Assembly: GCF_014334135.1 (NCBI RefSeq)
Contig: NZ_CP060497.1
Location: 5,146,001 to 5,210,000, forward strand
DNA from: Olivibacter sp. SDN3
Lineage (GTDB): Bacteria > Bacteroidota > Bacteroidia > Sphingobacteriales > Sphingobacteriaceae
Direction of reading: 5' to 3'
Length of the DNA: 64,000 nt
This document shows positions 1 through 64,000 of the stretch, in pieces; position 1 is the first letter of the stretch, and each line of letters begins with the position of its first letter. Made by a program: the position numbers and the translations under genes. The notes beneath the pieces were generated by a model, which did not search any database, had not been told where the DNA came from, and saw only the letters and a list, made by a program, of their open reading frames with translations.

Positions 1-2062
1 CAAAACGGGATGACCCATCATAACGACTGGTTACCGTCAATAGATATCTTCCTTTGTAACTGTAATTTAATCGACCATAAAAAGAAGACATGATCCAGTC
101 AATTAATTCTGAAGCTGCATTTTGATAGTTTGAACCCGCACCCAGATTCCAAAAAGAAAAATTATCGGAAATAAAATTTCGATTATTTGCCTGCCAGGTT
201 TCATTTCGTGAACTCTGATAAGAGTATCCGGCCATGGCATTTAGGTGATGGTCTTCATTGAACGAGCGGTCGTAGGTTAAGAAATTCTCATTAATAATAT
301 TGGTATTCTTATGTGCCGCCACCGATCCCACGCCGCCAAAATTTCTTCCTTCAACCAAAGCGGTGGAGATGTAATTCCCTGTACGTTGATTACTAATCTG
401 TACCCCTAAAGTAGTTCTGAACTTCAGATCGGTCAATAATTCCACTTCCCCAAAGGCATTCCCCTGAAAAAGGTCGGTTACAACTTCATTTTCACGCTCA
501 CGGGCTACGGCAACAGGATTATCATGAGGGTCGCCTACTTGTTTCAGGGTGTAACTTCCCTCTTCAGTATACACGCCCTGCACTGGCTCAAAACGCAGGG
601 CACCTGAGATTACTCCCGCACCACTGGTTCCACTGCTGGTTTCTTGGGTCCGCACGCCATTCAATGTGTTTCGGTTAAAAAAAAGACGCGTGCCTACCTT
701 CACCCTGTCCGATATGGCCATATCGAGATTAGAGGTGCCTGATAAACGCCTGAAATCTGAGTTAAGAACGGTCCCCTTCTGTCCATAATGATTGATGGCG
801 GTATAATACCGTACATTTTCACTCCCTCCGGATACTGTCAATTGGTTATTTGCTAGATTTCCGGTGCGAAAGATAAGATCTTGCCAATCGGTGCCTTCTC
901 CATAAGACGCCGGATTAGGATAAGGCACCTCATTATTACCACTGTTTATATAGATATCATTGATATAGTCCGCAAACTCAGCTCCGTTTAAAAGTTCCAA
1001 GCGCTTTCCTATTTCCTGGATCGCAAAGGAATTGTTCAGGTCAATAGCAGGCTTACCTACTTTCCCTTTTTTTGTGGTGATCATAATCACACCATTCGCT
1101 CCTCTAGACCCATATATCGCCGTTGCCGAGGCATCTTTTAGGACCTCCACCGATTCTACATCCTCAGGCGGTGGCGGTGTACTCCCCGGAAAACCGTCAA
1201 CTACATACAAGGGATCGCTGCTGGCGTTAATAGAGGTACCTCCCCTGATTCGCACCCTGGGGGCCCTTCCCGGCTCTCCGTTGATGCTGGATACCGCAAC
1301 ACCCGGAGCGCGCCCTTGTAAGGCTTGTGCTGTTCCAGCTAATGGAAAGGCACTGATTTCAGAAGAAGATACGGATGAAACAGCACCCGTCAAATCACTT
1401 TTCCGCTGTGTACCGTATCCCACCACGACCACTTCGTCAAGAGCTGAATCTTCTTCTATTAAGGTAATGCTTATCGTGGTTTGTCCATTCAAGGGTATTT
1501 CTTGACGTTGAAAACCTAAAGAGCTTATAATGATGACCGCATCGGCGGGGACGTTTAAGGAAAAGTTTCCTTGCTCATTAGACAATGTCCCCCTATTGGC
1601 CATCCCTTTCACGCTAATAGATACACCAGAAAGCGCCAGTCCATTTTCGTCAATCACCTTACCTTGGACAGTGATATCCTGCACTTTAAATGCGGTATGC
1701 TCCTTTCTGGAAATAACAATATTCTTTTCAACTATTCGATAACTTAGAGACTGTTCTGCTAAACATTGCTTCATAGCTTCGTCGATTGACGCCTCATTTA
1801 AGTCAACACTCACCAGTTGGGTGTTTTTAATAACACTTCCTGTATAAAGTATATTGTAACCGCTCTGTTTTCTTATTTCCGCTAGAACGATTTCCAGAGG
1901 CACATTCTTTTTACTAAGTGTTAACCGCTGCGCGAGAACAGTTCCTTGTACTTTCAACATGCCAAATAAGAGCAAGATGAATGACAATTTCATTATAAAT
2001 ATAGGTTTAATAAAGGCATAGATCTTCCAATCATGCCAAATAGCAGATTTTATTTTATACAT
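1..2062 (-). CDS. SusC/RagA-family TonB-dependent receptor with STN domain, partial (C-terminus outside window)
   Basis: Outer-membrane TonB-dependent receptor of the SusC family, cut by the left edge of the window; about 687 residues are present. I read the frame by hand from an ATG at 2062 and it stays open to position 1. The order is a long signal region, a secretin/TonB short N-terminal (STN) domain at roughly residues 45-125, a carboxypeptidase-like beta domain, a DEVVVVGYGTQ TonB-box region, then the plug with the SusC signatures DPLYVVDGFPG and GSRGANGVI. The STN domain is the part that in this family contacts a FecR anti-sigma factor in the periplasm, and a FecR gene and sigma gene lie directly upstream on the same strand. 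The cognate SusD should be the next gene to the left, beyond the window. The substrate cannot be told from what is present. Confidence 0.93.
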   Translation of the reverse strand, partial: MYKIKSAIWHDWKIYAFIKPIFIMKLSFILLLFGMLKVQGTVLAQRLTLSKKNVPLEIVLAEIRKQSGYNILYTGSVIKNTQLVSVDLNEASIDEAMKQCLAEQSLSYRIVEKNIVISRKEHTAFKVQDITVQGKVIDENGLALSGVSISVKGMANRGTLSNEQGNFSLNVPADAVIIISSLGFQRQEIPLNGQTTISITLIEEDSALDEVVVVGYGTQRKSDLTGAVSSVSSSEISAFPLAGTAQALQGRAPGVAVSSINGEPGRAPRVRIRGGTSINASSDPLYVVDGFPGSTPPPPEDVESVEVLKDASATAIYGSRGANGVIMITTKKGKVGKPAIDLNNSFAIQEIGKRLELLNGAEFADYINDIYINSGNNEVPYPNPASYGEGTDWQDLIFRTGNLANNQLTVSGGSENVRYYTAINHYGQKGTVLNSDFRRLSGTSNLDMAISDRVKVGTRLFFNRNTLNGVRTQETSSGTSGAGVISGALRFEPVQGVYTEEGSYTLKQVGDPHDNPVAVARERENEVVTDLFQGNAFGEVELLTDLKFRTTLGVQISNQRTGNYISTALVEGRNFGGVGSVAAHKNTNIINENFLTYDRSFNEDHHLNAMAGYSYQSSRNETWQANNRNFISDNFSFWNLGAGSNYQNAASELIDWIMSSFYGRLNYSYKGRYLLTVTSRYDGSSRF

Positions 2063-2135
2063 TTGAGTAGGTTAAAGAATTGGTATGTTAGTATTAAATC
2101 TTTAATTCCCGAAGCAAATTGCTCGGGCAAGGTGT

Positions 2136-2159
2136 CAGGGGCGCCGCAAACCGCCTCTG
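2136..2159 (-). other. hairpin between FecR stop and SusC start
   Basis: Arms 2136-2143 (CAGGGGCG) and 2152-2159 (CGCCTCTG) pair with one mismatch around an 8-base loop, just after the FecR stop codon. No T tract follows on the minus strand, so it is not a classical terminator. It could stabilise or partly attenuate the FecR-to-SusC transcript; that role is inference. Confidence 0.35.
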
Positions 2160-2168
2160 ATACTTTTC

Positions 2169-3359
2169 CTATTTAGTTACAAGAATTTTCCTCCCTTCTA
2201 TTTTAAAATGTACACCCCCTGTTAATTCAATAGTCTTTAATAATTCTTCTATACGTTCAAACCTAGAAATCGTGCCTATGAACGTTTCACCAGTCATATC
2301 GCCCTGATACACCACATCGACATCGTACCAAAGCGCAATTGCCCGCATTACCTCTTCAATATGGTCGTTTTGAAAAACAAAATGCCCTTTTTTCCAGGCA
2401 AGGATATCATCTGTATCGACATTATGTATTTCGATATGACGTGTCTTTTTGTGCAGAATGGCCTGTTGTCCGGGACTTAAGAATATCCCGTCTGACGATG
2501 TGCTTCCATTGGCACTTAAATGCACTTTGCCTTCAACTAAAGTAGTTTTCATTTCTTGAAGATCTTCGTAGGCATTGACAAGAAAACTAGTTCCTAAAAC
2601 CTGAATGCTTGCGTTACTTAATTTCACCACAAAAGGCTTATCTTCCTGCTTTGTTACTTCAAAATAAGCTTCACCAATCAACGAAATACTTCTTGTTAGC
2701 CCAGTGAATTGGGTTGGATAACTTAACGAAGAAGCCGCGCTCAACCATACTTTTGTTCCATCAGGCAAAATCATCTGATACTGCCCGCCTCGCGGTGTAG
2801 ACAGTACATTCTCTTTTACCTGCTCACCTATTGATATGGTACCATTGGCATCTGTATGGTATATTAACTGGCCTTCCGCTGTTTTATGAATTGTTACGCC
2901 ATCACCTATTTCCAGATAGCCGTCTATGCTGTCCAAAAAAATCGTCTTTCCATCTCCTATTGACAAGCTTGCCCTACTAGTTCCCGGTTTTATCACATCT
3001 CGCGTTAAAAGAACATTATCTTCAACAATGGATGAATGGTTATTCCGATGAAAATAAACACCTCCCATTAACAAAAGCATCACCGATGCAGCGATGAACC
3101 ATTTTGTCAAAGATCTTTCTTTTACTGCTTTTTCTATAGGTATACTATCTAATAGACGCTGCTTTAAAACCTGCGTCTCAAGAGCCGTAAAAAGGTGCTT
3201 GTCATTTTTAAATGTATCTCTTGCCTTGTCAAAAAGCTGAAAAACTTCTTCTTTTCTATTAACATCATTTAAATACAGAAAAAGCTCCTTCCGTTCTGCT
3301 TCGGAAAGTGTATCATCAAACGCTTTATTAAATAATAATATAAGTCTATTTTTTTTCAT
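2169..3359 (-). CDS. FecR-family anti-sigma factor
   Basis: Inner-membrane anti-sigma regulator of 396 residues. A cytoplasmic N-terminal helical region (about 1-80) is followed by one membrane segment (about 86-103), a periplasmic FecR domain (about 186-300; TPRGGQYQMILPDGTKVWL and GEAYFEV are typical) and a C-terminal DUF4974-like region (about 325-396). In the known family it holds the ECF sigma factor at the membrane until the STN domain of a loaded TonB receptor signals to it. It lies 134 bp after the sigma gene and 106 bp before the STN-SusC gene, all on minus, so sigma, anti-sigma and receptor form one signalling unit. Confidence 0.95.
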   Translation of the reverse strand: MKKNRLILLFNKAFDDTLSEAERKELFLYLNDVNRKEEVFQLFDKARDTFKNDKHLFTALETQVLKQRLLDSIPIEKAVKERSLTKWFIAASVMLLLMGGVYFHRNNHSSIVEDNVLLTRDVIKPGTSRASLSIGDGKTIFLDSIDGYLEIGDGVTIHKTAEGQLIYHTDANGTISIGEQVKENVLSTPRGGQYQMILPDGTKVWLSAASSLSYPTQFTGLTRSISLIGEAYFEVTKQEDKPFVVKLSNASIQVLGTSFLVNAYEDLQEMKTTLVEGKVHLSANGSTSSDGIFLSPGQQAILHKKTRHIEIHNVDTDDILAWKKGHFVFQNDHIEEVMRAIALWYDVDVVYQGDMTGETFIGTISRFERIEELLKTIELTGGVHFKIEGRKILVTK

Positions 3360-3493
3360 AGGTCAACAACATGTCTCTATATCTCCATTAGAAACATAGC
3401 ATCATTGGTCAATCAATATTAAAGACACGAAAAATTGTATTTATGGATATAGTAAATGAATTTTTTTAAAATAATTTATTATAAACGCAAAAA

Positions 3494-4078
3494 TTAAGCT
3501 TGCAGATATAGCAGGGTATAGATTATACCGTATGTTTTCACATATTCACTAATAAATCGAAGCGCCAATTGCTGATATTTCGCAACAGACGCGCTTGAAA
3601 TATTTAAGCGTTCTGCAATTTCCGGATTTTTTAAACCTTGCTGTCTTAACGTAAAAACTTTCTGTTGCTGCGGAGGAAGTTCATGTACCGCTTTTTCCAC
3701 TAATTCATAATGTGCTTCTAAATAGCCTGTTTCTTCTTCTGAAATTTCCTTTTGGAAACCGACAGCCTGAAGGTAAGACCCCAACTTCTTTTCTTCGTTT
3801 ACCATACACCGAATCTTGTTAAGTGTATGGTTTCTGGCAACAATAAAAAGATAAGCAGTAAAATCGGCTATTTTGTGAAGATCACTCCTGTTAATCCATA
3901 CTTTTATAAAAATATCATGAACTGCCTCCTTAGTACTCTCTTTATTATTTAATAAACTATTTACAAAAATGCCCAATTCCTGATGATAGGCAAGAAATAA
4001 TTCACTAAAAGCTGCTTCGTCATCTATTGCAATCCTTTGCAGCAAATCATACTCATTTTGTAACTTGGACAATAACAT
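3494..4078 (-). CDS. ECF RNA polymerase sigma-70 factor
   Basis: A 194-residue extracytoplasmic-function sigma factor of the Bacteroidota SusC/FecR type. Region 2 (about residues 20-90, core-polymerase and -10 recognition) and region 4 (about 130-185, helix-turn-helix with PPQQQKVFTLRQQG and NPEIAERLNIS) are both visible, with no extra domain. It is followed by the FecR gene. It probably directs transcription of the SusC gene and its missing SusD partner, controlled by FecR. The ATG at 4078 gives normal family length. Confidence 0.95.
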   Translation of the reverse strand: MLLSKLQNEYDLLQRIAIDDEAAFSELFLAYHQELGIFVNSLLNNKESTKEAVHDIFIKVWINRSDLHKIADFTAYLFIVARNHTLNKIRCMVNEEKKLGSYLQAVGFQKEISEEETGYLEAHYELVEKAVHELPPQQQKVFTLRQQGLKNPEIAERLNISSASVAKYQQLALRFISEYVKTYGIIYTLLYLQA

Positions 4079-4327
4079 GGCTATAGGTTTATTATTAGCA
4101 TCGTATTTAGCTCATCCTTGATAAAGCTAAATTATGCTTTTTATTAAAAAAATCGAAATTTTTAAACCGCGTGCAAAGTATCATAAACGGAATATCCCAT
4201 GTTCTATTTTTTTTGAAAAAGACAATATCTTTTAAAAATTGGTTAAAATATATAAACGGAAAATAAGGCAAATCAGTTTTTTTTGTAAACGTATACATTA
4301 CATTTATCGCTACCACCTAATAAACAA

Positions 4328-5338
4328 ATGCACCTACCTCCTTTAGTATATGGCACCAGCAGTTTAGGGAATCTATATGAATACATAGACGAAAAGACCA
4401 AACATGAAATTATCGCCGCTTGCATAAAGCAGCGTGACTGGCAACCCGTATTCGATTCAGCGGGCAAGTATGGCGCAGGACTCGCCTTAGAAGTCCTTGG
4501 CCGATCACTAAAAAAATTGAAAATAAAACAAGAAGACGTCGTCATTAGCAATAAACTAGGGTGGTATAGAATACCTTTGCAGTCGAAAGAACCGAGCTTT
4601 GAAAAAGGTGTCTGGAAAAACATTCAACATGATGCCATACAAAAAATAAGTTATGATGGTATATTGGAATGTTTCGAACAGGGCAACGATTTGCTACAGG
4701 GATATAAACCCGGAATGGTTTCCGTCCATGATCCAGACGAGTTTTTAGCAAGGGCATCCTGCGTGAAAGAAGAAGAATTGCGATTAAAAAAAATATTGCA
4801 AGCCTATCAGGCCTTGGAATCATTAAAAATGCGGGGTGAGGTAACATCGATAGGTATAGGGGCAAAAAACTGGCGAATCATCCAAAAAATCAGTTCTCTT
4901 ATAAAACTCGATTGGGTTATGATCGCCAATAGTTTAACCATACATCGGCATCCAAAAGCGCTACTAACGTTTGTCAAAGAGTTAAGAAAAAACGGAGCAA
5001 AAATCATCAATTCAGCCGTTTTCAATGGTGGCTTTTTAACGGGCGGAAACTATTATAATTATTTATACGTCGATGGTCAAAGCGATAGTGGCCGCGTATT
5101 GCATACCTGGAGAAAACTTTTTTTTGAGCAATGTCATACGTTTAATATCAATCCCGCCGCGGCTTGTATTTACTACGGTTTACATTTACCAGGCATAAGT
5201 AGTATTGCCCTTAACACCTCAAAATCGGCAAATGTGACACATAATATCAACGCTGTACAAACAATAATAGCGCCCGCCTTTTGGGAAGCGCTATTAAAAA
5301 AAGGATTGATAACGTCTATGCCTTGTCTCCCTCAATGA
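4328..5338 (+). CDS. aldo/keto reductase (aldose 1-dehydrogenase-like)
   Basis: NAD(P)-dependent oxidoreductase of the aldo/keto reductase superfamily, 336 residues, no signal peptide, so cytoplasmic. The catalytic tetrad can be seen: Asp43 and Tyr48 in FDSAGKYG, Lys76 in SNKLG and His134 in SVHDPD. The overall pattern (start LVYGTSSLGNLY, long insert before SVHDPD) resembles the D-threo-aldose/L-fucose 1-dehydrogenase branch more than classical AKRs. It diverges from the sigma gene with 249 bp between them and stands alone; the next gene converges on it. The sugar substrate is not determinable here. Confidence 0.85.
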   Translation: MHLPPLVYGTSSLGNLYEYIDEKTKHEIIAACIKQRDWQPVFDSAGKYGAGLALEVLGRSLKKLKIKQEDVVISNKLGWYRIPLQSKEPSFEKGVWKNIQHDAIQKISYDGILECFEQGNDLLQGYKPGMVSVHDPDEFLARASCVKEEELRLKKILQAYQALESLKMRGEVTSIGIGAKNWRIIQKISSLIKLDWVMIANSLTIHRHPKALLTFVKELRKNGAKIINSAVFNGGFLTGGNYYNYLYVDGQSDSGRVLHTWRKLFFEQCHTFNINPAAACIYYGLHLPGISSIALNTSKSANVTHNINAVQTIIAPAFWEALLKKGLITSMPCLPQ

Positions 5339-5420
5339 GCCGGCAAAGCTTTATACACAATAGTTCTTTTATCTATAAAAAATCATCATAGGGATTCAAG
5401 TATAGCCAATCAAGGCAAAT

Positions 5421-6137
5421 CTATTTTACCTCGAAGGAAAAGGTTGAACCTATCCAAGAGGCGTCGTAAGCTTTTCCATTATGCGTACCGCTTGCTTTCT
5501 CATAATTCTGCGCTTCCACAACATAACGGCCAGGCCACAAAGGCGCAAATTCAAATGATCCATCCGCTTCGGTCGTAACTTCTTTTACCCAACCCTCGGG
5601 TGAAGCAACACTCACCGCTTTATTTGCTAAGGGCTTACCATTTAATTGCGCAAATAATTTGACTGACTTATTTTTTCCATAAATCTTATTGTCGTCACCA
5701 TAAATTTTCAATGGATTGACATTCTGTTCAGTGTTAATTTTCGTTGCTTTGCCAACGGATACATAAGCCGAAGAAATAAAATGATACTTGGTGGTGCCAC
5801 CTAATTCGGCAGCTTCGTGACTGACCAACAAAGTATAAACGCCGTCGTCCTCAGGAGTGAAATTAGCGGTATAAAATGACTCTCCTTCCGCCGTACTTAA
5901 TTTCGTTTTCTCTCCCGTAGGACTAACCAACCATAGAGTGAAGGCATTTACATCCGAATACCATTTATCTGGCACATCACGCTCGTCTGTTGCGAATTCT
6001 CCATAAAAAATTTTTACTTCCTGTGTTGTGCCTTTTTTTCCGTAAGCAGCGGTTTCAATCCATAATGCATGCGCATGCACTTGTGTATAAATTGTTAAAC
6101 ATAGCAATGCTAGAATAGTGATTTTAATTGTTTTCAT
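5421..6137 (-). CDS. DUF4198-family exported protein
   Basis: A 238-residue protein with a signal peptide (about 1-22, ending AHA) and an all-beta body. HALWIETAAYG at the mature N-terminus, followed by KIFYGEF, is typical of DUF4198, a family once labelled as a nickel-uptake component on thin evidence. The C-terminal half holds an Ig-like or carboxypeptidase-regulatory fold (NGKPLANKAVSVAS, ADGSFEFAPLWPGRYVVEA). It lies 291 bp downstream of the thioredoxin and TonB receptor genes on the same strand. A role in metal handling with that receptor is inference. Confidence 0.75.
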   Translation of the reverse strand: MKTIKITILALLCLTIYTQVHAHALWIETAAYGKKGTTQEVKIFYGEFATDERDVPDKWYSDVNAFTLWLVSPTGEKTKLSTAEGESFYTANFTPEDDGVYTLLVSHEAAELGGTTKYHFISSAYVSVGKATKINTEQNVNPLKIYGDDNKIYGKNKSVKLFAQLNGKPLANKAVSVASPEGWVKEVTTEADGSFEFAPLWPGRYVVEAQNYEKASGTHNGKAYDASWIGSTFSFEVK

Positions 6138-6428
6138 TTATTTTTTTTAAGTGAGCGGGTTTAATTACAACGACCCAAATATACCACAATTTAGAATTAT
6201 TCCAAATAAATGCAAACTAAATTATTACCCCAAACACGTTTACACACTAAGGCTTTCTTGAAGTTTAGCTAGTCATGAGCAAAAACTAATACAAACAGTT
6301 GTATTATGTTATACAGTGATTCTTTAGTATTTTATCCAGTTATTGGTTAGTTTGCCAGCCGGAAGAAGACGGCATTAACACCGCTTTGAAAGAAGTCCAT
6401 TTTTCTGAAAGTACACACATCGATTCAA

Positions 6429-6908
6429 TCAATTGGGTAGAAGAGCTTCCCTAAGTAAACGATCAAGTTCATTTTTCCGAAGAAATCCGGCATATTTAAA
6501 TTGCACATTTCCGTTGCTATCCAATATACACAATGTTGGATAGGAAAGTTCACCCTCTTCACTTTTTCCGAACCATTCGGCTAACTCGTGTAAACCCGTA
6601 TCGACTCCGTTCGGTCGGTAACTGAAGTAACGACTAGCAAAGCGGATAGTTCTTTTTTCTTCGGCATCCAAAACCACATAATAATAGCTAGTCGCAACTA
6701 AGGAAGCGAGTGGTTCCTTTGCTAAGTTCTGCTTCATGGCATGACAATAGGCACACCAGTTAGTACCTATCAGTAAAATCACGGGCCGCTTTTCTTTAGC
6801 CTGTAAGGTGGGTAAACGTGTAATATCCACCGTATCTGCTGGTGCTGCAATAGCAGCAGTCTGCATTACGATAAAACAAATCAGCAAATAAAGAAAACGT
6901 AAAAACAT
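6429..6908 (-). CDS. exported thioredoxin-fold protein
   Basis: A 159-residue periplasmic thioredoxin-like protein. A signal peptide (about 1-22) is followed by a thioredoxin fold with the active-site motif WCAYC (Cys52, Cys55) and the family cis-proline in SYPTL. It starts 32 bp after the TonB receptor stop on the same strand, so the two are probably co-transcribed. It could reduce a disulfide in a periplasmic partner; the Cys pair in the plug of the neighbouring receptor is a candidate (inference). Confidence 0.88.
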   Translation of the reverse strand: MFLRFLYLLICFIVMQTAAIAAPADTVDITRLPTLQAKEKRPVILLIGTNWCAYCHAMKQNLAKEPLASLVATSYYYVVLDAEEKRTIRFASRYFSYRPNGVDTGLHELAEWFGKSEEGELSYPTLCILDSNGNVQFKYAGFLRKNELDRLLREALLPN

Positions 6909-6940
6909 AAAAATTCCTATATAGTCTTTTCAACTAACAT

Positions 6941-9253
6941 TTACAAAGTCATTCTAATACCGAGAAAACCACGAATTCCTTGATTTGGCCCATAGGCATA
7001 ACCATCTGGATCAAATTGTAAGGCATACGGGTTATTAGGAGTGGGTACAATTTGACCATCCGCGCCATACACTACCCTTTCGTTGTAAGGATCAAAGGCT
7101 CTTGTTACGGGCGACCTCACACCAGCCCCCTCTCCAGCTTCAAAGGCTGGTACACTTTTGGAAATTGTCCAATTCAATAAATTCTTTACGCCCCCATATA
7201 CCTCGAAGCGTTCCGCAGCGTGCCAAGTCAATTGGACATTCTGTATACTCCAAACGGGTGAGTATTCCGGTCTCGGATCCAGATCGCTCAACAATGCCAA
7301 ACGCATAGGTCCATATACATTCCCAGTATAGTCCACTTGGAGATTCCAAGGTCGAACCGTATAAGAAACCGCCCATGTTCCCATCCAATTTTCTGTTAAA
7401 ATAGGCCTAAACTTTTCCATTGTACCATCGTCATTCCTTTCTTTGTTAAACACGTTCATCCATGTGCCTCCAGCGGTTATATTTAAGCCATTGTATAGCG
7501 CCAAGTCTGCATTTAGGCTTATCCCCCGCGTTACACCATGCCCATCCAAATTGCTATAAATAATCTGTTGTGGATTTTCATCGTAATCCGGTAATATTCG
7601 ATTGGTAAAATAAGTATACCAGGCAGATGATTCTAAACCAAGCAAATTACCCTCTCCCAATTGTAATTTCTTAATGTAATTTAAGTTGACATTGACGCTG
7701 CGTTCTGGTTTTAAATCCTCCCTTATCACCACTTCCCTTGCTCCGGTAATCGCAGCATGGTCTTCGGTAAAAAGATTAACCACACGAAAACCTGTACCTG
7801 CATTCAAACGTATAATATCCTGATCGGTGACACTCCATTTATAAGCCAGTCGAGGAGTGAAAATATGACCATGCTGTGAATGGTAATCGTATCGCATGCC
7901 CAGTAATAAACGATGTTTTGTTGCAAGGCCGATTTCATCTTGCAAAAAAATACCAGGCATGGTTATTTTACTGGCTTCATTTGCGGTGGCCGGGGTATTA
8001 TCATTATAGTAGGTATAACGTAGTGCAGCACCTGCCAACAGGTCATGCTTTCCCATTTGTTTGTCCCAAGTAAGTTGTCCGAAAGCAATACGTTGTTTGG
8101 CCAAATACCATTCGTCTCCATAAACGGAGTTTTGATCATGATCGTTGTAAGAAAACATGAAGAACATTTTTTCCCGAACGGGTAATTGATAGTTTCCCAA
8201 AACTTCCCAACGTTTCGTGTAAACACTCTCCCCATACACTTCTTCACTGCCCCTATAAGACCGGTTCCAGTCTGTTTGGCCTCCCCATCGATCTTCATAA
8301 AGGTAGCGCCCTGCCAATGAAAACAGCCGGTTTTCCTTTCTATCAAAATTCCATTTCTGAAACACCGATATTCTATCCTGCAAAGCCATATCGGTAAAGC
8401 CATCCTTATTATGATCGATCCGATTGCTAAAATTAAAATAGTTGATCCCGGTTAATACATTGGCTTTTTGACCCACATACTGCCTTAAACCTAGATCTGC
8501 ATTGTACTCCCCCCAGGTAGTCGCAAACACGTCAGCACTTAGTCGTTGCGCTTGTTGAGGCTTTTTCGTGATCACATTGATAAGACCTCCCACCGCTTCC
8601 GAACCATATAAGGAAGACGCAGGCCCTTTTACGACTTCCACACGCTCAATTAAGGAGAAAGGAATACCAGATAATCCATATACAGTCGAAAGACCGCTTA
8701 CAATAGGCATACCGTCAATCAATACCATGGTGTAGGGACCTTCCAAGCCATTTATATGGATATCACCGGTATTGCAGACATTGCAATTGATCTGAGGTCT
8801 GACACCGTTAACCAGTTGTAAAGCATCAAATAAGGTCGGAACTGGATTCTTTTTGAAAAATTGATGATTATACACCTCCACTGGCACTGGCGTTTCCAAT
8901 CGATTCACTTCTTTCATTGTGCCTGTTATCACGACTTCTTCCAGACCTCCTTCCACGGGCTTCAATGCAAAATTCAAGGTCTGCACGGTATCTCCGGATA
9001 CATTAACTGATTTACTTAACGGCTCGTAGCCCACCATACTGACACTTACTCGATAGGTTCCGGTCGATAATGATAAGTAATATTCTCCCTCAGCGCCCGA
9101 TACCGTACCGATCGGGGAACGCTCCACTTTCACCGTAACGCCTTCTACCGGTACGCCATCACTTGTGATTACTCCTTCTAGTGTAACGGACTGTTTGGCC
9201 ATTAGGCTGAATGGTAACAGCAAATAAAATAAAATAAAGTGAAGTTGCTTCAT
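6941..9253 (-). CDS. TonB-dependent outer-membrane receptor with Cys-X-X-Cys plug
   Basis: A 770-residue TonB-dependent receptor of the siderophore/cobalamin (FepA/BtuB-like) size class rather than SusC class. It has a signal peptide (1-19), a carboxypeptidase-like beta domain (about 22-97), a TonB-box/plug region (EEVVITGTM at about 105) and a beta barrel ending in the usual aromatic/hydrophobic residue pattern. The plug holds CNVCNTG with Cys157 and Cys160, then DGMPIVSGLSTVYG and VVKGPASSLYGSEAVGG. No SusD gene follows; the next gene is an exported thioredoxin, then a DUF4198 protein. A metal or metal-complex substrate is likely from family and context, identity unknown. A 13-bp inverted repeat lies 59 bp before the start. 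Confidence 0.92.
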   Translation of the reverse strand: MKQLHFILFYLLLPFSLMAKQSVTLEGVITSDGVPVEGVTVKVERSPIGTVSGAEGEYYLSLSTGTYRVSVSMVGYEPLSKSVNVSGDTVQTLNFALKPVEGGLEEVVITGTMKEVNRLETPVPVEVYNHQFFKKNPVPTLFDALQLVNGVRPQINCNVCNTGDIHINGLEGPYTMVLIDGMPIVSGLSTVYGLSGIPFSLIERVEVVKGPASSLYGSEAVGGLINVITKKPQQAQRLSADVFATTWGEYNADLGLRQYVGQKANVLTGINYFNFSNRIDHNKDGFTDMALQDRISVFQKWNFDRKENRLFSLAGRYLYEDRWGGQTDWNRSYRGSEEVYGESVYTKRWEVLGNYQLPVREKMFFMFSYNDHDQNSVYGDEWYLAKQRIAFGQLTWDKQMGKHDLLAGAALRYTYYNDNTPATANEASKITMPGIFLQDEIGLATKHRLLLGMRYDYHSQHGHIFTPRLAYKWSVTDQDIIRLNAGTGFRVVNLFTEDHAAITGAREVVIREDLKPERSVNVNLNYIKKLQLGEGNLLGLESSAWYTYFTNRILPDYDENPQQIIYSNLDGHGVTRGISLNADLALYNGLNITAGGTWMNVFNKERNDDGTMEKFRPILTENWMGTWAVSYTVRPWNLQVDYTGNVYGPMRLALLSDLDPRPEYSPVWSIQNVQLTWHAAERFEVYGGVKNLLNWTISKSVPAFEAGEGAGVRSPVTRAFDPYNERVVYGADGQIVPTPNNPYALQFDPDGYAYGPNQGIRGFLGIRMTL

Positions 9254-9311
9254 GTTTGTCTTTTATAGTATTAGTATAACCTTACAAAGTATTTTTACAA
9301 TACAAAACTAC

Positions 9312-9359
9312 AAAAGTTAGTTTTATCTAACAAATAAATATCAAACAAAACTAACTTTT
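9312..9359 (-). promoter_or_regulatory. 13-bp perfect inverted repeat upstream of the TonB receptor
   Basis: Arms AAAAGTTAGTTTT (9312-9324) and AAAACTAACTTTT (9347-9359) are exact reverse complements separated by 22 bp, 59-106 bp upstream of the receptor start. Spacing and position suggest a binding site for a dimeric or paired repressor such as a metal regulator; the regulator is not known and this is inference. Confidence 0.45.
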
Positions 9360-9437
9360 AATAAAAGCAATAAAGTTGCATTTATGCAAAGGTATATTTT
9401 TATCTGTTTCAGCAAAGCTTGAACTGTAAAATAGGTT

Positions 9438-9480
9438 AGTATTTCGTTAAGAAAACTCTTGGTTTTCTTAACGAAATACT
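9438..9480. repeat. perfect 19-bp inverted repeat (hairpin)
   Basis: Arms 9438-9456 and 9462-9480 are perfectly complementary around a 5-base loop (TCTTG). No T tract follows on either side, so it does not look like an ordinary rho-independent terminator. It lies between the TonB receptor and the M14 gene, close to neither. Candidates are a small mobile-element relic, a structured RNA element or a protein-binding cruciform. Confidence 0.7.
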
Positions 9481-9605
9481 GAATTAATTCTCTTAATAAT
9501 CTTAAAGCCCTATTTTTGAACGAGACGAGACAAGTTTCGCAAGGATGGTTGAGATCCTATCACTAGAAATTTAACGAGTTGCAACCAAAACCTACCTACC
9601 GGTAG

Positions 9606-9710
9606 GCTGGGGAAACATTAAAAATTATAGAGAAATTTAAGCAATCTCTTAATTGGAAAAACTTATGGGATAGTATTTATGAACTACAAAATAAAATACT
9701 ATCGCCTTAA
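9606..9710 (+). pseudogene. possible fragment of a reverse transcriptase N-terminus
   Basis: A short open stretch without a clear start encodes FKQSLNWKNLWDSIYELQNK and then stops at 9708. The pattern NWK-x6-YELQ-x-KI resembles the N-terminal RVT_N motif of group II intron maturases (W-K, then LQ-x-x-I). Nothing recognisable follows, and no domain V hairpin was seen. Treat this as a weak similarity to a decayed intron protein. Confidence 0.25.
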
Positions 9711-9784
9711 TGACAGGCAACCGTTTTCGGAAAAGAACATTTCACTTAGCCGCCATGCCAAAGTACATAGCGACTAAATTTTAT

Positions 9785-12502
9785 TTACTGATATAATCCA
9801 TTAAACAACAACTTAAAAGTCGCGTGCGTTTGTCCTCTGTTGGTGATTTCGGGTCCAAAAGCGTAGAACATACCTTTACCAACTGGCGTATAAAAGGCGG
9901 CCACTCCTCGTTCCAGGTGTGATTGTCCCCATGCCCACCCACTTTTAAGTGGCTTATCAGAATCAAAGGTAAGCAAAGGTTTCACATCGTTTGCTCCATC
10001 CTTTATCAGGAACGTTTCGCTATTGTTAAATACGACATCTACATAACTGGATAAACCCCAGTTGGGCATCAAGGTAGTATCCACTTTGACGGTCAGTATA
10101 CTACTTGGAATATAAAACTTATCTCCCCCCAGCGGAACAGGTTTACCATCTTTCACGTCCGTCAACAGATTTTCCACAGGCAACTTAAAATGATAAGCTA
10201 ACTTAGTCGCATTCCCGACGGAAATGATCCTTCCACCATCCGTTAAAAAGCGCTTCAGCTGCGGAATCGATTTTTCCACACTGAGTGTACCTAGCAAGTA
10301 ATGGTATTTTTCCGGCACTTCCTCCTTCTCGGGCATTCTGAAGTAACGACTAGACCTATTGTTATCAGCGCTAAGTGCTGGTACTCCACCACCGATGAAG
10401 AGTATAGCATCGTATTTTTTATGTAGGTCGCCACTATCAATATCTTGTGGATATACCACTTGGAAATCGAAGTGATATTGTTCCATCAGCCAACGCACCC
10501 ACCCCGAAGGCATAGAGCCCCCATAATAGTCGAATAAACCTATTCTACTCGATTTTATTTCAGTCATTTGCTTAGGCCTGCTTGTTATCGATTGGACAGG
10601 GATTCCGTAGCGACTCGCAACCTGTTTTAACATATTAGCATTCTCTGCTTCCACATAAAAAGAACCACGTGGAGCCATTTCTACTGCTTCCGAAATTCTG
10701 TACACTTTCGTATTCGCTTTTAAAAGATCATTTGCTACCGTAAAAGCGTCATTCATCTGCGCACTGATCAAATAACCGCCCTTAGCGGTGGGGATCTCGT
10801 TCGCTGATAACTGCTGTAACACACCATAACCTACCGGCTCGAAAGGCCCGTCAAACGTATCCAACAAGCGGTCGAACTTTACCCCCATTTGGAAGGCCAA
10901 TGTCCAACCGGCAGCATCATAGGGCTTCACTGGAGGACCTCCCGGATATTGAAAATCATTTGGATGGTTTTGGGGTTCAAACATATCCAATACATGTGCC
11001 CGGAAAGCTTGACCCGTTTTAACGATATAGGAGCCCACGGGATAAGACTTGTCATCCACTTGGAAATCATCAGTTGCTTTATGCACCTGTATTCCAGATT
11101 TGATAAGCGCATTAATAAATTTAACAGCCGTTGGAAAGTCAGCTTGATCGGCAGGGACAATATAGCCCTTTGCATCACGATAGCTTGGATTTTTTAATAC
11201 CTGTTCGTAATACGCTTTTGGTATAGTATCCCCTTTTATTTTTCCGGCATCTTTATCGCGTTGATAGGCAAGCTCAATGGAGTCTACATAACGTGGTAAC
11301 AGCGTCCAGCTATCGCTATCTCCTTTGTCAATCGCATTTCTGCCCATTACATACATATTATAAAGCAATTCGTCGCCATGCCGTTGAGCGTAACCTAAAA
11401 TGCTATAATTTAATGATACGGAGTAATCTATGGATTGTTTAAAGTGCCAGGTCTGTGGTGTAACAGGATTTGGTGTAGCATTGTTCGGTATGAGTCTTTT
11501 AGGAACTAATGGTACTTCCTCTGGTGTGGGGTTACCAATAATCTCCGTCAGTATACCGATCATATTATGAAAATAAGGCGTTGTGCGCAGTCCGCCATTC
11601 CACCAGGTGGAAAACACCGAACCGCTCAAGCGTGTGTATCCTGGTTTATTTTCAGCATTCAAACGGTTATTCATCGACGCAGCAACGCCATCGATGCTGG
11701 TAATGATCAAGGGGTCAAAAACATGGTTAAACGGATCCCGGTATGGCGGCCCCGCTAACACCGAGCCTTCAGGACCCCGCTGATGGTGATTATAAACGAT
11801 CTGGGGCATCCATTCGATGTATTGCTGACGGGCAATATTTGTGCTCTCTTTCATGTTCATCATAAAGAAATCACGGTTATTATCATGCCCTATGTACTTC
11901 TGGTATAAGCGGGGAATACGCATATTACGCTTAGTGGGATCTTTTTCCTGCATATACCAGGAACTCATGAGCTCCTGTCCATCAGGATTTACCTGCGAGA
12001 GCAAGATAATCACGTTATCCAAAATAGTCTTGTTCTCTTTGTCGTTACGGCTTACCAACTGATAAAACGTTTCGATCAGCTGATGCGCTCCTACGGTTTC
12101 ATTGGCATGCAAGCCGCCGTCTATCCAAACAACTGGCTTACCTTCCCAAGCCAATTGCTTAGCTTCCTCGCGGGAAAGTCCTTCTGCGCGCGCTAACTTT
12201 TGGGAAATCTCTTTATACCGGTCAACTCGCTGTAGATTCTCCGCCGATGACACCACCCATACGTATTGTTTCCGCCCTTCTTCTGTTAAACCAATTTCAA
12301 TGGTTTTAACACGATCCGAAACAGCATCAACCTCTTGAAAATACGCCTCCAATTGGCTATACGTTGCCAATTGGTAGTCGTCACCAATGGTAAAGCCAAA
12401 GTGCGCCTTAGGGTCGGGTATTATCTGCCCCTTTACCGACTGACTCACACCTATGGTGTAACATAAAAGAAGTATCCAGGAAATTTTGTTTAAATATATC
12501 AT
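9785..12502 (-). CDS. M14-family zinc carboxypeptidase
   Basis: A 905-residue exported peptidase. After a signal peptide (about 1-25) comes an M14 carboxypeptidase catalytic domain. The zinc-binding HXXE is His132 and Glu135 in GGLHANETVGAH, with further family residues in IVYNHHQRGPEG and a late Glu in GILTEIIG. The long C-terminal half, with GGSMPSGWVRWL and LFIGGG, resembles the glutamine-amidotransferase-like domain often attached to large Bacteroidota M14 proteins. It probably trims peptides in the periplasm or at the surface. It is a single gene, and the insertion sequence lies 163 bp upstream of its start. Confidence 0.88.
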   Translation of the reverse strand: MIYLNKISWILLLCYTIGVSQSVKGQIIPDPKAHFGFTIGDDYQLATYSQLEAYFQEVDAVSDRVKTIEIGLTEEGRKQYVWVVSSAENLQRVDRYKEISQKLARAEGLSREEAKQLAWEGKPVVWIDGGLHANETVGAHQLIETFYQLVSRNDKENKTILDNVIILLSQVNPDGQELMSSWYMQEKDPTKRNMRIPRLYQKYIGHDNNRDFFMMNMKESTNIARQQYIEWMPQIVYNHHQRGPEGSVLAGPPYRDPFNHVFDPLIITSIDGVAASMNNRLNAENKPGYTRLSGSVFSTWWNGGLRTTPYFHNMIGILTEIIGNPTPEEVPLVPKRLIPNNATPNPVTPQTWHFKQSIDYSVSLNYSILGYAQRHGDELLYNMYVMGRNAIDKGDSDSWTLLPRYVDSIELAYQRDKDAGKIKGDTIPKAYYEQVLKNPSYRDAKGYIVPADQADFPTAVKFINALIKSGIQVHKATDDFQVDDKSYPVGSYIVKTGQAFRAHVLDMFEPQNHPNDFQYPGGPPVKPYDAAGWTLAFQMGVKFDRLLDTFDGPFEPVGYGVLQQLSANEIPTAKGGYLISAQMNDAFTVANDLLKANTKVYRISEAVEMAPRGSFYVEAENANMLKQVASRYGIPVQSITSRPKQMTEIKSSRIGLFDYYGGSMPSGWVRWLMEQYHFDFQVVYPQDIDSGDLHKKYDAILFIGGGVPALSADNNRSSRYFRMPEKEEVPEKYHYLLGTLSVEKSIPQLKRFLTDGGRIISVGNATKLAYHFKLPVENLLTDVKDGKPVPLGGDKFYIPSSILTVKVDTTLMPNWGLSSYVDVVFNNSETFLIKDGANDVKPLLTFDSDKPLKSGWAWGQSHLERGVAAFYTPVGKGMFYAFGPEITNRGQTHATFKLLFNGLYQ

Positions 12503-12695
12503 AACGTCATTCTATATCATCTGTCATCAGCCATTTATTCGTAAATCAGGCATACTTTTGGGTGCTGAAAGAAATAGCCGGAGGATGGTCACCGGCACAT
12601 TGCGCTAAAATAACTTTTTTCAGTGGATAAATCTATAATTTAAAGGTCGGATCAATAAAAAACAGGAGCTGTCTAAAAAGCCCTATTAATAGAAG

Positions 12696-12735
12696 ATCCC
12701 CGATACTGAAAAAGTGTCGGGGATTTTTATTTTTT
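12696..12735 (+). terminator. rho-independent terminator inside the left end of the IS
   Basis: Stem 12696-12705 with 12715-12724 (ATCCCCGATA / TGTCGGGGAT, one G-T pair), a 9-base loop and a T-rich run to 12735, 40 bp before the transposase start. It points toward the transposase gene, so it would stop transcription entering from outside, a common way for IS elements to limit their own expression. Confidence 0.65.
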
Positions 12736-12774
12736 GTCCTAAAAAACAGTTATTTTTAGGTGCACCCAAACAAT

Positions 12775-14406
12775 ATGGCAAACATACTATTCAAAGCATT
12801 ACCGTCCAACAGTCCGAGCCTGTTTCCGGAAGATATTTTTGCAAAGATCCCAGAGAACCACCCGGTACGTCTGGTAAATGCAGTGGTTGACAGACTGAAC
12901 ATCGACCACATCATAGGACAGTACAAAGGTGGCGGCACGAGCAGTTTCCATCCGCGTATGATGATCAAAGTGCTGTTCTATGCCTATCTGGGCAACATCT
13001 ATTCGTGCCGCAGGATAGAAAAGGCCTTACAGGAGAATATCTATTTCATGTGGCTTTCGGGCCACAGTGCACCGGATTACCGAACGATCAACCACTTCCG
13101 TGGCAAAAGACTTAAAGGGCATATCCATTCCCTTTTTGCCGATGTTGTCCGTTTGCTTGCCGAACTGGGCTATGTAAGCCTAAAGGTCCAGTACATAGAC
13201 GGTACAAAGATTGAATCGGCGGCAGGCCGTTACACTTTTGTATGGAAAGGTTCGGTGGAAAAGAACAAAGCAAAACTGGAAAATAAAATACAGTCGGTCC
13301 TCTCGGACATTGAATCACAGATAAAACAGGACCAATCGGAACTGGGCAGGGATGAAACACCCAAACCTATTAAGAGCAATGAGCTCAGGGACAGACTTTC
13401 TTTACTGAACGAAAAGCTCAAAGCAACAGCAAAACCTACCCAAAAACAGCTTAAAAAGCTGCGGGAAGAACATCTTCCAAGGCTGGAAAAGTACGAAAAG
13501 CAATTGGCTACACTGGGGGAAAGGAACAGTTACAGCAAAACCGATGAAGATGCCACCTTCATGCGGCTGAAAGATGACCACATGCAGAACGGGCAGCTCA
13601 AACCGGCCTACAACACGCAGATCAGTACGGAAGAACAGTTCATCACCCACTACAGTATCCACCAGACAAGCACCGATACCACCACATTGGAAGACCATCT
13701 TGATAGCTTCGAAGATCAATATAACAGGCAGAGCGATATGGTGGTGGCCGATGCCGGTTACGGAAGTGAAGAGAACTATGAAATGCTGGAATCAAAGAAC
13801 ATAGAAGGTTACGTGAAATATAATTACTTCCACAAAGAGCAGAAACGCAACCAGAGGAACAATCCTTTTCTATTACAGAACCTGTATTATCATAAAGAGC
13901 AGGACTTCTATGTGTGCCCGATGGGACAGAAGATGGAGTTTGCCGGTAAGGGAATACGCAAAAGCACCAATGGATATAGTTCCCGGGTGAGCTATTACAG
14001 GGCCGAACGCTGTGAAGGCTGCCCGCTTCGGGGGCAGTGCCATAAAGCGCAGGGAAACAGGATCATCGAAGTCAACCACCGGTTGAACGAACTGAAGACC
14101 AGGGCACGCGAACGTCTAACATCGGAAACAGGAAAGTACCACCGGAGTAAACGCCCCATAGAAGTGGAGGCGGTCTTCGGACAGATGAAAAGCAACAACA
14201 GATTCAACAGGTTAACCATGAGGGGGCTTGAAAAGGTCGATATTGAGTTCGCCCTGATGTGTATAGGGCATAACCTGAGAAAATGGTCGAAAAAGCTCCT
14301 GAAAACAACTTCGTCAGGCCCAAACAACGAACCTAAATACAATAATCCCCTTATTTATGACCCCAAATGGATAAACTACTGCTATCAACCATTGGTCGCA
14401 GAGTAA
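12775..14406 (+). CDS. IS1182-family transposase
   Basis: DDE transposase of about 543 residues, apparently intact. N-terminal InsH-type domain (FHPRMMIKVLFYAYLGNIYS, SGHSAPDYRTINHFR), first Asp in QYIDGTKIESAAG, a long helical charged insert (about residues 160-250), second Asp in VVADAGYGSEENYE, a Cys-rich segment (CPMGQKM, RCEGCPLRGQC) and the last Glu in EVEAVFGQMKSNN. An in-frame GTG at 12760 gives five more residues; ATG at 12775 is chosen because MANILFK starts like other family members. Confidence 0.93.
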   Translation: MANILFKALPSNSPSLFPEDIFAKIPENHPVRLVNAVVDRLNIDHIIGQYKGGGTSSFHPRMMIKVLFYAYLGNIYSCRRIEKALQENIYFMWLSGHSAPDYRTINHFRGKRLKGHIHSLFADVVRLLAELGYVSLKVQYIDGTKIESAAGRYTFVWKGSVEKNKAKLENKIQSVLSDIESQIKQDQSELGRDETPKPIKSNELRDRLSLLNEKLKATAKPTQKQLKKLREEHLPRLEKYEKQLATLGERNSYSKTDEDATFMRLKDDHMQNGQLKPAYNTQISTEEQFITHYSIHQTSTDTTTLEDHLDSFEDQYNRQSDMVVADAGYGSEENYEMLESKNIEGYVKYNYFHKEQKRNQRNNPFLLQNLYYHKEQDFYVCPMGQKMEFAGKGIRKSTNGYSSRVSYYRAERCEGCPLRGQCHKAQGNRIIEVNHRLNELKTRARERLTSETGKYHRSKRPIEVEAVFGQMKSNNRFNRLTMRGLEKVDIEFALMCIGHNLRKWSKKLLKTTSSGPNNEPKYNNPLIYDPKWINYCYQPLVAE

Positions 14407-14440
14407 CATCCTAAAACCGATAGACTCTACAGGTAGATAC

Positions 14441-14474
14441 AAAAAGAAAGAAGGCGCCCTTTTTAGACGCCTTC
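14441..14474 (-). terminator. terminator of the fructan operon, merged with the right IS end
   Basis: On the minus strand, GAAGGCG and CGCCTTC (14450-14456 with 14468-14474) form a 7-bp stem with an 11-base loop followed by TTTCTTTTT. It lies 56 bp beyond the stop of the last fructan-locus gene. The loop contains the IS terminal GTCTAAAAAG, so the end of the element itself appears to supply the terminator. Confidence 0.55.
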
Positions 14475-14529
14475 CTATAGCATCAAATGGCGTTTTGATA
14501 CGTTATTGAATAACTGTAAATCGTGTTAT

Positions 14530-16053
14530 TTATAGCGTATGCTGAATATTGGCGACCGTCAGGTCTCCGACATTTAATTCCCCCGAGCTTTGCACCAGTA
14601 GCTGATCGAACACCTGATTTGGAAAAAAAACGCTCGTCATCACGCTCAGGCCATCATCGGCAAAAAGCTCCACAGAAGCTACATCGATCAACAATTTCAT
14701 TTGTAGCTTTTCGCCTTTGGCGATACGGGGTGCTTCATGCCTTTGTCCAAAATCCGACTCAAAATCGATTTTCCCCGATTTTGAGCGATCGATATAATAG
14801 GTATTTTGCTGTTTATCATAGCCGATCAAGATCTCTTCTCCCAACTCATTTGCGAGTTTCACCGCAAAACTCTCCCTATCCGCCCCTTTTAGCTCAAGCA
14901 GATATTTACCCTCGAAAGACTTAACCTTCGTCGATAAATCGTGATTACCTTCGATCATAAGGTCATTTTCGGTGTGGGCGTCTTCCACGATATGCTCCAA
15001 TTCTTTAACAGGCGTCGATGTCAGAAAAACATCTTCCCCTACTTTTTTCAGCTCCAATTCGCGGGCGATGGTTGCGGCTCCGCGCCAGGCTTCTGTTGGC
15101 ACCTCATTGGCATATTGCCAATTGTTCATCCATCCGATAAACACTTTTCTGTCGCCGGTATTAGACCAAGTTATTCCGGCATAATCGTCCGGACCGTAAT
15201 CCAGCCAGCGGGTGTCTTGATGATCAGGAACAAAGCTCTTACCGTCGAACTGCCCAACAAAGTACTGTGTGGCAGATCCCCCATTTGGACCGCCCGGGTT
15301 AATACTCACGATCAATACCCATTTCCCTTCTCCATCAACAGATAAACTAAAAAGGTCCGGACATTCCCAGACGCCACCATGTGCACCGATATTTTCTCCA
15401 AATTCACTTAACCTGGTCCACTGTTTTAAGTCTGGTGAACCGTAAAAGGTTATGGTTTGTTTTGTAGCCAAGGTCATGATCCATTGTTTGGAATTCTCGT
15501 GCCACATCACTTTTGGGTCCCTAAAATCCCAAATTCCCGGGTTGGGCAGTACCGGATTACCTTCATATTTTGTCCACGTTTTTCCCTCGTCTGTGCTATA
15601 AGCCAAACTCTGATTTTGATGCAAGCCCGTCTTAGCCTCTTCAACTTCATGACTATGGTGCGTAAATATCGCAACGAGCGCGTTTTCGCCAAATCCGGCG
15701 GTATTATCTTTATCGACGACCGCACTACCAGAAAATATAGTCCCCAAACTATCGGGGAATAAAGCAATAGCTTGCTCCTCCCAATGGATCAAGTCTTCAC
15801 TGATCGCATGCCCCCAATGCATCGGCCCCCATACATTGCTATCCGGGTTATGTTGAAAAAAAAGGTGGTATTTACCATTTAGATAGACCATTCCATTAGG
15901 ATCATTCATCCATCCGTTTTTAGGAGAAAAATGAAATTGAGGTCGATATTGTTCATGATCATCCATATCGTTTTCTCCGTCGCCCCGTTGTTTACTGTCG
16001 CACCCCAAGGCCAAAATAGCCATGGAAAAAATTGTTAATATACTTTTCTTCAT
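14530..16053 (-). CDS. GH32 fructan hydrolase (levanase/exo-inulinase type), lipoprotein
   Basis: Hydrolyses beta-fructofuranosyl bonds in fructans or sucrose-type sugars. 507 residues with a lipoprotein signal (LALGCDS, Cys18). The five-bladed GH32 catalytic domain shows all signatures: GWMNDPNG with nucleophile Asp51, FRDP at 177-180 (transition-state stabiliser) and ECPDLF with acid/base Glu230. A C-terminal beta-sandwich follows (about 360-507). It is the last gene of the fructan operon, 27 bp after the second GH32 gene. Exo or endo action and the levan/inulin preference cannot be settled from motifs. Confidence 0.95.
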   Translation of the reverse strand: MKKSILTIFSMAILALGCDSKQRGDGENDMDDHEQYRPQFHFSPKNGWMNDPNGMVYLNGKYHLFFQHNPDSNVWGPMHWGHAISEDLIHWEEQAIALFPDSLGTIFSGSAVVDKDNTAGFGENALVAIFTHHSHEVEEAKTGLHQNQSLAYSTDEGKTWTKYEGNPVLPNPGIWDFRDPKVMWHENSKQWIMTLATKQTITFYGSPDLKQWTRLSEFGENIGAHGGVWECPDLFSLSVDGEGKWVLIVSINPGGPNGGSATQYFVGQFDGKSFVPDHQDTRWLDYGPDDYAGITWSNTGDRKVFIGWMNNWQYANEVPTEAWRGAATIARELELKKVGEDVFLTSTPVKELEHIVEDAHTENDLMIEGNHDLSTKVKSFEGKYLLELKGADRESFAVKLANELGEEILIGYDKQQNTYYIDRSKSGKIDFESDFGQRHEAPRIAKGEKLQMKLLIDVASVELFADDGLSVMTSVFFPNQVFDQLLVQSSGELNVGDLTVANIQHTL

Positions 16054-16080
16054 CTTTAAGGATTTTAAATAATAATACGT

Positions 16081-17613
16081 TTACTTTATATTAGACACCT
16101 GAATAGCAGAAAGGTTGGCCTGTGTGCCTTCTGCCCTAACTCCCCAGCTTTTATTTTGCATACCGTAAATACGGTTACTCAAGGCTACTTTTCCATCCAC
16201 ATACAGTACACATACGGTTCCGTCTGTTACTAAACTTATCTCATATGTTCTGCCTGCCTGGAGATCAAAAGGTACCCGAGTCATCTCCTCGCCAAGGTTG
16301 TACCCTGCTATTCGCTGCCGTTCCGGTTCAAAGGTAATCGTGTAACTTTCATTGTTTTCTTCATCCATATTAAAGAGAAAAGAAATATTTCCGGAAGCAT
16401 TGGTTAATTCCAACTGGGCATTAATACGTTGCGTGCCTTTTATTTCCTCAAATTGCAGCTCTGCCGGATTAGCGTTTGCATCTAATATTAATTCCTCACC
16501 ATTTTCCGTCACATTATTGCTCTTCGTGGTCAACTGTACAGCCTTTGCATCAACAAAATGCTGTTGCACCTCATCAGGAATCCTCACCCCCAAACTTCCG
16601 TCATCCTGCCTCACAATTTCATGCACGATTAGGTTTCCTGCCCAGGTACACTCACCACTATTATTCTCCGGACGCCTACGGTGCGCCCAGGCAAAAGCAT
16701 AACGTTTATCACCGTCGGACGCCGTCTTTGCCGCATAGAACTGATGGCCATCGAACATATCCTGTCCGCTTGCCGGTTTTCGCCAGGGGCCTTTGGAAGA
16801 ATGTGCTATCCGATAATGTGTACCGGGACTATCACTCCAATCTTCCGCAAAAACCAGGTAGTATAAATCGCCCATTTTAAAAATATCGGCACACTCCAAC
16901 ATCAAATAATCCCCTTCCACATCTAAAGGGCCTACAGGTTCCCAAGTAGCCGATGATGGGTCATCCGACGTAAAAAGTAATAATACACCTTTACCGTTTT
17001 GCTGCGTGCTTACCAATAGCCAATATTCCCCAAACTCATCATTATAAAAAACGTGTGGGTCGCGAAAGTCAAAGCCCGAATAACCTTCAGGTGCTTTCAA
17101 CAGAAAATCGTCCCGTTGTGTCCAGCTGTTCAGATCGGTACTGGTAGCGAGCATCACCGCTTCCCGATTATTATTGCTTACCCAACCCGGATTATTGTTC
17201 TGCAGCCAGCTGTTGCTGCCATTATGCCCCGTAAAATAGAAGTGGAAGGTATCATCAACACGTACCGTAGAACCCGTACCTATCAAATGATACTGTGTAT
17301 TCACACTTCCGTAGGGTATCATTTCTCCAGCATAATGATAATCCACCAAACTTGTCGTGGTAAATTTATGAACAGGGTGCTGCCCCGCACTACGCTGTTT
17401 TTCTTTATCCGTAGCATCATGGAGAAAGAAAATTTCAAACTTGCCATCATAAAAATAAGGCATCACATCACCTACCCATCCTGTTGTTGGTTGGGGATAT
17501 ATTCTCGGTACATAATCATCCGGCCAGTCTTCTAAAGACGGCGCATTATCCTTACTACAAGCTACGAGACCTATGAATAATGTTATCGCTAAAAAAATTT
17601 CTTTCAAATACAT
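16081..17613 (-). CDS. divergent GH32-family lipoprotein
   Basis: A 510-residue lipoprotein (GLVACSK, Cys19) with a GH32-like five-bladed domain and a C-terminal beta-sandwich. It departs from the family at the first motif: GWVGDVMP (Asp49) stands where WMNDPNG is usual. The other catalytic motifs are present: FRDPHVF (Asp185) and LECADIF (Glu240). It may be an active endo-acting or special-linkage fructanase, or a carbohydrate-binding protein derived from GH32. It lies 10 bp after the DUF4960 gene inside the fructan operon. Confidence 0.88.
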   Translation of the reverse strand: MYLKEIFLAITLFIGLVACSKDNAPSLEDWPDDYVPRIYPQPTTGWVGDVMPYFYDGKFEIFFLHDATDKEKQRSAGQHPVHKFTTTSLVDYHYAGEMIPYGSVNTQYHLIGTGSTVRVDDTFHFYFTGHNGSNSWLQNNNPGWVSNNNREAVMLATSTDLNSWTQRDDFLLKAPEGYSGFDFRDPHVFYNDEFGEYWLLVSTQQNGKGVLLLFTSDDPSSATWEPVGPLDVEGDYLMLECADIFKMGDLYYLVFAEDWSDSPGTHYRIAHSSKGPWRKPASGQDMFDGHQFYAAKTASDGDKRYAFAWAHRRRPENNSGECTWAGNLIVHEIVRQDDGSLGVRIPDEVQQHFVDAKAVQLTTKSNNVTENGEELILDANANPAELQFEEIKGTQRINAQLELTNASGNISFLFNMDEENNESYTITFEPERQRIAGYNLGEEMTRVPFDLQAGRTYEISLVTDGTVCVLYVDGKVALSNRIYGMQNKSWGVRAEGTQANLSAIQVSNIK

Positions 17614-17623
17614 ATTGTTTTTT

Positions 17624-19003
17624 TTAATTACTCTTCAGATAATCAATCGTGTTTTTGGTAAGTTGCCGGATATTGTTCATATACCGGTTATCTGTGCTCG
17701 CTCCATTTTGCGGTTCTGAGTACCAGTCGTATGCGCCAAAGGCAATAATGACCACATTTCCCTGCGATCCGCTATCTGGCCATTCCGCAATACCTACTCT
17801 GCCATCAAAATGATCGTCCCATGCTTCTGAAGCCAGGTTTATACCGCCGGTTTCGCTGCGCCAGGTAGCAGCGTCGCCATAACCTCCCCATTCAGGCAGG
17901 AACCACCATGCCGTATGGTTCAATCGAAAAGTTCCGCTGGCCAACAAGTAAGCTTTTCCCTCCTCAAAGGTGTCCAGGCCCTGAAAAATCGGGTGATCCT
18001 CGCGTCCTTTAAAAGATATCCCCCAATCGCTGTTTTCTTCAATGAAACCATTCGGCAGAAAGTCGCCAAAAACATTATTCGGCCCTCTTCCGTCAGGAAC
18101 AACCCCTAATGCCTCCACATATTGCACAGCAAAAGCACTCAATAGAAGACTACCACCTTCACTTCGGTAAGTTTTGAGTGTGTTTATGACCTCATTCGTA
18201 AGTGCTATTGCAGGTAATTCCTGTGCTGCATCAAAATGCCACCAGATCACTTGGTAATTGGACAAGTTTCTGCCAGAGGCAATACTTTGAAAGGAGATAT
18301 ACTCTGCATCGGGATAGGCGGCAAAGAACCAGTCGGCCGCAGCTTTTTCATCGGGATTACCAATAGCTTCCCGACTAGCTGCAAGCCCTAAAAAGGCATA
18401 TGCACTGATGGAATTGCTGATGATATGTACTTGATAAGTGACCGTTTCCTCTCCAAGAGCAAAGGTATAATCCAGCGACTGCGAGAAATCCTGCGCTTCG
18501 TTATTAGCCGGGCTTGTCGACACACCTTCCAGTAATTCAATCTCCGGTGTCAAGGTACGCAAATCTGTTCCATCGGGTAAAACCAGCGAAACCGTTCTGT
18601 TCGCATGATCGATCGTTGCCTCCTCATCATTGATGCGAAATGCAATCAAAGGAGGGATGATTTTTGCGGTTACGGTATAACCCTTATATATATTACCATT
18701 GGTTATACGGTAACTAATGGTTCCCGTGAAGTTGACGGCTTCTCCCGGCGCAGGTTTGCTCAAGGCATCCAGCGGTAGGCCTATCTCAGGAATCAAGGCT
18801 TCCAGATGGGTGCCAAAGGGTAAGTTAACAACAATTTCACCGGTCTGTTGGTTAATTTCACCGGCCACATTATGTAGCTTAAAAGACGTCAGCTGTACCT
18901 CCGCATGGAGATTGAAGTCCTTATTTCCTTCTTTCTTGCAGGCCGCACCTCCCAATAGGAAGATAGCTAACAAGAACTTTATCCGATTCAAATAGTTGAT
19001 CAT
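17624..19003 (-). CDS. DUF4960-type surface glycan-binding lipoprotein
   Basis: A 459-residue lipoprotein (GGAACKK, Cys22). The N-terminal half has two Ig-like repeats of the kind seen in SusE/F-position proteins (about 35-110 and 115-195: each with TL-x-PEI and a D/N-rich turn). The C-terminal domain (about 200-459), with WWHFDAAQELP and AFGAYDWYSEPQNG, matches my recollection of DUF4960, a domain common in fructan loci. It follows SusD by 21 bp. The likely role is capturing fructan at the cell surface for SusCD and GH32. Confidence 0.75.
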   Translation of the reverse strand: MINYLNRIKFLLAIFLLGGAACKKEGNKDFNLHAEVQLTSFKLHNVAGEINQQTGEIVVNLPFGTHLEALIPEIGLPLDALSKPAPGEAVNFTGTISYRITNGNIYKGYTVTAKIIPPLIAFRINDEEATIDHANRTVSLVLPDGTDLRTLTPEIELLEGVSTSPANNEAQDFSQSLDYTFALGEETVTYQVHIISNSISAYAFLGLAASREAIGNPDEKAAADWFFAAYPDAEYISFQSIASGRNLSNYQVIWWHFDAAQELPAIALTNEVINTLKTYRSEGGSLLLSAFAVQYVEALGVVPDGRGPNNVFGDFLPNGFIEENSDWGISFKGREDHPIFQGLDTFEEGKAYLLASGTFRLNHTAWWFLPEWGGYGDAATWRSETGGINLASEAWDDHFDGRVGIAEWPDSGSQGNVVIIAFGAYDWYSEPQNGASTDNRYMNNIRQLTKNTIDYLKSN

Positions 19004-19024
19004 ATCATTTGCTTATAAAAAAGG

Positions 19025-20719
19025 TTAGTAACCGGGATTTTGTACATACCTATTTTCACTCCAGAAAATCTGATTTTGCGGAATAGGTAAATATTCGTCC
19101 TTTCCTTTAGTAAAACGCGCTTGCTGATAGATGGAACGATTAGGCCTTTCTACATTAAAATAAGCATTAAGCTCCTGATCGGCTACACCCCACCGCAGCA
19201 GATCAAAGAAACGTTCTCCTTCCAGCGCCATTTCCAGTCGACGCTCAAACCGCAAGGCCTTCCGCGCATTTTCCTGATTCCAAACGATATTATCTCCGGG
19301 CAGGTATACTTCTACTGAATACTGTGAGGTAGGCTGCCCATCAGCCGTCACCAATCGGTCGGTACTGTTAGCGGCCCGACTCCGCAATGCATTGATTAAT
19401 GGCAGCGCTTCGTCCTGTCGTCCTAACTCAATCAGCGCTTCTGCCTTAAAGAGCATCACATTCGCATACCGCATCAGGATACGTGTTTTAGTATTACCAA
19501 AAAATGGTGCAATGTTGATAAAACAATCGCAATCCGGCGAGACATTCTCCTTCATGGAATTATAGGTACCATAGATGGACACCGCCCTGCTCCAACCGTT
19601 GGTCACCACACGTTCAGGCTCATATTTCCACGGGGCACCGGGCCTGGAGATGGTATGATCAACCCTCGGATCTACTGTATGTTGCGCAAAATTTATATCT
19701 TGCTGATTATAGGTATCCCATAAAGGTATGCCCGCTTCATTTGTCCTATAGGCATTCATCAAACTTTGCGATGGCTTTTGAAAATCGCAACAACCGATAC
19801 CTTGCGGAACGGTGAGCATATCACCAAAGTTTACGCGCCCGCGCCCTACGCCATCATTACTTGAGAACTGTACCGCCATAATGGACTCCATCCCGTTTTC
19901 ATAGTTTCCGGGTAAAAAATTATTGGCAAAATCAGGTTCAAGATCGTAATTAGCGGCCAGCACTTGATCGGCCGCAGCGATCACTTCTTCCAGGCGTGAT
20001 TGATTGATGTTAACCACTGCGTGTGTGTCATCCTGCTCATAAGCCTGGAACAACCTCGTTTTTGCCAAAAACGCATAAGCGGCATACCTATTTGCACGCC
20101 CCACCTGTTCCTGTACAGCGGGCAATGTCTCCGCAGCAAAGGCAAAATCAGCCGCTATCCGCTCCAGAATTTCATCCCTGCTAAACTCATTGTTCAACAC
20201 CAATTTGTATTCTTCGGCAGGTAAGTTTTCGTCGATGTAGGGAATGTTTTTAAACAGGTTCTCCAACATTAAATACCAATAAGCACGCAGAAAGCGCAGT
20301 TCTGCCATACGTACATTTACCATCGGGTACTCTTCCTGTGTGAATTTCTGCATAATCCGCAAACCTTCATTTGCTCTTCTAATGCCTACATAGATATTGA
20401 ACCACATGTCATCATAGTTCCACTGATCAGGCCTGGAAGTGACAAAAGTTTCCATGAAGTGAAAGATGTCACCGTCGTTAATACCTCCGCCTCCTTTATA
20501 GGCATCATCGGCTCTCACATTACCATATTGATACATGCTGAATGCCCGGTTGATTTCATCATTCCCCAACTGTGAATAGGCGGCTATAACAAAACCTTCA
20601 GCCTGTTCTGGGTTGGAAACCTGATCTTCATTAAGTGCCCCTCTCGGACCTACCTCCAGCGATTTACTGCAGGAGACCATCGTGGTTATCCAAATAACTA
20701 TCAAAAAATATCTTTTCAT
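19025..20719 (-). CDS. SusD/RagB-family outer-membrane lipoprotein
   Basis: Surface lid protein of the SusCD importer, 564 residues, lipoprotein signal MVSCSKS (Cys17). It has the SusD features: N-terminal TPR-type helices (RANEGLRIM, AELRFLRAYWYLMLENLF) and the C-terminal segment ending with PIPQNQIFWSENRYVQNPGY, typical of RagB/SusD. It lies 65 bp after SusC and is followed by the DUF4960 protein. It should bind the fructan oligosaccharide and close over SusC. Confidence 0.95.
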   Translation of the reverse strand: MKRYFLIVIWITTMVSCSKSLEVGPRGALNEDQVSNPEQAEGFVIAAYSQLGNDEINRAFSMYQYGNVRADDAYKGGGGINDGDIFHFMETFVTSRPDQWNYDDMWFNIYVGIRRANEGLRIMQKFTQEEYPMVNVRMAELRFLRAYWYLMLENLFKNIPYIDENLPAEEYKLVLNNEFSRDEILERIAADFAFAAETLPAVQEQVGRANRYAAYAFLAKTRLFQAYEQDDTHAVVNINQSRLEEVIAAADQVLAANYDLEPDFANNFLPGNYENGMESIMAVQFSSNDGVGRGRVNFGDMLTVPQGIGCCDFQKPSQSLMNAYRTNEAGIPLWDTYNQQDINFAQHTVDPRVDHTISRPGAPWKYEPERVVTNGWSRAVSIYGTYNSMKENVSPDCDCFINIAPFFGNTKTRILMRYANVMLFKAEALIELGRQDEALPLINALRSRAANSTDRLVTADGQPTSQYSVEVYLPGDNIVWNQENARKALRFERRLEMALEGERFFDLLRWGVADQELNAYFNVERPNRSIYQQARFTKGKDEYLPIPQNQIFWSENRYVQNPGY

Positions 20720-20784
20720 CTTTTCTGTAATTTAAACATTGATGATTTATCGCTTTTATAATTGATTTATAAGGTGTTTTTTAT

Positions 20785-23700
20785 CTAAAACCTGATATTA
20801 GCTCCAACCGTCACCACTAGGGGATTCGGGTAGCCAAAACCGGGATTTTCCGGATCCAGACCTGTATATGATTTCGACTTGAATAAAATGCCCAGATTGT
20901 CGCCTCCCAAATACACGCGCAGTGATTGCATACGGAGCTTCGTTAGGGATTCTTTGCCAAAGGTGTATCCAATCTGTGCATTTCTGAGCTTCAAATAGGT
21001 ACCATTTTCAATAAAATAGGTAGAATAGCGCGCCTCCCAATTGTCGTCTGTCAATGAAATAGCCGGGATATCACTGTTAGGATTAGTGGGCGACCAGGCT
21101 CCCAACAATCGTTCCCCTTTATTGGAGGACGATTCAATGGCGCTCCAGAAGTCTGTATAGATTTTAAATTCATTGTGCACATCTACCGGACCTACACCTT
21201 GCAATAAAAAGGAAACATCAACATTTTTATAGTTAATAGCGGCATTAAATCCATAAGTGAATTTTGGGATCGGAACCCCTATCCATGTACGGTCGAAATC
21301 ATTTATCACGCCATCGTTGTTGAGATCGCGATAACGGATACGACCGAGCCCTTTATTCGGTTGATCTGCATGGGCATCCACTTCTTCCTGTGTTCGAAAC
21401 AAGCCATCTGCCACGTAACCAAAGTGCGATTCAAAAGTTCTCCCTAAAATGTTCTGTCCTCTACCATCACCGCCATAGGCATTGATTACCTCATCGGGTA
21501 AGTGCGTCACCTTATTACGAACGATATCAACATTAGCGGTAAGGTCCAGGTGAAGATCTTCATTGATTTTGCTACGGTGCCCAAGCACCAGTTCAATACC
21601 TTTATTTTCCATCGATGCTCCGTTCACCCAGGTGTTTCCACCTTCACCCAATACACCGATATAAGGCGGCAATAAAAGGATATCCGATGTTTTCTTTACA
21701 TAGGCATCTACACTACCATAAATTTTTTGGTTAAGAAAAGAAAAGTCCACCCCGGCATTTGCCATGGTGGTGGCTTCCCATCTTAAATTGGGGTTTGCAT
21801 TTTGTGAAAGAAAGAAACCGGAAGGCAATACACCGCTTTTATTACCATTGATATCATAAGACGTTACATTATAGTTGGGTAAATAGATGTTGTAAATCGC
21901 ATGATTATCTATTTCCTGGTTACCGGTCATCCCCCAGCCGAAACGGAGTTTTAAGTCGTCCAGTATGGTGGTGTGGTCTTTAATGAAAGCTTCTTCACTG
22001 ATCCGCCAACCGGCAGAGAAGGCAGGAAATGTACCAAACCGGTTATTTTCACCGAATCTGGAAGAGCCGTCATAACGCACCGTAGCAGATAAGAGGTACC
22101 TATCGAGATAGGAATAATTTGCTTTGGCGAAATACGATAGCAATACATGTTTAGCGCCATCACCTTCATTGTCTTTAATACCGGTACCCGCATTCAGGTA
22201 CATATAATCAGGATCTTCCAATATATATCCTTCCCTAGATGCCATGAAGGCGTTAAAATTTTCCACATAGTATTCGGTACCACCAATCACATCCAATCGG
22301 TGATCATTCCATTCGGCGTTATAGTTCAAGGTATTTGTCCAAGTAGTTTTTACGGAATGTGTCTGCGTGTTGATGACTTTATTGACATCGTTTACCAGAT
22401 ATCCCGACTGATATCTTTTTTCCCAGTTTCTTGATGTATAATTACCGTAGTCTATCCCAACATTGGATCTCAGTGTTAAACCTTTCATGATCTTAAGATC
22501 GGCAAAGAAATTTCCGAAAAGACGGGTATAATCATAGTTATTCTGCTTATTATCTTCTAAGATCCGCACGGGGTTATGTCGATCGTTCATCCCCTCTACC
22601 GGACCGCCCCACCCGGTTCCATCCACCGTTCGCACCGGAATGATAGGCAAGGCCTGCAGCGCCTCATTCAAAGGCGTAACATCCAGCTCGCTCGTTTTGG
22701 TAATACTCAAGTTCTGACCAACGGTTAGCTTCCCGTTAAACAGTTTATAGTCAGAATTGAGGCGTGCGGAGAGTCTATTAAAACCGGTCGTCCTAACCAC
22801 TCCTTTATTATCGAAATAGCCTAAAGAAAGCAGGTAATTTCCGTTTTCTGTACCATTGGAGAGTTGTACGTCATAACTCTGAATCACGCCTTCCTGCGAA
22901 ATCTCCTTAAACCAGTCGGTATTGGATGAACGCATCGTATGGGCGGCATCCAGAAAATCAGGCACCAACACGTTATCCAGTATCGGTTGGTCGGTAACCG
23001 GATCTACCGACCATTCGAACCGATAGGGTAAGCCACTATTGTTCGGGTTGACATTATTATTCATACTGGCTTGCCACAGCGCTTTTCCGTAGCCTTCGGT
23101 ATCCAGCATGTTGACCCGATTGACATAAGAGGATACCGAAGTATAGGCATTAGCGTTTAACTGTGTACCGCCTAATTTGCCGTGTTTGGTTGTGATCACA
23201 ATAACACCATTGGCTGCACGCGAACCGTATACACTTGCTGCGGAGGCATCTTTTAAAACCTGCATGGATTCGATATCGGCCGGATTCAATTCGTGCATAC
23301 CTGCTTTTGTGGGAACACCGTCGATAATGTAAAGTGGGTCATTATTATTCAGCGTTCCTACACCACGGATGCGTACGGTGGCAGGTGCGCTTGGCGCACC
23401 ATTTCCCGTAATATACATACCCGGAACCTGCCCCTGCAATGCCTTCATTGGGTTGGCAACGCTTTGTTTCTTCATTTCATCAACATCTACTACGGCTACT
23501 GCTCCCGTTAAATCTTTTTTTCGCTCGGCTTGATAACCGGTTACAACCACTTCGTCCAAGTTAAAATTCACGTCAAGCGGCACGTTTAAGGGCTCTTCGT
23601 TTTGTATAGTCTGTTTCTCGCTAATTGCGCCAACCATAGAGAAGACAAGGGTTTGTCCAATCTCGGCCGCTATGCTATAAGAACCATCCGCATTGGTCAT

Positions 23701-23868
23701 TGATCGAATAGTTGTTCCTTCGACCGTGACCGTCACACCATCCAGTGGTTCTCCAGACAGGTCTGTCACCTTACCGGTGATTTTATCGACCTGACCCCAT
23801 ACCGCTTCCGTACCCCATAGCAGCAGCATTAGATAGATAAATAGCTTTTTTGTCATTCTTTTGTACAT
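20785..23868 (-). CDS. SusC/RagA-family TonB-dependent transporter of the fructan locus
   Basis: A 1027-residue TonB-dependent oligosaccharide transporter. Signal peptide (about 1-25), carboxypeptidase-like domain (about 30-105), TonB box DEVVVTGYQ, plug with GQVPGMYITGNG and DPLYIIDGVP, and a long barrel. It lacks the STN domain found in the two FecR-linked SusC proteins of this window, so regulation is expected through the hybrid two-component sensor. It begins 129 bp after the fructokinase stop, so it may have its own promoter. An in-frame ATG four codons later is a possible alternative start. Confidence 0.96.
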   Translation of the reverse strand: MYKRMTKKLFIYLMLLLWGTEAVWGQVDKITGKVTDLSGEPLDGVTVTVEGTTIRSMTNADGSYSIAAEIGQTLVFSMVGAISEKQTIQNEEPLNVPLDVNFNLDEVVVTGYQAERKKDLTGAVAVVDVDEMKKQSVANPMKALQGQVPGMYITGNGAPSAPATVRIRGVGTLNNNDPLYIIDGVPTKAGMHELNPADIESMQVLKDASAASVYGSRAANGVIVITTKHGKLGGTQLNANAYTSVSSYVNRVNMLDTEGYGKALWQASMNNNVNPNNSGLPYRFEWSVDPVTDQPILDNVLVPDFLDAAHTMRSSNTDWFKEISQEGVIQSYDVQLSNGTENGNYLLSLGYFDNKGVVRTTGFNRLSARLNSDYKLFNGKLTVGQNLSITKTSELDVTPLNEALQALPIIPVRTVDGTGWGGPVEGMNDRHNPVRILEDNKQNNYDYTRLFGNFFADLKIMKGLTLRSNVGIDYGNYTSRNWEKRYQSGYLVNDVNKVINTQTHSVKTTWTNTLNYNAEWNDHRLDVIGGTEYYVENFNAFMASREGYILEDPDYMYLNAGTGIKDNEGDGAKHVLLSYFAKANYSYLDRYLLSATVRYDGSSRFGENNRFGTFPAFSAGWRISEEAFIKDHTTILDDLKLRFGWGMTGNQEIDNHAIYNIYLPNYNVTSYDINGNKSGVLPSGFFLSQNANPNLRWEATTMANAGVDFSFLNQKIYGSVDAYVKKTSDILLLPPYIGVLGEGGNTWVNGASMENKGIELVLGHRSKINEDLHLDLTANVDIVRNKVTHLPDEVINAYGGDGRGQNILGRTFESHFGYVADGLFRTQEEVDAHADQPNKGLGRIRYRDLNNDGVINDFDRTWIGVPIPKFTYGFNAAINYKNVDVSFLLQGVGPVDVHNEFKIYTDFWSAIESSSNKGERLLGAWSPTNPNSDIPAISLTDDNWEARYSTYFIENGTYLKLRNAQIGYTFGKESLTKLRMQSLRVYLGGDNLGILFKSKSYTGLDPENPGFGYPNPLVVTVGANIRF

Positions 23869-23997
23869 CGTTTAATTGGTTAAAATTTAGGCAATACGCT
23901 TCCACTTAGTCGTTTTTTGGATCACGCTATTATTCGGAAGATGTTCTTATTTCTTCCTTAATATATTTTTGGTTTTAAATTTTCTTAGGCCATATTT

Positions 23998-24918
23998 CTA
24001 CTTCCATTTAACCCGTTCCAGCTGCTTTTCCCACATGAAACGCTGGAGATCGGTCGTTCGATAATCCGGATTTGCGCCCGACTGCGCCGTTACATAAGCC
24101 CCTAGGGCAGCCGCATAGTCGAGCATATCATCGATGGATTTACCAAATAACTTCTTTGCTAAAAAGGCTGCCAGAAAGGAATCGCCACTGCCAATGGTAT
24201 CCTTTACGGTCACTGGATAAGCACGATAGTCGTGCCTGCTCTCCAGCGTATAATAAGAAGCCCCACCAGCGCCTTTAGTGACAATAACCTCTGAAAGGCC
24301 ATATTGCTCTTGGAGAGTCGACACGGCAGTATGCTCATCTTTTGCCCGAGCATTCATCCAATCGGTTATGATGAGCAATTCATGTTCATTTAGCTTGACA
24401 GCATCCGCTTTATGCAATAAATATTCAACGGTTTCCCGTTGATAATGCGGTGCGCGAAAATTGACATCAAAGAGCCTAAACCTTGCATGGTCTAACAATC
24501 GATAAAGGGTATCCCGTGTTTCCTGATTTCTCGCTACCAAACTTCCAAAAACCATCACATCCGCTGCTGTTACCAATTTTTCCAGCGGTGCAGTGTAAGT
24601 GATAAAATCCCAAGCTACCGGTTTCAGAATATCGTAACGCATTTCATGATTATCACCCATGGTGGCAATCACCTCACTGGTGTGATATCTGGCATCTACC
24701 TGTACATAATCAATTGAAAGTCCCATTTTTGTGAGAAATTCGGTAAGTTCTTTACCGGCCTCATCGTTGCCTACCCTGCTGACCATGCTGCTATCTATCC
24801 CCAATTTATTTAAATGGTAGGCCACATTCATGGGGGCACCGCCTGGCTTTTTCCCATCGGGAAGTACATCCCATAATACTTCACCGAAACATACTACTTT
24901 CTTCATTTTTGACATCAT
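23998..24918 (-). CDS. PfkB-family fructokinase
   Basis: Phosphorylates imported fructose to fructose-6-phosphate with ATP in the cytoplasm. 306 residues; PfkB/ribokinase signatures are KPGGAPMNVAYHL (substrate binding, about 24-36) and DTIGSGDSFLAAFL (catalytic Asp246, about 240-253). It is 7 bp from the MFS porter gene, and both lie at the head of the fructan operon, which supports fructose as the substrate. A first ATG pair at the start leaves the precise initiation codon ambiguous by one to four residues. Confidence 0.93.
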   Translation of the reverse strand: MMSKMKKVVCFGEVLWDVLPDGKKPGGAPMNVAYHLNKLGIDSSMVSRVGNDEAGKELTEFLTKMGLSIDYVQVDARYHTSEVIATMGDNHEMRYDILKPVAWDFITYTAPLEKLVTAADVMVFGSLVARNQETRDTLYRLLDHARFRLFDVNFRAPHYQRETVEYLLHKADAVKLNEHELLIITDWMNARAKDEHTAVSTLQEQYGLSEVIVTKGAGGASYYTLESRHDYRAYPVTVKDTIGSGDSFLAAFLAKKLFGKSIDDMLDYAAALGAYVTAQSGANPDYRTTDLQRFMWEKQLERVKWK

Positions 24919-24925
24919 GATATAG

Positions 24926-26263
24926 TTAATGTATTAATACCGCAGCTTCGCTTTCTACCTGCTCAAGCGAACGCCCCTTCGTTTCCGGCATTAATTTCCA
25001 TACAAATAACAACTGTAATACCATAAAACAAGCGAAAATAATAAAAGTATTTCCACCTCCTAAAAACTCCGTTAACGCGGGGAAGCAAAACGTAATGATC
25101 GCTGCCATCACCCAATGCGTTAAGCTGCCCAGCGTTTGCCCTTTTGCCCGGATCTCGTTGGGAAAAATTTCCGATATAAAAACCCAAATCACCGCTCCTT
25201 GAGACAAAGCAAAAAAGGCAATATAAAGCATCAGATATATGGTAATTGCCAAACCTTCTGTTTGACCTGAATAAAAAGCGAAGGAGACCATGGAGAGCGC
25301 AAAAATCAACCCGAAGGAACCGATCATCATGAGTTTACGACGTCCAACTTTATCAATAAAGTTAATGGCGATCAAGGTAAATATAAAGTTAACGATCCCA
25401 ATTCCTACCGTAGACAATAATGAGCTTTGCGCACCTAAACCAGCCATTTCAAATACCCTGGGAGCATAGTAGATGATCGCATTGATTCCAGAAACTTGGT
25501 TGAACATAGCGAACAAGATGGCTAACATCACAGGCAAACGATGCTTCTTTGCAAAGAGCTTTTCTCCGCTACCGTTGCCATCGTTCGCGCGATGGCTTGC
25601 TAAAATCGCAGCGATATCCTCCTTGTAAGTGTGTGCGTTTATTTTTTTCATGACCTTTTCCGCATCGTCTATGTTATTGCGGTGCAACAGCAGCCATCTC
25701 GGACTTTCCGGCACAAAAAATATAAGAATAAAAAACAGCAAAGCAGGTGCCGCCTGAACGCCCAACATCCATCGCCACGATTGTTCGCCTGTTTGGCCGA
25801 TCAGGTAATTGGATAGATAAGCGATCAGGATGCCTAAAACAACGTTGAATTGAAAGAGGCCGACCAATTTACCCCTTGATTTTGCAGGTGATATTTCTGA
25901 TATATATATAGGTGCGGTAACGGATGATACCCCTACGCCTATACCGCCGAAAAATCGAAATAAGATAAATATATTCCAATCAGTGGCCAATGCGGTACCT
26001 AAAGCCGAGAAAAAATATAATGCGGCTACGATAAAGAGCGTATTTTTTCTTCCCAATTTATCGGAAGGAAAAGCTCCTAAAGCAGCGCCCGCAACGGTGC
26101 CTATTAATGCAATAGCCATTGTTAGGCCATGCTGAAACTCACTTAGGTTCCAATAGTGTTGAACGGCCTTCTCTGCGCCTGAAATAACGGCTGTATCAAA
26201 GCCAAATAAGAATCCTCCTAGGGCCACCACAAATGACCATGCTAATACCGTGTTGTTGCTCAT
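24926..26263 (-). CDS. MFS sugar porter
   Basis: Inner-membrane sugar transporter of the major facilitator superfamily, 445 residues with about 12 hydrophobic segments. Sugar-porter motifs are visible: GFLFGFDTAVISG near the start, DKLGRKN and DKVGRRK in the loops, PESPRWLL after helix 6 and PETKGRSLEQVE at the C-terminus. It is the first gene of the fructan operon and directly precedes fructokinase, so fructose, probably with protons, is the expected cargo. It is divergent from the sensor gene across a 298-bp promoter region. Confidence 0.95.
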   Translation of the reverse strand: MSNNTVLAWSFVVALGGFLFGFDTAVISGAEKAVQHYWNLSEFQHGLTMAIALIGTVAGAALGAFPSDKLGRKNTLFIVAALYFFSALGTALATDWNIFILFRFFGGIGVGVSSVTAPIYISEISPAKSRGKLVGLFQFNVVLGILIAYLSNYLIGQTGEQSWRWMLGVQAAPALLFFILIFFVPESPRWLLLHRNNIDDAEKVMKKINAHTYKEDIAAILASHRANDGNGSGEKLFAKKHRLPVMLAILFAMFNQVSGINAIIYYAPRVFEMAGLGAQSSLLSTVGIGIVNFIFTLIAINFIDKVGRRKLMMIGSFGLIFALSMVSFAFYSGQTEGLAITIYLMLYIAFFALSQGAVIWVFISEIFPNEIRAKGQTLGSLTHWVMAAIITFCFPALTEFLGGGNTFIIFACFMVLQLLFVWKLMPETKGRSLEQVESEAAVLIH

Positions 26264-26561
26264 GATGATATATAAGGTTTACATGGCTAATGTAGCTACA
26301 TCAGCACATTACATTACTATCCGATGTTCCAAAATCGTTCAATTGTGTTTCAAATATTAAAAAAACACAAACAGTTGATTATCTGAATTTTACCATAAAT
26401 GTAATTTTAAAATCTTCAAAATTATATCAAAAACCTTCATTTTTGAACCATTTTTCATCACCATACACTTAGTGTATTTAAGACACAGCTGTTTATCCCT
26501 CCACCTGATCTGTGGAAAAAATTAGTATCTTCAACCATTCAATGTAGCACAAACTTATTAT
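26264..26561. promoter_or_regulatory. divergent promoter region of the fructan operon and its sensor
   Basis: A 298-bp AT-rich region between the MFS and hybrid sensor genes, with three symmetric elements: palindrome ATGTAGCTACAT (26290-26301), inverted repeat TTGTGTTT/AAACACAA (26343-26350 and 26363-26370), and ATACACT-T-AGTGTAT (26463-26477). The AraC-type output domain of the sensor probably binds here to activate the locus; which element is the target is not known. Confidence 0.55.
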
Positions 26562-29345
26562 ATGCACCGTATCTATATCTCTTGTGTTAGCTTCCTGCTT
26601 TTCTTCTTTTTTCACGCTTGTGAATCGAAAGAAAAAGCAAAAACGTATACCATTGCCTTTTCGCAATGTATAGGGTCGGATGCCTGGCGTGAAACCATGC
26701 TAAAAGAGATGAAACGGGAATTGTCATTCCATCCCGAAATTAATTTCCTGTACCGGGAAGCCGGCGGAAAAAACGAGACGCAGATTGCGCAGGTAAAGGA
26801 GCTTCTGGCAAGTGATATAGACCTACTGATTATCTCACCAAATGAAGCCGAGCCTTTAACACCAATTGTAGATCAGGTCTTTCAGAAAGGTATACCGGTA
26901 ATCGTCACGGATAGGAAAACCTCTTCGGGATTGTATAACGCATATGTTGGGTCTGATAACTATGATATCGGTTACTTAGCCGGCAAATATATTGGTTACC
27001 AATTAAAGGGTAGCGGTAAGGTGGCAACAATTACCGGGCTTTCAGGTTCATCAGCGTCTATTGAGCGCGATAAAGGTTTCAGGGAGGCTTTGAAGAGTTA
27101 TCCGCGGATACAGCTTGTAAACACTTTAAACGGTGAATGGTTAATTGATGTTGCCCGTGAAAAAGTGAAGGCCAATGCTTCATCTCTCCGGGAATCTGAT
27201 GCCATATTTGCCTTTAATGATCAAATGGCCATTGGTTCAAGAAAAGCATTGCAGGAGATTTATCCCAACAATAATATAAAAATAGTCGGCGTAGATGCTT
27301 TACCGGGTAGCGGTAATGGCCTGGAGCAGATTGCCAATGGAACGATTGATGCGTCTATGCTTTATGCAACAGGGGGCACTGAAGCGATCAGGACGGCCAT
27401 AGCCATTTTAAATAAAACTGCCTATCAACGTGAAAACACCCTTGGAACACTGGTGATTGATGCCGCAAACGTTCAATTAATGAAAATGCAGGCTGATAAA
27501 ATCGATAGTCAACAACAGGATATCGACAAACAACAGGAACTATTAGCCGAGCAGGAAGCCATTTTTCGGAGCCAGCAATCAACACTGAACACCCTGGTCG
27601 TTTGTCTTGTACTGATCATTATTCTTGCTGGAATAGCCATTTATGCCTTAAAAAGTAATTGGCAAAAAAACAAACACTTAGCGAAGCAAAATGCTGAAAT
27701 TCTGAAGCAACAGCAGCAGCTCATAGCGATGAACGAAAAAGTCAAAGAGGCTTCTGAGGCAAAGATCAACTTCTTCACCAATGTATCACATGAATTTAAA
27801 ACACCTATTACCCTGATATTAGCTCCCGTTGAAGAATTATTAAAAGACAATACGTTATCTAGTTTATTAAAAGACCAGTTATTACGTATTAAGCGAAACG
27901 GGCTACGCTTAATGCATCTCGTGACCGAGCTGATTGACATTCAACGATTAGCGCACGAAAAGATCAGTCTAAAAGCTTCTTCACAACATCTTTTCACATT
28001 TCTGAATCAAATCGTGCTGTCATTCAAACCCCTGTCTATTCAAAAAAACATTCCGCTAACACTTGAAAACAAAACGACTATTAGCCATTTGTGGTTTGAT
28101 CCGGATCTCCTGGAAAAAGTGATGTATAACTTACTTTCCAATGCCTTTAAATTCACACAAAAGAATGGAAAAATTCAAGTGAAGATCGAGGAGAATACCT
28201 TTGGCGATCATGTGATGATCAGGGTAATAGATAATGGCAGGGGGATAAGCAGAAATCATATAGAGCATATATTTGACCCTTTTTATCAAGGCGCTTATAG
28301 TACCGGTGGCTCCGGACTGGGTTTGGCGTTGGTGAGGGAAATTATTGAACTACATCATGGACAAGTTACCGTTAGCAGTAAAGAAAACGAAGGAACTTCC
28401 TTTACACTTCGCTTACCGGTGGGCGACACCCATCTCACCATTGCAGAAAAAGCAGCCACATTAGTTACTGATCATAAGCTTGAGGCCACAGGAGATAGTC
28501 ACCCGTTAATTGCATTGCAAACGGCACTATCTCCTGCGGCGCAACCTGAAAAAAAGGATCATTCACTAAAGGAATATTCTCTTTTGGTAATCGATGACAA
28601 CATTGAAATTGTTCATTTTCTCCGAGATAAATTCAGCGAAAATTATCAAATATACAGTGCTTCCAACGCCGAAGAAGGCATAAAATTAGCTTATGCAAAA
28701 GTGCCCGATCTCATTATAAGTGATGTGATTATGCCTGGAAAAAGTGGGATCGAGTTGGTCAAAATACTAAAAAAAGACACGCGTACATCGTCCATTCCTA
28801 TTATTTTGCTTACAGCGCTGGATACGGAAGAACAGCAAAATCAAGGTCTTCTCGCGATGGCAGATGCCTATATTACCAAACCGTTCAGCGGTAGCCACCT
28901 GGAAGCGCTTGTACAAAACTTAATTACCAATCGTGAAGAGCTCAAACAAAGGTACACCAGTGAAGTTAACCCTGTTGGGGATCGTGTACAAATTAATACA
29001 AACGAGGTCGACAGACGTTTCCTAAACAATTTGTCGGCAATCGTTGAAAATCACCTATCCAACAGTCACTTTAATGTAGAAAACATTGCAAAAGAAATTG
29101 GCATGTCGCGTGTACAACTTTATCGTAAGGTAAAAGCGTTATTGAACTGTAGTGTAAATGATTATATTATCCATCGTAGGCTAAAAAAATCCAAACACCT
29201 ATTACAACAAGATATCACCATCAATGAAGTGGCGGACCAGATTGGCTTCTCCTCTCCGACGTACTTTGCTACATTATTTAAGAACAAATATGGTATAAGC
29301 CCATCTGCGTTTAAGAAGCAATTCCAAAGGAAAGATCATTCTTAA
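26562..29345 (+). CDS. hybrid two-component system regulator with sugar-binding sensor domain
   Basis: A 927-residue one-protein sensor and transcription factor. Order: signal/anchor (1-20), type 1 periplasmic sugar-binding domain (about 28-315, AFSQCIGSDAWRETM, VIVTDRK, GVDALPGSGNG), coiled linker, one transmembrane helix (about 345-367), HisKA with His410 in VSHEFKTP, HATPase (NLLSNAFKFT, GSGLGLALV), receiver with phospho-acceptor Asp721 in SDVIMPG, and AraC DNA-binding domain at the C-terminus. The closest known type is the fructose-sensing HTCS BT1754 of Bacteroides fructan loci. Its divergent position fits that role. Confidence 0.95.
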   Translation: MHRIYISCVSFLLFFFFHACESKEKAKTYTIAFSQCIGSDAWRETMLKEMKRELSFHPEINFLYREAGGKNETQIAQVKELLASDIDLLIISPNEAEPLTPIVDQVFQKGIPVIVTDRKTSSGLYNAYVGSDNYDIGYLAGKYIGYQLKGSGKVATITGLSGSSASIERDKGFREALKSYPRIQLVNTLNGEWLIDVAREKVKANASSLRESDAIFAFNDQMAIGSRKALQEIYPNNNIKIVGVDALPGSGNGLEQIANGTIDASMLYATGGTEAIRTAIAILNKTAYQRENTLGTLVIDAANVQLMKMQADKIDSQQQDIDKQQELLAEQEAIFRSQQSTLNTLVVCLVLIIILAGIAIYALKSNWQKNKHLAKQNAEILKQQQQLIAMNEKVKEASEAKINFFTNVSHEFKTPITLILAPVEELLKDNTLSSLLKDQLLRIKRNGLRLMHLVTELIDIQRLAHEKISLKASSQHLFTFLNQIVLSFKPLSIQKNIPLTLENKTTISHLWFDPDLLEKVMYNLLSNAFKFTQKNGKIQVKIEENTFGDHVMIRVIDNGRGISRNHIEHIFDPFYQGAYSTGGSGLGLALVREIIELHHGQVTVSSKENEGTSFTLRLPVGDTHLTIAEKAATLVTDHKLEATGDSHPLIALQTALSPAAQPEKKDHSLKEYSLLVIDDNIEIVHFLRDKFSENYQIYSASNAEEGIKLAYAKVPDLIISDVIMPGKSGIELVKILKKDTRTSSIPIILLTALDTEEQQNQGLLAMADAYITKPFSGSHLEALVQNLITNREELKQRYTSEVNPVGDRVQINTNEVDRRFLNNLSAIVENHLSNSHFNVENIAKEIGMSRVQLYRKVKALLNCSVNDYIIHRRLKKSKHLLQQDITINEVADQIGFSSPTYFATLFKNKYGISPSAFKKQFQRKDHS

Positions 29346-29404
29346 TGTTAACAGCTGAAATAGCGCGCTATCCAATCTTTTTTTGTATAAAATTATATTT
29401 AACT

Positions 29405-30319
29405 ATGCTGCCACAAACAAAAGAGATCTGCATCATCGAGTTTCCTTCCAATTTAGGATTAAAGGAATCTTACCCGGGGCATGAGCCGGGAGTAAAATAT
29501 CTACCCGATTGGTTAAGAAAACATCACTTTCATCATGAAATTCGCTCTTCGAAAATCATTCGATTGGATCCTCCTCCCTATTCCATGTCTGTAGACAAAG
29601 AGACAGGCGTGCGTAATGCAGATGCATTAGTAAGTTACGCGCTGGAACAGGACAAAATTATTCAAAGAACCTTAAACAAAGGCCTTTTCCCTTTGCTATT
29701 AGGAGGTGACTGCAGCATCCTTTTAGGCCCTCTCTTGAGTTTAGCTCAAACAGGAGATCATGCCCTTTTTTATTTAGATGGTCATACGGATTTTATGTGG
29801 CCCGCATTATCCAAGACCGGAGGTGCCGGAGGTATGGCCGCAGCTTTTGCTGTGGGTAGAGGTCCTAAAAAACTGACTAACATCTTAGGGTTGGAGCCTT
29901 ATGTAAAAGAAGAATACCTATGGTGCGTAGGCAACAGAGAGTATGTCGATTGGTATGAACAAGCAATTACCACATCCAACGCAACCTACCTCTCACTTGA
30001 ACGCATTAGAAATGAAGGTATTAAATCATGTGTATCTTCTTTTTTAAAATCTATCCAGTCGCAAAATCTATCCGGTTTTTGGATTCATTTTGACGTAGAC
30101 GTGCTGCATGATGAGCTCATGCCTGCAGTGGATAGCCGGGCTCCTGATGGCTTACTATATCATGAATTACAGGAAATTTTATTACCACTATTAAATAACC
30201 CCAAAGCTATTGGATTGACCATCACCATTTTAGATCCTGAATTGGATACAGACGGTAGTTATACTAAAAAGTTTGTCAAAAACATGAAAGAAATATTCGG
30301 CAAAATCAACACCAAGTAG
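29405..30319 (+). CDS. arginase/agmatinase-fold ureohydrolase family protein
   Basis: About 304 residues, cytoplasmic. Manganese-site motifs of the ureohydrolase fold are present but modified: GGDCS in place of GGDHS (a Cys where the first His ligand is usual), YLDGHTDF for DAHxD and HFDVDVLHD for SxDxDxxDP. The ATG at 29405 gives a normal N-terminus; an earlier in-frame ATG at 29345 overlaps the sensor stop codon as TAATG and would allow translational coupling with 20 extra hydrophobic residues. The substrate is unknown and need not be arginine. Confidence 0.8.
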   Translation: MLPQTKEICIIEFPSNLGLKESYPGHEPGVKYLPDWLRKHHFHHEIRSSKIIRLDPPPYSMSVDKETGVRNADALVSYALEQDKIIQRTLNKGLFPLLLGGDCSILLGPLLSLAQTGDHALFYLDGHTDFMWPALSKTGGAGGMAAAFAVGRGPKKLTNILGLEPYVKEEYLWCVGNREYVDWYEQAITTSNATYLSLERIRNEGIKSCVSSFLKSIQSQNLSGFWIHFDVDVLHDELMPAVDSRAPDGLLYHELQEILLPLLNNPKAIGLTITILDPELDTDGSYTKKFVKNMKEIFGKINTK

Positions 30320-30389
30320 CTTAAATTTTAAAAACCTATCAGACTTCTTGAAGATCAAAACGCTTTACCGAAGCCCAATAGGTTAATAA

Positions 30390-31385
30390 TTAAACTACCA
30401 ATTCCAATTGATTCAGTTTCGCTGTAATGGAAGCTACCTCCTCTGCCGAAATCGAAGCCTCTATTGCTTTTGCATTTTGCACTGCCTGCGTTTTATTCCG
30501 CGCACCTACAAGCGCAATGGTTATCCCAGGCTGCTCTAAAGTCCATAACAACACCAATTGACTTAAAGAGATTCCCTTATCATCGGCAAGGGACTTGATA
30601 CTTTCCAAAAAAACATTGGTTCTTTTAAGGTTTTCTTCCTGAAAGAAGTACAAACCAGCACGATGATCTCCTTCATTGAACAAATGACCAGGTTTCATCT
30701 TACCGGTCAATAAACCACGTTCGAGTGGACTGTAAGCAAGGATCGATTTATCGTGCTCCAGGCAGTAAGGGATCACCTCCTCCTCAATGCCTCTTTTAAC
30801 CATGCTATAAGGCACTTGGTTAGAAGCTAATTTCAATGTTTTCTCTGCTTCTTTCATCTGCTCAACATTATAATTGCAAACGCCAGCGTACCTTACTTTA
30901 CCCGCTTGAATCAATTGTGCTACCGCTTCCATACTTTCGTCTATAGGCGTCGTGCTATCCGGCCAGTGAATCTGATAGAGATCGATATAATCCGTACCTA
31001 AACGCTTTAAACTGTCTTCGCATTCTTTGATAATACTTTCTTTTCCGGCATACTTATAGATATCGATCGCCCTACCGTTATTGTCTTTACTCTGGAAGCC
31101 AAAATCTCCTTTAACCAGGTCCCAACGCATACCATATTTGGTAAGGACATATACTTTATCTCTGGCAATGCCTTTGATAGCTTCGCCTACAATTTCCTCA
31201 CTGGTTCCCTGTCCGTAAATCGGAGCAGTATCGATGGCCGTTACGCCTAAATCATAAGAAGCTTTTATGGCTTCTACAGCGTCTTTTCTTTCACTGCCTC
31301 CCCACATCCAACCGCCAGCTGCCCAAGCACCAAAAGTTATTACAGGAAGTCTTAAATCTGTTTTTCCTAATGTTCTATAGTTCAT
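30390..31385 (-). CDS. aldo/keto reductase
   Basis: NAD(P)H-dependent reductase of 331 residues. All AKR tetrad residues are seen: Asp52 and Tyr57 in DTAPIYGQG, Lys83 in LTKYG and the His of YQIHWPD. C-terminal SLSQLVLLWTLEQPGITIALVGARN is the usual cofactor-binding end. It belongs to the general YajO/IolS-like branch. Divergent from an HxlR regulator with 186 bp between them, an arrangement typical of an enzyme controlled by its neighbour in response to electrophiles (inference). Confidence 0.93.
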   Translation of the reverse strand: MNYRTLGKTDLRLPVITFGAWAAGGWMWGGSERKDAVEAIKASYDLGVTAIDTAPIYGQGTSEEIVGEAIKGIARDKVYVLTKYGMRWDLVKGDFGFQSKDNNGRAIDIYKYAGKESIIKECEDSLKRLGTDYIDLYQIHWPDSTTPIDESMEAVAQLIQAGKVRYAGVCNYNVEQMKEAEKTLKLASNQVPYSMVKRGIEEEVIPYCLEHDKSILAYSPLERGLLTGKMKPGHLFNEGDHRAGLYFFQEENLKRTNVFLESIKSLADDKGISLSQLVLLWTLEQPGITIALVGARNKTQAVQNAKAIEASISAEEVASITAKLNQLELVV

Positions 31386-31452
31386 ATTTATTACGATTTA
31401 TTATTTTTTCTTTTTTCCTTAGCGCCTGTTTAAAATTTATCTAATAAATCTT

Positions 31453-31470
31453 TTATAATACAAATTATAA
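31453..31470. promoter_or_regulatory. candidate HxlR operator
   Basis: Perfect inverted repeat TTATAAT-ACAA-ATTATAA between the aldo/keto reductase and HxlR genes, inside a wider weaker repeat GCCTGTT/AACAGGC (31424-31430 and 31469-31475). Size and spacing suit a winged-helix dimer such as HxlR. Binding is not demonstrated. Confidence 0.4.
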
Positions 31471-31571
31471 CAGGCTCTTACCATTTTACGAATCTCAGCA
31501 TTTTGTTACAAAGTGATCACATCAAACCGTCGCCAAAAAATGTATATTAGCCTATCAAATAACGTAATTAT

Positions 31572-31928
31572 ATGCGAAAGTTGAGTTCTACAAATTATTA
31601 TAACCAAGTTTATTTAGAAGACAGATGTACCTTGAACGAATTGATCTACCTACTGAGCAAACGATGGTTAACGGATGTCTTATTCAGTATTGAAGAAGGA
31701 CATAATCGTTTTTCCAGCATTAAAGAAAATCTTAAACATATCAGTGATAATATTTTAGCAGATCGTCTCCGGTATTTGGAACACTATAAGCTTATTCGCC
31801 GCAACGACATTTCCAACGAAACCCCTCCAAAGATAACCTATGCTATCACAACAGCTGGAATAAAATTAAGTGATATGCTAGATCAATTATGCCAATTTGC
31901 TGAAAATGAGATAAATTTCCCCGATTAG
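31572..31928 (+). CDS. HxlR-family winged-helix transcriptional regulator
   Basis: A 118-residue DNA-binding protein with the HxlR pattern: LSKRWLTDVLFSIEEGHNRF (helix 1-2), ISDNILADRLRYLEHYKLI (recognition helix and wing start) and YAITTAGIKL. It is a little short of Cys residues, so a thiol-sensing mode as in some family members is not obvious. It is divergent from an aldo/keto reductase, which it probably regulates together with itself. Confidence 0.92.
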   Translation: MRKLSSTNYYNQVYLEDRCTLNELIYLLSKRWLTDVLFSIEEGHNRFSSIKENLKHISDNILADRLRYLEHYKLIRRNDISNETPPKITYAITTAGIKLSDMLDQLCQFAENEINFPD

Positions 31929-32141
31929 CTTATCAATTATTATGTTTTAAAATGAGATAATTTCAATCTTCATACATTACATTAAATACATTTAAATACC
32001 ACAGTACAAAAAAAAGCTTTTCTCTCTTAAAATTCAATAACTTCCTAAATTGTGAGTGGATATCATTTTTTTTAAAAACTTTAAATTGTGGTCCATTCGG
32101 ATTAGCTTTGTTTTGATTTTTTATCAATTAAATTGAACATT

Positions 32142-32924
32142 ATGAGATTTCTCCAACTATTACTTATTATTGCCTTCTTTTTTGCTCTGGTTAACGCTGC
32201 GAATGCCTCTACAAAAGATTTTTATCAAATAAAAATTTATCACCTTCAAAACAAGGAACAGGAGAAAATCGTAGAAGACTACCTAGAAAACGCCTACCTA
32301 CCCGCCTTACATCGAGCGAAAATCGCAAACATTGGTGTTTTTAAACCAATTCCTTCGGAGGAATCTGAAAAAGCCGAGCAGCTCATTTATGTCTTTATAC
32401 CCTATCCGTCGGTTGCGGATTATCTTCAGCTTGATGGCATATTGGAAAATGATAATAAATATTTGCAGGATGGTGCAAACTACTTAGATGCTCCTCATGA
32501 AGCTGCCCCGTATACAAGGATAGAAACCATTTTGCTGACCGCTTTTGACAGAAGTCCCAACTTTACTAAGCCTGCATTAAACAGTCCGTATCAGGAACGT
32601 GTATACGAACTCCGAAGCTATGAGGGGCCTACAGAAAAACTTTATAAAAACAAAGTAGCTATGTTCAACAAGGGCGATGAGGTCGGGTTATTTGAAAGAC
32701 TCGAATTTAACGCGGCATTTTATGGCGAAGTGATTGCTGGAGGCAGAATGCCTAACTTAATGTACCTTACGACATTTGACAATAAAACATCCAGGGATGC
32801 ACATTGGGATGCTTTTGGTAAAGATGAATATTGGAAGGAACTTTCAGCCAAAACAGAATATCAAAACAATGTCTCACACATTGACATTACTTTCTTATAT
32901 CCCGTTGATTATTCTGATTTTTAA
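32142..32924 (+). CDS. NIPSNAP-family exported protein
   Basis: About 260 residues with a signal peptide (about 1-22, ending NAANA) and two ferredoxin-like NIPSNAP-type halves (FYQIKIYHLQN at the start of the first; RVYELRSYEGP at the start of the second, with NLMYLTTFDN and HWDAFGKDEYWKEL). The function of secreted bacterial NIPSNAP proteins is not known. ATG at 32142 is preferred over a TTG at 32133. The next gene converges on it 28 bp away. Confidence 0.85.
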   Translation: MRFLQLLLIIAFFFALVNAANASTKDFYQIKIYHLQNKEQEKIVEDYLENAYLPALHRAKIANIGVFKPIPSEESEKAEQLIYVFIPYPSVADYLQLDGILENDNKYLQDGANYLDAPHEAAPYTRIETILLTAFDRSPNFTKPALNSPYQERVYELRSYEGPTEKLYKNKVAMFNKGDEVGLFERLEFNAAFYGEVIAGGRMPNLMYLTTFDNKTSRDAHWDAFGKDEYWKELSAKTEYQNNVSHIDITFLYPVDYSDF

Positions 32925-32952
32925 GTCAAACTTTCTGTAAAACACCAGCGAT

Positions 32953-34131
32953 TTAAGAAGAGGACGACAACACCTCTTCTTTTTTGTCGTGTTCGGTTTC
33001 AATCATTGTTACGCGCTCCTGCATAACATGCGAAGTGTTATTCATGGATTTTTTTTTGCGAAAATAGTGAACCAGCGAAGGCATAGCAGAAAGCAAAATC
33101 AAAGCAAAGCCAATGTAAAGCAAATTAAAGACATCTGTAAAAAAAGGTCCTACAGAAAACACACCCAGTATAATCATTGTCGACAAGGGCAATGAAAGTG
33201 CCAGCATATTCATCGCTAATTCATTATTAAAAACCGCTGGAGCTTTGGGATCACCCTCTTTTTTACTCATTGACTCCACTATGGCCATGTGGGCAAAGGG
33301 CCAAAAACTACAGGCGCTTTGCGGAAACACCACAGCGAGCATTAGGGACGCGTAAGACGCTCCGGGCATAAATGAGATCAATAAGGCGCTGAGGCAAAAA
33401 ACTATACCCGACCGAAAGACTAGTAACCTGAATATTGCTTTAAATTGTTTCCACTTAAACACTACCGCTATACCAATAAACATTAAAATCAGCGGAGTCA
33501 TTAAGCTACCCAATAAATTAAGTGTGTCTTGAAAGAAATTCGGAAAATCTTCAAAATAAACACCAAACCCCAATAGAACCAACGCACCTACCATCACTAA
33601 ATTGATCGGTTCATTCAACATACCTAAGACCAACGATTTTAACTTTTCGTTACTGCTATGTCTCACGTGTCGGTTCAATTTATAAAACCAATGCATGGCC
33701 AACATATAACTGAAAAACAGCACCGCAATTTTATTGCCAATATCTGCTAAAGCGCCACGTGCTAGTGCTTCTTCCCCGATATATTCCGTAATAAAAGGAA
33801 AGCAAGAAAGACCCGGTGCTAATGACGGGATAAGCAACATGTAAGTACGCATCTCTGCACTGTGCTTAGCCGCACCATACAGTGGAAGAATAAACTTTAA
33901 TATCAAAAGAAAAACTACATTAAAAACAAGTACTAACAAGGGGAGAATCAACAAATTCGGCTTCACATGAAGTTTCATCAAAGCAACAAAAATTACCGTC
34001 GGTAAAGCCACATTCAATATGATTATTTTGATCGATTGATGATGGTCTTTTTTAGTAAGTTTAGTTTTTAACAATAAACCTATAATAATAATCAATATTA
34101 GAGACAATGTTTTCTGTAGAGCAATATTCAT
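32953..34131 (-). CDS. AEC-type integral membrane permease
   Basis: A 392-residue protein with about ten hydrophobic helices and a charged cytoplasmic tail (RKKKSMNN to the acidic end). The two-fold pattern (ILNVALPTVIFVALMKL near the start; NEPINLVMVGALVLLGFGV in the middle) resembles auxin-efflux-carrier (AEC) family permeases of organic acids or amino acids. It follows the aminotransferase on the same strand after 159 bp, so it may carry a product of that pathway (inference). The substrate is not determinable. Confidence 0.7.
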   Translation of the reverse strand: MNIALQKTLSLILIIIIGLLLKTKLTKKDHHQSIKIIILNVALPTVIFVALMKLHVKPNLLILPLLVLVFNVVFLLILKFILPLYGAAKHSAEMRTYMLLIPSLAPGLSCFPFITEYIGEEALARGALADIGNKIAVLFFSYMLAMHWFYKLNRHVRHSSNEKLKSLVLGMLNEPINLVMVGALVLLGFGVYFEDFPNFFQDTLNLLGSLMTPLILMFIGIAVVFKWKQFKAIFRLLVFRSGIVFCLSALLISFMPGASYASLMLAVVFPQSACSFWPFAHMAIVESMSKKEGDPKAPAVFNNELAMNMLALSLPLSTMIILGVFSVGPFFTDVFNLLYIGFALILLSAMPSLVHYFRKKKSMNNTSHVMQERVTMIETEHDKKEEVLSSSS

Positions 34132-34290
34132 TAATTTTTGCTTATTTAAATATACGAGTAAAACCTGCTAATTCTTAAGCCAGAATAGCCAATGAAGGAA
34201 AGGCGTAGCAGGATACCGGAACTTTAATTATTATGAAGTGCTTTGAGGCATACAGCAATTTCACCATATGCCTTTAGGAAGCCGGTAATA

Positions 34291-35463
34291 TTAAGCGGTA
34301 ACGCGCTTAAATACGTTAGTAAATAGTTCCATTTCCGGCATAGTGCCAATACTTACTCTACACCAAGGTTCATCGTTAAAGCTATACAGTCTGACACCCA
34401 CACCGTTATCCGTCATGGATTTCATAAAATCTTCCTCCAATGTATCCTTATGTAGGGGAAAAATTACAAAGTTAGTATAAGAGGGAATATATTTATAGCC
34501 CATCTGGTCAAGTTCTGTGCACACATAATTTCGTGCAGCTGTATTTAAGGTTTTACATTCTGCGCAAAAATCTCCATCGGCCATACTAGCGAGAGCCCCC
34601 TTGATCGATGTCACACATAAGCCCATTGTACTACGAACCATATCGGTAATACTCTTAATTCTTTCCGGTGTAGCCACTACATACCCAATACGTAAACCTG
34701 CCATAGAATGTATTTTGGAAAAGGTACGGGCTACAATAACATCTTTTCCCTTGGCAACTAGATCTACCATACTATTGGCCTCCGGATCATCCAAAAATTC
34801 CAAATAAGCTTCATCAACAAATACGGGCGCTTTTTCCGAAACCTTTGAACAGAAATCACGTAGCGCGTTTGGTTCCGTCAACGACCCTGTAGGGTTATTG
34901 GGATTACAAATGTACACTAACTGCGTTTTGCTATCTACTGCAGTTTCCATCGCAGGTAAATCATGTGCATAATCTTCCGTAAGTGGCACAGCTTTCCAAT
35001 CGGCTCCAATTGCTTGAGCAGTATTAATTAAAGACATGTAAGAAGGATCTGCCGACACAATATTTCCACCTTTCATAAATCGGCTGATGGCTGTTTTCTC
35101 CAGTAAATCTGTGGAGCCGGGTCCCAGCATGATATGATCCGGTGTCACTCCTTCTTTTTCGGCAATCATATCGATCAAAACAGCTGCATCTGAATGACCA
35201 TAACGGTTTCCCACAGAAATAGCTTCGTTGATAGCCCTTTTCACGCTTTCAGAAGGGCCATAGGGGTTTTCATTGGCATTTAACTTTGCCTTTAATGCTG
35301 GTGCGGAATCGCGATAATAAGAAGGGTGCTCAATTTCCCAAATAACGCTGCCATACGCTTTCTTAGTAGAAGATGACCAAGCTAAGTTTGGAGCCAAGGT
35401 CAAACTGCTAGCTGCCATCAAACTAGATTTCAGCCAGTTTCTTCGATTTATTTTTGTAGACAT
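34291..35463 (-). CDS. Tat-exported PLP-dependent aminotransferase (HisC-like)
   Basis: Class I/II aminotransferase of about 390 residues. N-terminus INRRNWLKSSLMAASSLTLA is a twin-arginine-type export signal, unusual for this cytoplasmic family. Fold type I motifs: LNANENPYGPS, LGPGSTDLL, ICNPNNPTG, VDEAYLEF and SKIHSMAGLRIGY, with the PLP lysine at about residue 250. It resembles histidinol-phosphate aminotransferases but is not in a his operon. It follows the FAD oxidoreductase by about 197 bp in a SusCD locus. An upstream ATG at 35487 adds eight residues before the signal. Confidence 0.9.
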   Translation of the reverse strand: MSTKINRRNWLKSSLMAASSLTLAPNLAWSSSTKKAYGSVIWEIEHPSYYRDSAPALKAKLNANENPYGPSESVKRAINEAISVGNRYGHSDAAVLIDMIAEKEGVTPDHIMLGPGSTDLLEKTAISRFMKGGNIVSADPSYMSLINTAQAIGADWKAVPLTEDYAHDLPAMETAVDSKTQLVYICNPNNPTGSLTEPNALRDFCSKVSEKAPVFVDEAYLEFLDDPEANSMVDLVAKGKDVIVARTFSKIHSMAGLRIGYVVATPERIKSITDMVRSTMGLCVTSIKGALASMADGDFCAECKTLNTAARNYVCTELDQMGYKYIPSYTNFVIFPLHKDTLEEDFMKSMTDNGVGVRLYSFNDEPWCRVSIGTMPEMELFTNVFKRVTA

Positions 35464-35660
35464 GTGTAATAATATATTAAGTTTCAAAGATTTTATTGAT
35501 TCGCTATATTTATATAGTCAACTCATCAAGACACTCCCTCTATCAACAGGCCCTTTTTGGCAATTATTTTCTTTAACCAGTTGATTTTTCTCTATCTCAT
35601 CTATAAGTAATTTCGTTAGTATTTAATTTTATCGGTGTTTATAATCCACTATGCGCTTTT

Positions 35661-36803
35661 TTAAGCACGCATGTGTTGTACGATATCATTCAGCGCTTTA
35701 ATAATATTTAAAGTTACTTCTTTTTTAGGTTCGGTATTCCAGCTACCACGAATAGCATTTCCTCCCAATACTAAACCATCTCTTCTTGGTATAAAATAAC
35801 CATTCGGTGTACTCAATCTAAAATTGATTTCGGGCTGGGGAACCAAGAAAGCAAGCTGCCCCGATATCGGGATCAGTTCATCATCATTAAATAATTTCTT
35901 TGCTCCCAACCCCGTACAATTGACGATAAGCGGCTCTTTCAATGCTAACATTTCATGAACGGAATGAAATTCCTGGACTGAAAGTTCCCCGCCGCGATCG
36001 ATAAATTCTCTTGTCAGATAATCTAGGTATGAAGGAATGTTAAACACCATGGTCTTTTCCAAGACGATCTGCTTTTCACGAAATGGATGCTTGTTCTTAG
36101 ACAATAGAAATCTTTCCGGCAATAGTCCATCAAGATGTAGCCCGGATGCTTCAATATGTGTTTTTCCACCTATCACATAATGATTAACCCACTGCACCAT
36201 ATCATTGTTTAAGCCTAAAAGGTTTTGATAACTTCGAAAGGAATACCTACAAGCTTCTTCCCATACGTTTATTAGCTGTGGAGTAATCCGTTCTTCTTCA
36301 CAAAATAAATGTGCGGGCGACCAAGTACCCGTGGCCAAAGAAGAAGTATGATTGGGAAATAGCTCCTTTGCATAAATCCTCACCTTGCACCCCCTATTCT
36401 GTAAAGTCCTTGCCGTTGTCAAGCCAATAATTCCTCCTCCGATGACGGCGATTTCTGTATACCCACTTTCCCTTACCATGTTTGCAGCGATCATCGCCGT
36501 TCCCCATGAAAGTGAAAAACCACTTCCTCCATGACCATAGTTATGCACAATTGTCTTTTCGTCAAGTTTATCTGCTTTCAGACAAGCACCAGACAATCGA
36601 TAAGGACGTAAACCTACGGTCTCTTTTATGACCAAATCAGGGGCAATTTTTGCCTTTGGCAGCTTTCGATAACCCAAACTGTGCCCATTGGGATCTACGA
36701 TCTCCTTATTAGGAGCACATGAAAGTCCTCCTAGCCCAAACAACATGCCCAAACCTGCTAGGCCTGAGTGTTGAATAAAACGTCTTCTGTCTATTTCATT
36801 CAT
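35661..36803 (-). CDS. Tat-exported FAD-dependent D-amino-acid-oxidase homologue, circularly permuted
   Basis: 380 residues. RRRFIQHSG with a hydrophobic stretch and LSC (Cys29) is a twin-arginine lipoprotein signal. The body is a D-amino acid oxidase in a rearranged order: the family C-terminal segment (GLRPYR at 64-69, with the carboxylate-binding Arg, then NYGHGGSGFSLSWGTA at 88-103) comes first; the Rossmann motif AVIGGGIIGLTTA follows at 119-131; TSSLATGTWSP (153-163), NCTGLGA (295-301) and GYFIPRRDGLVLGG (335-348) complete it, and the chain ends where the usual C-terminal segment would begin. It probably oxidises an amino or imino acid in the periplasm, forming H2O2 if O2 is the acceptor. 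It lies 12 bp after a small lipoprotein gene. Confidence 0.87.
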   Translation of the reverse strand: MNEIDRRRFIQHSGLAGLGMLFGLGGLSCAPNKEIVDPNGHSLGYRKLPKAKIAPDLVIKETVGLRPYRLSGACLKADKLDEKTIVHNYGHGGSGFSLSWGTAMIAANMVRESGYTEIAVIGGGIIGLTTARTLQNRGCKVRIYAKELFPNHTSSLATGTWSPAHLFCEEERITPQLINVWEEACRYSFRSYQNLLGLNNDMVQWVNHYVIGGKTHIEASGLHLDGLLPERFLLSKNKHPFREKQIVLEKTMVFNIPSYLDYLTREFIDRGGELSVQEFHSVHEMLALKEPLIVNCTGLGAKKLFNDDELIPISGQLAFLVPQPEINFRLSTPNGYFIPRRDGLVLGGNAIRGSWNTEPKKEVTLNIIKALNDIVQHMRA

Positions 36804-36815
36804 TTAGTTATTGCT

Positions 36816-37211
36816 TTACTCGATTGTCTGTAATTGTCTAAAAGCTACGCCTTTATGTTCTCCAGTCCACTCCAACCGGTTCGCACCTTCCAGTGTGCTT
36901 CTGTCCGCGTTAAAAAGTATCTGCCCTTGCGTATCTGTTGTAAACTCCCCTAGAGGTGTAGAAGTGTTGATATATACCCGGATAGGCAAACCTGTCAAAG
37001 GGATAGAATCTATGCCCAATTCTTGATCTAAAATATTGGTCTTATCTAGTTCATAAAAACTCGCTCGAACGCTTATTTCGCCTTCCGGAGCCGGTTCATT
37101 ATTGAAGAGTATCAATACGGGAGACACCTCCCTTTCCAATAACATTTCGTCTTTTTCGCATGCTCCAAGAACCAAACATAGGGTCAGGATAAGTAAGTAT
37201 GTGCTTTTCAT
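36816..37211 (-). CDS. small lipoprotein of unknown function
   Basis: 131 residues with a lipoprotein signal (LVLGACEKD, Cys18) and a body rich in beta strands (GEISVRASFYELD, PIRVYINTSTPLGEF), probably one immunoglobulin-like domain. It lies between SusD (41 bp upstream) and the FAD oxidoreductase (12 bp downstream), the place where surface-binding lipoproteins occur in SusCD loci. I do not recognise the family. Confidence 0.8.
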   Translation of the reverse strand: MKSTYLLILTLCLVLGACEKDEMLLEREVSPVLILFNNEPAPEGEISVRASFYELDKTNILDQELGIDSIPLTGLPIRVYINTSTPLGEFTTDTQGQILFNADRSTLEGANRLEWTGEHKGVAFRQLQTIE

Positions 37212-37252
37212 CTTATTAATAGCTAAAATTATTCATTATACAATTCATGGAT

Positions 37253-38713
37253 TTATTCTGCCCACCATAGTTTTGTTCGCATATTATCTGGGGAAGTGCC
37301 ATTCACCACATTACTTCCATTAAGCGAATATTCAGATGCAGGATACACGATACGCGTGGGCAATACGCCTTGATTTTCGAAGGCAGCTCGCGGATCAACG
37401 TACATAATAGCGGGCAGTCCGGTTCTCCGATATTCTGTCCATGCTTCAATACCCTGTCCGAACAATGCGATCCATTTCTGTTCCATAATAAGCGCTTTGT
37501 TGAGTGTACCAAGCGAACTGATATAGTTTGCCGGCATATCGAGTCCATATTGATCAAAAGATGCCTCAACACCCCTTTCGAAATACATTTGAGCAAGTGC
37601 TGTTCCGCCATCAATATCGCCATCGAAGGCGGCCTCCGCCAAAACAAAATTAAGTTCTGCATAACTCATAATAACACTAGGTGCCTCTGCCCGAGTAAAG
37701 TAGTCGCCTGGAAAAGAGGAAAGGTCGCCTTCCGCGATAGCGATAGCATCCGGTAATCCGTTGGCCATCCCTCTGTAACTACCGTTGGCCAGAGGTCTTC
37801 CATACACTTGCAACCTAGGATCATCCAGCTCCAACAACCGATTAACCAATGTTCTACTTAATCGCCAGTCGGTACGGCTACCCTGTATCATTACTTCATG
37901 CCATTCGTTATTACTAGGTCTGTTAGCACTATGCAGCAGAAAGGCATAGTCGGTGTTATCAGTAAAAACTGGATATGTATCTGGATTTGCTAAAATCTCT
38001 ACCATAATTGCGCTGGATTCGGCCGGTTTCTTCGCTGCCTGTCTATTTGCCAACTTCAATCGTAACGAATTGGCAAACTTTTTCCAGCGCAAAATGTCAC
38101 CATTAAAGAGAATATCTCCGGCAATAGCAGGCCCGTTCACGTCCAGCAGCTCATTAGCCCCTGCCAACTGATTCAACAAATCAGCGTAAATGTCTTCCTG
38201 CGTATTATAGGTAGGTGTATAAATGGGATCTTCCGCGGTTCCTTTTAAGGCTTCGTGGTAAGGAATGTCGCCCCATACATCTGTCAGAATAGAAAACACC
38301 CAAGATTTCATGACCAAAGCAACACCTTGATAATTCGTATTTCCTTCCAGTATAGCTTGTTTATGAATTGCTTCGAAATTGAGTAATCCGTCATTAAAGA
38401 AATATTGCCAATTCTCTTGCTGCAAAGTAGTGGGTGGCGCGTAAGTATCCCCTTCGGTCGTATAGATACGTCTAGCGAGATGTTGTACCCAGATTGAGCC
38501 GCCGTCCAGGTTCAGTCGTGCAAAGCGGGTCTGGTGCCCCCAATATCGATCGACTGCAGATTCTATAGCAAAGGGCAAAAGCAGTTGCGGGGAGACGGCG
38601 TTAGGATCGTTTGGTGAAACGTTCATTTCTTCAAAGTCTCCTGTGCAACCTGGAAAATTAAGTGATAAAATCACCATCAGTGTGCCCATAAATAATTGTT
38701 TGATTTTTTTCAT
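37253..38713 (-). CDS. SusD/RagB-family lipoprotein (SusD-like 2 type)
   Basis: 486 residues, lipoprotein signal (NFPGCTGDFEEMN, Cys23). The start EEMNVSPNDPNAV and motifs MKSWVFSILTDVWGDIPY and NFVLAEAAFDG are typical of the SusD-like_2 (RagB) branch. It follows the STN-SusC gene by 54 bp and should be its ligand-capturing lid. This branch is often found in loci that are not for glycans, which suits the amino-acid enzymes downstream, though that link is inference. Confidence 0.94.
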   Translation of the reverse strand: MKKIKQLFMGTLMVILSLNFPGCTGDFEEMNVSPNDPNAVSPQLLLPFAIESAVDRYWGHQTRFARLNLDGGSIWVQHLARRIYTTEGDTYAPPTTLQQENWQYFFNDGLLNFEAIHKQAILEGNTNYQGVALVMKSWVFSILTDVWGDIPYHEALKGTAEDPIYTPTYNTQEDIYADLLNQLAGANELLDVNGPAIAGDILFNGDILRWKKFANSLRLKLANRQAAKKPAESSAIMVEILANPDTYPVFTDNTDYAFLLHSANRPSNNEWHEVMIQGSRTDWRLSRTLVNRLLELDDPRLQVYGRPLANGSYRGMANGLPDAIAIAEGDLSSFPGDYFTRAEAPSVIMSYAELNFVLAEAAFDGDIDGGTALAQMYFERGVEASFDQYGLDMPANYISSLGTLNKALIMEQKWIALFGQGIEAWTEYRRTGLPAIMYVDPRAAFENQGVLPTRIVYPASEYSLNGSNVVNGTSPDNMRTKLWWAE

Positions 38714-38767
38714 TTGAATAATTTTTAAGTAGCAATGAAATTCTATCTACCGCCGGCAGGCTTACTA

Positions 38768-41700
38768 TCAAAAGGAAACATTTAAATTGAAACCTATATT
38801 TCTTGTAGATGGTAGGTTACCATAGGCAAAGCCCTGGCTATTCTCGCCGAAAAAGTCTACCTCCGGATCAATATGCGGTGTGTTTTTAAATAGCAAGGCA
38901 AGGTTTCGTCCTACCAAAGAAATCTTGGCTCTTTTTATAAATCCTGTTCGTTCCAATAACGTGGTGGGAATAGCGTACCCGAAAGATAATTCCCGTAATT
39001 TTACATAAGTGGCATCAAATACGCCTGCTTCATGATAGGTGCGCGAAAAATTCCTCTTATAAAAAGGACTAGCTTCGGCTATCACATCATTCGGTACATA
39101 GACTGGGTTTTCTGTCGTGCCGACGTTCATGACACCTCGACCGATGACCCCTTCCTCACGCCCCAGCGCCGTTTCCGAATATTGCCCGGTTGATCGGCCA
39201 ATACCCGTTCCGTTGTCAAAGATTTTTCCGCCGTAGCGCATATCTACTAAAAAACTCAAACTAAAGTTCTTGAAGTTAAAGGAATTGAGCACACCACCCG
39301 TCCAATCTGGCTGTATGCTTCCCAGCGCCTTCGTGCCATCACCTAATATTGGTAACCCATTTTCATATACGATCTCCCCATCAGGCGTTCTTTCGAAATA
39401 AGTACCATAAAAAGTCCCGTAAGGCTCGCCAACACGTGCTTCTAATGTTAGGTAGTAATTTTCGAGCGTATAGGTCGTCAGGCCTTCGGCCAGTTCAACT
39501 ACTTTGTTTCTGTTCTTGGCCCAATTCACGTCAATATCCCAACTAAATCCAGTAGAAGTTCTGAAAGGTGTAGCGTGCAACACCACTTCAAAACCCTGAT
39601 TGGTCACTTTTCCAGCATTCAAAAGCCGATAGTTATAACCGCTTGCTTTTGATATTTCCACACCTAGTATCTGATCACGTGTATTTTGATTATAATAAGT
39701 CAAATCTAAGCCTACGCGATCGTCAAAAAAACGTAGGTCCAAACCTGCTTCAAAAGATCGGGTAATTTCGGGTTTTAGGTTTGGGTTAGCTATGGTGACA
39801 CTTTCTCCATAAGCAGGTAACTTCCCGTCCCATAGTACTTTCGATTCAAAGAGTTGTTGAAGCTGATATGGATCCGTGTCTGAACCAACTTCGGCCACAC
39901 TCAATCTTCCCTTAGCAAAAGACAGGGTTTTACTTTTAATAGGTAACATATCCGTAAAAATCATACTTAACGACGCCGATGGATAAAAAAAGGACCTATT
40001 ATCGACAGGTAATGTGGATGACCAGTCGTTTCTTGCTGTTAAATCTAAGAAAACAGCATTTTTATATCCAATGTTAGCTGATGCAAATAAGCTGTTCACC
40101 TCTGATTTTTCTATCCTACTTTCGGTGACTGGAGGAGAAGCAAAATTTCCTAGGTTCCATAAATTATTAACTGCAAGATCATTAATCTGCGTAAAGTTTC
40201 GTTTATAATAATTGTCGCGATGGACCCCTCCGACGTTAGTTGTGAGTTGGACATCACCAAAAGTTTTATTAAAACCCAGTAAAAAATCGAAATTACTTTC
40301 TTGCTGTCTCAACACCTCTTCCGAATAGGCGCCATTGGGATATCCCAAAGCAAAATGTTCAGCAATTTTATTCGTGCGGGTATCCGACCAAAGATCAGTA
40401 CCTCCTCGTACCATTAACGTTAACCAGTCGGTAAAATCATAATGCAAAGCTACATTTCCCAAAAGCCTATCCTTATCATTTCCATATTTCCAATGTTCTT
40501 GCATATAATACGGATTGGAAAAATATTCATATTGCCAGTTGGCATAAGGGAAATACTGATCGGCAGGTTGAATGACATTATCGGGTGTATATGTGGTTAA
40601 ATCCTGGAGCCTATTGTGATCTATATGCCTATGCGACCAAATAAATTCCTGTCCACTTTGATATCTTCTATTGTCGGAACCCGACTTGACGTATTCGGTG
40701 CTTATTGTAGCGCTTAGCTTATCGGTAAAATGATAACCACCATTAAATTTAAAATTATTACGATGATAATCGTTGTTATAAGCAATACCTTTTTGTCTGA
40801 CATCGCCGACAGAAAGTCTAAAATTCCCCTTATCATTAGAGCCTCCCAGCGCAATATTATTATTAAACATATGGCCAGTTTGCCAAAAATCATCCCAATT
40901 ATTGGGCTGGGGAAGCAATGGCACACGCTCTCCATTGCTCCACCATTGGGGCACGAGACGCCCGTCCATAGGGGCACCCCAACTTTCATCGACTCCATCA
41001 GTACCTGTTACAGTAGTCCCATCGGGTAAAGTTACCGTTCCGTTTCTACCATCAGAAAACATCGTTACATATCCTGTCCCACCACCATAGATATTTTGGA
41101 AGTCCGGCTTAATCCAAGGTCTTTCAAAAGTGGTATTGGAAGTAATATCTACTCCAATGCCACGCACATCCGAACCATCTTTGGTAGTGATCAGAATAAC
41201 GCCATTTGTTGCCCTAGAGCCGTATAAAGCGGCGGCATTAGGCCCTTTTAACACACTGATATTCTGAATATTATCTGGACTAACCTCAGACATACCACCA
41301 CCATATCGATTGTCGCCATCTTGTTGTATCGGAACACCATCGATTACAATTAAAGGTTGATTATTTCCGCTTACTGATGCTGATCCACGTATCTGAATGG
41401 TTGAACTGCTTCCCGGACCGGCATTGCTATTGATACGTACACCAGCCAATTTTCCCGAGAGCGCGTTGGTGACATTAGCGGTACGTACTTCGTTCAATTT
41501 TTCCTGATCAATATCCTGTACCACGTATCCCAACGCCTTTTTCTCCCGCTGTACACCAAAGGCTGTAACCACAACTTCCGATAATGCCTGTTCATCTTTT
41601 TCAAGCGTTATTTCCAAAGAATTTTGATCACCTACAGACAGCTCCATGGGTTTAAAGCCCATATAGCTTATTATCAGGGTGTCGCTGCCAGCAGGCATCA

Positions 41701-42244
41701 CCAGGCTAAATTGGCCATCCTCATTCGTTCCTGTGCGTAGAGAATTATTTTTGACCGCTACACTCACACCGGGCAACGGAAAACTCTCATCATCCTTCAC
41801 AATTCCTTTGATTACATGCTGCTGAGCACCTTTAGCTTGCTTTGATGAACTATTATCTGTAGACACACTGTACGTCTCCCCTTCTTTTTTATGAGTATCT
41901 CTATAAACGATATAAAACCCTTCATCATTTTTCTTAAAACTTAAACCCGATCCTCTCAAGGCGATGGTCAATGCGGCTTCTACGTTATTAACGGTCTTTA
42001 ATTTTTCAACGGCCACATCTTTACCGGTTAATAGGTCACTCCTGTAAGCAATAGAGACCTGATGCTGTTTCTCCAAATCTAGTATCAGTTGTTGTAAACT
42101 GATAAATTGATTGGTTAAAGTTTTTGTCAGGACAGTTTGATTGGAAGTTATCGAAACTTCTTCCTGAGGCTTGGCAAGTACCTGTATCTCACTCTCACTA
42201 AATAAGAGTAAGAGTAGACTCATTTTTTTTAATATTCTTTGCAT
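38768..42244 (-). CDS. SusC/RagA-family TonB-dependent receptor with STN domain
   Basis: About 1158 residues from the ATG at 42244, chosen because MQRILKKMSLLLLLF begins a normal signal peptide; the frame is open 69 bases further upstream. Order: signal peptide, STN domain (FISLQQLILDLEKQHQVS, then TIALRGSGLSFK), carboxypeptidase-like domain, TonB box SEVVVTAFGVQ, plug (GKLAGVRINSNAGPGSS, GSRATNGVI) and barrel. The STN domain means it signals to the FecR protein encoded 291 bp upstream. With the following SusD it forms the importer of this operon. Confidence 0.95.
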   Translation of the reverse strand: MQRILKKMSLLLLLFSESEIQVLAKPQEEVSITSNQTVLTKTLTNQFISLQQLILDLEKQHQVSIAYRSDLLTGKDVAVEKLKTVNNVEAALTIALRGSGLSFKKNDEGFYIVYRDTHKKEGETYSVSTDNSSSKQAKGAQQHVIKGIVKDDESFPLPGVSVAVKNNSLRTGTNEDGQFSLVMPAGSDTLIISYMGFKPMELSVGDQNSLEITLEKDEQALSEVVVTAFGVQREKKALGYVVQDIDQEKLNEVRTANVTNALSGKLAGVRINSNAGPGSSSTIQIRGSASVSGNNQPLIVIDGVPIQQDGDNRYGGGMSEVSPDNIQNISVLKGPNAAALYGSRATNGVILITTKDGSDVRGIGVDITSNTTFERPWIKPDFQNIYGGGTGYVTMFSDGRNGTVTLPDGTTVTGTDGVDESWGAPMDGRLVPQWWSNGERVPLLPQPNNWDDFWQTGHMFNNNIALGGSNDKGNFRLSVGDVRQKGIAYNNDYHRNNFKFNGGYHFTDKLSATISTEYVKSGSDNRRYQSGQEFIWSHRHIDHNRLQDLTTYTPDNVIQPADQYFPYANWQYEYFSNPYYMQEHWKYGNDKDRLLGNVALHYDFTDWLTLMVRGGTDLWSDTRTNKIAEHFALGYPNGAYSEEVLRQQESNFDFLLGFNKTFGDVQLTTNVGGVHRDNYYKRNFTQINDLAVNNLWNLGNFASPPVTESRIEKSEVNSLFASANIGYKNAVFLDLTARNDWSSTLPVDNRSFFYPSASLSMIFTDMLPIKSKTLSFAKGRLSVAEVGSDTDPYQLQQLFESKVLWDGKLPAYGESVTIANPNLKPEITRSFEAGLDLRFFDDRVGLDLTYYNQNTRDQILGVEISKASGYNYRLLNAGKVTNQGFEVVLHATPFRTSTGFSWDIDVNWAKNRNKVVELAEGLTTYTLENYYLTLEARVGEPYGTFYGTYFERTPDGEIVYENGLPILGDGTKALGSIQPDWTGGVLNSFNFKNFSLSFLVDMRYGGKIFDNGTGIGRSTGQYSETALGREEGVIGRGVMNVGTTENPVYVPNDVIAEASPFYKRNFSRTYHEAGVFDATYVKLRELSFGYAIPTTLLERTGFIKRAKISLVGRNLALLFKNTPHIDPEVDFFGENSQGFAYGNLPSTRNIGFNLNVSF

Positions 42245-42535
42245 ATAGTTGATTTGATTAAATTTTAAACAAAACTCTACCATTAGGGCATAGCCACAGC
42301 TGCTGTCCTTCACATTATAATGTACCGTATACGATATATTTAAAGTTCCACCACCTTCTCGTTAATGGAATCTCTCGAGATATTTAAGTTGTTTTTCTTT
42401 TTCCGTTCAGGTTATTCCCTTTCTAAACACACATACTCCTCCCATTGCCGATAAATGCTTTTTATCGAATCGATTAAACTCAACAAAATAAAGGAGTTCT
42501 ACAGCTTATGCCTTTTCACCGCTGTAGATAACGCG

Positions 42536-43516
42536 TCACTGATCATCTTTTAGTACAAGAAGTTCTTCATCTTCTATCATCACCAAACCATACAGAGCGG
42601 TCACATTTTTCAGTAACCGGTCTTTATCGGTTCCTAACGGGAATGATCCGGAAGCTTTTCTATTATAAAGGCTGTCGTCAGTAACTTTCAATGAGATACC
42701 GTAGGTATGATGCAGCATATCCACCATACTTCCCAATGAAGTTTCATTCAAAATGAACTGTTCTTTTTGCCAGGAAAAATGCCTATCTACATCATTAGCA
42801 TGCTGTACCATATATCCCTTTTCCTTTTCTTTGAAGGTAAGTAAGTCGCCTGGAGACAAGTACGTTTGATCCAAATTTTTATGCTGAGGCCGATAATCCA
42901 CCTTAACCTTACCATTTCTTAAAGCAACACGACTTTCATTCGGCCTATTCAATACATTAAACTCCGTTCCTAATACTTCGACAGATGTTGTATCAGAAAG
43001 ATGAACGACGAACCGTTGGTTATCATGCTTATGCACGACGTGAAAAGAAGCTTCTCCGGTTAACCATGCCTCTCGTTTATCAGGCAAATCAACAAAGCGG
43101 AGCGTCGAATTTCCATTCAGGGTAACTTTTGATCCATCCTTTAGCAGAATATTCTTGATTTCACCATATGTACTTTGGTATAAATAGGATTCAAAATTAT
43201 TGTTATAATAGTTATGACCAATTGTCCCCATCGCGAACAATAATACAAAAACAGCCGCAGCAGTTCTCCAATAAAGCGTCACCCGACCAAAGGTTCTCAA
43301 TTTTTCCTCCTCTTGTACCGATTGTATCGCATCAAACATCTCCTGTTTGATCGTTTCCCGTTTAGATTCACTAAAATCCATCACACCATTCGACCGTTCT
43401 TCTTCCAAAGAATCATACCATTGTGAAAAAACATCTCTATCCAAAAAACGCTCATTTTGAACAATATTTTTAATAATGTTATCTTTATTCCTGCTATCCA
43501 TTTTTTTACCGGACAT
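42536..43516 (-). CDS. FecR-family anti-sigma factor
   Basis: 326 residues: N-terminal cytoplasmic region, one membrane segment (about 83-101), FecR periplasmic domain (about 110-225; YGEIKNILLKDGSKVTLNGN, GEASFHV, LGTEFNV) and a C-terminal DUF4974-like end (MLHHTYGISLKV). It stands between a sigma gene and an STN-SusC gene, completing a trans-envelope signalling set. An in-frame ATG five codons later is an alternative start. Confidence 0.95.
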   Translation of the reverse strand: MSGKKMDSRNKDNIIKNIVQNERFLDRDVFSQWYDSLEEERSNGVMDFSESKRETIKQEMFDAIQSVQEEEKLRTFGRVTLYWRTAAAVFVLLFAMGTIGHNYYNNNFESYLYQSTYGEIKNILLKDGSKVTLNGNSTLRFVDLPDKREAWLTGEASFHVVHKHDNQRFVVHLSDTTSVEVLGTEFNVLNRPNESRVALRNGKVKVDYRPQHKNLDQTYLSPGDLLTFKEKEKGYMVQHANDVDRHFSWQKEQFILNETSLGSMVDMLHHTYGISLKVTDDSLYNRKASGSFPLGTDKDRLLKNVTALYGLVMIEDEELLVLKDDQ

Positions 43517-43751
43517 TCATTTATATAGTCAACTGAAATAATCCAAACCTCTATCGATTTCGATTTTTTTTCCCAATTATTGGATTATTTACGTTTCTTT
43601 GTATGTTCGAAAGGATGATTTATATATTTCCTTTATAAAAAGTTCTCGATTTATATTGCATATGAATGAATTCGCGAAATAAGTCGTTAAAATCCTTGAA
43701 CATTATTGATTTTCTATAGTACTTAAGGAGTCGATACAGCTGCGAAACGAA

Positions 43752-44315
43752 TTACTCTCGATAAATACCCTTTATCTGCTGTCTTATGATTTTTAATGCT
43801 TTTATCATGTGTTTCTCTACCGTGCTGACTGATATTTGAAGATGATCGGCAATTTCCAAGTAAGACATATCTTGCTCATGCTTCAATAAATAAACACGCT
43901 GTGGTTGAAGAGGAAGTGATGCTATACAATGAGAGATTGCCTTTTGGAGTTCTAGATAATTAATTTGTTGTTCAGTTTGGTTGCTATTTGGCAAATGATT
44001 ATTTCCAGCTATTTTGGCGATATATTTCTCCCTAACGATCTGTGCTTTAATGTAGTTAAAGATTTTATATTTAAGTGCTTGCTTGAGGTAAGCCACTATG
44101 GAGGTCTGAATAACGAGCTTTGAACGATTTTGCCAAATATCTGCAAACAAATCTTGGATTAAACCTTTAACAATCTCTTCATTGGGCAAACGCTTATAGG
44201 CTTGATTGAAAAGCAAAAACCAATATTCGTCATATAAATACTTAAAGGCTTCCCGATCGTCATTTTTCAACCTACTTACAACGTCATCATTGATTTTTTT
44301 AATATTCACTGACAT
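43752..44315 (-). CDS. ECF RNA polymerase sigma-70 factor
   Basis: About 187 residues. Region 2 (REAFKYLYDEYW to the FADIWQNRS segment) and region 4 (LPLQPQRVYLLKHEQDMSY, EIADHLQISVSTVEKHMIKAL) are clear. It is the first gene of the SusCD, FAD oxidoreductase and aminotransferase cluster and is expected to switch it on when FecR releases it. The start MSVNIKKIND fits family length better than the upstream ATG at 44345, which would add ten residues. Confidence 0.94.
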   Translation of the reverse strand: MSVNIKKINDDVVSRLKNDDREAFKYLYDEYWFLLFNQAYKRLPNEEIVKGLIQDLFADIWQNRSKLVIQTSIVAYLKQALKYKIFNYIKAQIVREKYIAKIAGNNHLPNSNQTEQQINYLELQKAISHCIASLPLQPQRVYLLKHEQDMSYLEIADHLQISVSTVEKHMIKALKIIRQQIKGIYRE

Positions 44316-44560
44316 TTTCTTAAAGTTTAGTGGAAATCCAAACAAACCGCCAGCTTTAACAAGGATTATTGGTTAATTTTAAACAATTTTACACAAAAAT
44401 GTTTTTCAAATCAAAATATTTATTAAAAAATATTAAAATCGTTAGAAAAAATCCAACATACCAGTACTATTATCTCATTAAACATCATTAAACATTAAAA
44501 AACTATTATTACAACGGAAGGTACAAATAACATTTGCTGCATCATTTGCCGACACCAATT

Positions 44561-45997
44561 TTAGACGACCTGAATTTTAAAAATATCGGCCAATACTTGC
44601 TTGGCCGCATGATACCCGCCCATACCATGCACACCACCTCCAGGTGGTGTAGAAGCTGAACAGATATACAGCCCTTTTCCAGCGGTTCGATAAGGAGAAA
44701 ACCGCAAAGCCGGACGTGTAAACAATTGGTCAATATCTAGCGCACCGCCATTGACATCCCCTCCATGAAAATTCGGGTTATACTCTTCCAATTGCGCTGT
44801 TGAGGTGGCATGTTTTGCTAAAATCAAATCATGAAAGCCCGGAGCAAACCTTTCAATCTGCTGCTCTATAGTCGCCGTCATATCTTTACCCGACCCATTG
44901 GGCACGTGGCAGTAAGCATAAGCGGTATGCTTACCTCTAGGTGCACGATCGACATCGATTAAGCTTTGCTGCGCAAGGAGTACAAAAGGTTTTTCGGGGT
45001 GTTTCCCGTTAGCTATAAGCGATTCTGATAAGGCAACTTCCTCAAAGGAATTCCCAATATGGACCGTTCCAGCCTCCTGACATTCAGGTGCCGTGAAAGG
45101 AATTGGCCCATCAAGTGCCCAATCAACCTTAAACAAACCCATACCATATCGGTATCGCTCCATCTGCCTTTTATAGATGTACGGAAATTTGTGCCCGGCA
45201 ATCTGCAATAACTGTCTCGGTGAAGTATCAAAAACAACAGCTCTACTGCTAGGAATATCTTTTAGCGAACGAACATAAACATTAGTTTCTATTTTACCAC
45301 CTAATGAAAGAAAGTAGCTGGCCAAAGCATTGGCCATGTTTTGTGTACCGCCTTTTACAATCGGCCATCCCGTAATATGTCCATTGATGGTAAGCACCAG
45401 AGCAATAGCGGATGTGGTAAGTTTCTGAAAAGGGAGCATGCTATGGGCAACCATTCCCGCCCACAGACCTTTCAACTGTTTAGTTTTAAACCGACGGGCC
45501 AGAATTGTCGCAGGTAATAACGCTCTTAAACCGAATTGGGCAAAGTTCAACGGATACTTTGGAAATCCCAATGGACCTAACAAGTCCTTAGCAATTGTTG
45601 GCCATTTTTCTACAAGTGGGCCAAAAAGCGAAAGATAGGATTCTTTATCTTTACCAAAAGATGAAGCAGTTTCCAATATATCCCTCCTTAGCGCACCGGC
45701 GGTCCCATCGTCGAATGGATGTGCTGCCAAAACTTCCGGATTGATATAGGTCAAACCATGATATTCCAACGGCAGACTATTAAAAAAGGGAGATGCAGCC
45801 GCCATCGGGTGAACCGCTGAACAGACATCATGCACAAAACCGGGCAAAGTCAATTCCGCACTGCGCATACCGCCACCAACGGTTCCTTTTGCTTCCAATA
45901 GCAACACCGAGAGCCCATATTGGCGTAGCAAAATAGCCGCAGCAAGACCGTTCGGTCCCGAACCAACCACTATCGCATCGTATTCAAAATTACCCAT
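44561..45997 (-). CDS. FAD-dependent oxidoreductase of the phytoene-desaturase/PYROXD2 type
   Basis: 478 residues. Dinucleotide-binding motif VVGSGPNGLAAAILLRQYG (about 11-29), GGGMRSAELTLPGF, and the C-terminal GGGVHGMGGYHAA are the pattern of the phytoene-desaturase-like PYROXD2 family, whose substrates are mostly unknown. There is no export signal, so it is cytoplasmic. It is the last gene of the SusCD-DoxX-SoxCD run, 69 bp after the sulfite dehydrogenase gene, and so probably belongs to the same transcript, but its role there is unclear. Confidence 0.85.
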   Translation of the reverse strand: MGNFEYDAIVVGSGPNGLAAAILLRQYGLSVLLLEAKGTVGGGMRSAELTLPGFVHDVCSAVHPMAAASPFFNSLPLEYHGLTYINPEVLAAHPFDDGTAGALRRDILETASSFGKDKESYLSLFGPLVEKWPTIAKDLLGPLGFPKYPLNFAQFGLRALLPATILARRFKTKQLKGLWAGMVAHSMLPFQKLTTSAIALVLTINGHITGWPIVKGGTQNMANALASYFLSLGGKIETNVYVRSLKDIPSSRAVVFDTSPRQLLQIAGHKFPYIYKRQMERYRYGMGLFKVDWALDGPIPFTAPECQEAGTVHIGNSFEEVALSESLIANGKHPEKPFVLLAQQSLIDVDRAPRGKHTAYAYCHVPNGSGKDMTATIEQQIERFAPGFHDLILAKHATSTAQLEEYNPNFHGGDVNGGALDIDQLFTRPALRFSPYRTAGKGLYICSASTPPGGGVHGMGGYHAAKQVLADIFKIQVV

Positions 45998-46066
45998 AAT
46001 TCAAAAAACCATCAAAAACGTAAGATTAAAAAATATCCAGGGAACAAATAAAGGTAAAAAATTCTT

Positions 46067-47329
46067 TTAAAGAACGTCATTATCTGCTAACCAGACGGTG
46101 CCGTCTGTTTTGATCTCCCAAGCAGTTATCGGGTTAAAATGATATCCGCCTCGGCTCTCTCTTACGGAAGACAACATTCGATAGCTTGGTTGAACATAAC
46201 CCGTTTCATCTATTGCCCTGCTCATCACAATTGTTCCCCTGCCATTCCATCTCCATAAATAGTGGAAAGCGGTATGCGCTTTGCTGAGCACTGGTTCCTG
46301 CAATATCGCTGCTTGCCACGTTTTCCCTTCGTCTACGCTAATCTCCACTTGTATAATTTTCCCCCAGCCACTCCATGCAATCCCGCGGATTTCCACCCAT
46401 CCTTTTTCTATACGTAGTGGGTAAGAAGGAAACGTTATAATCGATCGGGCGTCCATAAGAAAGCTAAATTGTCGGATTTTTCCATCGGCAATTTTCTCTG
46501 TATATTTCGAGGTCTCTTCTCTTGTCATAAAAGGCTGGTTGGCAATCTCGATACGCCTAATCCATTTGATCTGTGTATTTCCCTCCCATCCGGGCAATAG
46601 TAGTCGCGCCGGATACCCTTGTTCGGGACGCAAAGCTTCTCCATTCTGCGCATAAACAATCATGGCGTCCTCATACGCTTTCTCTAAAGGGATACTGCGC
46701 GTCATGACTGCAGCATCGTTTCCTTCTGCCAAGAACCAACTTGCTTGGGGTTTCACCCCCACCTCACGGAAAAGTGTGGACAACATTACACCAGTCCATT
46801 CGCTCTGACTGGTTAGACCGCAAATTTCCTGCGGCGTTAATTCGGCCTTACCAGAACGAAAATTACCGGAACATTCGATGAAACATATACGTGTAAACGA
46901 TGGGAATCGCATTAAATCGCGCAATGTAAAAGACATGGGTTTATTGACCATTCCATGAATAACCAGTTCATACCGTTTTGGATCCATCGTAGGCACTCCA
47001 CCATGGTTACGCTCAAAATGTAGATCTGAAGGGGTAATGGTGCCGAAAAGATTCTGTAAAGGTGTTCGGGAGGAAGTAAAGGATGGCAGCTTTTTCAGTT
47101 TTTCGAAAGGAGAACGTGTACCTAAAGGCCCCGGTGGAACGCCAGGTACTTTTGTCGGATCCTTCGGCACAAATATTGGTTTTGCTTCCTGGATTACCTT
47201 GCCGAAGGCGTCTGGCACTAGTGCCAGACCAAGCGCCGCTGCGCCTCCCAACATCCGACGTCTGCTTATTTTTACTGCGGGTATATGATCGGGGAACTGC
47301 GTATCTAATATCTTTTTATCCTTGTTCAT
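46067..47329 (-). CDS. SoxC-like sulfite dehydrogenase, molybdopterin subunit, Tat-exported
   Basis: 420 residues, periplasmic molybdenum cofactor enzyme of the sulfite oxidase family. KISRRRMLGGAAALGLAL (about 20-37) is a twin-arginine signal. The catalytic domain shows SoxC features: TPLQNLFGTITPSDLHFERN and FIECSGN with the Mo-binding Cys153, then LLLPGWEGNTQIKWIRRI and the dimerisation domain at the C-terminus. In the Sox pathway SoxC pairs with cytochrome SoxD; a SoxD-like gene lies 11 bp upstream. No other sox genes are in the window. The oxidised substrate may be sulfite or a sulfur intermediate. Confidence 0.93.
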   Translation of the reverse strand: MNKDKKILDTQFPDHIPAVKISRRRMLGGAAALGLALVPDAFGKVIQEAKPIFVPKDPTKVPGVPPGPLGTRSPFEKLKKLPSFTSSRTPLQNLFGTITPSDLHFERNHGGVPTMDPKRYELVIHGMVNKPMSFTLRDLMRFPSFTRICFIECSGNFRSGKAELTPQEICGLTSQSEWTGVMLSTLFREVGVKPQASWFLAEGNDAAVMTRSIPLEKAYEDAMIVYAQNGEALRPEQGYPARLLLPGWEGNTQIKWIRRIEIANQPFMTREETSKYTEKIADGKIRQFSFLMDARSIITFPSYPLRIEKGWVEIRGIAWSGWGKIIQVEISVDEGKTWQAAILQEPVLSKAHTAFHYLWRWNGRGTIVMSRAIDETGYVQPSYRMLSSVRESRGGYHFNPITAWEIKTDGTVWLADNDVL

Positions 47330-47340
47330 GTGTACACTAG

Positions 47341-47970
47341 TTAACGTACTTCGGGTCCGCCACGACGATCATCTGCCACGAAGTGCTTCTTCGCGGGCAT
47401 TTCAACGGCAGGCAAGGTTTGCCGGTTAATTTCATCATCTCGGTTTATAACACCATTCGCGTACAATAAAAAGGCCGTAACCTGATACACCTCTTCGTTC
47501 GTCAGTGATCCTGGTTCATTGTAAGGCATTGTACGTCTGATATAATCAAATATCGTTGTCGCATAAGGCCAATAGTTGCCAATGGTTGCAGCCCGGGATG
47601 CACTATCCGCAACAAGTACGTCAAAGGGACCTTCTCTTCCCGTCTCACCATGGCAGGAAGCACACTTCTTTTGAAATAAAAGTGCTCCGTCCTTTGCGTA
47701 TCCCATGCCGTCAGGCAATCCTTTTCCGTCTGGCGTAATGCTGATGTCTAATCGCTCAATTTGTGCTTTCGTCGCTCTGGAACCGAAGTCAAAGCTTGCC
47801 GGCCAGCCGTTTTCGTCTGGGCGAACCACTATATTTTCTGCAGGAATGGCATAAGATGAAGACGCTTGTTCCTTCGGATGGTTTCCTTGGCATGCCGTTA
47901 ATAAGCCAATAAATAATATATAAATCAAGACTGATCTCACCTCAACTTCCGCCTCCATATTTTCCAGCAT
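47341..47970 (-). CDS. SoxD-like c-type cytochrome lipoprotein
   Basis: About 209 residues. Lipobox LLTACQG (Cys27) anchors it. The mature protein is one cytochrome c domain: FGSRATKAQIERLDI, then KKCASCHGE (haem Cys103, Cys106, His107) and RRTMPYNEPGSL (axial Met148). This is the sequence pattern of the SoxD sulfite dehydrogenase cytochrome, but with a single haem site, shorter than diheme SoxD proteins. It overlaps the stop of the upstream DoxX-like gene by 29 bp and lies 11 bp before SoxC, so it is probably the electron acceptor of that subunit. Confidence 0.9.
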   Translation of the reverse strand: MLENMEAEVEVRSVLIYILFIGLLTACQGNHPKEQASSSYAIPAENIVVRPDENGWPASFDFGSRATKAQIERLDISITPDGKGLPDGMGYAKDGALLFQKKCASCHGETGREGPFDVLVADSASRAATIGNYWPYATTIFDYIRRTMPYNEPGSLTNEEVYQVTAFLLYANGVINRDDEINRQTLPAVEMPAKKHFVADDRRGGPEVR

Positions 47971-49585
47971 CCAATGTACTTCTTGTTAAAATATAGTTCC
48001 GTTCTCTCCGTTCAAGCACGACCTTAATAGAATCCCTGTTTTCATTTAGACCTTCCAATATGACCTGCGATCCATCCTCATTTGCATCATAACGCAAAAT
48101 CATTTTTTTCCGAATCACCGGACGAGGTTTCTGTGCAAAGTCTCGAGTTCTTCGAGCAGTGGCGCCACGGTGGTCGATAAAGTTAAGTTCTTCTCCGATA
48201 GTTTGCCACGCCTGCTCACTGATCCAGTTTTCCGGATAAATATCGTTTACTTCTTCTTCGGAAGCCTCTTGCCTATTGGGATAATCCCCTTGCCTGCGGT
48301 GGCTCCCACCTATGAAACGGGCAGTAGCGATATTTTTATCTTGTAAATATAGTGTCCGCTCAACGGTATCGGCATAATAGTGAAAAACCCGCCTTCCGCC
48401 TCCCACACCAGCGACTTCAAAAGTTCTATCTATATCCCGAATAGGATTTCCTCCGCCATTGGAGAGATCCAGTGGTTGGGGGTTATTTACTTTAAAGGTC
48501 ATCGTTGTCCATTTTTCAAAAGTAAGATCCTGCCAACGTACCGTATCATTTGGATTATAGGCTATTGCCTCATTATTCAGCAAAAATTCTTTTACTTCAT
48601 AATAACCTCTTAATTTAGACAAGCCAGGCGATGAGGGTTGTTTATAGGGGTCATACCAAAAGTTAAGTAGTTGTACATAAAAAAGTATTCCCAAGAAAAC
48701 AATAATGACTACTGCTTTAAGCCCAAAGCGTAGCACATGTTGCCAGGTTTTATCAAAGCGGGGGTAATAATTGAAAGGTACCGTATATTGTTCTAAGATC
48801 ATTAAACGATATATTCTCGGCACATAATAGGAAAGGATAAACAAACCAAAAAGTACGAAATATGATGCATACACGTGCACTCCCCCTTCATAGGCGAAAT
48901 TTACGTAAGTAATACTTCCCAAGGCTCCTACTAATAATGCAGCACCAAAGACTGTTGTTTTTCTAAAGAAAAGCATGGTTCCTGCTAACAATTCTACTAC
49001 CCCTGTGAATACCTGATACCAAGGTACAATGCCAATAGATAACCAATATATTTTTTGCTGTGTAAGATCACCGAAGTTGGTATTCAGCAGACCTTCTGAA
49101 GGATAGGGCATTTGTACTGGAAGAACTTTTGTAAACGCAAAACCTATAATACCAATTCCAGCGCGATATCGCGCCGCAACCAACAACCAGTAATGCCATT
49201 TAGTATAATTTCTTGTATTTTTGTCCAATAGCGACCAGATTCCACCGCCAATGATCGCTATTACTAACACTACTATCCAGTCGGAATAACCATACATTCG
49301 TGGTAGCCACTGATTTAATAAGGGGAAAGAAGGCTGAAAACGCGCAATATCATAAAGATCCCGATAATGTAAACTCAGCCAATCAATAGAAAAAAAATCA
49401 GTGTACCAGCTCCAACGCCAAGGAATCGACATCAGCATAAAAAATATGAAAACGACTCGAAACAGTATTTTCTGATAACCTTTCCAGTCACTTTCAACTG
49501 TTACTTGACTATTTCTTTTTTCTTCAGCTTGCTTTTGACGAATATCTTCTGCCGTAGTTGTGTCTGGGTTCAATTGTGTTTCCAT
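47942..49585 (-). CDS. large DoxX-like membrane protein with C-terminal extension
   Basis: 547 residues. A hydrophilic N-terminus, then a membrane section with about eight to nine helices (about 40-280) that includes a DoxX-type four-helix pattern (ARYRAGIGIIGFAFTKVLP, ELLAGTMLFFRKTTVFGAAL), then a soluble beta-rich C-terminal region (about 310-547). DoxX/DoxD proteins include the quinone-reducing subunits of thiosulfate dehydrogenase. It is a paralogue of the next gene upstream and overlaps the SoxD-like gene. A role in passing electrons from SoxCD to quinone is inference. Confidence 0.75.
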   Translation of the reverse strand: METQLNPDTTTAEDIRQKQAEEKRNSQVTVESDWKGYQKILFRVVFIFFMLMSIPWRWSWYTDFFSIDWLSLHYRDLYDIARFQPSFPLLNQWLPRMYGYSDWIVVLVIAIIGGGIWSLLDKNTRNYTKWHYWLLVAARYRAGIGIIGFAFTKVLPVQMPYPSEGLLNTNFGDLTQQKIYWLSIGIVPWYQVFTGVVELLAGTMLFFRKTTVFGAALLVGALGSITYVNFAYEGGVHVYASYFVLFGLFILSYYVPRIYRLMILEQYTVPFNYYPRFDKTWQHVLRFGLKAVVIIVFLGILFYVQLLNFWYDPYKQPSSPGLSKLRGYYEVKEFLLNNEAIAYNPNDTVRWQDLTFEKWTTMTFKVNNPQPLDLSNGGGNPIRDIDRTFEVAGVGGGRRVFHYYADTVERTLYLQDKNIATARFIGGSHRRQGDYPNRQEASEEEVNDIYPENWISEQAWQTIGEELNFIDHRGATARRTRDFAQKPRPVIRKKMILRYDANEDGSQVILEGLNENRDSIKVVLERRERNYILTRSTLDAGKYGGGS

Positions 49586-49596
49586 AATCTTATTTT

Positions 49597-50964
49597 TTAT
49601 AATACCAAACGACTTCTTCTGCCAACTTTGCCCGCTTCCTCCAACAGGTATTTTTTCTCAATTTTGTTGAGTGTAATCGTTAAAGAATCTCCTTTACCGG
49701 TTGTTCCATGCAGTAAAATGGTACGATCGTTATGCCGATCAAAGGTTAGCTTATAGCTCTCTTGTTCGTTATTATTCCCCAAACTATTCATTACAAAGGT
49801 CTTAGCCATTGTATCCAATTGATAACGATAATAATGTCTGCCCACAGTTCCGGCATATTCGAAATTCCTGGCCTCACTTAGCGGATGAATAAGTTCCACA
49901 TTGCTGATTACCGGTTGGGCCTGCTTTCCGGTTTTTATACTCAAAGTAGGCCACCGTTCTATAACAACATTTTCCCACCGTATACTGTCGGTTCTATTAT
50001 AAGGCAACGACGTACCATTGAAAACAAAACGGGATACGTCATAAAAACCTGCTAAATCGGCATCCTGCTGTTCGGGATAATGATAGGGCCCTTTTTGATA
50101 AGCTGCATAAGTTTTAAAACCATACAGTACAACGAAGAAAAGAATAAATACACTTTTCAATATAAGTTGCGCTTTAGCTTGCCATACTTTTGGATAAACT
50201 GGCCGGTAAATACTGGGATAAGTTGGCCGTTCCAACGAAAGTAAGCGGAATAAACGTGGCGCATCGTAACACAGTAGAAACAGTGCAAACTGAATAAGAT
50301 AAAGACTATAAACGGTTTCCCCTCCCTCATATGCCAAGTTGGACAAAAACACGTTTCCTGTAAAGCATAAAATAATGAACGACCCGATAAAAACAGTTTT
50401 GCGGTAAAAAAGTAGCAGACCTGCAAAAATTTCTACAGCACCCAAGAAATATTCAAAAGAAGGGGCAACACCCAAACTCAGCGAAAACAATCTCCAAGCT
50501 GAAAGATCCCCATAATTTGTGTTCAGGTCACTTAGGGAAGGATAGGGCGACTGTAACGGAAACAATTTAATAAAACCATAGGCAATCACACCAATTGCTA
50601 AACGATAGCGGAGAATGACACGAAGCACATAATATAGTCCAACATAGTTATCTTGTTTTTTTTTAAATAGAGACCATATTAAGCCCCCCAGTAAGGCAAT
50701 AGCGGTCAAAATTCCCCAGTCGCCAAACGTATGAATCCCCCAAAAATCGATACTTCGTTCTGTTTCTAATAGTTGAGGGGTATATCGGCTGATGTTAAAA
50801 ATATCCTGAAATTGCAGATTAAACCAATTCAACTGAAAAAGTCTGACATAATATTTCCAATCCAAGGGAACTGCCTGCAGTATAAAATAGATAAAGAAAA
50901 AACGGAAAAGCACCCGTTCATACGGCTTCCAATTTATCTTGTCTTGATTATTTAAAATGTCCAT
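49597..50964 (-). CDS. DoxX-like membrane protein, paralogue of the downstream gene
   Basis: 455 residues with the same plan as its neighbour: N-terminal membrane part (RFFFIYFILQAVPLDWKYY; RYRLAIGVIAYGFIKLFPLQ; EIFAGLLLFYRKTVFIGSFI) and a beta-rich soluble end (DSIRWENVVIERW, DSLTITLNKIEKKYLL). The two genes are separated by 11 bp, suggesting tandem duplication and perhaps a heteromeric complex. It starts 45 bp after the SusD stop. Confidence 0.75.
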   Translation of the reverse strand: MDILNNQDKINWKPYERVLFRFFFIYFILQAVPLDWKYYVRLFQLNWFNLQFQDIFNISRYTPQLLETERSIDFWGIHTFGDWGILTAIALLGGLIWSLFKKKQDNYVGLYYVLRVILRYRLAIGVIAYGFIKLFPLQSPYPSLSDLNTNYGDLSAWRLFSLSLGVAPSFEYFLGAVEIFAGLLLFYRKTVFIGSFIILCFTGNVFLSNLAYEGGETVYSLYLIQFALFLLCYDAPRLFRLLSLERPTYPSIYRPVYPKVWQAKAQLILKSVFILFFVVLYGFKTYAAYQKGPYHYPEQQDADLAGFYDVSRFVFNGTSLPYNRTDSIRWENVVIERWPTLSIKTGKQAQPVISNVELIHPLSEARNFEYAGTVGRHYYRYQLDTMAKTFVMNSLGNNNEQESYKLTFDRHNDRTILLHGTTGKGDSLTITLNKIEKKYLLEEAGKVGRRSRLVL

Positions 50965-51009
50965 AGTCTCTTAATTTAATACCTATTTTTATTTATGGAA
51001 TCAGCATTT

Positions 51010-52344
51010 TTAATAACCCGGATTCTGTTCAAGTGCTTGATCTGTTAATAATTGCTCCGCTGGAATGGGCATCAAGTACCGGTCGGAATCGGTGACTCCT
51101 AATACCGCTGCAGCCCGTCCGGTACGCACCAGATCAAACCATCTATGTGCTTCTAAGCCGAATTCTAAACGCCTTTCATTTTCGATAGCTAATAATATTT
51201 CATTTGCCGTGGCAGCTTCGCTATCCGCTAAATTTGCCCGATGCCGGATAGCATTTAAGTCTGTCAGAGCGTTTTCTAATTGCCCAAGCCCTGCATAAGC
51301 TTCTGCACGAATCAGATAGAGTTCCGCTATGCGAATGACATAGGTTGGATCTGTAGCAGGGCTACGATAATAGAGATTGCCATACCATCGATTTTGGTTA
51401 TCTCTGGCCACCAATGCGCTCCGTGTTCCGCCCGTTAAGGGATCATTCAATAAAGACGCGAAAGTATCGTTAGGCGCCCATTGGCGAGTACCTCCATTTT
51501 GCTGTGGTTGCCATTGGCCACGATGGGGGTTCAATTCATTGGCATTATAAAAAATTTCAAAAACAGATTCGCGAGTCCCGGTAACACCTTCCGCAAAGAA
51601 TGCATAATAAGGTTCTAATAACTCATAATTTGCCCTGTCATCTATCAGGCGGCTAGCATAATCTATTGTCTGTTGCCAATCTTGATTGTAGAGATAATAT
51701 CTGGCCTTCAAAGCCCATGCCGTTTTACGTGTCGCCTGAAAACGGTTTGTGTTTTCAGGAAGTAAGGTCTCTGCTATTTCTAAATCAGCTAAGGCCTGTG
51801 CATATGTTTCCGCTTGTGTACTACGTGGAATCCCGGAATTGTCCTCAACCGATTGTGTAGGCGTTGTAATAAGCGGGACACCGCCCCAAGTTCGGGCTAA
51901 GTCGAAATAAGCAAGCGCTCGAATGAAATAGGCTTCGCCAGCTATTCTGTTCTTAACGTTTTCCGATATCACATCATCGGCCAACACGGATACGTCATAA
52001 ATGACTTGATTAGCGCGGTTAATCGCTACATAAATGCCATTCCAGGAACTAGAAACAGTAGGATTTTCTGCATTTACCCGATGATTGATGAACTCCTGTA
52101 CTTGCGACTGTGATCCTGTCCATTGGATATTATCCCCAGAAAGATAGGCAATAGACTGGAAATCGACACTATAATAATCGCGTAGAGCACTGTATACCCC
52201 ATTCAATGCTGCATTTGCCGAAACTTCATCCACAATAATATTTTCGCCTGAAATAGATGCTCTGGGTTCCACATCTAAAAATTTATTACAACTCGCCAAA
52301 AATGTAATAAGACATAAACAAACTATATTCTTTATTGCTCTCAT
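51010..52344 (-). CDS. SusD/RagB-family lipoprotein
   Basis: 444 residues with lipoprotein signal LASCNKFLDVEPRAS (Cys19). Classic SusD ends and motifs: IAGEAYFIRALAYFDLARTWGGVPL and, near the C-terminus, RYLMPIPAEQLLTDQALEQNPGY. It follows SusC by 12 bp. It is followed directly by the DoxX-like pair, which is unusual, because SusCD genes normally precede hydrolases or surface-binding proteins. Confidence 0.95.
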   Translation of the reverse strand: MRAIKNIVCLCLITFLASCNKFLDVEPRASISGENIIVDEVSANAALNGVYSALRDYYSVDFQSIAYLSGDNIQWTGSQSQVQEFINHRVNAENPTVSSSWNGIYVAINRANQVIYDVSVLADDVISENVKNRIAGEAYFIRALAYFDLARTWGGVPLITTPTQSVEDNSGIPRSTQAETYAQALADLEIAETLLPENTNRFQATRKTAWALKARYYLYNQDWQQTIDYASRLIDDRANYELLEPYYAFFAEGVTGTRESVFEIFYNANELNPHRGQWQPQQNGGTRQWAPNDTFASLLNDPLTGGTRSALVARDNQNRWYGNLYYRSPATDPTYVIRIAELYLIRAEAYAGLGQLENALTDLNAIRHRANLADSEAATANEILLAIENERRLEFGLEAHRWFDLVRTGRAAAVLGVTDSDRYLMPIPAEQLLTDQALEQNPGY

Positions 52345-52356
52345 CTATCAATGTTT

Positions 52357-55300
52357 TTAAAGCGTTAAATTGATACCTAATTGAAAACTCCTCGGTTGCG
52401 GGGGGGTACCTAAGTCAATTCCCTGTTCATTCGGCGAACTGCTAGCAGCTGCTTCAGGATCAAGACCTGAGTAATTTGTCCATGTAAACAAATTATTCGC
52501 TTGTAAATAGAAACGTAAACGTTCTATGTGTAAGCGGTCGGCGATATGTTCTGGTACCGTATATCCTATGGTCAACGAACGTAAACGCAAATAAGAACCA
52601 TCTTCCAGCCATCTGCTCCCCCCGTCACGATAATTGTTCACATTCACTCCATCCGAACGCGGCACATCGGTAATGTCACCGGGCTGCTGCCATCTGTCTA
52701 AATTGGAAGCAAATATCACCCGAGCGTCATCCCGAGCTCCACCTCCTTCTCCAAAAAAACGATTGTGGTTGTAAATTTCATTACCATATGAAAAAACAAG
52801 AAAAGCGGAAAGGTCGAAATTTTTATACGTCAAAGTGTTGGTTAGACCACCAAAAAAATCCGGCCAAATATCACCCATAATCTTTCGGTCGTCAGTTGTA
52901 ATACGTCCATCTTCATTTACATCTTCATATACCGCATCGCCCGTTTGTGGATCAACATATAATTGGTTGTATACCCAAAAAGAATACAAAGGATGTCCCT
53001 GCTGAAATAAGATCAGATCACGGCTGCCATAATACAATGGGTTATCCAACTTTTCAATTTTGTTGACATTTCGGGAAATATTAAAATTTGTTTGCCAGGT
53101 AAAATCCTGTTTACGGATATTCCAGCTATTTATCGCCAATTCAAAACCCCTATTGCTGATTTCCGCGGCATTAGCGGTATAACTGTTAAAGCCTGTTGTT
53201 GCAGCCAAAGTAACCGGTAATAAGCCATCTTTGGTATACTTATCATATACATTAAATGATACATCCAAAGCCTCATTGAATAAGGCCGCGTCTATTCCGA
53301 TATTCAATTGGTCAGTACGTTCCCAACGTAAAGCAGTATTAGGTAATTGTAATGGTGAAATGCCTGGAATACCTTGATAAGATGCGTCAATTCCCGACCA
53401 TAATCGGCGGGCTGCAAAGGCGTCAATACCATTTTGATTACCCGTGCTTCCATAACTAACACGAATCTTCAGGTCATTTATCGCTGATACATCCTTTAAA
53501 AAATTTTCTTGCTTGACACGCCAAGCAGCACCTACTGCTGGGAAAAAGCCCCAAGGATCTGCCGAACCAAAGCGGGAGGATCCATCTGCCCTGATAGAGA
53601 AGTCAATTAAGTATTTATCTGCAAAGCCATAATCAATTCGCCCAAAAAAAGAAGCAAGGTTATACTTTTCCCAATCCTGACTGCTGGTGCTATTGGCAGC
53701 AGAGGAAATCAACTTAAAATCATTGCTAGCAAAGCCTCTTCCCGTTGCCGAAGTACGTTCAAGCGTCGACCCCTGTAAGGTATTGCCCAATAACACACCA
53801 AATGCATGCTTTTCATTCCATGTCTTGCGGTAGGTCAAAGTCTGTTCGTTGATCCAGGTAGTAGCCTGGCCGATCGCAGAGGTTGCCAGACCGTCAGGAC
53901 TTCCCGCGATTAATTGATTGTTCCAATATTCGGATTCGTTATAATTGTTATAGTCAATGCTAAAGGTAGAACGAAATTTTAGATCGGGCAATAACTCAAT
54001 ATCCGCATATATGTTACCAATATAGCGCAAACTGGTGGTATTCACGTCATAATTTTCCAGCAGTAAGCTTAAGTTATCGAAGCCTGCACGCCCCACCAAC
54101 ACCCCCTCTTCATTATAGGGAGAAAGGTAAGTCGGTGTGTGCAAAGCTGCTTGCAACAAACCGCCCTGCGGACCGTCACCTGCGCGGGCTTGATTTCTGC
54201 CCGTACGTGATAAGCTATTACTGGTTCCGATCTGCACCCGATCATTTATTTTTTGATCAAGATTCACTTTAAAACTAACCCGGTCAAAACTTATCGGCTT
54301 GAGTATAGATTCTTGCTTATTAAAACCTCCCCCCACATAGTATCGTGTAGCACTTGAACCGCCACTTACAGCAATATCCGCATTGGTAAGTGAAGCGGTA
54401 CGAAAAGCTTCACCTAAACGATCGTACGTTTGCTGCTCCTCCTGCAGACCTCTGCCGGCAACGCCATTAATTACGTCATCAATTGGTCTAAAAGGCTCTG
54501 GTTGTCCAATATTACGATTATACTCATTAACCAGTTCGGCATGTTCCGGTCCAGTAGTCAGATCCCATAATTTTACGGCTTTTGCAATCCCTTGGGAAGC
54601 ATTCACATTGATTCTTGGTTTTTGATTATAGTTTCCACGCTTAGTCGTAATAATAATCACCCCATTAGCGCCTCTGGAACCATAAAGTGAAGTTGCCTCT
54701 GCATCCTTCAACACTTCAACACTTTCTATATCCGCTGGATTAATGTCGGCGATTGGAGAAGTTGCCTTCCCTCCGGTATTTAGGGTCTGTAAACTGGTGG
54801 TATTCAAGAAAACACCATCCACTACATATAATGGGTCATTGCTGGCATTAATGGACGTAGCTCCTCTCAAGCGCACATTTACAGCTTCTCCTGGCACACC
54901 CGTATTACTTGAAATCTGAACACCTGCCACTTTTCCTTGTAGCTGGGCATCGATACCTCCTACCGGAATATCTTTTGTTTCCGCTGGATCAATTTTTGTA
55001 ATTGAACCAATCAAATTGCGTCTTTGTTGTGTAGTATAACCTACCACGACTACGTCATTCAATTGATTGAACCCGGGTTTCAATAAGATTTCTACTTTTT
55101 CATCATCAACAACAAGCTTTTTTTGATCATAGCCAACATAACTGATGATCAATGTGTAGGGAAATTTCTGCCCTGTCACAAAATTAAATTTACCATCTTC
55201 GTCGGTAGAGGCGTTATGGGTTGTACCTTCAATATGTACCAAAGCTCCTGGTAGCGGTTCTCTTGTTAAAGAATCCAGCACAACACCATTTAAAGTGGAA

Positions 55301-55410
55301 TTGATTAGAGGTTTGGTTTGGGCGGATAGCGCTTGATCGTCTGCGTAATAAACTGCCATAAAAAGAAAAATGTAAGCTAATCTTTGCCACACCGTTACCT
55401 GTATTTGCAT
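52357..55410 (-). CDS. SusC/RagA-family TonB-dependent transporter
   Basis: 1017 residues: signal peptide, carboxypeptidase-like domain (LNGVVLDSLTREPLPGALV), TonB box NDVVVVGYTTQ, plug (GKVAGVQISSNTGVPGEAV, DPLYVVDGVF, GSRGANGVIIITTKRGN) and barrel. There is no STN domain, so FecR control is not expected. It is the first gene of a seven-gene run on minus ending with the FAD oxidoreductase at 44561; all gaps are below 70 bp and one pair overlaps. Confidence 0.95.
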   Translation of the reverse strand: MQIQVTVWQRLAYIFLFMAVYYADDQALSAQTKPLINSTLNGVVLDSLTREPLPGALVHIEGTTHNASTDEDGKFNFVTGQKFPYTLIISYVGYDQKKLVVDDEKVEILLKPGFNQLNDVVVVGYTTQQRRNLIGSITKIDPAETKDIPVGGIDAQLQGKVAGVQISSNTGVPGEAVNVRLRGATSINASNDPLYVVDGVFLNTTSLQTLNTGGKATSPIADINPADIESVEVLKDAEATSLYGSRGANGVIIITTKRGNYNQKPRINVNASQGIAKAVKLWDLTTGPEHAELVNEYNRNIGQPEPFRPIDDVINGVAGRGLQEEQQTYDRLGEAFRTASLTNADIAVSGGSSATRYYVGGGFNKQESILKPISFDRVSFKVNLDQKINDRVQIGTSNSLSRTGRNQARAGDGPQGGLLQAALHTPTYLSPYNEEGVLVGRAGFDNLSLLLENYDVNTTSLRYIGNIYADIELLPDLKFRSTFSIDYNNYNESEYWNNQLIAGSPDGLATSAIGQATTWINEQTLTYRKTWNEKHAFGVLLGNTLQGSTLERTSATGRGFASNDFKLISSAANSTSSQDWEKYNLASFFGRIDYGFADKYLIDFSIRADGSSRFGSADPWGFFPAVGAAWRVKQENFLKDVSAINDLKIRVSYGSTGNQNGIDAFAARRLWSGIDASYQGIPGISPLQLPNTALRWERTDQLNIGIDAALFNEALDVSFNVYDKYTKDGLLPVTLAATTGFNSYTANAAEISNRGFELAINSWNIRKQDFTWQTNFNISRNVNKIEKLDNPLYYGSRDLILFQQGHPLYSFWVYNQLYVDPQTGDAVYEDVNEDGRITTDDRKIMGDIWPDFFGGLTNTLTYKNFDLSAFLVFSYGNEIYNHNRFFGEGGGARDDARVIFASNLDRWQQPGDITDVPRSDGVNVNNYRDGGSRWLEDGSYLRLRSLTIGYTVPEHIADRLHIERLRFYLQANNLFTWTNYSGLDPEAAASSSPNEQGIDLGTPPQPRSFQLGINLTL

Positions 55411-55734
55411 ATGTTGTAGGGTTTAGTTACTAAATTTATTGATTGTTGCCCTGTCGACAGACACCAATCATCCTTTATAAATCCTTGAAAATATCCGGTT
55501 TTTCTTACCCAATATTTTCGCTTGCTCTATTATTTATTGTGATTTCATGTCGTAATAAATATGTATAAGCTTTTGAATCGCAAAAAATGTCAGGATGACG
55601 GATATGGCAAAGGTAAAATTAAATTTTAAAAAAAGAATACTTAGTCTATAAAAATAGTAGTCATTTATACATAGACACAAAAATCACATACCTTTGTTAC
55701 AAAGTCACAGCCATTTCAACAAAAGCTTAGCCTG
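55411..55734. promoter_or_regulatory. promoter region of the SusCD-DoxX-SoxCD operon
   Basis: 324 AT-rich bases without a gene. On the minus strand, TACCTTTG at 55608-55615 matches the Bacteroidota -7 consensus TAnnTTTG; no clear -33 TTG was found at proper spacing. A palindrome CTTTGTTACAAAG lies at 55692-55704, and its TTTGTTACAAAGT core (55693-55705) also occurs at 31502-31514 in front of the HxlR gene. Confidence 0.4.
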
Positions 55735-57930
55735 CTAAACGAAGATATCATGGAGTCTTTTTGTGAGGTTTTGTATCGTACCTATAAGTGCCTCCATCTG
55801 CTGCTCCAGTTCTTCATAATGCCCTTCTTCCAATGCCTCTTTTACACCAGGAAGTGTTTTCACTCCATAGCCAGTATAAAAACCGGGAGCATAAATACTG
55901 TGTTTATACCACGGTCGCCTTGGAAGACCGTTTGGTAATAGTAGGGCTTTCTCCGCCTGAAAAAGTTTTGCATTCTCAACAGACAATGCTTGTTCATCTC
56001 CTTTAAAGTTACTTTGTCTTTCCGCTAATTGAGATGCAGCCATCCCTAAACTATCTATCGCTACGAATAAGTTCTCAAACGAAAGGGGTGGTACCGGCAG
56101 TTTAGATTTCGGTGTCACAAACTCTTTCTTGGGATCGGCCGCCATCAGATAAATAGAATCACTGATGAGTTTATTTTCAGATTCATATGCCTGACGTAGT
56201 TCGTCAGCTTGCGTTTTTATTTCTTTTGCATACGTTTTGATCGCCTCATGTAATCCTCGAAAATCGAAGGGTAAAATATTTGCTTCCGAAATACGCAACA
56301 CGGCACGACCAGCAGCTTGCGATAAAGCTACGCCATAACTAAAATCAGGATCTTTAAAGCGAATATAATGATCGTACGAGTCATAAATGCTATGGTAATC
56401 TCCAGCGGAACTTTCACCGCCAAAAGCAAAATTAAGACTGGGAATACCAAGATGTTGTAAAAATGCGGAATAGTCAGATCCAGTACCCAAAGCTTGTAAG
56501 GCATACTGGTCTTGCTGTAACAGCTCTTGTTTTTTATGGCGTGAGGAGGTAGATAATACCGTGCTTGCCAATTTGCGATCATAGACAGGTCTATCAGTTA
56601 ACGGATCCCTCACTTCTTTTGAAATGTCGGTAACCAAAGCTTTGAATGCATGCGAACCACCAGCGTTAAAGAACCCCCTGCTATTACCATCACTGTTGAT
56701 GTAAGCAACAGCCTTTTGCCGCAATTCATCCGCATGATGCTCCACCCATTCGGTTGAGCCTAATAGCGACTGTTCTTCTCCATCCCACGCACAATATATC
56801 AAAGTGCGTTTGGGCCTAAACCCTTGTTTCACCAAAGATCCGATCGCTTTAGCTTCTTCAAGTAACGCCGCCAATCCACTCACGGGATCATCTGTCCCGT
56901 TTACCCATGCATCGTGATGATTACCTCTTATAACCCATTGATCAGGATATACGTCACCTGTGATTTTTGCAATTACATTATAAGCGGGCACAATATCCCA
57001 ACTTTGTTTAATCTTGAGATGTACCTTTGCTTTTCCACCACCCAATCTATAGGTAATAGGTAAAGCTCCCCGCCAAGAGTCTGGAGCTACAGGGCCATCT
57101 AAAGCCGCTAACAAAGGTTGGGCATCATGGTAGCTAATAGGCAGTACCGGAATTTTCAGAATTGTAGTAGCCTCTTCCCTTCTCAAACGTTTAGCTTCTT
57201 TGGTTGCACCTATTCCAGGTGTTAATGGATCACCGGGATAAAGTACCATATCCATTACAGATCCCCGCTGCACCGTATGTTCGTTTTTAAAAGGCCCCTC
57301 AGGGTAGCCATCTCCCTGATAGTAACCATCTTCTTTGGGGTCAGAATAGATAATGCATCCTACTGCCCCGTGTTCATAAGCCACCTTAGGTTTTATCCCC
57401 CTCCAACTATTGCCATACTTGGCGATTACAATTTTACCCTTTACATCTACCCCTAAACGTTCTAATTGCTCGTAATCAGCGGGTAAGCCATAATTAACAA
57501 ATACTAACGGAGCTGTCACGTCGCCATCCGCCCCCCATGCATTATAGGTTGGCAATTGCCCCTCTTGGCTTGAGGAAGCATCTCCGTCTACAGCGGGTTC
57601 TTTTAAAATAGCTGTATAAGTTGTTGGTTCGATTAACTCTAATTTTCTTTCCAATGGGGTCGGAAAAAGCACGTGGAAAGTTTCTATTTCAACATCCCAT
57701 CCATAATTATTGAACCATTGATAAATTTCTTCAGCCACCTCCTTACCTCTAGCTGATCCTAGATGATGTGGGTAAGCAGATAAGTTTTTTATATTGGTGC
57801 CTATGCTCTCTTTTTCCAATAAAGTATCGAAACGCTGCTCGAGTTGATTCTCCTGTTGCGCATTTAAATGCGCAAAGGTTCTCAGCATTAAACATAAGAG
57901 TGGCAGAAGCCGTTTTAAATGTACATTCAT
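55735..57930 (-). CDS. M28-family glutamate-carboxypeptidase-II-like peptidase
   Basis: 731 residues with signal peptide (about 1-24). Domain order is that of PSMA/GCPII: N-terminal region, protease-associated insert (KGKIVIAKYGNSWRGIKPKV), M28 catalytic domain with metal ligands in NHHDAWVNGTDDP, DGEEQSL, INSDGN and YHSIYDSYDHY, and a transferrin-receptor-like dimerisation domain at the end. It probably removes C-terminal acidic or other residues from peptides in the periplasm. It starts 10 bp after the TlpA-like gene stop, so the two are co-transcribed. Confidence 0.94.
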   Translation of the reverse strand: MNVHLKRLLPLLCLMLRTFAHLNAQQENQLEQRFDTLLEKESIGTNIKNLSAYPHHLGSARGKEVAEEIYQWFNNYGWDVEIETFHVLFPTPLERKLELIEPTTYTAILKEPAVDGDASSSQEGQLPTYNAWGADGDVTAPLVFVNYGLPADYEQLERLGVDVKGKIVIAKYGNSWRGIKPKVAYEHGAVGCIIYSDPKEDGYYQGDGYPEGPFKNEHTVQRGSVMDMVLYPGDPLTPGIGATKEAKRLRREEATTILKIPVLPISYHDAQPLLAALDGPVAPDSWRGALPITYRLGGGKAKVHLKIKQSWDIVPAYNVIAKITGDVYPDQWVIRGNHHDAWVNGTDDPVSGLAALLEEAKAIGSLVKQGFRPKRTLIYCAWDGEEQSLLGSTEWVEHHADELRQKAVAYINSDGNSRGFFNAGGSHAFKALVTDISKEVRDPLTDRPVYDRKLASTVLSTSSRHKKQELLQQDQYALQALGTGSDYSAFLQHLGIPSLNFAFGGESSAGDYHSIYDSYDHYIRFKDPDFSYGVALSQAAGRAVLRISEANILPFDFRGLHEAIKTYAKEIKTQADELRQAYESENKLISDSIYLMAADPKKEFVTPKSKLPVPPLSFENLFVAIDSLGMAASQLAERQSNFKGDEQALSVENAKLFQAEKALLLPNGLPRRPWYKHSIYAPGFYTGYGVKTLPGVKEALEEGHYEELEQQMEALIGTIQNLTKRLHDIFV

Positions 57931-57940
57931 ATACGGTTAA

Positions 57941-58939
57941 TTAGTTGTTTAACAATCTTTCCAAAGTATCATGAAGCTCTTCACCTTTGAGGTTTCTAGC
58001 CACAATAGTTCCATCCGGACCGATAAGAAAATTAGAAGGAATTGCTCTCACCCCATAAAGCTTCGCCGGGGCACTGTTCCAGAAAGCCAAATCAGATACC
58101 TGCGGCCAGTCTAATTTATCATCTGCTACAGCCTTTATCCAGGCGTCTTTTTTCTTATCTAGACTCACCCCATACACAGAAAACCCCTTATCTTTATATT
58201 TCTGATAAGCAGCTACTACATTGGGATTTTCTTTCCGGCAAGGACCACACCATGCGGCCCAAAAATCGAGCAGTACATAGCCCTTACCTAACTGATCACT
58301 TAATGACACGGTGGTCCCCTGAAGATCTGGCAATTGAAAATCAGGGGCTATACTCCCAATCTGCACCGTCTTTAATACCTTGGCTAACTCGGTGAGTACC
58401 TGTACGTATTCCGTTTGGTGTAAGACTGGATCTAGCTCTTTCAAATTAGCCTCAATTTCTTCAGGGGTTAGTCGATAAGAAAAATCACGATAAAGTATAT
58501 ATGCAGATACTATCGAAGATGGATTTTCTTTAATAAATTTTGTGATATCTACATTTTTCCGTTTGCGGTAATCTGTGAAGAGCTTTTGGGTTTCCGATCC
58601 TTTAGTTTGTGAATTATAGTAATATTTAATGGGATCCAAAACTACATCTATCGGGCCTTCTTCCAAGAATATATAGTATGGACTTTTAGTGATATCAAGC
58701 GTTAACCCATATAGCTCAGGTAGCACCAGTGAAGTGTCAAATGAAAATTTACCATCCGAAATATTAGCAGAATCTACAGCAGTAAACATCTTATTCTCGA
58801 ATTTCTGAAGATAAACCGTTCCAGTATTTACGCCTTTTACTTGCCCTTTCAACTGTAACGTCTGTTTTTGTTGTCCAAATACTAAAGAGATTTGTGTAAG
58901 CAGCAGAATAGCTAAGCTTAAAAGTTTTTTTTGTGTCAT
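57941..58939 (-). CDS. TlpA-like thioredoxin with DUF4369 N-terminal domain
   Basis: 332 residues: signal peptide (about 1-22), an all-beta DUF4369 region (about 28-125), a helical linker, and a TlpA/AhpC-TSA thioredoxin domain (about 195-332) with active site WCGPC (Cys231, Cys234). This arrangement is common in Bacteroidota periplasmic reductases. It directly precedes the M28 peptidase. It may keep the peptidase or another exported enzyme reduced; no target is visible. Confidence 0.93.
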   Translation of the reverse strand: MTQKKLLSLAILLLTQISLVFGQQKQTLQLKGQVKGVNTGTVYLQKFENKMFTAVDSANISDGKFSFDTSLVLPELYGLTLDITKSPYYIFLEEGPIDVVLDPIKYYYNSQTKGSETQKLFTDYRKRKNVDITKFIKENPSSIVSAYILYRDFSYRLTPEEIEANLKELDPVLHQTEYVQVLTELAKVLKTVQIGSIAPDFQLPDLQGTTVSLSDQLGKGYVLLDFWAAWCGPCRKENPNVVAAYQKYKDKGFSVYGVSLDKKKDAWIKAVADDKLDWPQVSDLAFWNSAPAKLYGVRAIPSNFLIGPDGTIVARNLKGEELHDTLERLLNN

Positions 58940-59151
58940 TTTGTATTTTAATTATACTTTACCAGCCACAAACAAGATTCTATTGTGACTGTTTCCATTA
59001 CCGAAATAGCTGTGGAGATTGGAGTTTCCACAATTACGAAGTAAAACTACATAATATTCTACTAATATTATAGACTTTTTTTTGGCTATTTTATCGAACG
59101 GAAGTCACCAAAATGAGCAACGCTGATTTTTCCCTATACTAAAAATACTGG

Positions 59152-61062
59152 TTATCTATTTCTAACCAAGATAAGTCGTTCCACTATAGCCCTAGACCTT
59201 GATTCTTCCTTTTTAAAATGTAAGGTAATAGCGTCTTTAAAGTCATCTAATTCTATTTCACAAAAATAACTATGCTGTTCTGTATTTTTCATCTCCGAAT
59301 AAAATGAAATAGGTTGACTTACTTGTTTCTGCCTCTGCCAGACCGTGATTTCCGCTCCCTCCGGTACTTTCTCGATATCTGCATATAACTTATAACTTCC
59401 TTTAGGTAGTTCACTAAGGTCGATTTTTACTTGTCCGCCTGTAGTTGTCTGCAATAGGTTTCCATCAATTTTTACCCGGCCTGCAACACTATAGCGCATA
59501 AGTTGTGGATAAACCATCATAGTATCAGGTATGTAAACATTCGTCAACGCATTGCCTGGCGCTGTTATTTGCGAATGAACAGGTGCATCTGCATAATAAA
59601 GTGCAACAGATGTGTAGTCTACCGGAATATTATTTTCTTCTGGCCCGTGCTCAATAGTGTGTAAAATTTCTTTATTAAATGGCATCTTGTCGGAAAGAAA
59701 CAATCGATACCCTCCTGTTCTCGCAAAAGGCAACGAATAATCAAGTGAACCATGGAGAGGAAGACTCATTTTTCTGTCCCAACGGTCGAGCAGAGCATAC
59801 CACCCACCATTATAATAATCTTCGGAACCCGTCCCATGTATTCTTTGTTCTCCATCAATAACCGTTACATCGTCTCCTTCAAAAAAAAGGGTCATTCCGG
59901 GGTTAAGCCCTTGTGCCTGTTGCAAGGTACCCACATAATGCCCCTTACCTTTTCCCTTTAAGAAAATGTGTGGTTCGCCAAGAGGTGCGTCTTTATTACG
60001 GTTCCAATAGGTATAAAATTTACCCTCTTTCTCTTTATCGCGCCTTTTATTGTCCACCAGTATGTCCGCTTTAACGTTAATTGGCTCTATAACGCCTTCT
60101 CCTTCATTGGGTAATCGGTAAATCAACTCAATACGTGCATTGCTATCATATGGCATTGGAAAATATGAATAATTTACATTATTGGCTGTTCCTAATAATA
60201 AGCTTTGCATGGAAACAGTACCAAATGCATAGCCAAAGAAATCAGCCATTGGCATATAAACCGCTGGAATCTTTTCATCATCCCAAGTTATTTTGAGATC
60301 AATTTGCTTTTGCAAGCCTGTAAAATTTTGCGCCGGCCAAATCTTCACTGCCACAATCCTTCCTCCTTCCTGCATATTGGCCAAAGTAATACTTTGTCCA
60401 GGAGTTAATGCTGTATCTGTATGAATTACCTGCGCATCAGTAGATAGTTGTTCGATTTCATTCCATTGGTTACCAACTGCGTCTATACCTAACTTTTCCC
60501 GTTCACTTAACTCCGCGCGGAAAGTTTCTACTTTATCTTGTCCAAAGGTGCTATATTGAATTTGATAAAACTGCATGGCTTTTCCCCTTGATACAATTTT
60601 ACATCCTTTTTTAAAAGGGATTGGCACGTAACTGTAATAACCTCCAATCTCATTCCCCGTCAAAGGAGCTACAAAAGGATACACTTTTCCTGAAAAAAGA
60701 TCTTCAAAACGAATGGAAAAGCTTGGCTCTTTCTCATCATCAAAGTAAAAATCTAGTGTATCACTATTAGGAGTAGGTGTCCAGATTCTATTAATAGCAC
60801 CTGCTTCCTTTACTTCGAAAAGCACCAAACTACTGTCGGGATTTCTACTTATAAAAGAATATTTCCCGCTGAAACCATCATCATTACCTCCTGTTGTATC
60901 ATAAGAAGAGAATTGCTTGACGGTTGCGTTCTCCATATAAGTTGGAAGCTGATGGATATTTGTTAGCTTTTCCAACTCAGTAATCATATTGATTACTTTA
61001 TCCTGCCCTAAAGTTACAGAAGCATAGACACATAATAATATCGAATAGAAAAATCTCATCAT
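59152..61062 (-). CDS. GH172 (DUF2961) family glycosidase
   Basis: 636 residues with signal peptide (about 1-19). Two jelly-roll-like halves. The family core is visible in GTGSEDYYNGGWYALL, with DYSLPFARTGGYRLF following. Characterised GH172 members act on alpha-D-arabinofuranosides or on alpha-fructofuranosides and difructose dianhydride. A fructan locus lies in the same window, so a fructose-linked substrate is possible, but this gene is not part of that operon and the specificity cannot be read from sequence. Confidence 0.85.
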   Translation of the reverse strand: MMRFFYSILLCVYASVTLGQDKVINMITELEKLTNIHQLPTYMENATVKQFSSYDTTGGNDDGFSGKYSFISRNPDSSLVLFEVKEAGAINRIWTPTPNSDTLDFYFDDEKEPSFSIRFEDLFSGKVYPFVAPLTGNEIGGYYSYVPIPFKKGCKIVSRGKAMQFYQIQYSTFGQDKVETFRAELSEREKLGIDAVGNQWNEIEQLSTDAQVIHTDTALTPGQSITLANMQEGGRIVAVKIWPAQNFTGLQKQIDLKITWDDEKIPAVYMPMADFFGYAFGTVSMQSLLLGTANNVNYSYFPMPYDSNARIELIYRLPNEGEGVIEPINVKADILVDNKRRDKEKEGKFYTYWNRNKDAPLGEPHIFLKGKGKGHYVGTLQQAQGLNPGMTLFFEGDDVTVIDGEQRIHGTGSEDYYNGGWYALLDRWDRKMSLPLHGSLDYSLPFARTGGYRLFLSDKMPFNKEILHTIEHGPEENNIPVDYTSVALYYADAPVHSQITAPGNALTNVYIPDTMMVYPQLMRYSVAGRVKIDGNLLQTTTGGQVKIDLSELPKGSYKLYADIEKVPEGAEITVWQRQKQVSQPISFYSEMKNTEQHSYFCEIELDDFKDAITLHFKKEESRSRAIVERLILVRNR

Positions 61063-61156
61063 AAGTTAGCTGTTTACAATTGCTAAATATAACGGTTTAT
61101 TGACAACTAACAAGTGATCGACAAACAGAAATTAATGGCAATAAGCATCCTTAGCG

Positions 61157-62083
61157 CTAATATGAAATACCGGCAAAATCATCTTTGGCCTGTTCAAATT
61201 GATCTATCCAATTATTTCCATGTTCATCTTTCTCTCCAAAAGCCGTTAATGCTAGATCTTTCAAGTCCGCCTGAGCAGCACCACTCCAAAAATGTATAAA
61301 CTCACCAAAATTCAAATCTCTTGTATAACGAAAGTAACCGTCTTCAATTGATGCCTTGGCAAAATGAACCGCCAATAACGAAAAGAAGTCATTTAATACT
61401 ACTGTTTCACCATAGTCCCTATATATTGGATAAAACCAGTCTTTAAACCATCTCGTTCCTTCCTTAGGATAGTTATCTGTTACACTTTCCATCGCATCAT
61501 ACCATCTTTGCGCTTCGCTTTGCCAACCCAATTTTTTATACAGATCGTACTGAAAAATTTCCATCCATTTACTATCATGCCAAATAGGAAAGGCTGGAGA
61601 CCGGTGCACACCTTTTGAAGCACCTTCAACAATATGTCCTATTTCATGCGCTATCACATCTAAATTCCAGTTACTGCTATCGGCCCAAGAGTTAGCTTGT
61701 CCAATATCTATGACGTTCCGAAAATCGTGACTCTCATCAAAAAATGTAGACGGATGGCCTCCGTAATATTTATCTGCATGTAACACAACAAAAAGGTGCT
61801 CTTCTGTACCGAAGGTCCCGTAGATATTTTTCACATACTCCCACATACTTGATGACGCTCTTAAAGGCCAGGAAATATTGCTATCCATGTCATCATCGTA
61901 ATAAAGAGCAACATGGTCATCAAAACTAGCCAACTTTAATAGTTGGTTGTGTTCAAACCAATGCTCCTGCCAAGTAGTTGGAACATTATCAGGTACCTGT
62001 GATTCATCTATCACTGGTGCCATTTTCTTATCGCAAGCCAGAATTATACATGCGGTAATAAGTAATAAAAGTTTGTTTTTCAT
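61157..62083 (-). CDS. HEXXH zinc-metallopeptidase-like lipoprotein
   Basis: 308 residues with lipoprotein signal (IILACDKK, Cys17). The segment DVIAHEIGHIVEGASKG contains HEXXH at His146-His150; further acidic residues downstream (KWMEIFQYDLYK) could supply the third ligand. The rest is rich in aromatic residues. I do not recognise the family; it looks like an exported zinc metallopeptidase. It is 94 bp upstream of GH172 on the same strand and divergent from another HEXXH protein. Confidence 0.75.
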   Translation of the reverse strand: MKNKLLLLITACIILACDKKMAPVIDESQVPDNVPTTWQEHWFEHNQLLKLASFDDHVALYYDDDMDSNISWPLRASSSMWEYVKNIYGTFGTEEHLFVVLHADKYYGGHPSTFFDESHDFRNVIDIGQANSWADSSNWNLDVIAHEIGHIVEGASKGVHRSPAFPIWHDSKWMEIFQYDLYKKLGWQSEAQRWYDAMESVTDNYPKEGTRWFKDWFYPIYRDYGETVVLNDFFSLLAVHFAKASIEDGYFRYTRDLNFGEFIHFWSGAAQADLKDLALTAFGEKDEHGNNWIDQFEQAKDDFAGISY

Positions 62084-62238
62084 AATGTAAGTTTCTTGGT
62101 TTATGATTCTTTATTCCAAAAATAACCACAAATAGATGAGGAAGTTGTTAATACAATTCAAACAAAACGTTAACAGGCAATTAATTCAAAGAACAGCTGA
62201 GCACAATAAGATATTTAAAAATCACATTTTCGGAACCG

Positions 62239-62811
62239 ATGATCTGTATGATCAGAAAATTTAACATAATGGTAATATATCAGCACTATCGTATAATCGT
62301 TTGTTTATTGTGGCTACTGCTATCGGCAGTTATCACTTTCGCTCAAGGCTATCGTCAATTAACAGAAAAAGATTTCCGTGGAACACCAGATAACAAAAAC
62401 CCCTATCTATCCAACACCAAATTACGCATCGGCTACCGTTCTTCCACCGTACAGAAAGAAAACATCTTTCAGATAAAGTTTGAAGTATATTTAGATATCA
62501 ACCAAAATGAATCATGGATAAAATTCGACAAAATTAACGATCAACGCACATTAACAGCTTTATTGAAACATGAACAAGGGCACTTCAAGTTAGGTGCCTT
62601 GATGCAAAAAGAGCTTACCCAGAAATTAAACAATAAGAAATATACCAAACATTATAAACAGGAGGCCGCTACAATATTTGATCGTATTTCACAAAAATAC
62701 GAGTTATTACAGCTCCAGTATGACCAAGAAACCCAACATATGATGGACCGCAATCAACAACGGCTATGGGATAAAAAATTAGACAGTTTGCTGTTTAAAA
62801 CACTGCATTAA
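62239..62811 (+). CDS. DUF922-type exported protein with HEXXH motif
   Basis: Up to 190 residues, with a signal region ending VITFAQG. The core LTEKDFRGTPD, RTLTALLKHEQGHFKLGAL and the helical C-terminus match DUF922, a family of putative secreted zinc proteases. HEXXH is His111-His115 counted from the first ATG. A later ATG at 62269 gives a more normal signal peptide and may be the true start. Divergent from the other HEXXH protein, 155 bp apart. Confidence 0.8.
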   Translation: MICMIRKFNIMVIYQHYRIIVCLLWLLLSAVITFAQGYRQLTEKDFRGTPDNKNPYLSNTKLRIGYRSSTVQKENIFQIKFEVYLDINQNESWIKFDKINDQRTLTALLKHEQGHFKLGALMQKELTQKLNNKKYTKHYKQEAATIFDRISQKYELLQLQYDQETQHMMDRNQQRLWDKKLDSLLFKTLH

Positions 62812-62881
62812 ATTCTCGACAACGAACTTTCATAAATAATATTAAGTTTTATAAATTTACAGTTTCAAACAAAGCTAGGAT

Positions 62882-63622
62882 ATGAAAAATATAATATTAA
62901 TGCTAACCTCATGTTTGGCTACGCTTAGTGCCTTCAGTCAAACAGACTATAAGATTGAAAATATTACCATCAAACCTATTGAACATGCTACATTTGAAAT
63001 AAACTGGAAGGGTAAAACGTTTCTTTTTGACCCTAGCGTACCTGCAGAAAAATTACGTGATATACCTCCACCCCAGTTAATTTTCATCACCGATATACAT
63101 GGTGATCATCTCAATTTAACTACGTTGAAAGGTCTGAACCTTGATAAAGCTACCATAGTGGCATCACAGGCAGTAGCAGACTCTCTTCCCGCCGAGCTCT
63201 TAAACAAAACCCACGTACTCAACAACGGGCAAAGTATTAAGCTTGCAGACATTAACATTGAAGCCATACCTATGTACAATCTTCCAGAATCCGACAGCGC
63301 CTATCACGTCAAAGGTAGGGGAAACGGTTACGTATTAACTTTAGATAATCGTCGCATATATATAAGCGGAGATACGGAAGACACTCCTGAAATGCGTGAT
63401 CTGGAGAATATATGGATGGCTTTTATATGCATGAACCAGCCCTACACAATGAGTGTAGAGCAAGCTGCAGAAGCAGTGTTGGACTTCAGGCCGAAAATTG
63501 TCTTTCCATACCATTATCGTGGACAAGACGGAAAAAGCGATGTTAATCAATTTAAACAGTTAGTCAACCAAACAGATAGCACAATTACCGTCTACACACA
63601 CGATTGGTATAATGGTCAGTAA
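62882..63622 (+). CDS. metallo-beta-lactamase-fold hydrolase (UlaG-like)
   Basis: 246 residues with signal peptide (1-20). Metal motif TDIHGDHLNL (71-80): the usual HxHxDH has an Asp at the first position. Further ligand segments are YISGDTEDTPEM and PYHYRGQDG. It resembles UlaG-type MBL hydrolases seen in Bacteroidota, exported and of unknown substrate. It begins 70 bp after the DUF922 gene and could share its transcript. Confidence 0.88.
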   Translation: MKNIILMLTSCLATLSAFSQTDYKIENITIKPIEHATFEINWKGKTFLFDPSVPAEKLRDIPPPQLIFITDIHGDHLNLTTLKGLNLDKATIVASQAVADSLPAELLNKTHVLNNGQSIKLADINIEAIPMYNLPESDSAYHVKGRGNGYVLTLDNRRIYISGDTEDTPEMRDLENIWMAFICMNQPYTMSVEQAAEAVLDFRPKIVFPYHYRGQDGKSDVNQFKQLVNQTDSTITVYTHDWYNGQ

Positions 63623-63691
63623 GGGAATAGCAATGCATGATATCGTCTGACAATTGATATCATGAGGTAGCATACTTTACGGAAAAAAATA

Positions 63692-63734
63692 AAAGAGGAG
63701 GGGTCTTTTTGCTTCTGCAAATTGTCTCCTCTTT
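63692..63734 (+). promoter_or_regulatory. hairpin at the FecR translation start
   Basis: Arms AAAGAGGAG (63692-63700) and CTCCTCTTT (63726-63734) are perfectly complementary, with an inner TTTGC/GCAAA stem in the loop. The 3' arm ends 2 bases before the ATG of the partial FecR gene. It could end the upstream transcript or block the translation start; neither is proven. Confidence 0.55.
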
Positions 63735-63736
63735 AT

Positions 63737-64000
63737 ATGAACCGAAAAGAAATTGACCAATTTTTAACTAAAGTTGCCGCAAATGAGCACTCTGACAAAG
63801 ATCTTGAACGCTTTAGGAAATGGTTGTCGTATACACCAAAACCGGAAGCCAATGATGCCTTAAATCGTTATATTGAGGTCGTTCAATTGACTGAAACTGT
63901 CGATACCGATAGACTATCACGCATTTCCCAAGAAATTGAACAGAAGTTGGATTGGAAACAGAAAAATGCAGCCAGACATCTGCCTCTGTTCATTAAAATC
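63737..64000 (+). CDS. FecR-family anti-sigma factor, N-terminal part (truncated by window end)
   Basis: 88 residues from ATG 63737 to the window end, frame open throughout. The sequence begins MNRKEIDQFLTKVAANEHSD and continues with KDLERFRKWLSYTP and an acidic-basic helical region, the cytoplasmic sigma-binding portion of FecR proteins in Bacteroidota. The FecR domain and receptor gene should follow to the right. No sigma gene is found directly upstream, where it is usually expected. Confidence 0.8.
   Translation, partial: MNRKEIDQFLTKVAANEHSDKDLERFRKWLSYTPKPEANDALNRYIEVVQLTETVDTDRLSRISQEIEQKLDWKQKNAARHLPLFIKI

Follow-up and report, generated by a model that had tools for sequence, protein, structure and literature searches.

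The gene at positions 35,661 to 36,803 (minus strand) of a 64,000-nucleotide stretch of Olivibacter sp. SDN3 DNA, hereafter the window, almost certainly encodes a natural circular permutant from the D-amino acid oxidase (DAAO) / D-aspartate oxidase lineage. The open frame is intact, 380 aa long and without a stop, and it is the single match in the Olivibacter genome, which consists of one contig. The coordinates given in an earlier sequence-only reading were correct, and the strand is added here. The gene and its parts are as follows.

35661-36803, minus strand: permuted DAAO-like gene, 380 aa (open frame; Pfam DAO, E 2.1e-29; single genome match)
36717-36803, minus strand: residues 1-29, twin-arginine signal (DRRRF) and atypical lipobox GLSC with Cys29 (NCBIfam TIGR01409; relatives)
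36465-36632, minus strand: residues 58-113, C-terminal piece of canonical DAAO with GLRP at 64-67 and HNYGHGG at 87-93 (phmmer to 6rkf 280-337 and 7ct4 320-375; HMM 265-318)
36603-36614, minus strand: GLRP motif, R66 aligned to human DAAO R283 (alignment)
36525-36545, minus strand: HNYGHGG motif, FAD/active-site loop (sequence and alignment)
35667-36458, minus strand: residues 116-379, with the Rossmann start and the core, equivalent to the N-terminal four fifths of canonical DAAO (phmmer, HMM, structure alignment)
36420-36452, minus strand: Rossmann GxGxxG motif, residues 118-128 (IAVIGGGIIGL), with G122, G124 and G127 invariant in the family alignment

The window protein does not have the canonical order of Rossmann motif first and GHGG last. 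Its GLRP/NYGHGG segment precedes the Rossmann motif, as had been read from the sequence, and 32 residues remain to the C-terminus after GYFIPRRDGLVLGG (residues 335-348), where about 30 had been estimated. The two pieces, residues 58-113 and 116-379, are non-overlapping and free of duplication, stand in swapped order and together cover the parent. A phmmer search against solved structures aligned query residues 116-368 with residues 13-264 of human D-aspartate oxidase (6rkf) and query residues 59-113 with residues 280-337 of the same chain (whole-sequence E 7.9e-26). The swapped two-piece match was also obtained with 7ct4 and likewise with 1c0i, where the second piece is weak (16.5 bits).

An HMM of 321 positions was built from 18 canonical relatives. 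The window protein matches it at model positions 265-318 (51.3 bits) and then at 5-262 (144.8 bits), so that an alignment of the two halves, proposed earlier as a check, yields them in swapped order. After rearrangement to canonical order, a single match of 207.9 bits over positions 6-318 is found. The summed score rises from 197.7 to 208.2 when the order is restored, a small gain because the tool already sums both pieces. Among the 73 permuted proteins tested with this model, the restored order scored above the best single piece in all 73 and above the summed score in 72 (mean sum 162.2 to 171.2 bits).

A lone genome could mislead a reading made from its letters, and a sequencing or assembly error, the joining of two fragments or a tandem pair with a frameshift might each have produced the swapped order. 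This explanation is exceedingly improbable, given an intact frame in a one-contig genome and 104 unique proteins of the same order from separate assemblies. Since the permuted order recurs across separately assembled genomes, frameshift, chimera and assembly error were rejected. The segment could also be an independent domain with a second copy at the C-terminus, an outcome that the sequence-only reading had weighed against permutation. This was rejected as well: none of the 152 classified frames has a second C-terminal copy, and each of the 122 permuted frames consists of two pieces with one C-type copy. A tandem-duplicated intermediate, that is, a full DAAO with both pieces, was not found in the 152 classified frames, and in the tandem pair of permuted genes in L028 both copies are already permuted. 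The earlier claim of a true circular permutation in an intact frame is thus borne out by the phmmer and HMM tests and by recurrence in separate genomes.

The Pfam DAO family (PF01266) scores the window protein at 103.6 bits against a cut-off of 27.9, with the best stretch at residues 118-375, and matches all 35 permuted proteins of set A2 (E up to 1e-5). Among the 25 NCBIfam matches listed of 72, the TAT signal domain alone is above its cut-off. With DAO and the TAT signal alone passing (for NCBIfam, among the matches listed), the permuted protein has no family name of its own in either library. No description of a naturally permuted D-amino acid oxidase was found among the open-access papers listed, which does not show its absence in print; PMC3320104 and PMC12667903 do not mention an oxidase or FAD, and PMC5169069 does not mention permutation.

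An AlphaFold2 model based on 35 permuted sequences reached a pLDDT of 88.8 and a pTM of 0.85. By ten-residue blocks, the pLDDT is 43-71 over residues 1-50 and 94-99 over residues 51-120. In the structure alignment (VIA), model residues 114-377 were aligned to residues 2-264 of 6rkf (Z 21.7, rmsd 2.3, 246 residues). A canonical control of the same class, modelled in the same way (L012, pLDDT 91.7), aligned to 6rkf over its whole length (Z 39.4, rmsd 1.9, 312 residues). The lower Z of the permuted model fits a swapped piece, because a sequential aligner must drop the piece that has moved. As the structure-library alignments are sequential, residues 58-113 cannot appear in them, and this is no evidence against their placement. 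The elements E58-69, E74-80, E83-89 and H99-113 of the permuted model correspond to E262-272, E277-280, E286-290 and H296-313 of the control; in the two models the proteins are built from the same secondary-structure elements in swapped order. The pLDDT of 94-99 and the strand-strand-strand-helix pattern of the moved segment bear indirectly on its predicted placement in the FAD and substrate site, which the sequence-only reading had set as a condition.

Relatives were collected by a profile scan of genome contigs with an alignment of three permuted proteins as query. All of the best 80 of 288 relatives have the permuted order, a count that is no frequency because ranking by a permuted query favours that order. 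A motif pattern recognized 73 permuted frames (70 among the best 80, plus L001, L002 and L006), and ten more that the pattern had missed were then read. Order was classified with a profile of mixed canonical and restored sequences, which gave 122 permuted, 30 canonical and 0 ambiguous frames. Merging of frames with identical last 250 residues left 104 permuted, 24 canonical and 0 ambiguous unique proteins, and the search for other proteins of this order, also proposed earlier, was thereby answered. By their medians, the permuted proteins cover model positions 262-330 and then 1-266. The first piece starts at a median position of 262 (range 247-301, where 301 is the truncated L122), the second ends at a median position of 266 (range 259-268), and the linker between them has 1-22 residues (median 2). 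By their labels, the 80 loci belong to Bacteroidota (64), Pseudomonadota (8), Acidobacteriota (7) and Zixiibacteriota (1). Judged from these sequences, a permuted family with a common breakpoint is widespread across several bacterial phyla.

The main group is termed CP-A here. A very divergent permuted group, CP-B, was found in whole genomes (L124:847-2028, L130:207-1421, L131:651-2147); in its members C(Y/H)RPxR replaces GLRPxR, and a WTLGPGS segment follows GHGG. One genome of the Acidobacteriota sample (G1307) encodes four permuted paralogues (L134, L148, L152, L153). The tandem permuted pair (L028:2507-3652 and 3836-4978) lies on a contig binned as Thalassovita, which is probably misbinned Bacteroidota DNA, given its SusC/SusD-like neighbours and the tree position. 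Only candidates from a loose first pass were scored, so that all genome frequencies are lower bounds: at least 2 of 399 genomes match in the window's family (at 1e-10; both permuted); at least 21 of 395 in the phylum sample (permuted in the window genome and G598, canonical in 18, unclassified in G747); at least 7 of 395 in the class sample (2 CP-A, 2 CP-B, 3 canonical); at least 8 of 142 in the class of G798, Hyphomonadaceae (7 CP-A including the seed, 1 CP-B); at least 17 of 149 in the phylum of G799, Acidobacteriota (10 with permuted genes, 13 genes with the seed included, 6 canonical and 1 with an unclassified 79-aa frame); and at least 1 of 143, the seed alone, in the class of G800 (Dyella).

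A 71-row tree was computed from 46 permuted proteins with restored order, 24 canonical bacterial proteins and human DAAO. The label permuted or canonical changes once on it, on a branch with an SH-aLRT support of 99. Its details are unsure, since the method was 'quick', CP-B has a branch length of 4.23 and the long canonical branches of L023 and of the human enzyme come together. The common breakpoint supports one event separately from the tree. A repeated origin, for instance a separate one in CP-B, would agree with the very long branch and unsure place of this group and with its longer linkers (9-11 residues); it is nevertheless improbable, since the breakpoint is identical in CP-A and CP-B and the label changes a single time. 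The permuted order is most likely the derived state, because the canonical control aligns sequentially with the other listed DAO-fold enzymes; the tree is unrooted. The window protein groups with a relative from the same genus and with Adhaeribacter (support 99; 61% identity to Adhaeribacter). This grouping, together with the patchy presence in the window's family, suggests transfer of the gene.

The leader of the window protein reads MNEIDRRRFIQHSG ... GLSC, with Cys29 as the lipobox cysteine, and matches the TAT signal model TIGR01409 with 18.9 bits (cut-off 16.7). The twin-arginine part of the lipoprotein signal described earlier therefore stands, while its lipobox is atypical; close relatives have the ordinary sites AAGC, VASC and ASSC. 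An RR pair precedes the first piece in 102 of the 104 permuted proteins; it is missing from L122, which is truncated, and from L124, a CP-B protein whose leader is Sec-like. Loose patterns detect all three features, RR, hydrophobic stretch and lipobox-like site, in 86 of 104, and some of the frames begin upstream of the true start. TatC is encoded in the Olivibacter genome. The Tat system exports folded proteins (accessible part of PMC3827258), which suits an FAD enzyme. From its leader, the permuted protein is probably exported and lipid-anchored.

For the active site, the 104 restored permuted proteins were aligned with 24 canonical proteins and human DAAO. The positions G7, G9, G12, G310, H311, G312, G313 and G315 of the human enzyme are kept in 101/101 CP-A and 3/3 CP-B proteins. 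The equivalent of human R283, which we take to be the substrate-carboxylate Arg, is present in 100 of the 101 CP-A and in all three CP-B proteins; the remaining row is a gap, most likely the truncated L122. The carboxylate-binding Arg claimed earlier is thus present, but it is R66 inside GLRP that aligns with R283 and not the later Arg of GLRP-x-R. The HNYGHGGxG loop occupies residues 87-95 of the window protein, and the position of human T317 is S or T.

Human Tyr224 and Tyr228 are presumably the active-site Tyr residues. The window protein has Y336 at the Y228 position, in agreement with the Tyr equivalent reported in the sequence-only reading, and the CP-A proteins mostly have Y (41 of 101), N (32), S (18) or H (6). 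The lid that carries Y224 in the human enzyme is several residues shorter in the permuted family, and the Y224 position falls in the shorter loop. At the positions of human L51, Q53 and Y55, permuted proteins have mostly T, S and A, and canonical bacterial proteins mostly I, F and Y. The statement that the motifs are otherwise intact accordingly applies to the FAD-motif glycines, the GHGG loop and the GLRP Arg, but not to the Tyr, for which more than half of the family has another residue, nor to the shortened lid. The pattern suggests that binding of the cofactor and of the carboxylate is preserved and that the side-chain pocket is changed. As Y228 is often replaced, the lid is shorter and the L51, Q53 and Y55 positions differ, the substrate may be other than a D-amino acid.

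The best reading of the family, and a likely one, is an exported and lipid-anchored FAD oxidase that converts amino-acid-like compounds to imines. That it acts as an FAD oxidoreductase of amino or imino acids in the cell envelope is on balance probable, and D-amino acids as its specific substrate appear rather doubtful. The chances are close to even that the protein, permuted and exported as described, does not act on free D-amino acids but on another compound (an L-amino acid, an N-substituted glycine, a dipeptide or a siderophore-type residue) or passes its electrons to a carrier as a dehydrogenase. The pocket positions and lid, which differ from canonical DAAO, speak for this; the GLRP Arg, the GHGG loop and the nearest folds, which are those of DAAO and D-aspartate oxidase, speak against it. 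The genomic context also bears on this choice.

In the window, the permuted gene lies in a row on one strand, in the order sigma factor, FecR, SusC, SusD, 131-aa lipoprotein, permuted gene and aminotransferase. The neighbours are as follows.

42536-44345, minus strand: FecR-like protein and ECF-type sigma factor, upstream of the row (Pfam FecR, Sigma70_r4_2)
38768-42313, minus strand: SusC-like TonB-dependent receptor (Pfam Plug, TonB_dep_Rec_b-barrel)
37253-38713, minus strand: SusD-like outer-membrane lipoprotein (Pfam SusD-like_2, E 2.8e-91)
36816-37211, minus strand: putative lipoprotein, 131 aa, at 12 bp from the permuted gene on its upstream side (relatives in L028, L030 and the Adhaeribacter loci L025 and L026)
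34291-35487, minus strand: HisC/PtaA-like aminotransferase with a twin-arginine-like leader, NRRNWLKSS, by eye (Pfam Aminotran_1_2, E 4e-49)
32953-34131, minus strand: 392-aa protein resembling membrane transporters, of uncertain association (Pfam Mem_trans, 18.3 bits, under the cut-off of 25.7)

The 131-aa putative lipoprotein has no Pfam or NCBIfam match. The row of SusC, SusD and lipoprotein also precedes the permuted gene in both Adhaeribacter loci. Between positions 34000 and 38800, 12 promoter-like sites were counted where 11.8 are expected, and 7 terminator-like sites where 4.1 are expected. Elsewhere in the window, a molybdopterin oxidoreductase with an RR leader (46067-47970; Oxidored_molyb and Mo-co_dimer, sulfite-oxidase type) lies upstream of this row and adjoins a 209-aa frame that is maybe a c-type cytochrome by eye. 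A probable fructan-utilisation locus (14530-26263; glycosidase-like lipoproteins, SusC/SusD-like, carbohydrate kinase-like and sugar transporter-like genes) and a 548-aa transposase-like frame (12760-14406) were also seen by eye.

A substrate other than free D-amino acids gains from this row with its sigma/FecR and SusCD genes and from the neighbouring aminotransferases. The window aminotransferase, 173 bp downstream of the permuted gene, resembles the pyoverdine-tailoring PtaA (224.7 bits, below the NCBIfam cut-off of 500). A class V aminotransferase with an RR leader lies directly downstream of the permuted gene in five loci, and the one that was scanned (L026) has the periplasmic pyoverdine protein PvdN as best match, likewise below cut-off (136 bits against 650). 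In the relative from the same genus, the permuted gene shares one row, one gene apart, with M14 and M20 peptidases, which points in the same direction. In Adhaeribacter aquaticus (L026:9211-14572), the genes after the permuted one code for a class V aminotransferase, a Rid protein whose leader is Sec-like, a PF01593 flavin amine oxidase and a further aminotransferase, which is HisC-like. This row probably comprises several exported amino-acid enzymes, the enzymes mostly with RR leaders by eye. Threonine aldolase is found within 2.5 kb in 20 loci, all of Dyadobacter; together with GH92-like, metallo-hydrolase and patatin-like neighbours (by eye) it was set aside as a functional link, as these look like synteny.

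Rid-family genes, which code for imine deaminases, were surveyed in 79 entries, namely 77 of the 80 scan loci plus the window gene twice (as L001 and as the window); L092-L094 were left out because of overlapping frames. A Rid-family gene lies within 2.5 kb of the permuted gene in 22 of the 79 entries: divergent and upstream in 14, directly downstream in 7 (Larkinella) and two genes downstream in 1 (Adhaeribacter aquaticus). These 22 cases come from related genomes and are not independent. Ten genomes, all selected for Rid association, hold 75 PF01042 genes in 63.9 Mb, from which the chance of a Rid gene in a 5-kb window is about 0.6% per locus. Of four Rid neighbours scanned, three match PF01042, and the best match of the one from Larkinella is PF14588. 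A Rid gene near the permuted gene was also seen by eye in G598. With three seed profiles, no Rid gene was found beside the window gene or in the examined Dyadobacter, Acidobacteriota and Pseudomonadota loci.

The Rid-family proteins of L031:7347-7886 and L075:7380-7889, and their relatives in 14 loci, are divergent and carry leaders that resemble signal peptides. The L031 and L075 proteins were scanned and match PF01042 at 1.2e-11 and 5.6e-14; the L031 protein has no NCBIfam match at 1e-8. Eight Rid proteins have Sec-like leaders by eye and keep the Arg in the P-x-R/H-A-R segment, which we take to be the place of the essential Arg of RidA. The permuted protein might still be a non-catalytic FAD-binding lipoprotein, as the Y228 equivalent is missing in more than half of CP-A. 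Such a pseudoenzyme is very unlikely, given that the R66 equivalent, the FAD-motif glycines and the GHGG loop are invariant over a divergent family and that an imine product would agree with the Rid neighbours present in some lineages. According to the accessible parts of two papers, Rid genes are found clustered with those of PLP enzymes and FAD amine oxidases, RidA hydrolyses imines formed by an amino acid oxidase (PMC4433059), and Rid2 and Rid3 act on iminoarginine from the D-arginine dehydrogenase DauA, on which RidA and Rid1 did not (PMC5619798).

The permutation would have joined the old C-terminus, the last helix after HNYGHGG, to the old N-terminus, the first Rossmann strand, by a few residues. 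The new termini would lie between the last helix of the N-terminal four fifths and the GLRP-bearing strand. The protein would be exported by Tat in folded form with its FAD and then lipid-anchored. An amino-acid-like carboxylate substrate would be oxidised at the flavin, with release of an imine plus H2O2 or electrons. The imine might be hydrolysed spontaneously or, where the genome encodes one beside the permuted gene, by a Rid protein, and neighbouring Tat-type PLP aminotransferases may take over the keto acid. The substrate in the window may derive from a TonB-imported peptide or conjugate, because the gene sits in the row of sigma/FecR, SusC, SusD and lipoprotein. As a tentative proposal, somewhat short of even odds, an ancestral permutation led to an exported lipid-anchored DAAO branch with a changed pocket, which in some lineages forms, together with exported Rid proteins and PLP aminotransferases, a cell-envelope module for the oxidation of amino acids or peptide conjugates with imine handling outside the cytoplasm.

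The family represents a natural and widely spread circular permutant of a textbook flavin-enzyme fold. It is easily overlooked, since the libraries say just 'DAO' and the moved piece is lost in sequential structure alignment. It offers a natural experiment on folding order, on cofactor insertion before Tat export and on active-site tolerance in the DAAO fold. It also hints that amino acids may be oxidised outside the cytoplasm with the participation of Rid proteins, and it provides new oxidase candidates for biosensors and chiral chemistry.

The cpRAS GTPases (PMC2430557) and the permuted NlpC/P60 proteins (PMC3142127) result from the same kind of evolutionary event in other folds and, in the accessible parts of these papers, include no flavoproteins. 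Glycine oxidase ThiO, sarcosine oxidase and other DAO-fold enzymes have the fold and the Pfam DAO superfamily in common with the permuted protein but are more distant (ThiO model 62.9 bits, cut-off 250.8; lower Z). Canonical bacterial DAAO-like proteins (L007-L024, L141-L146) are homologous over nearly the full length once the order is restored; they differ in their canonical order and are separated from the permuted proteins by the branch of support 99. The first 60 residues of 18 canonical proteins contain no RRx[F/L] motif. Four canonical proteins with long N-terminal extensions (L022, L142, L143, L145) have no convincing Tat signal by eye, L145 having RR without a hydrophobic stretch, and these extensions look like mis-chosen starts. 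DAAO and D-aspartate oxidase (human 2du8 and 6rkf, pig 1kif, Rasamsonia 7ct4) are alike to the permuted family in both pieces, the fold of the larger piece, the FAD-binding motifs, the GHGG loop and the GLRP Arg. In contrast to them, the permuted family has the swapped order, a Tat/lipoprotein signal, a shorter lid and an unconserved second Tyr.
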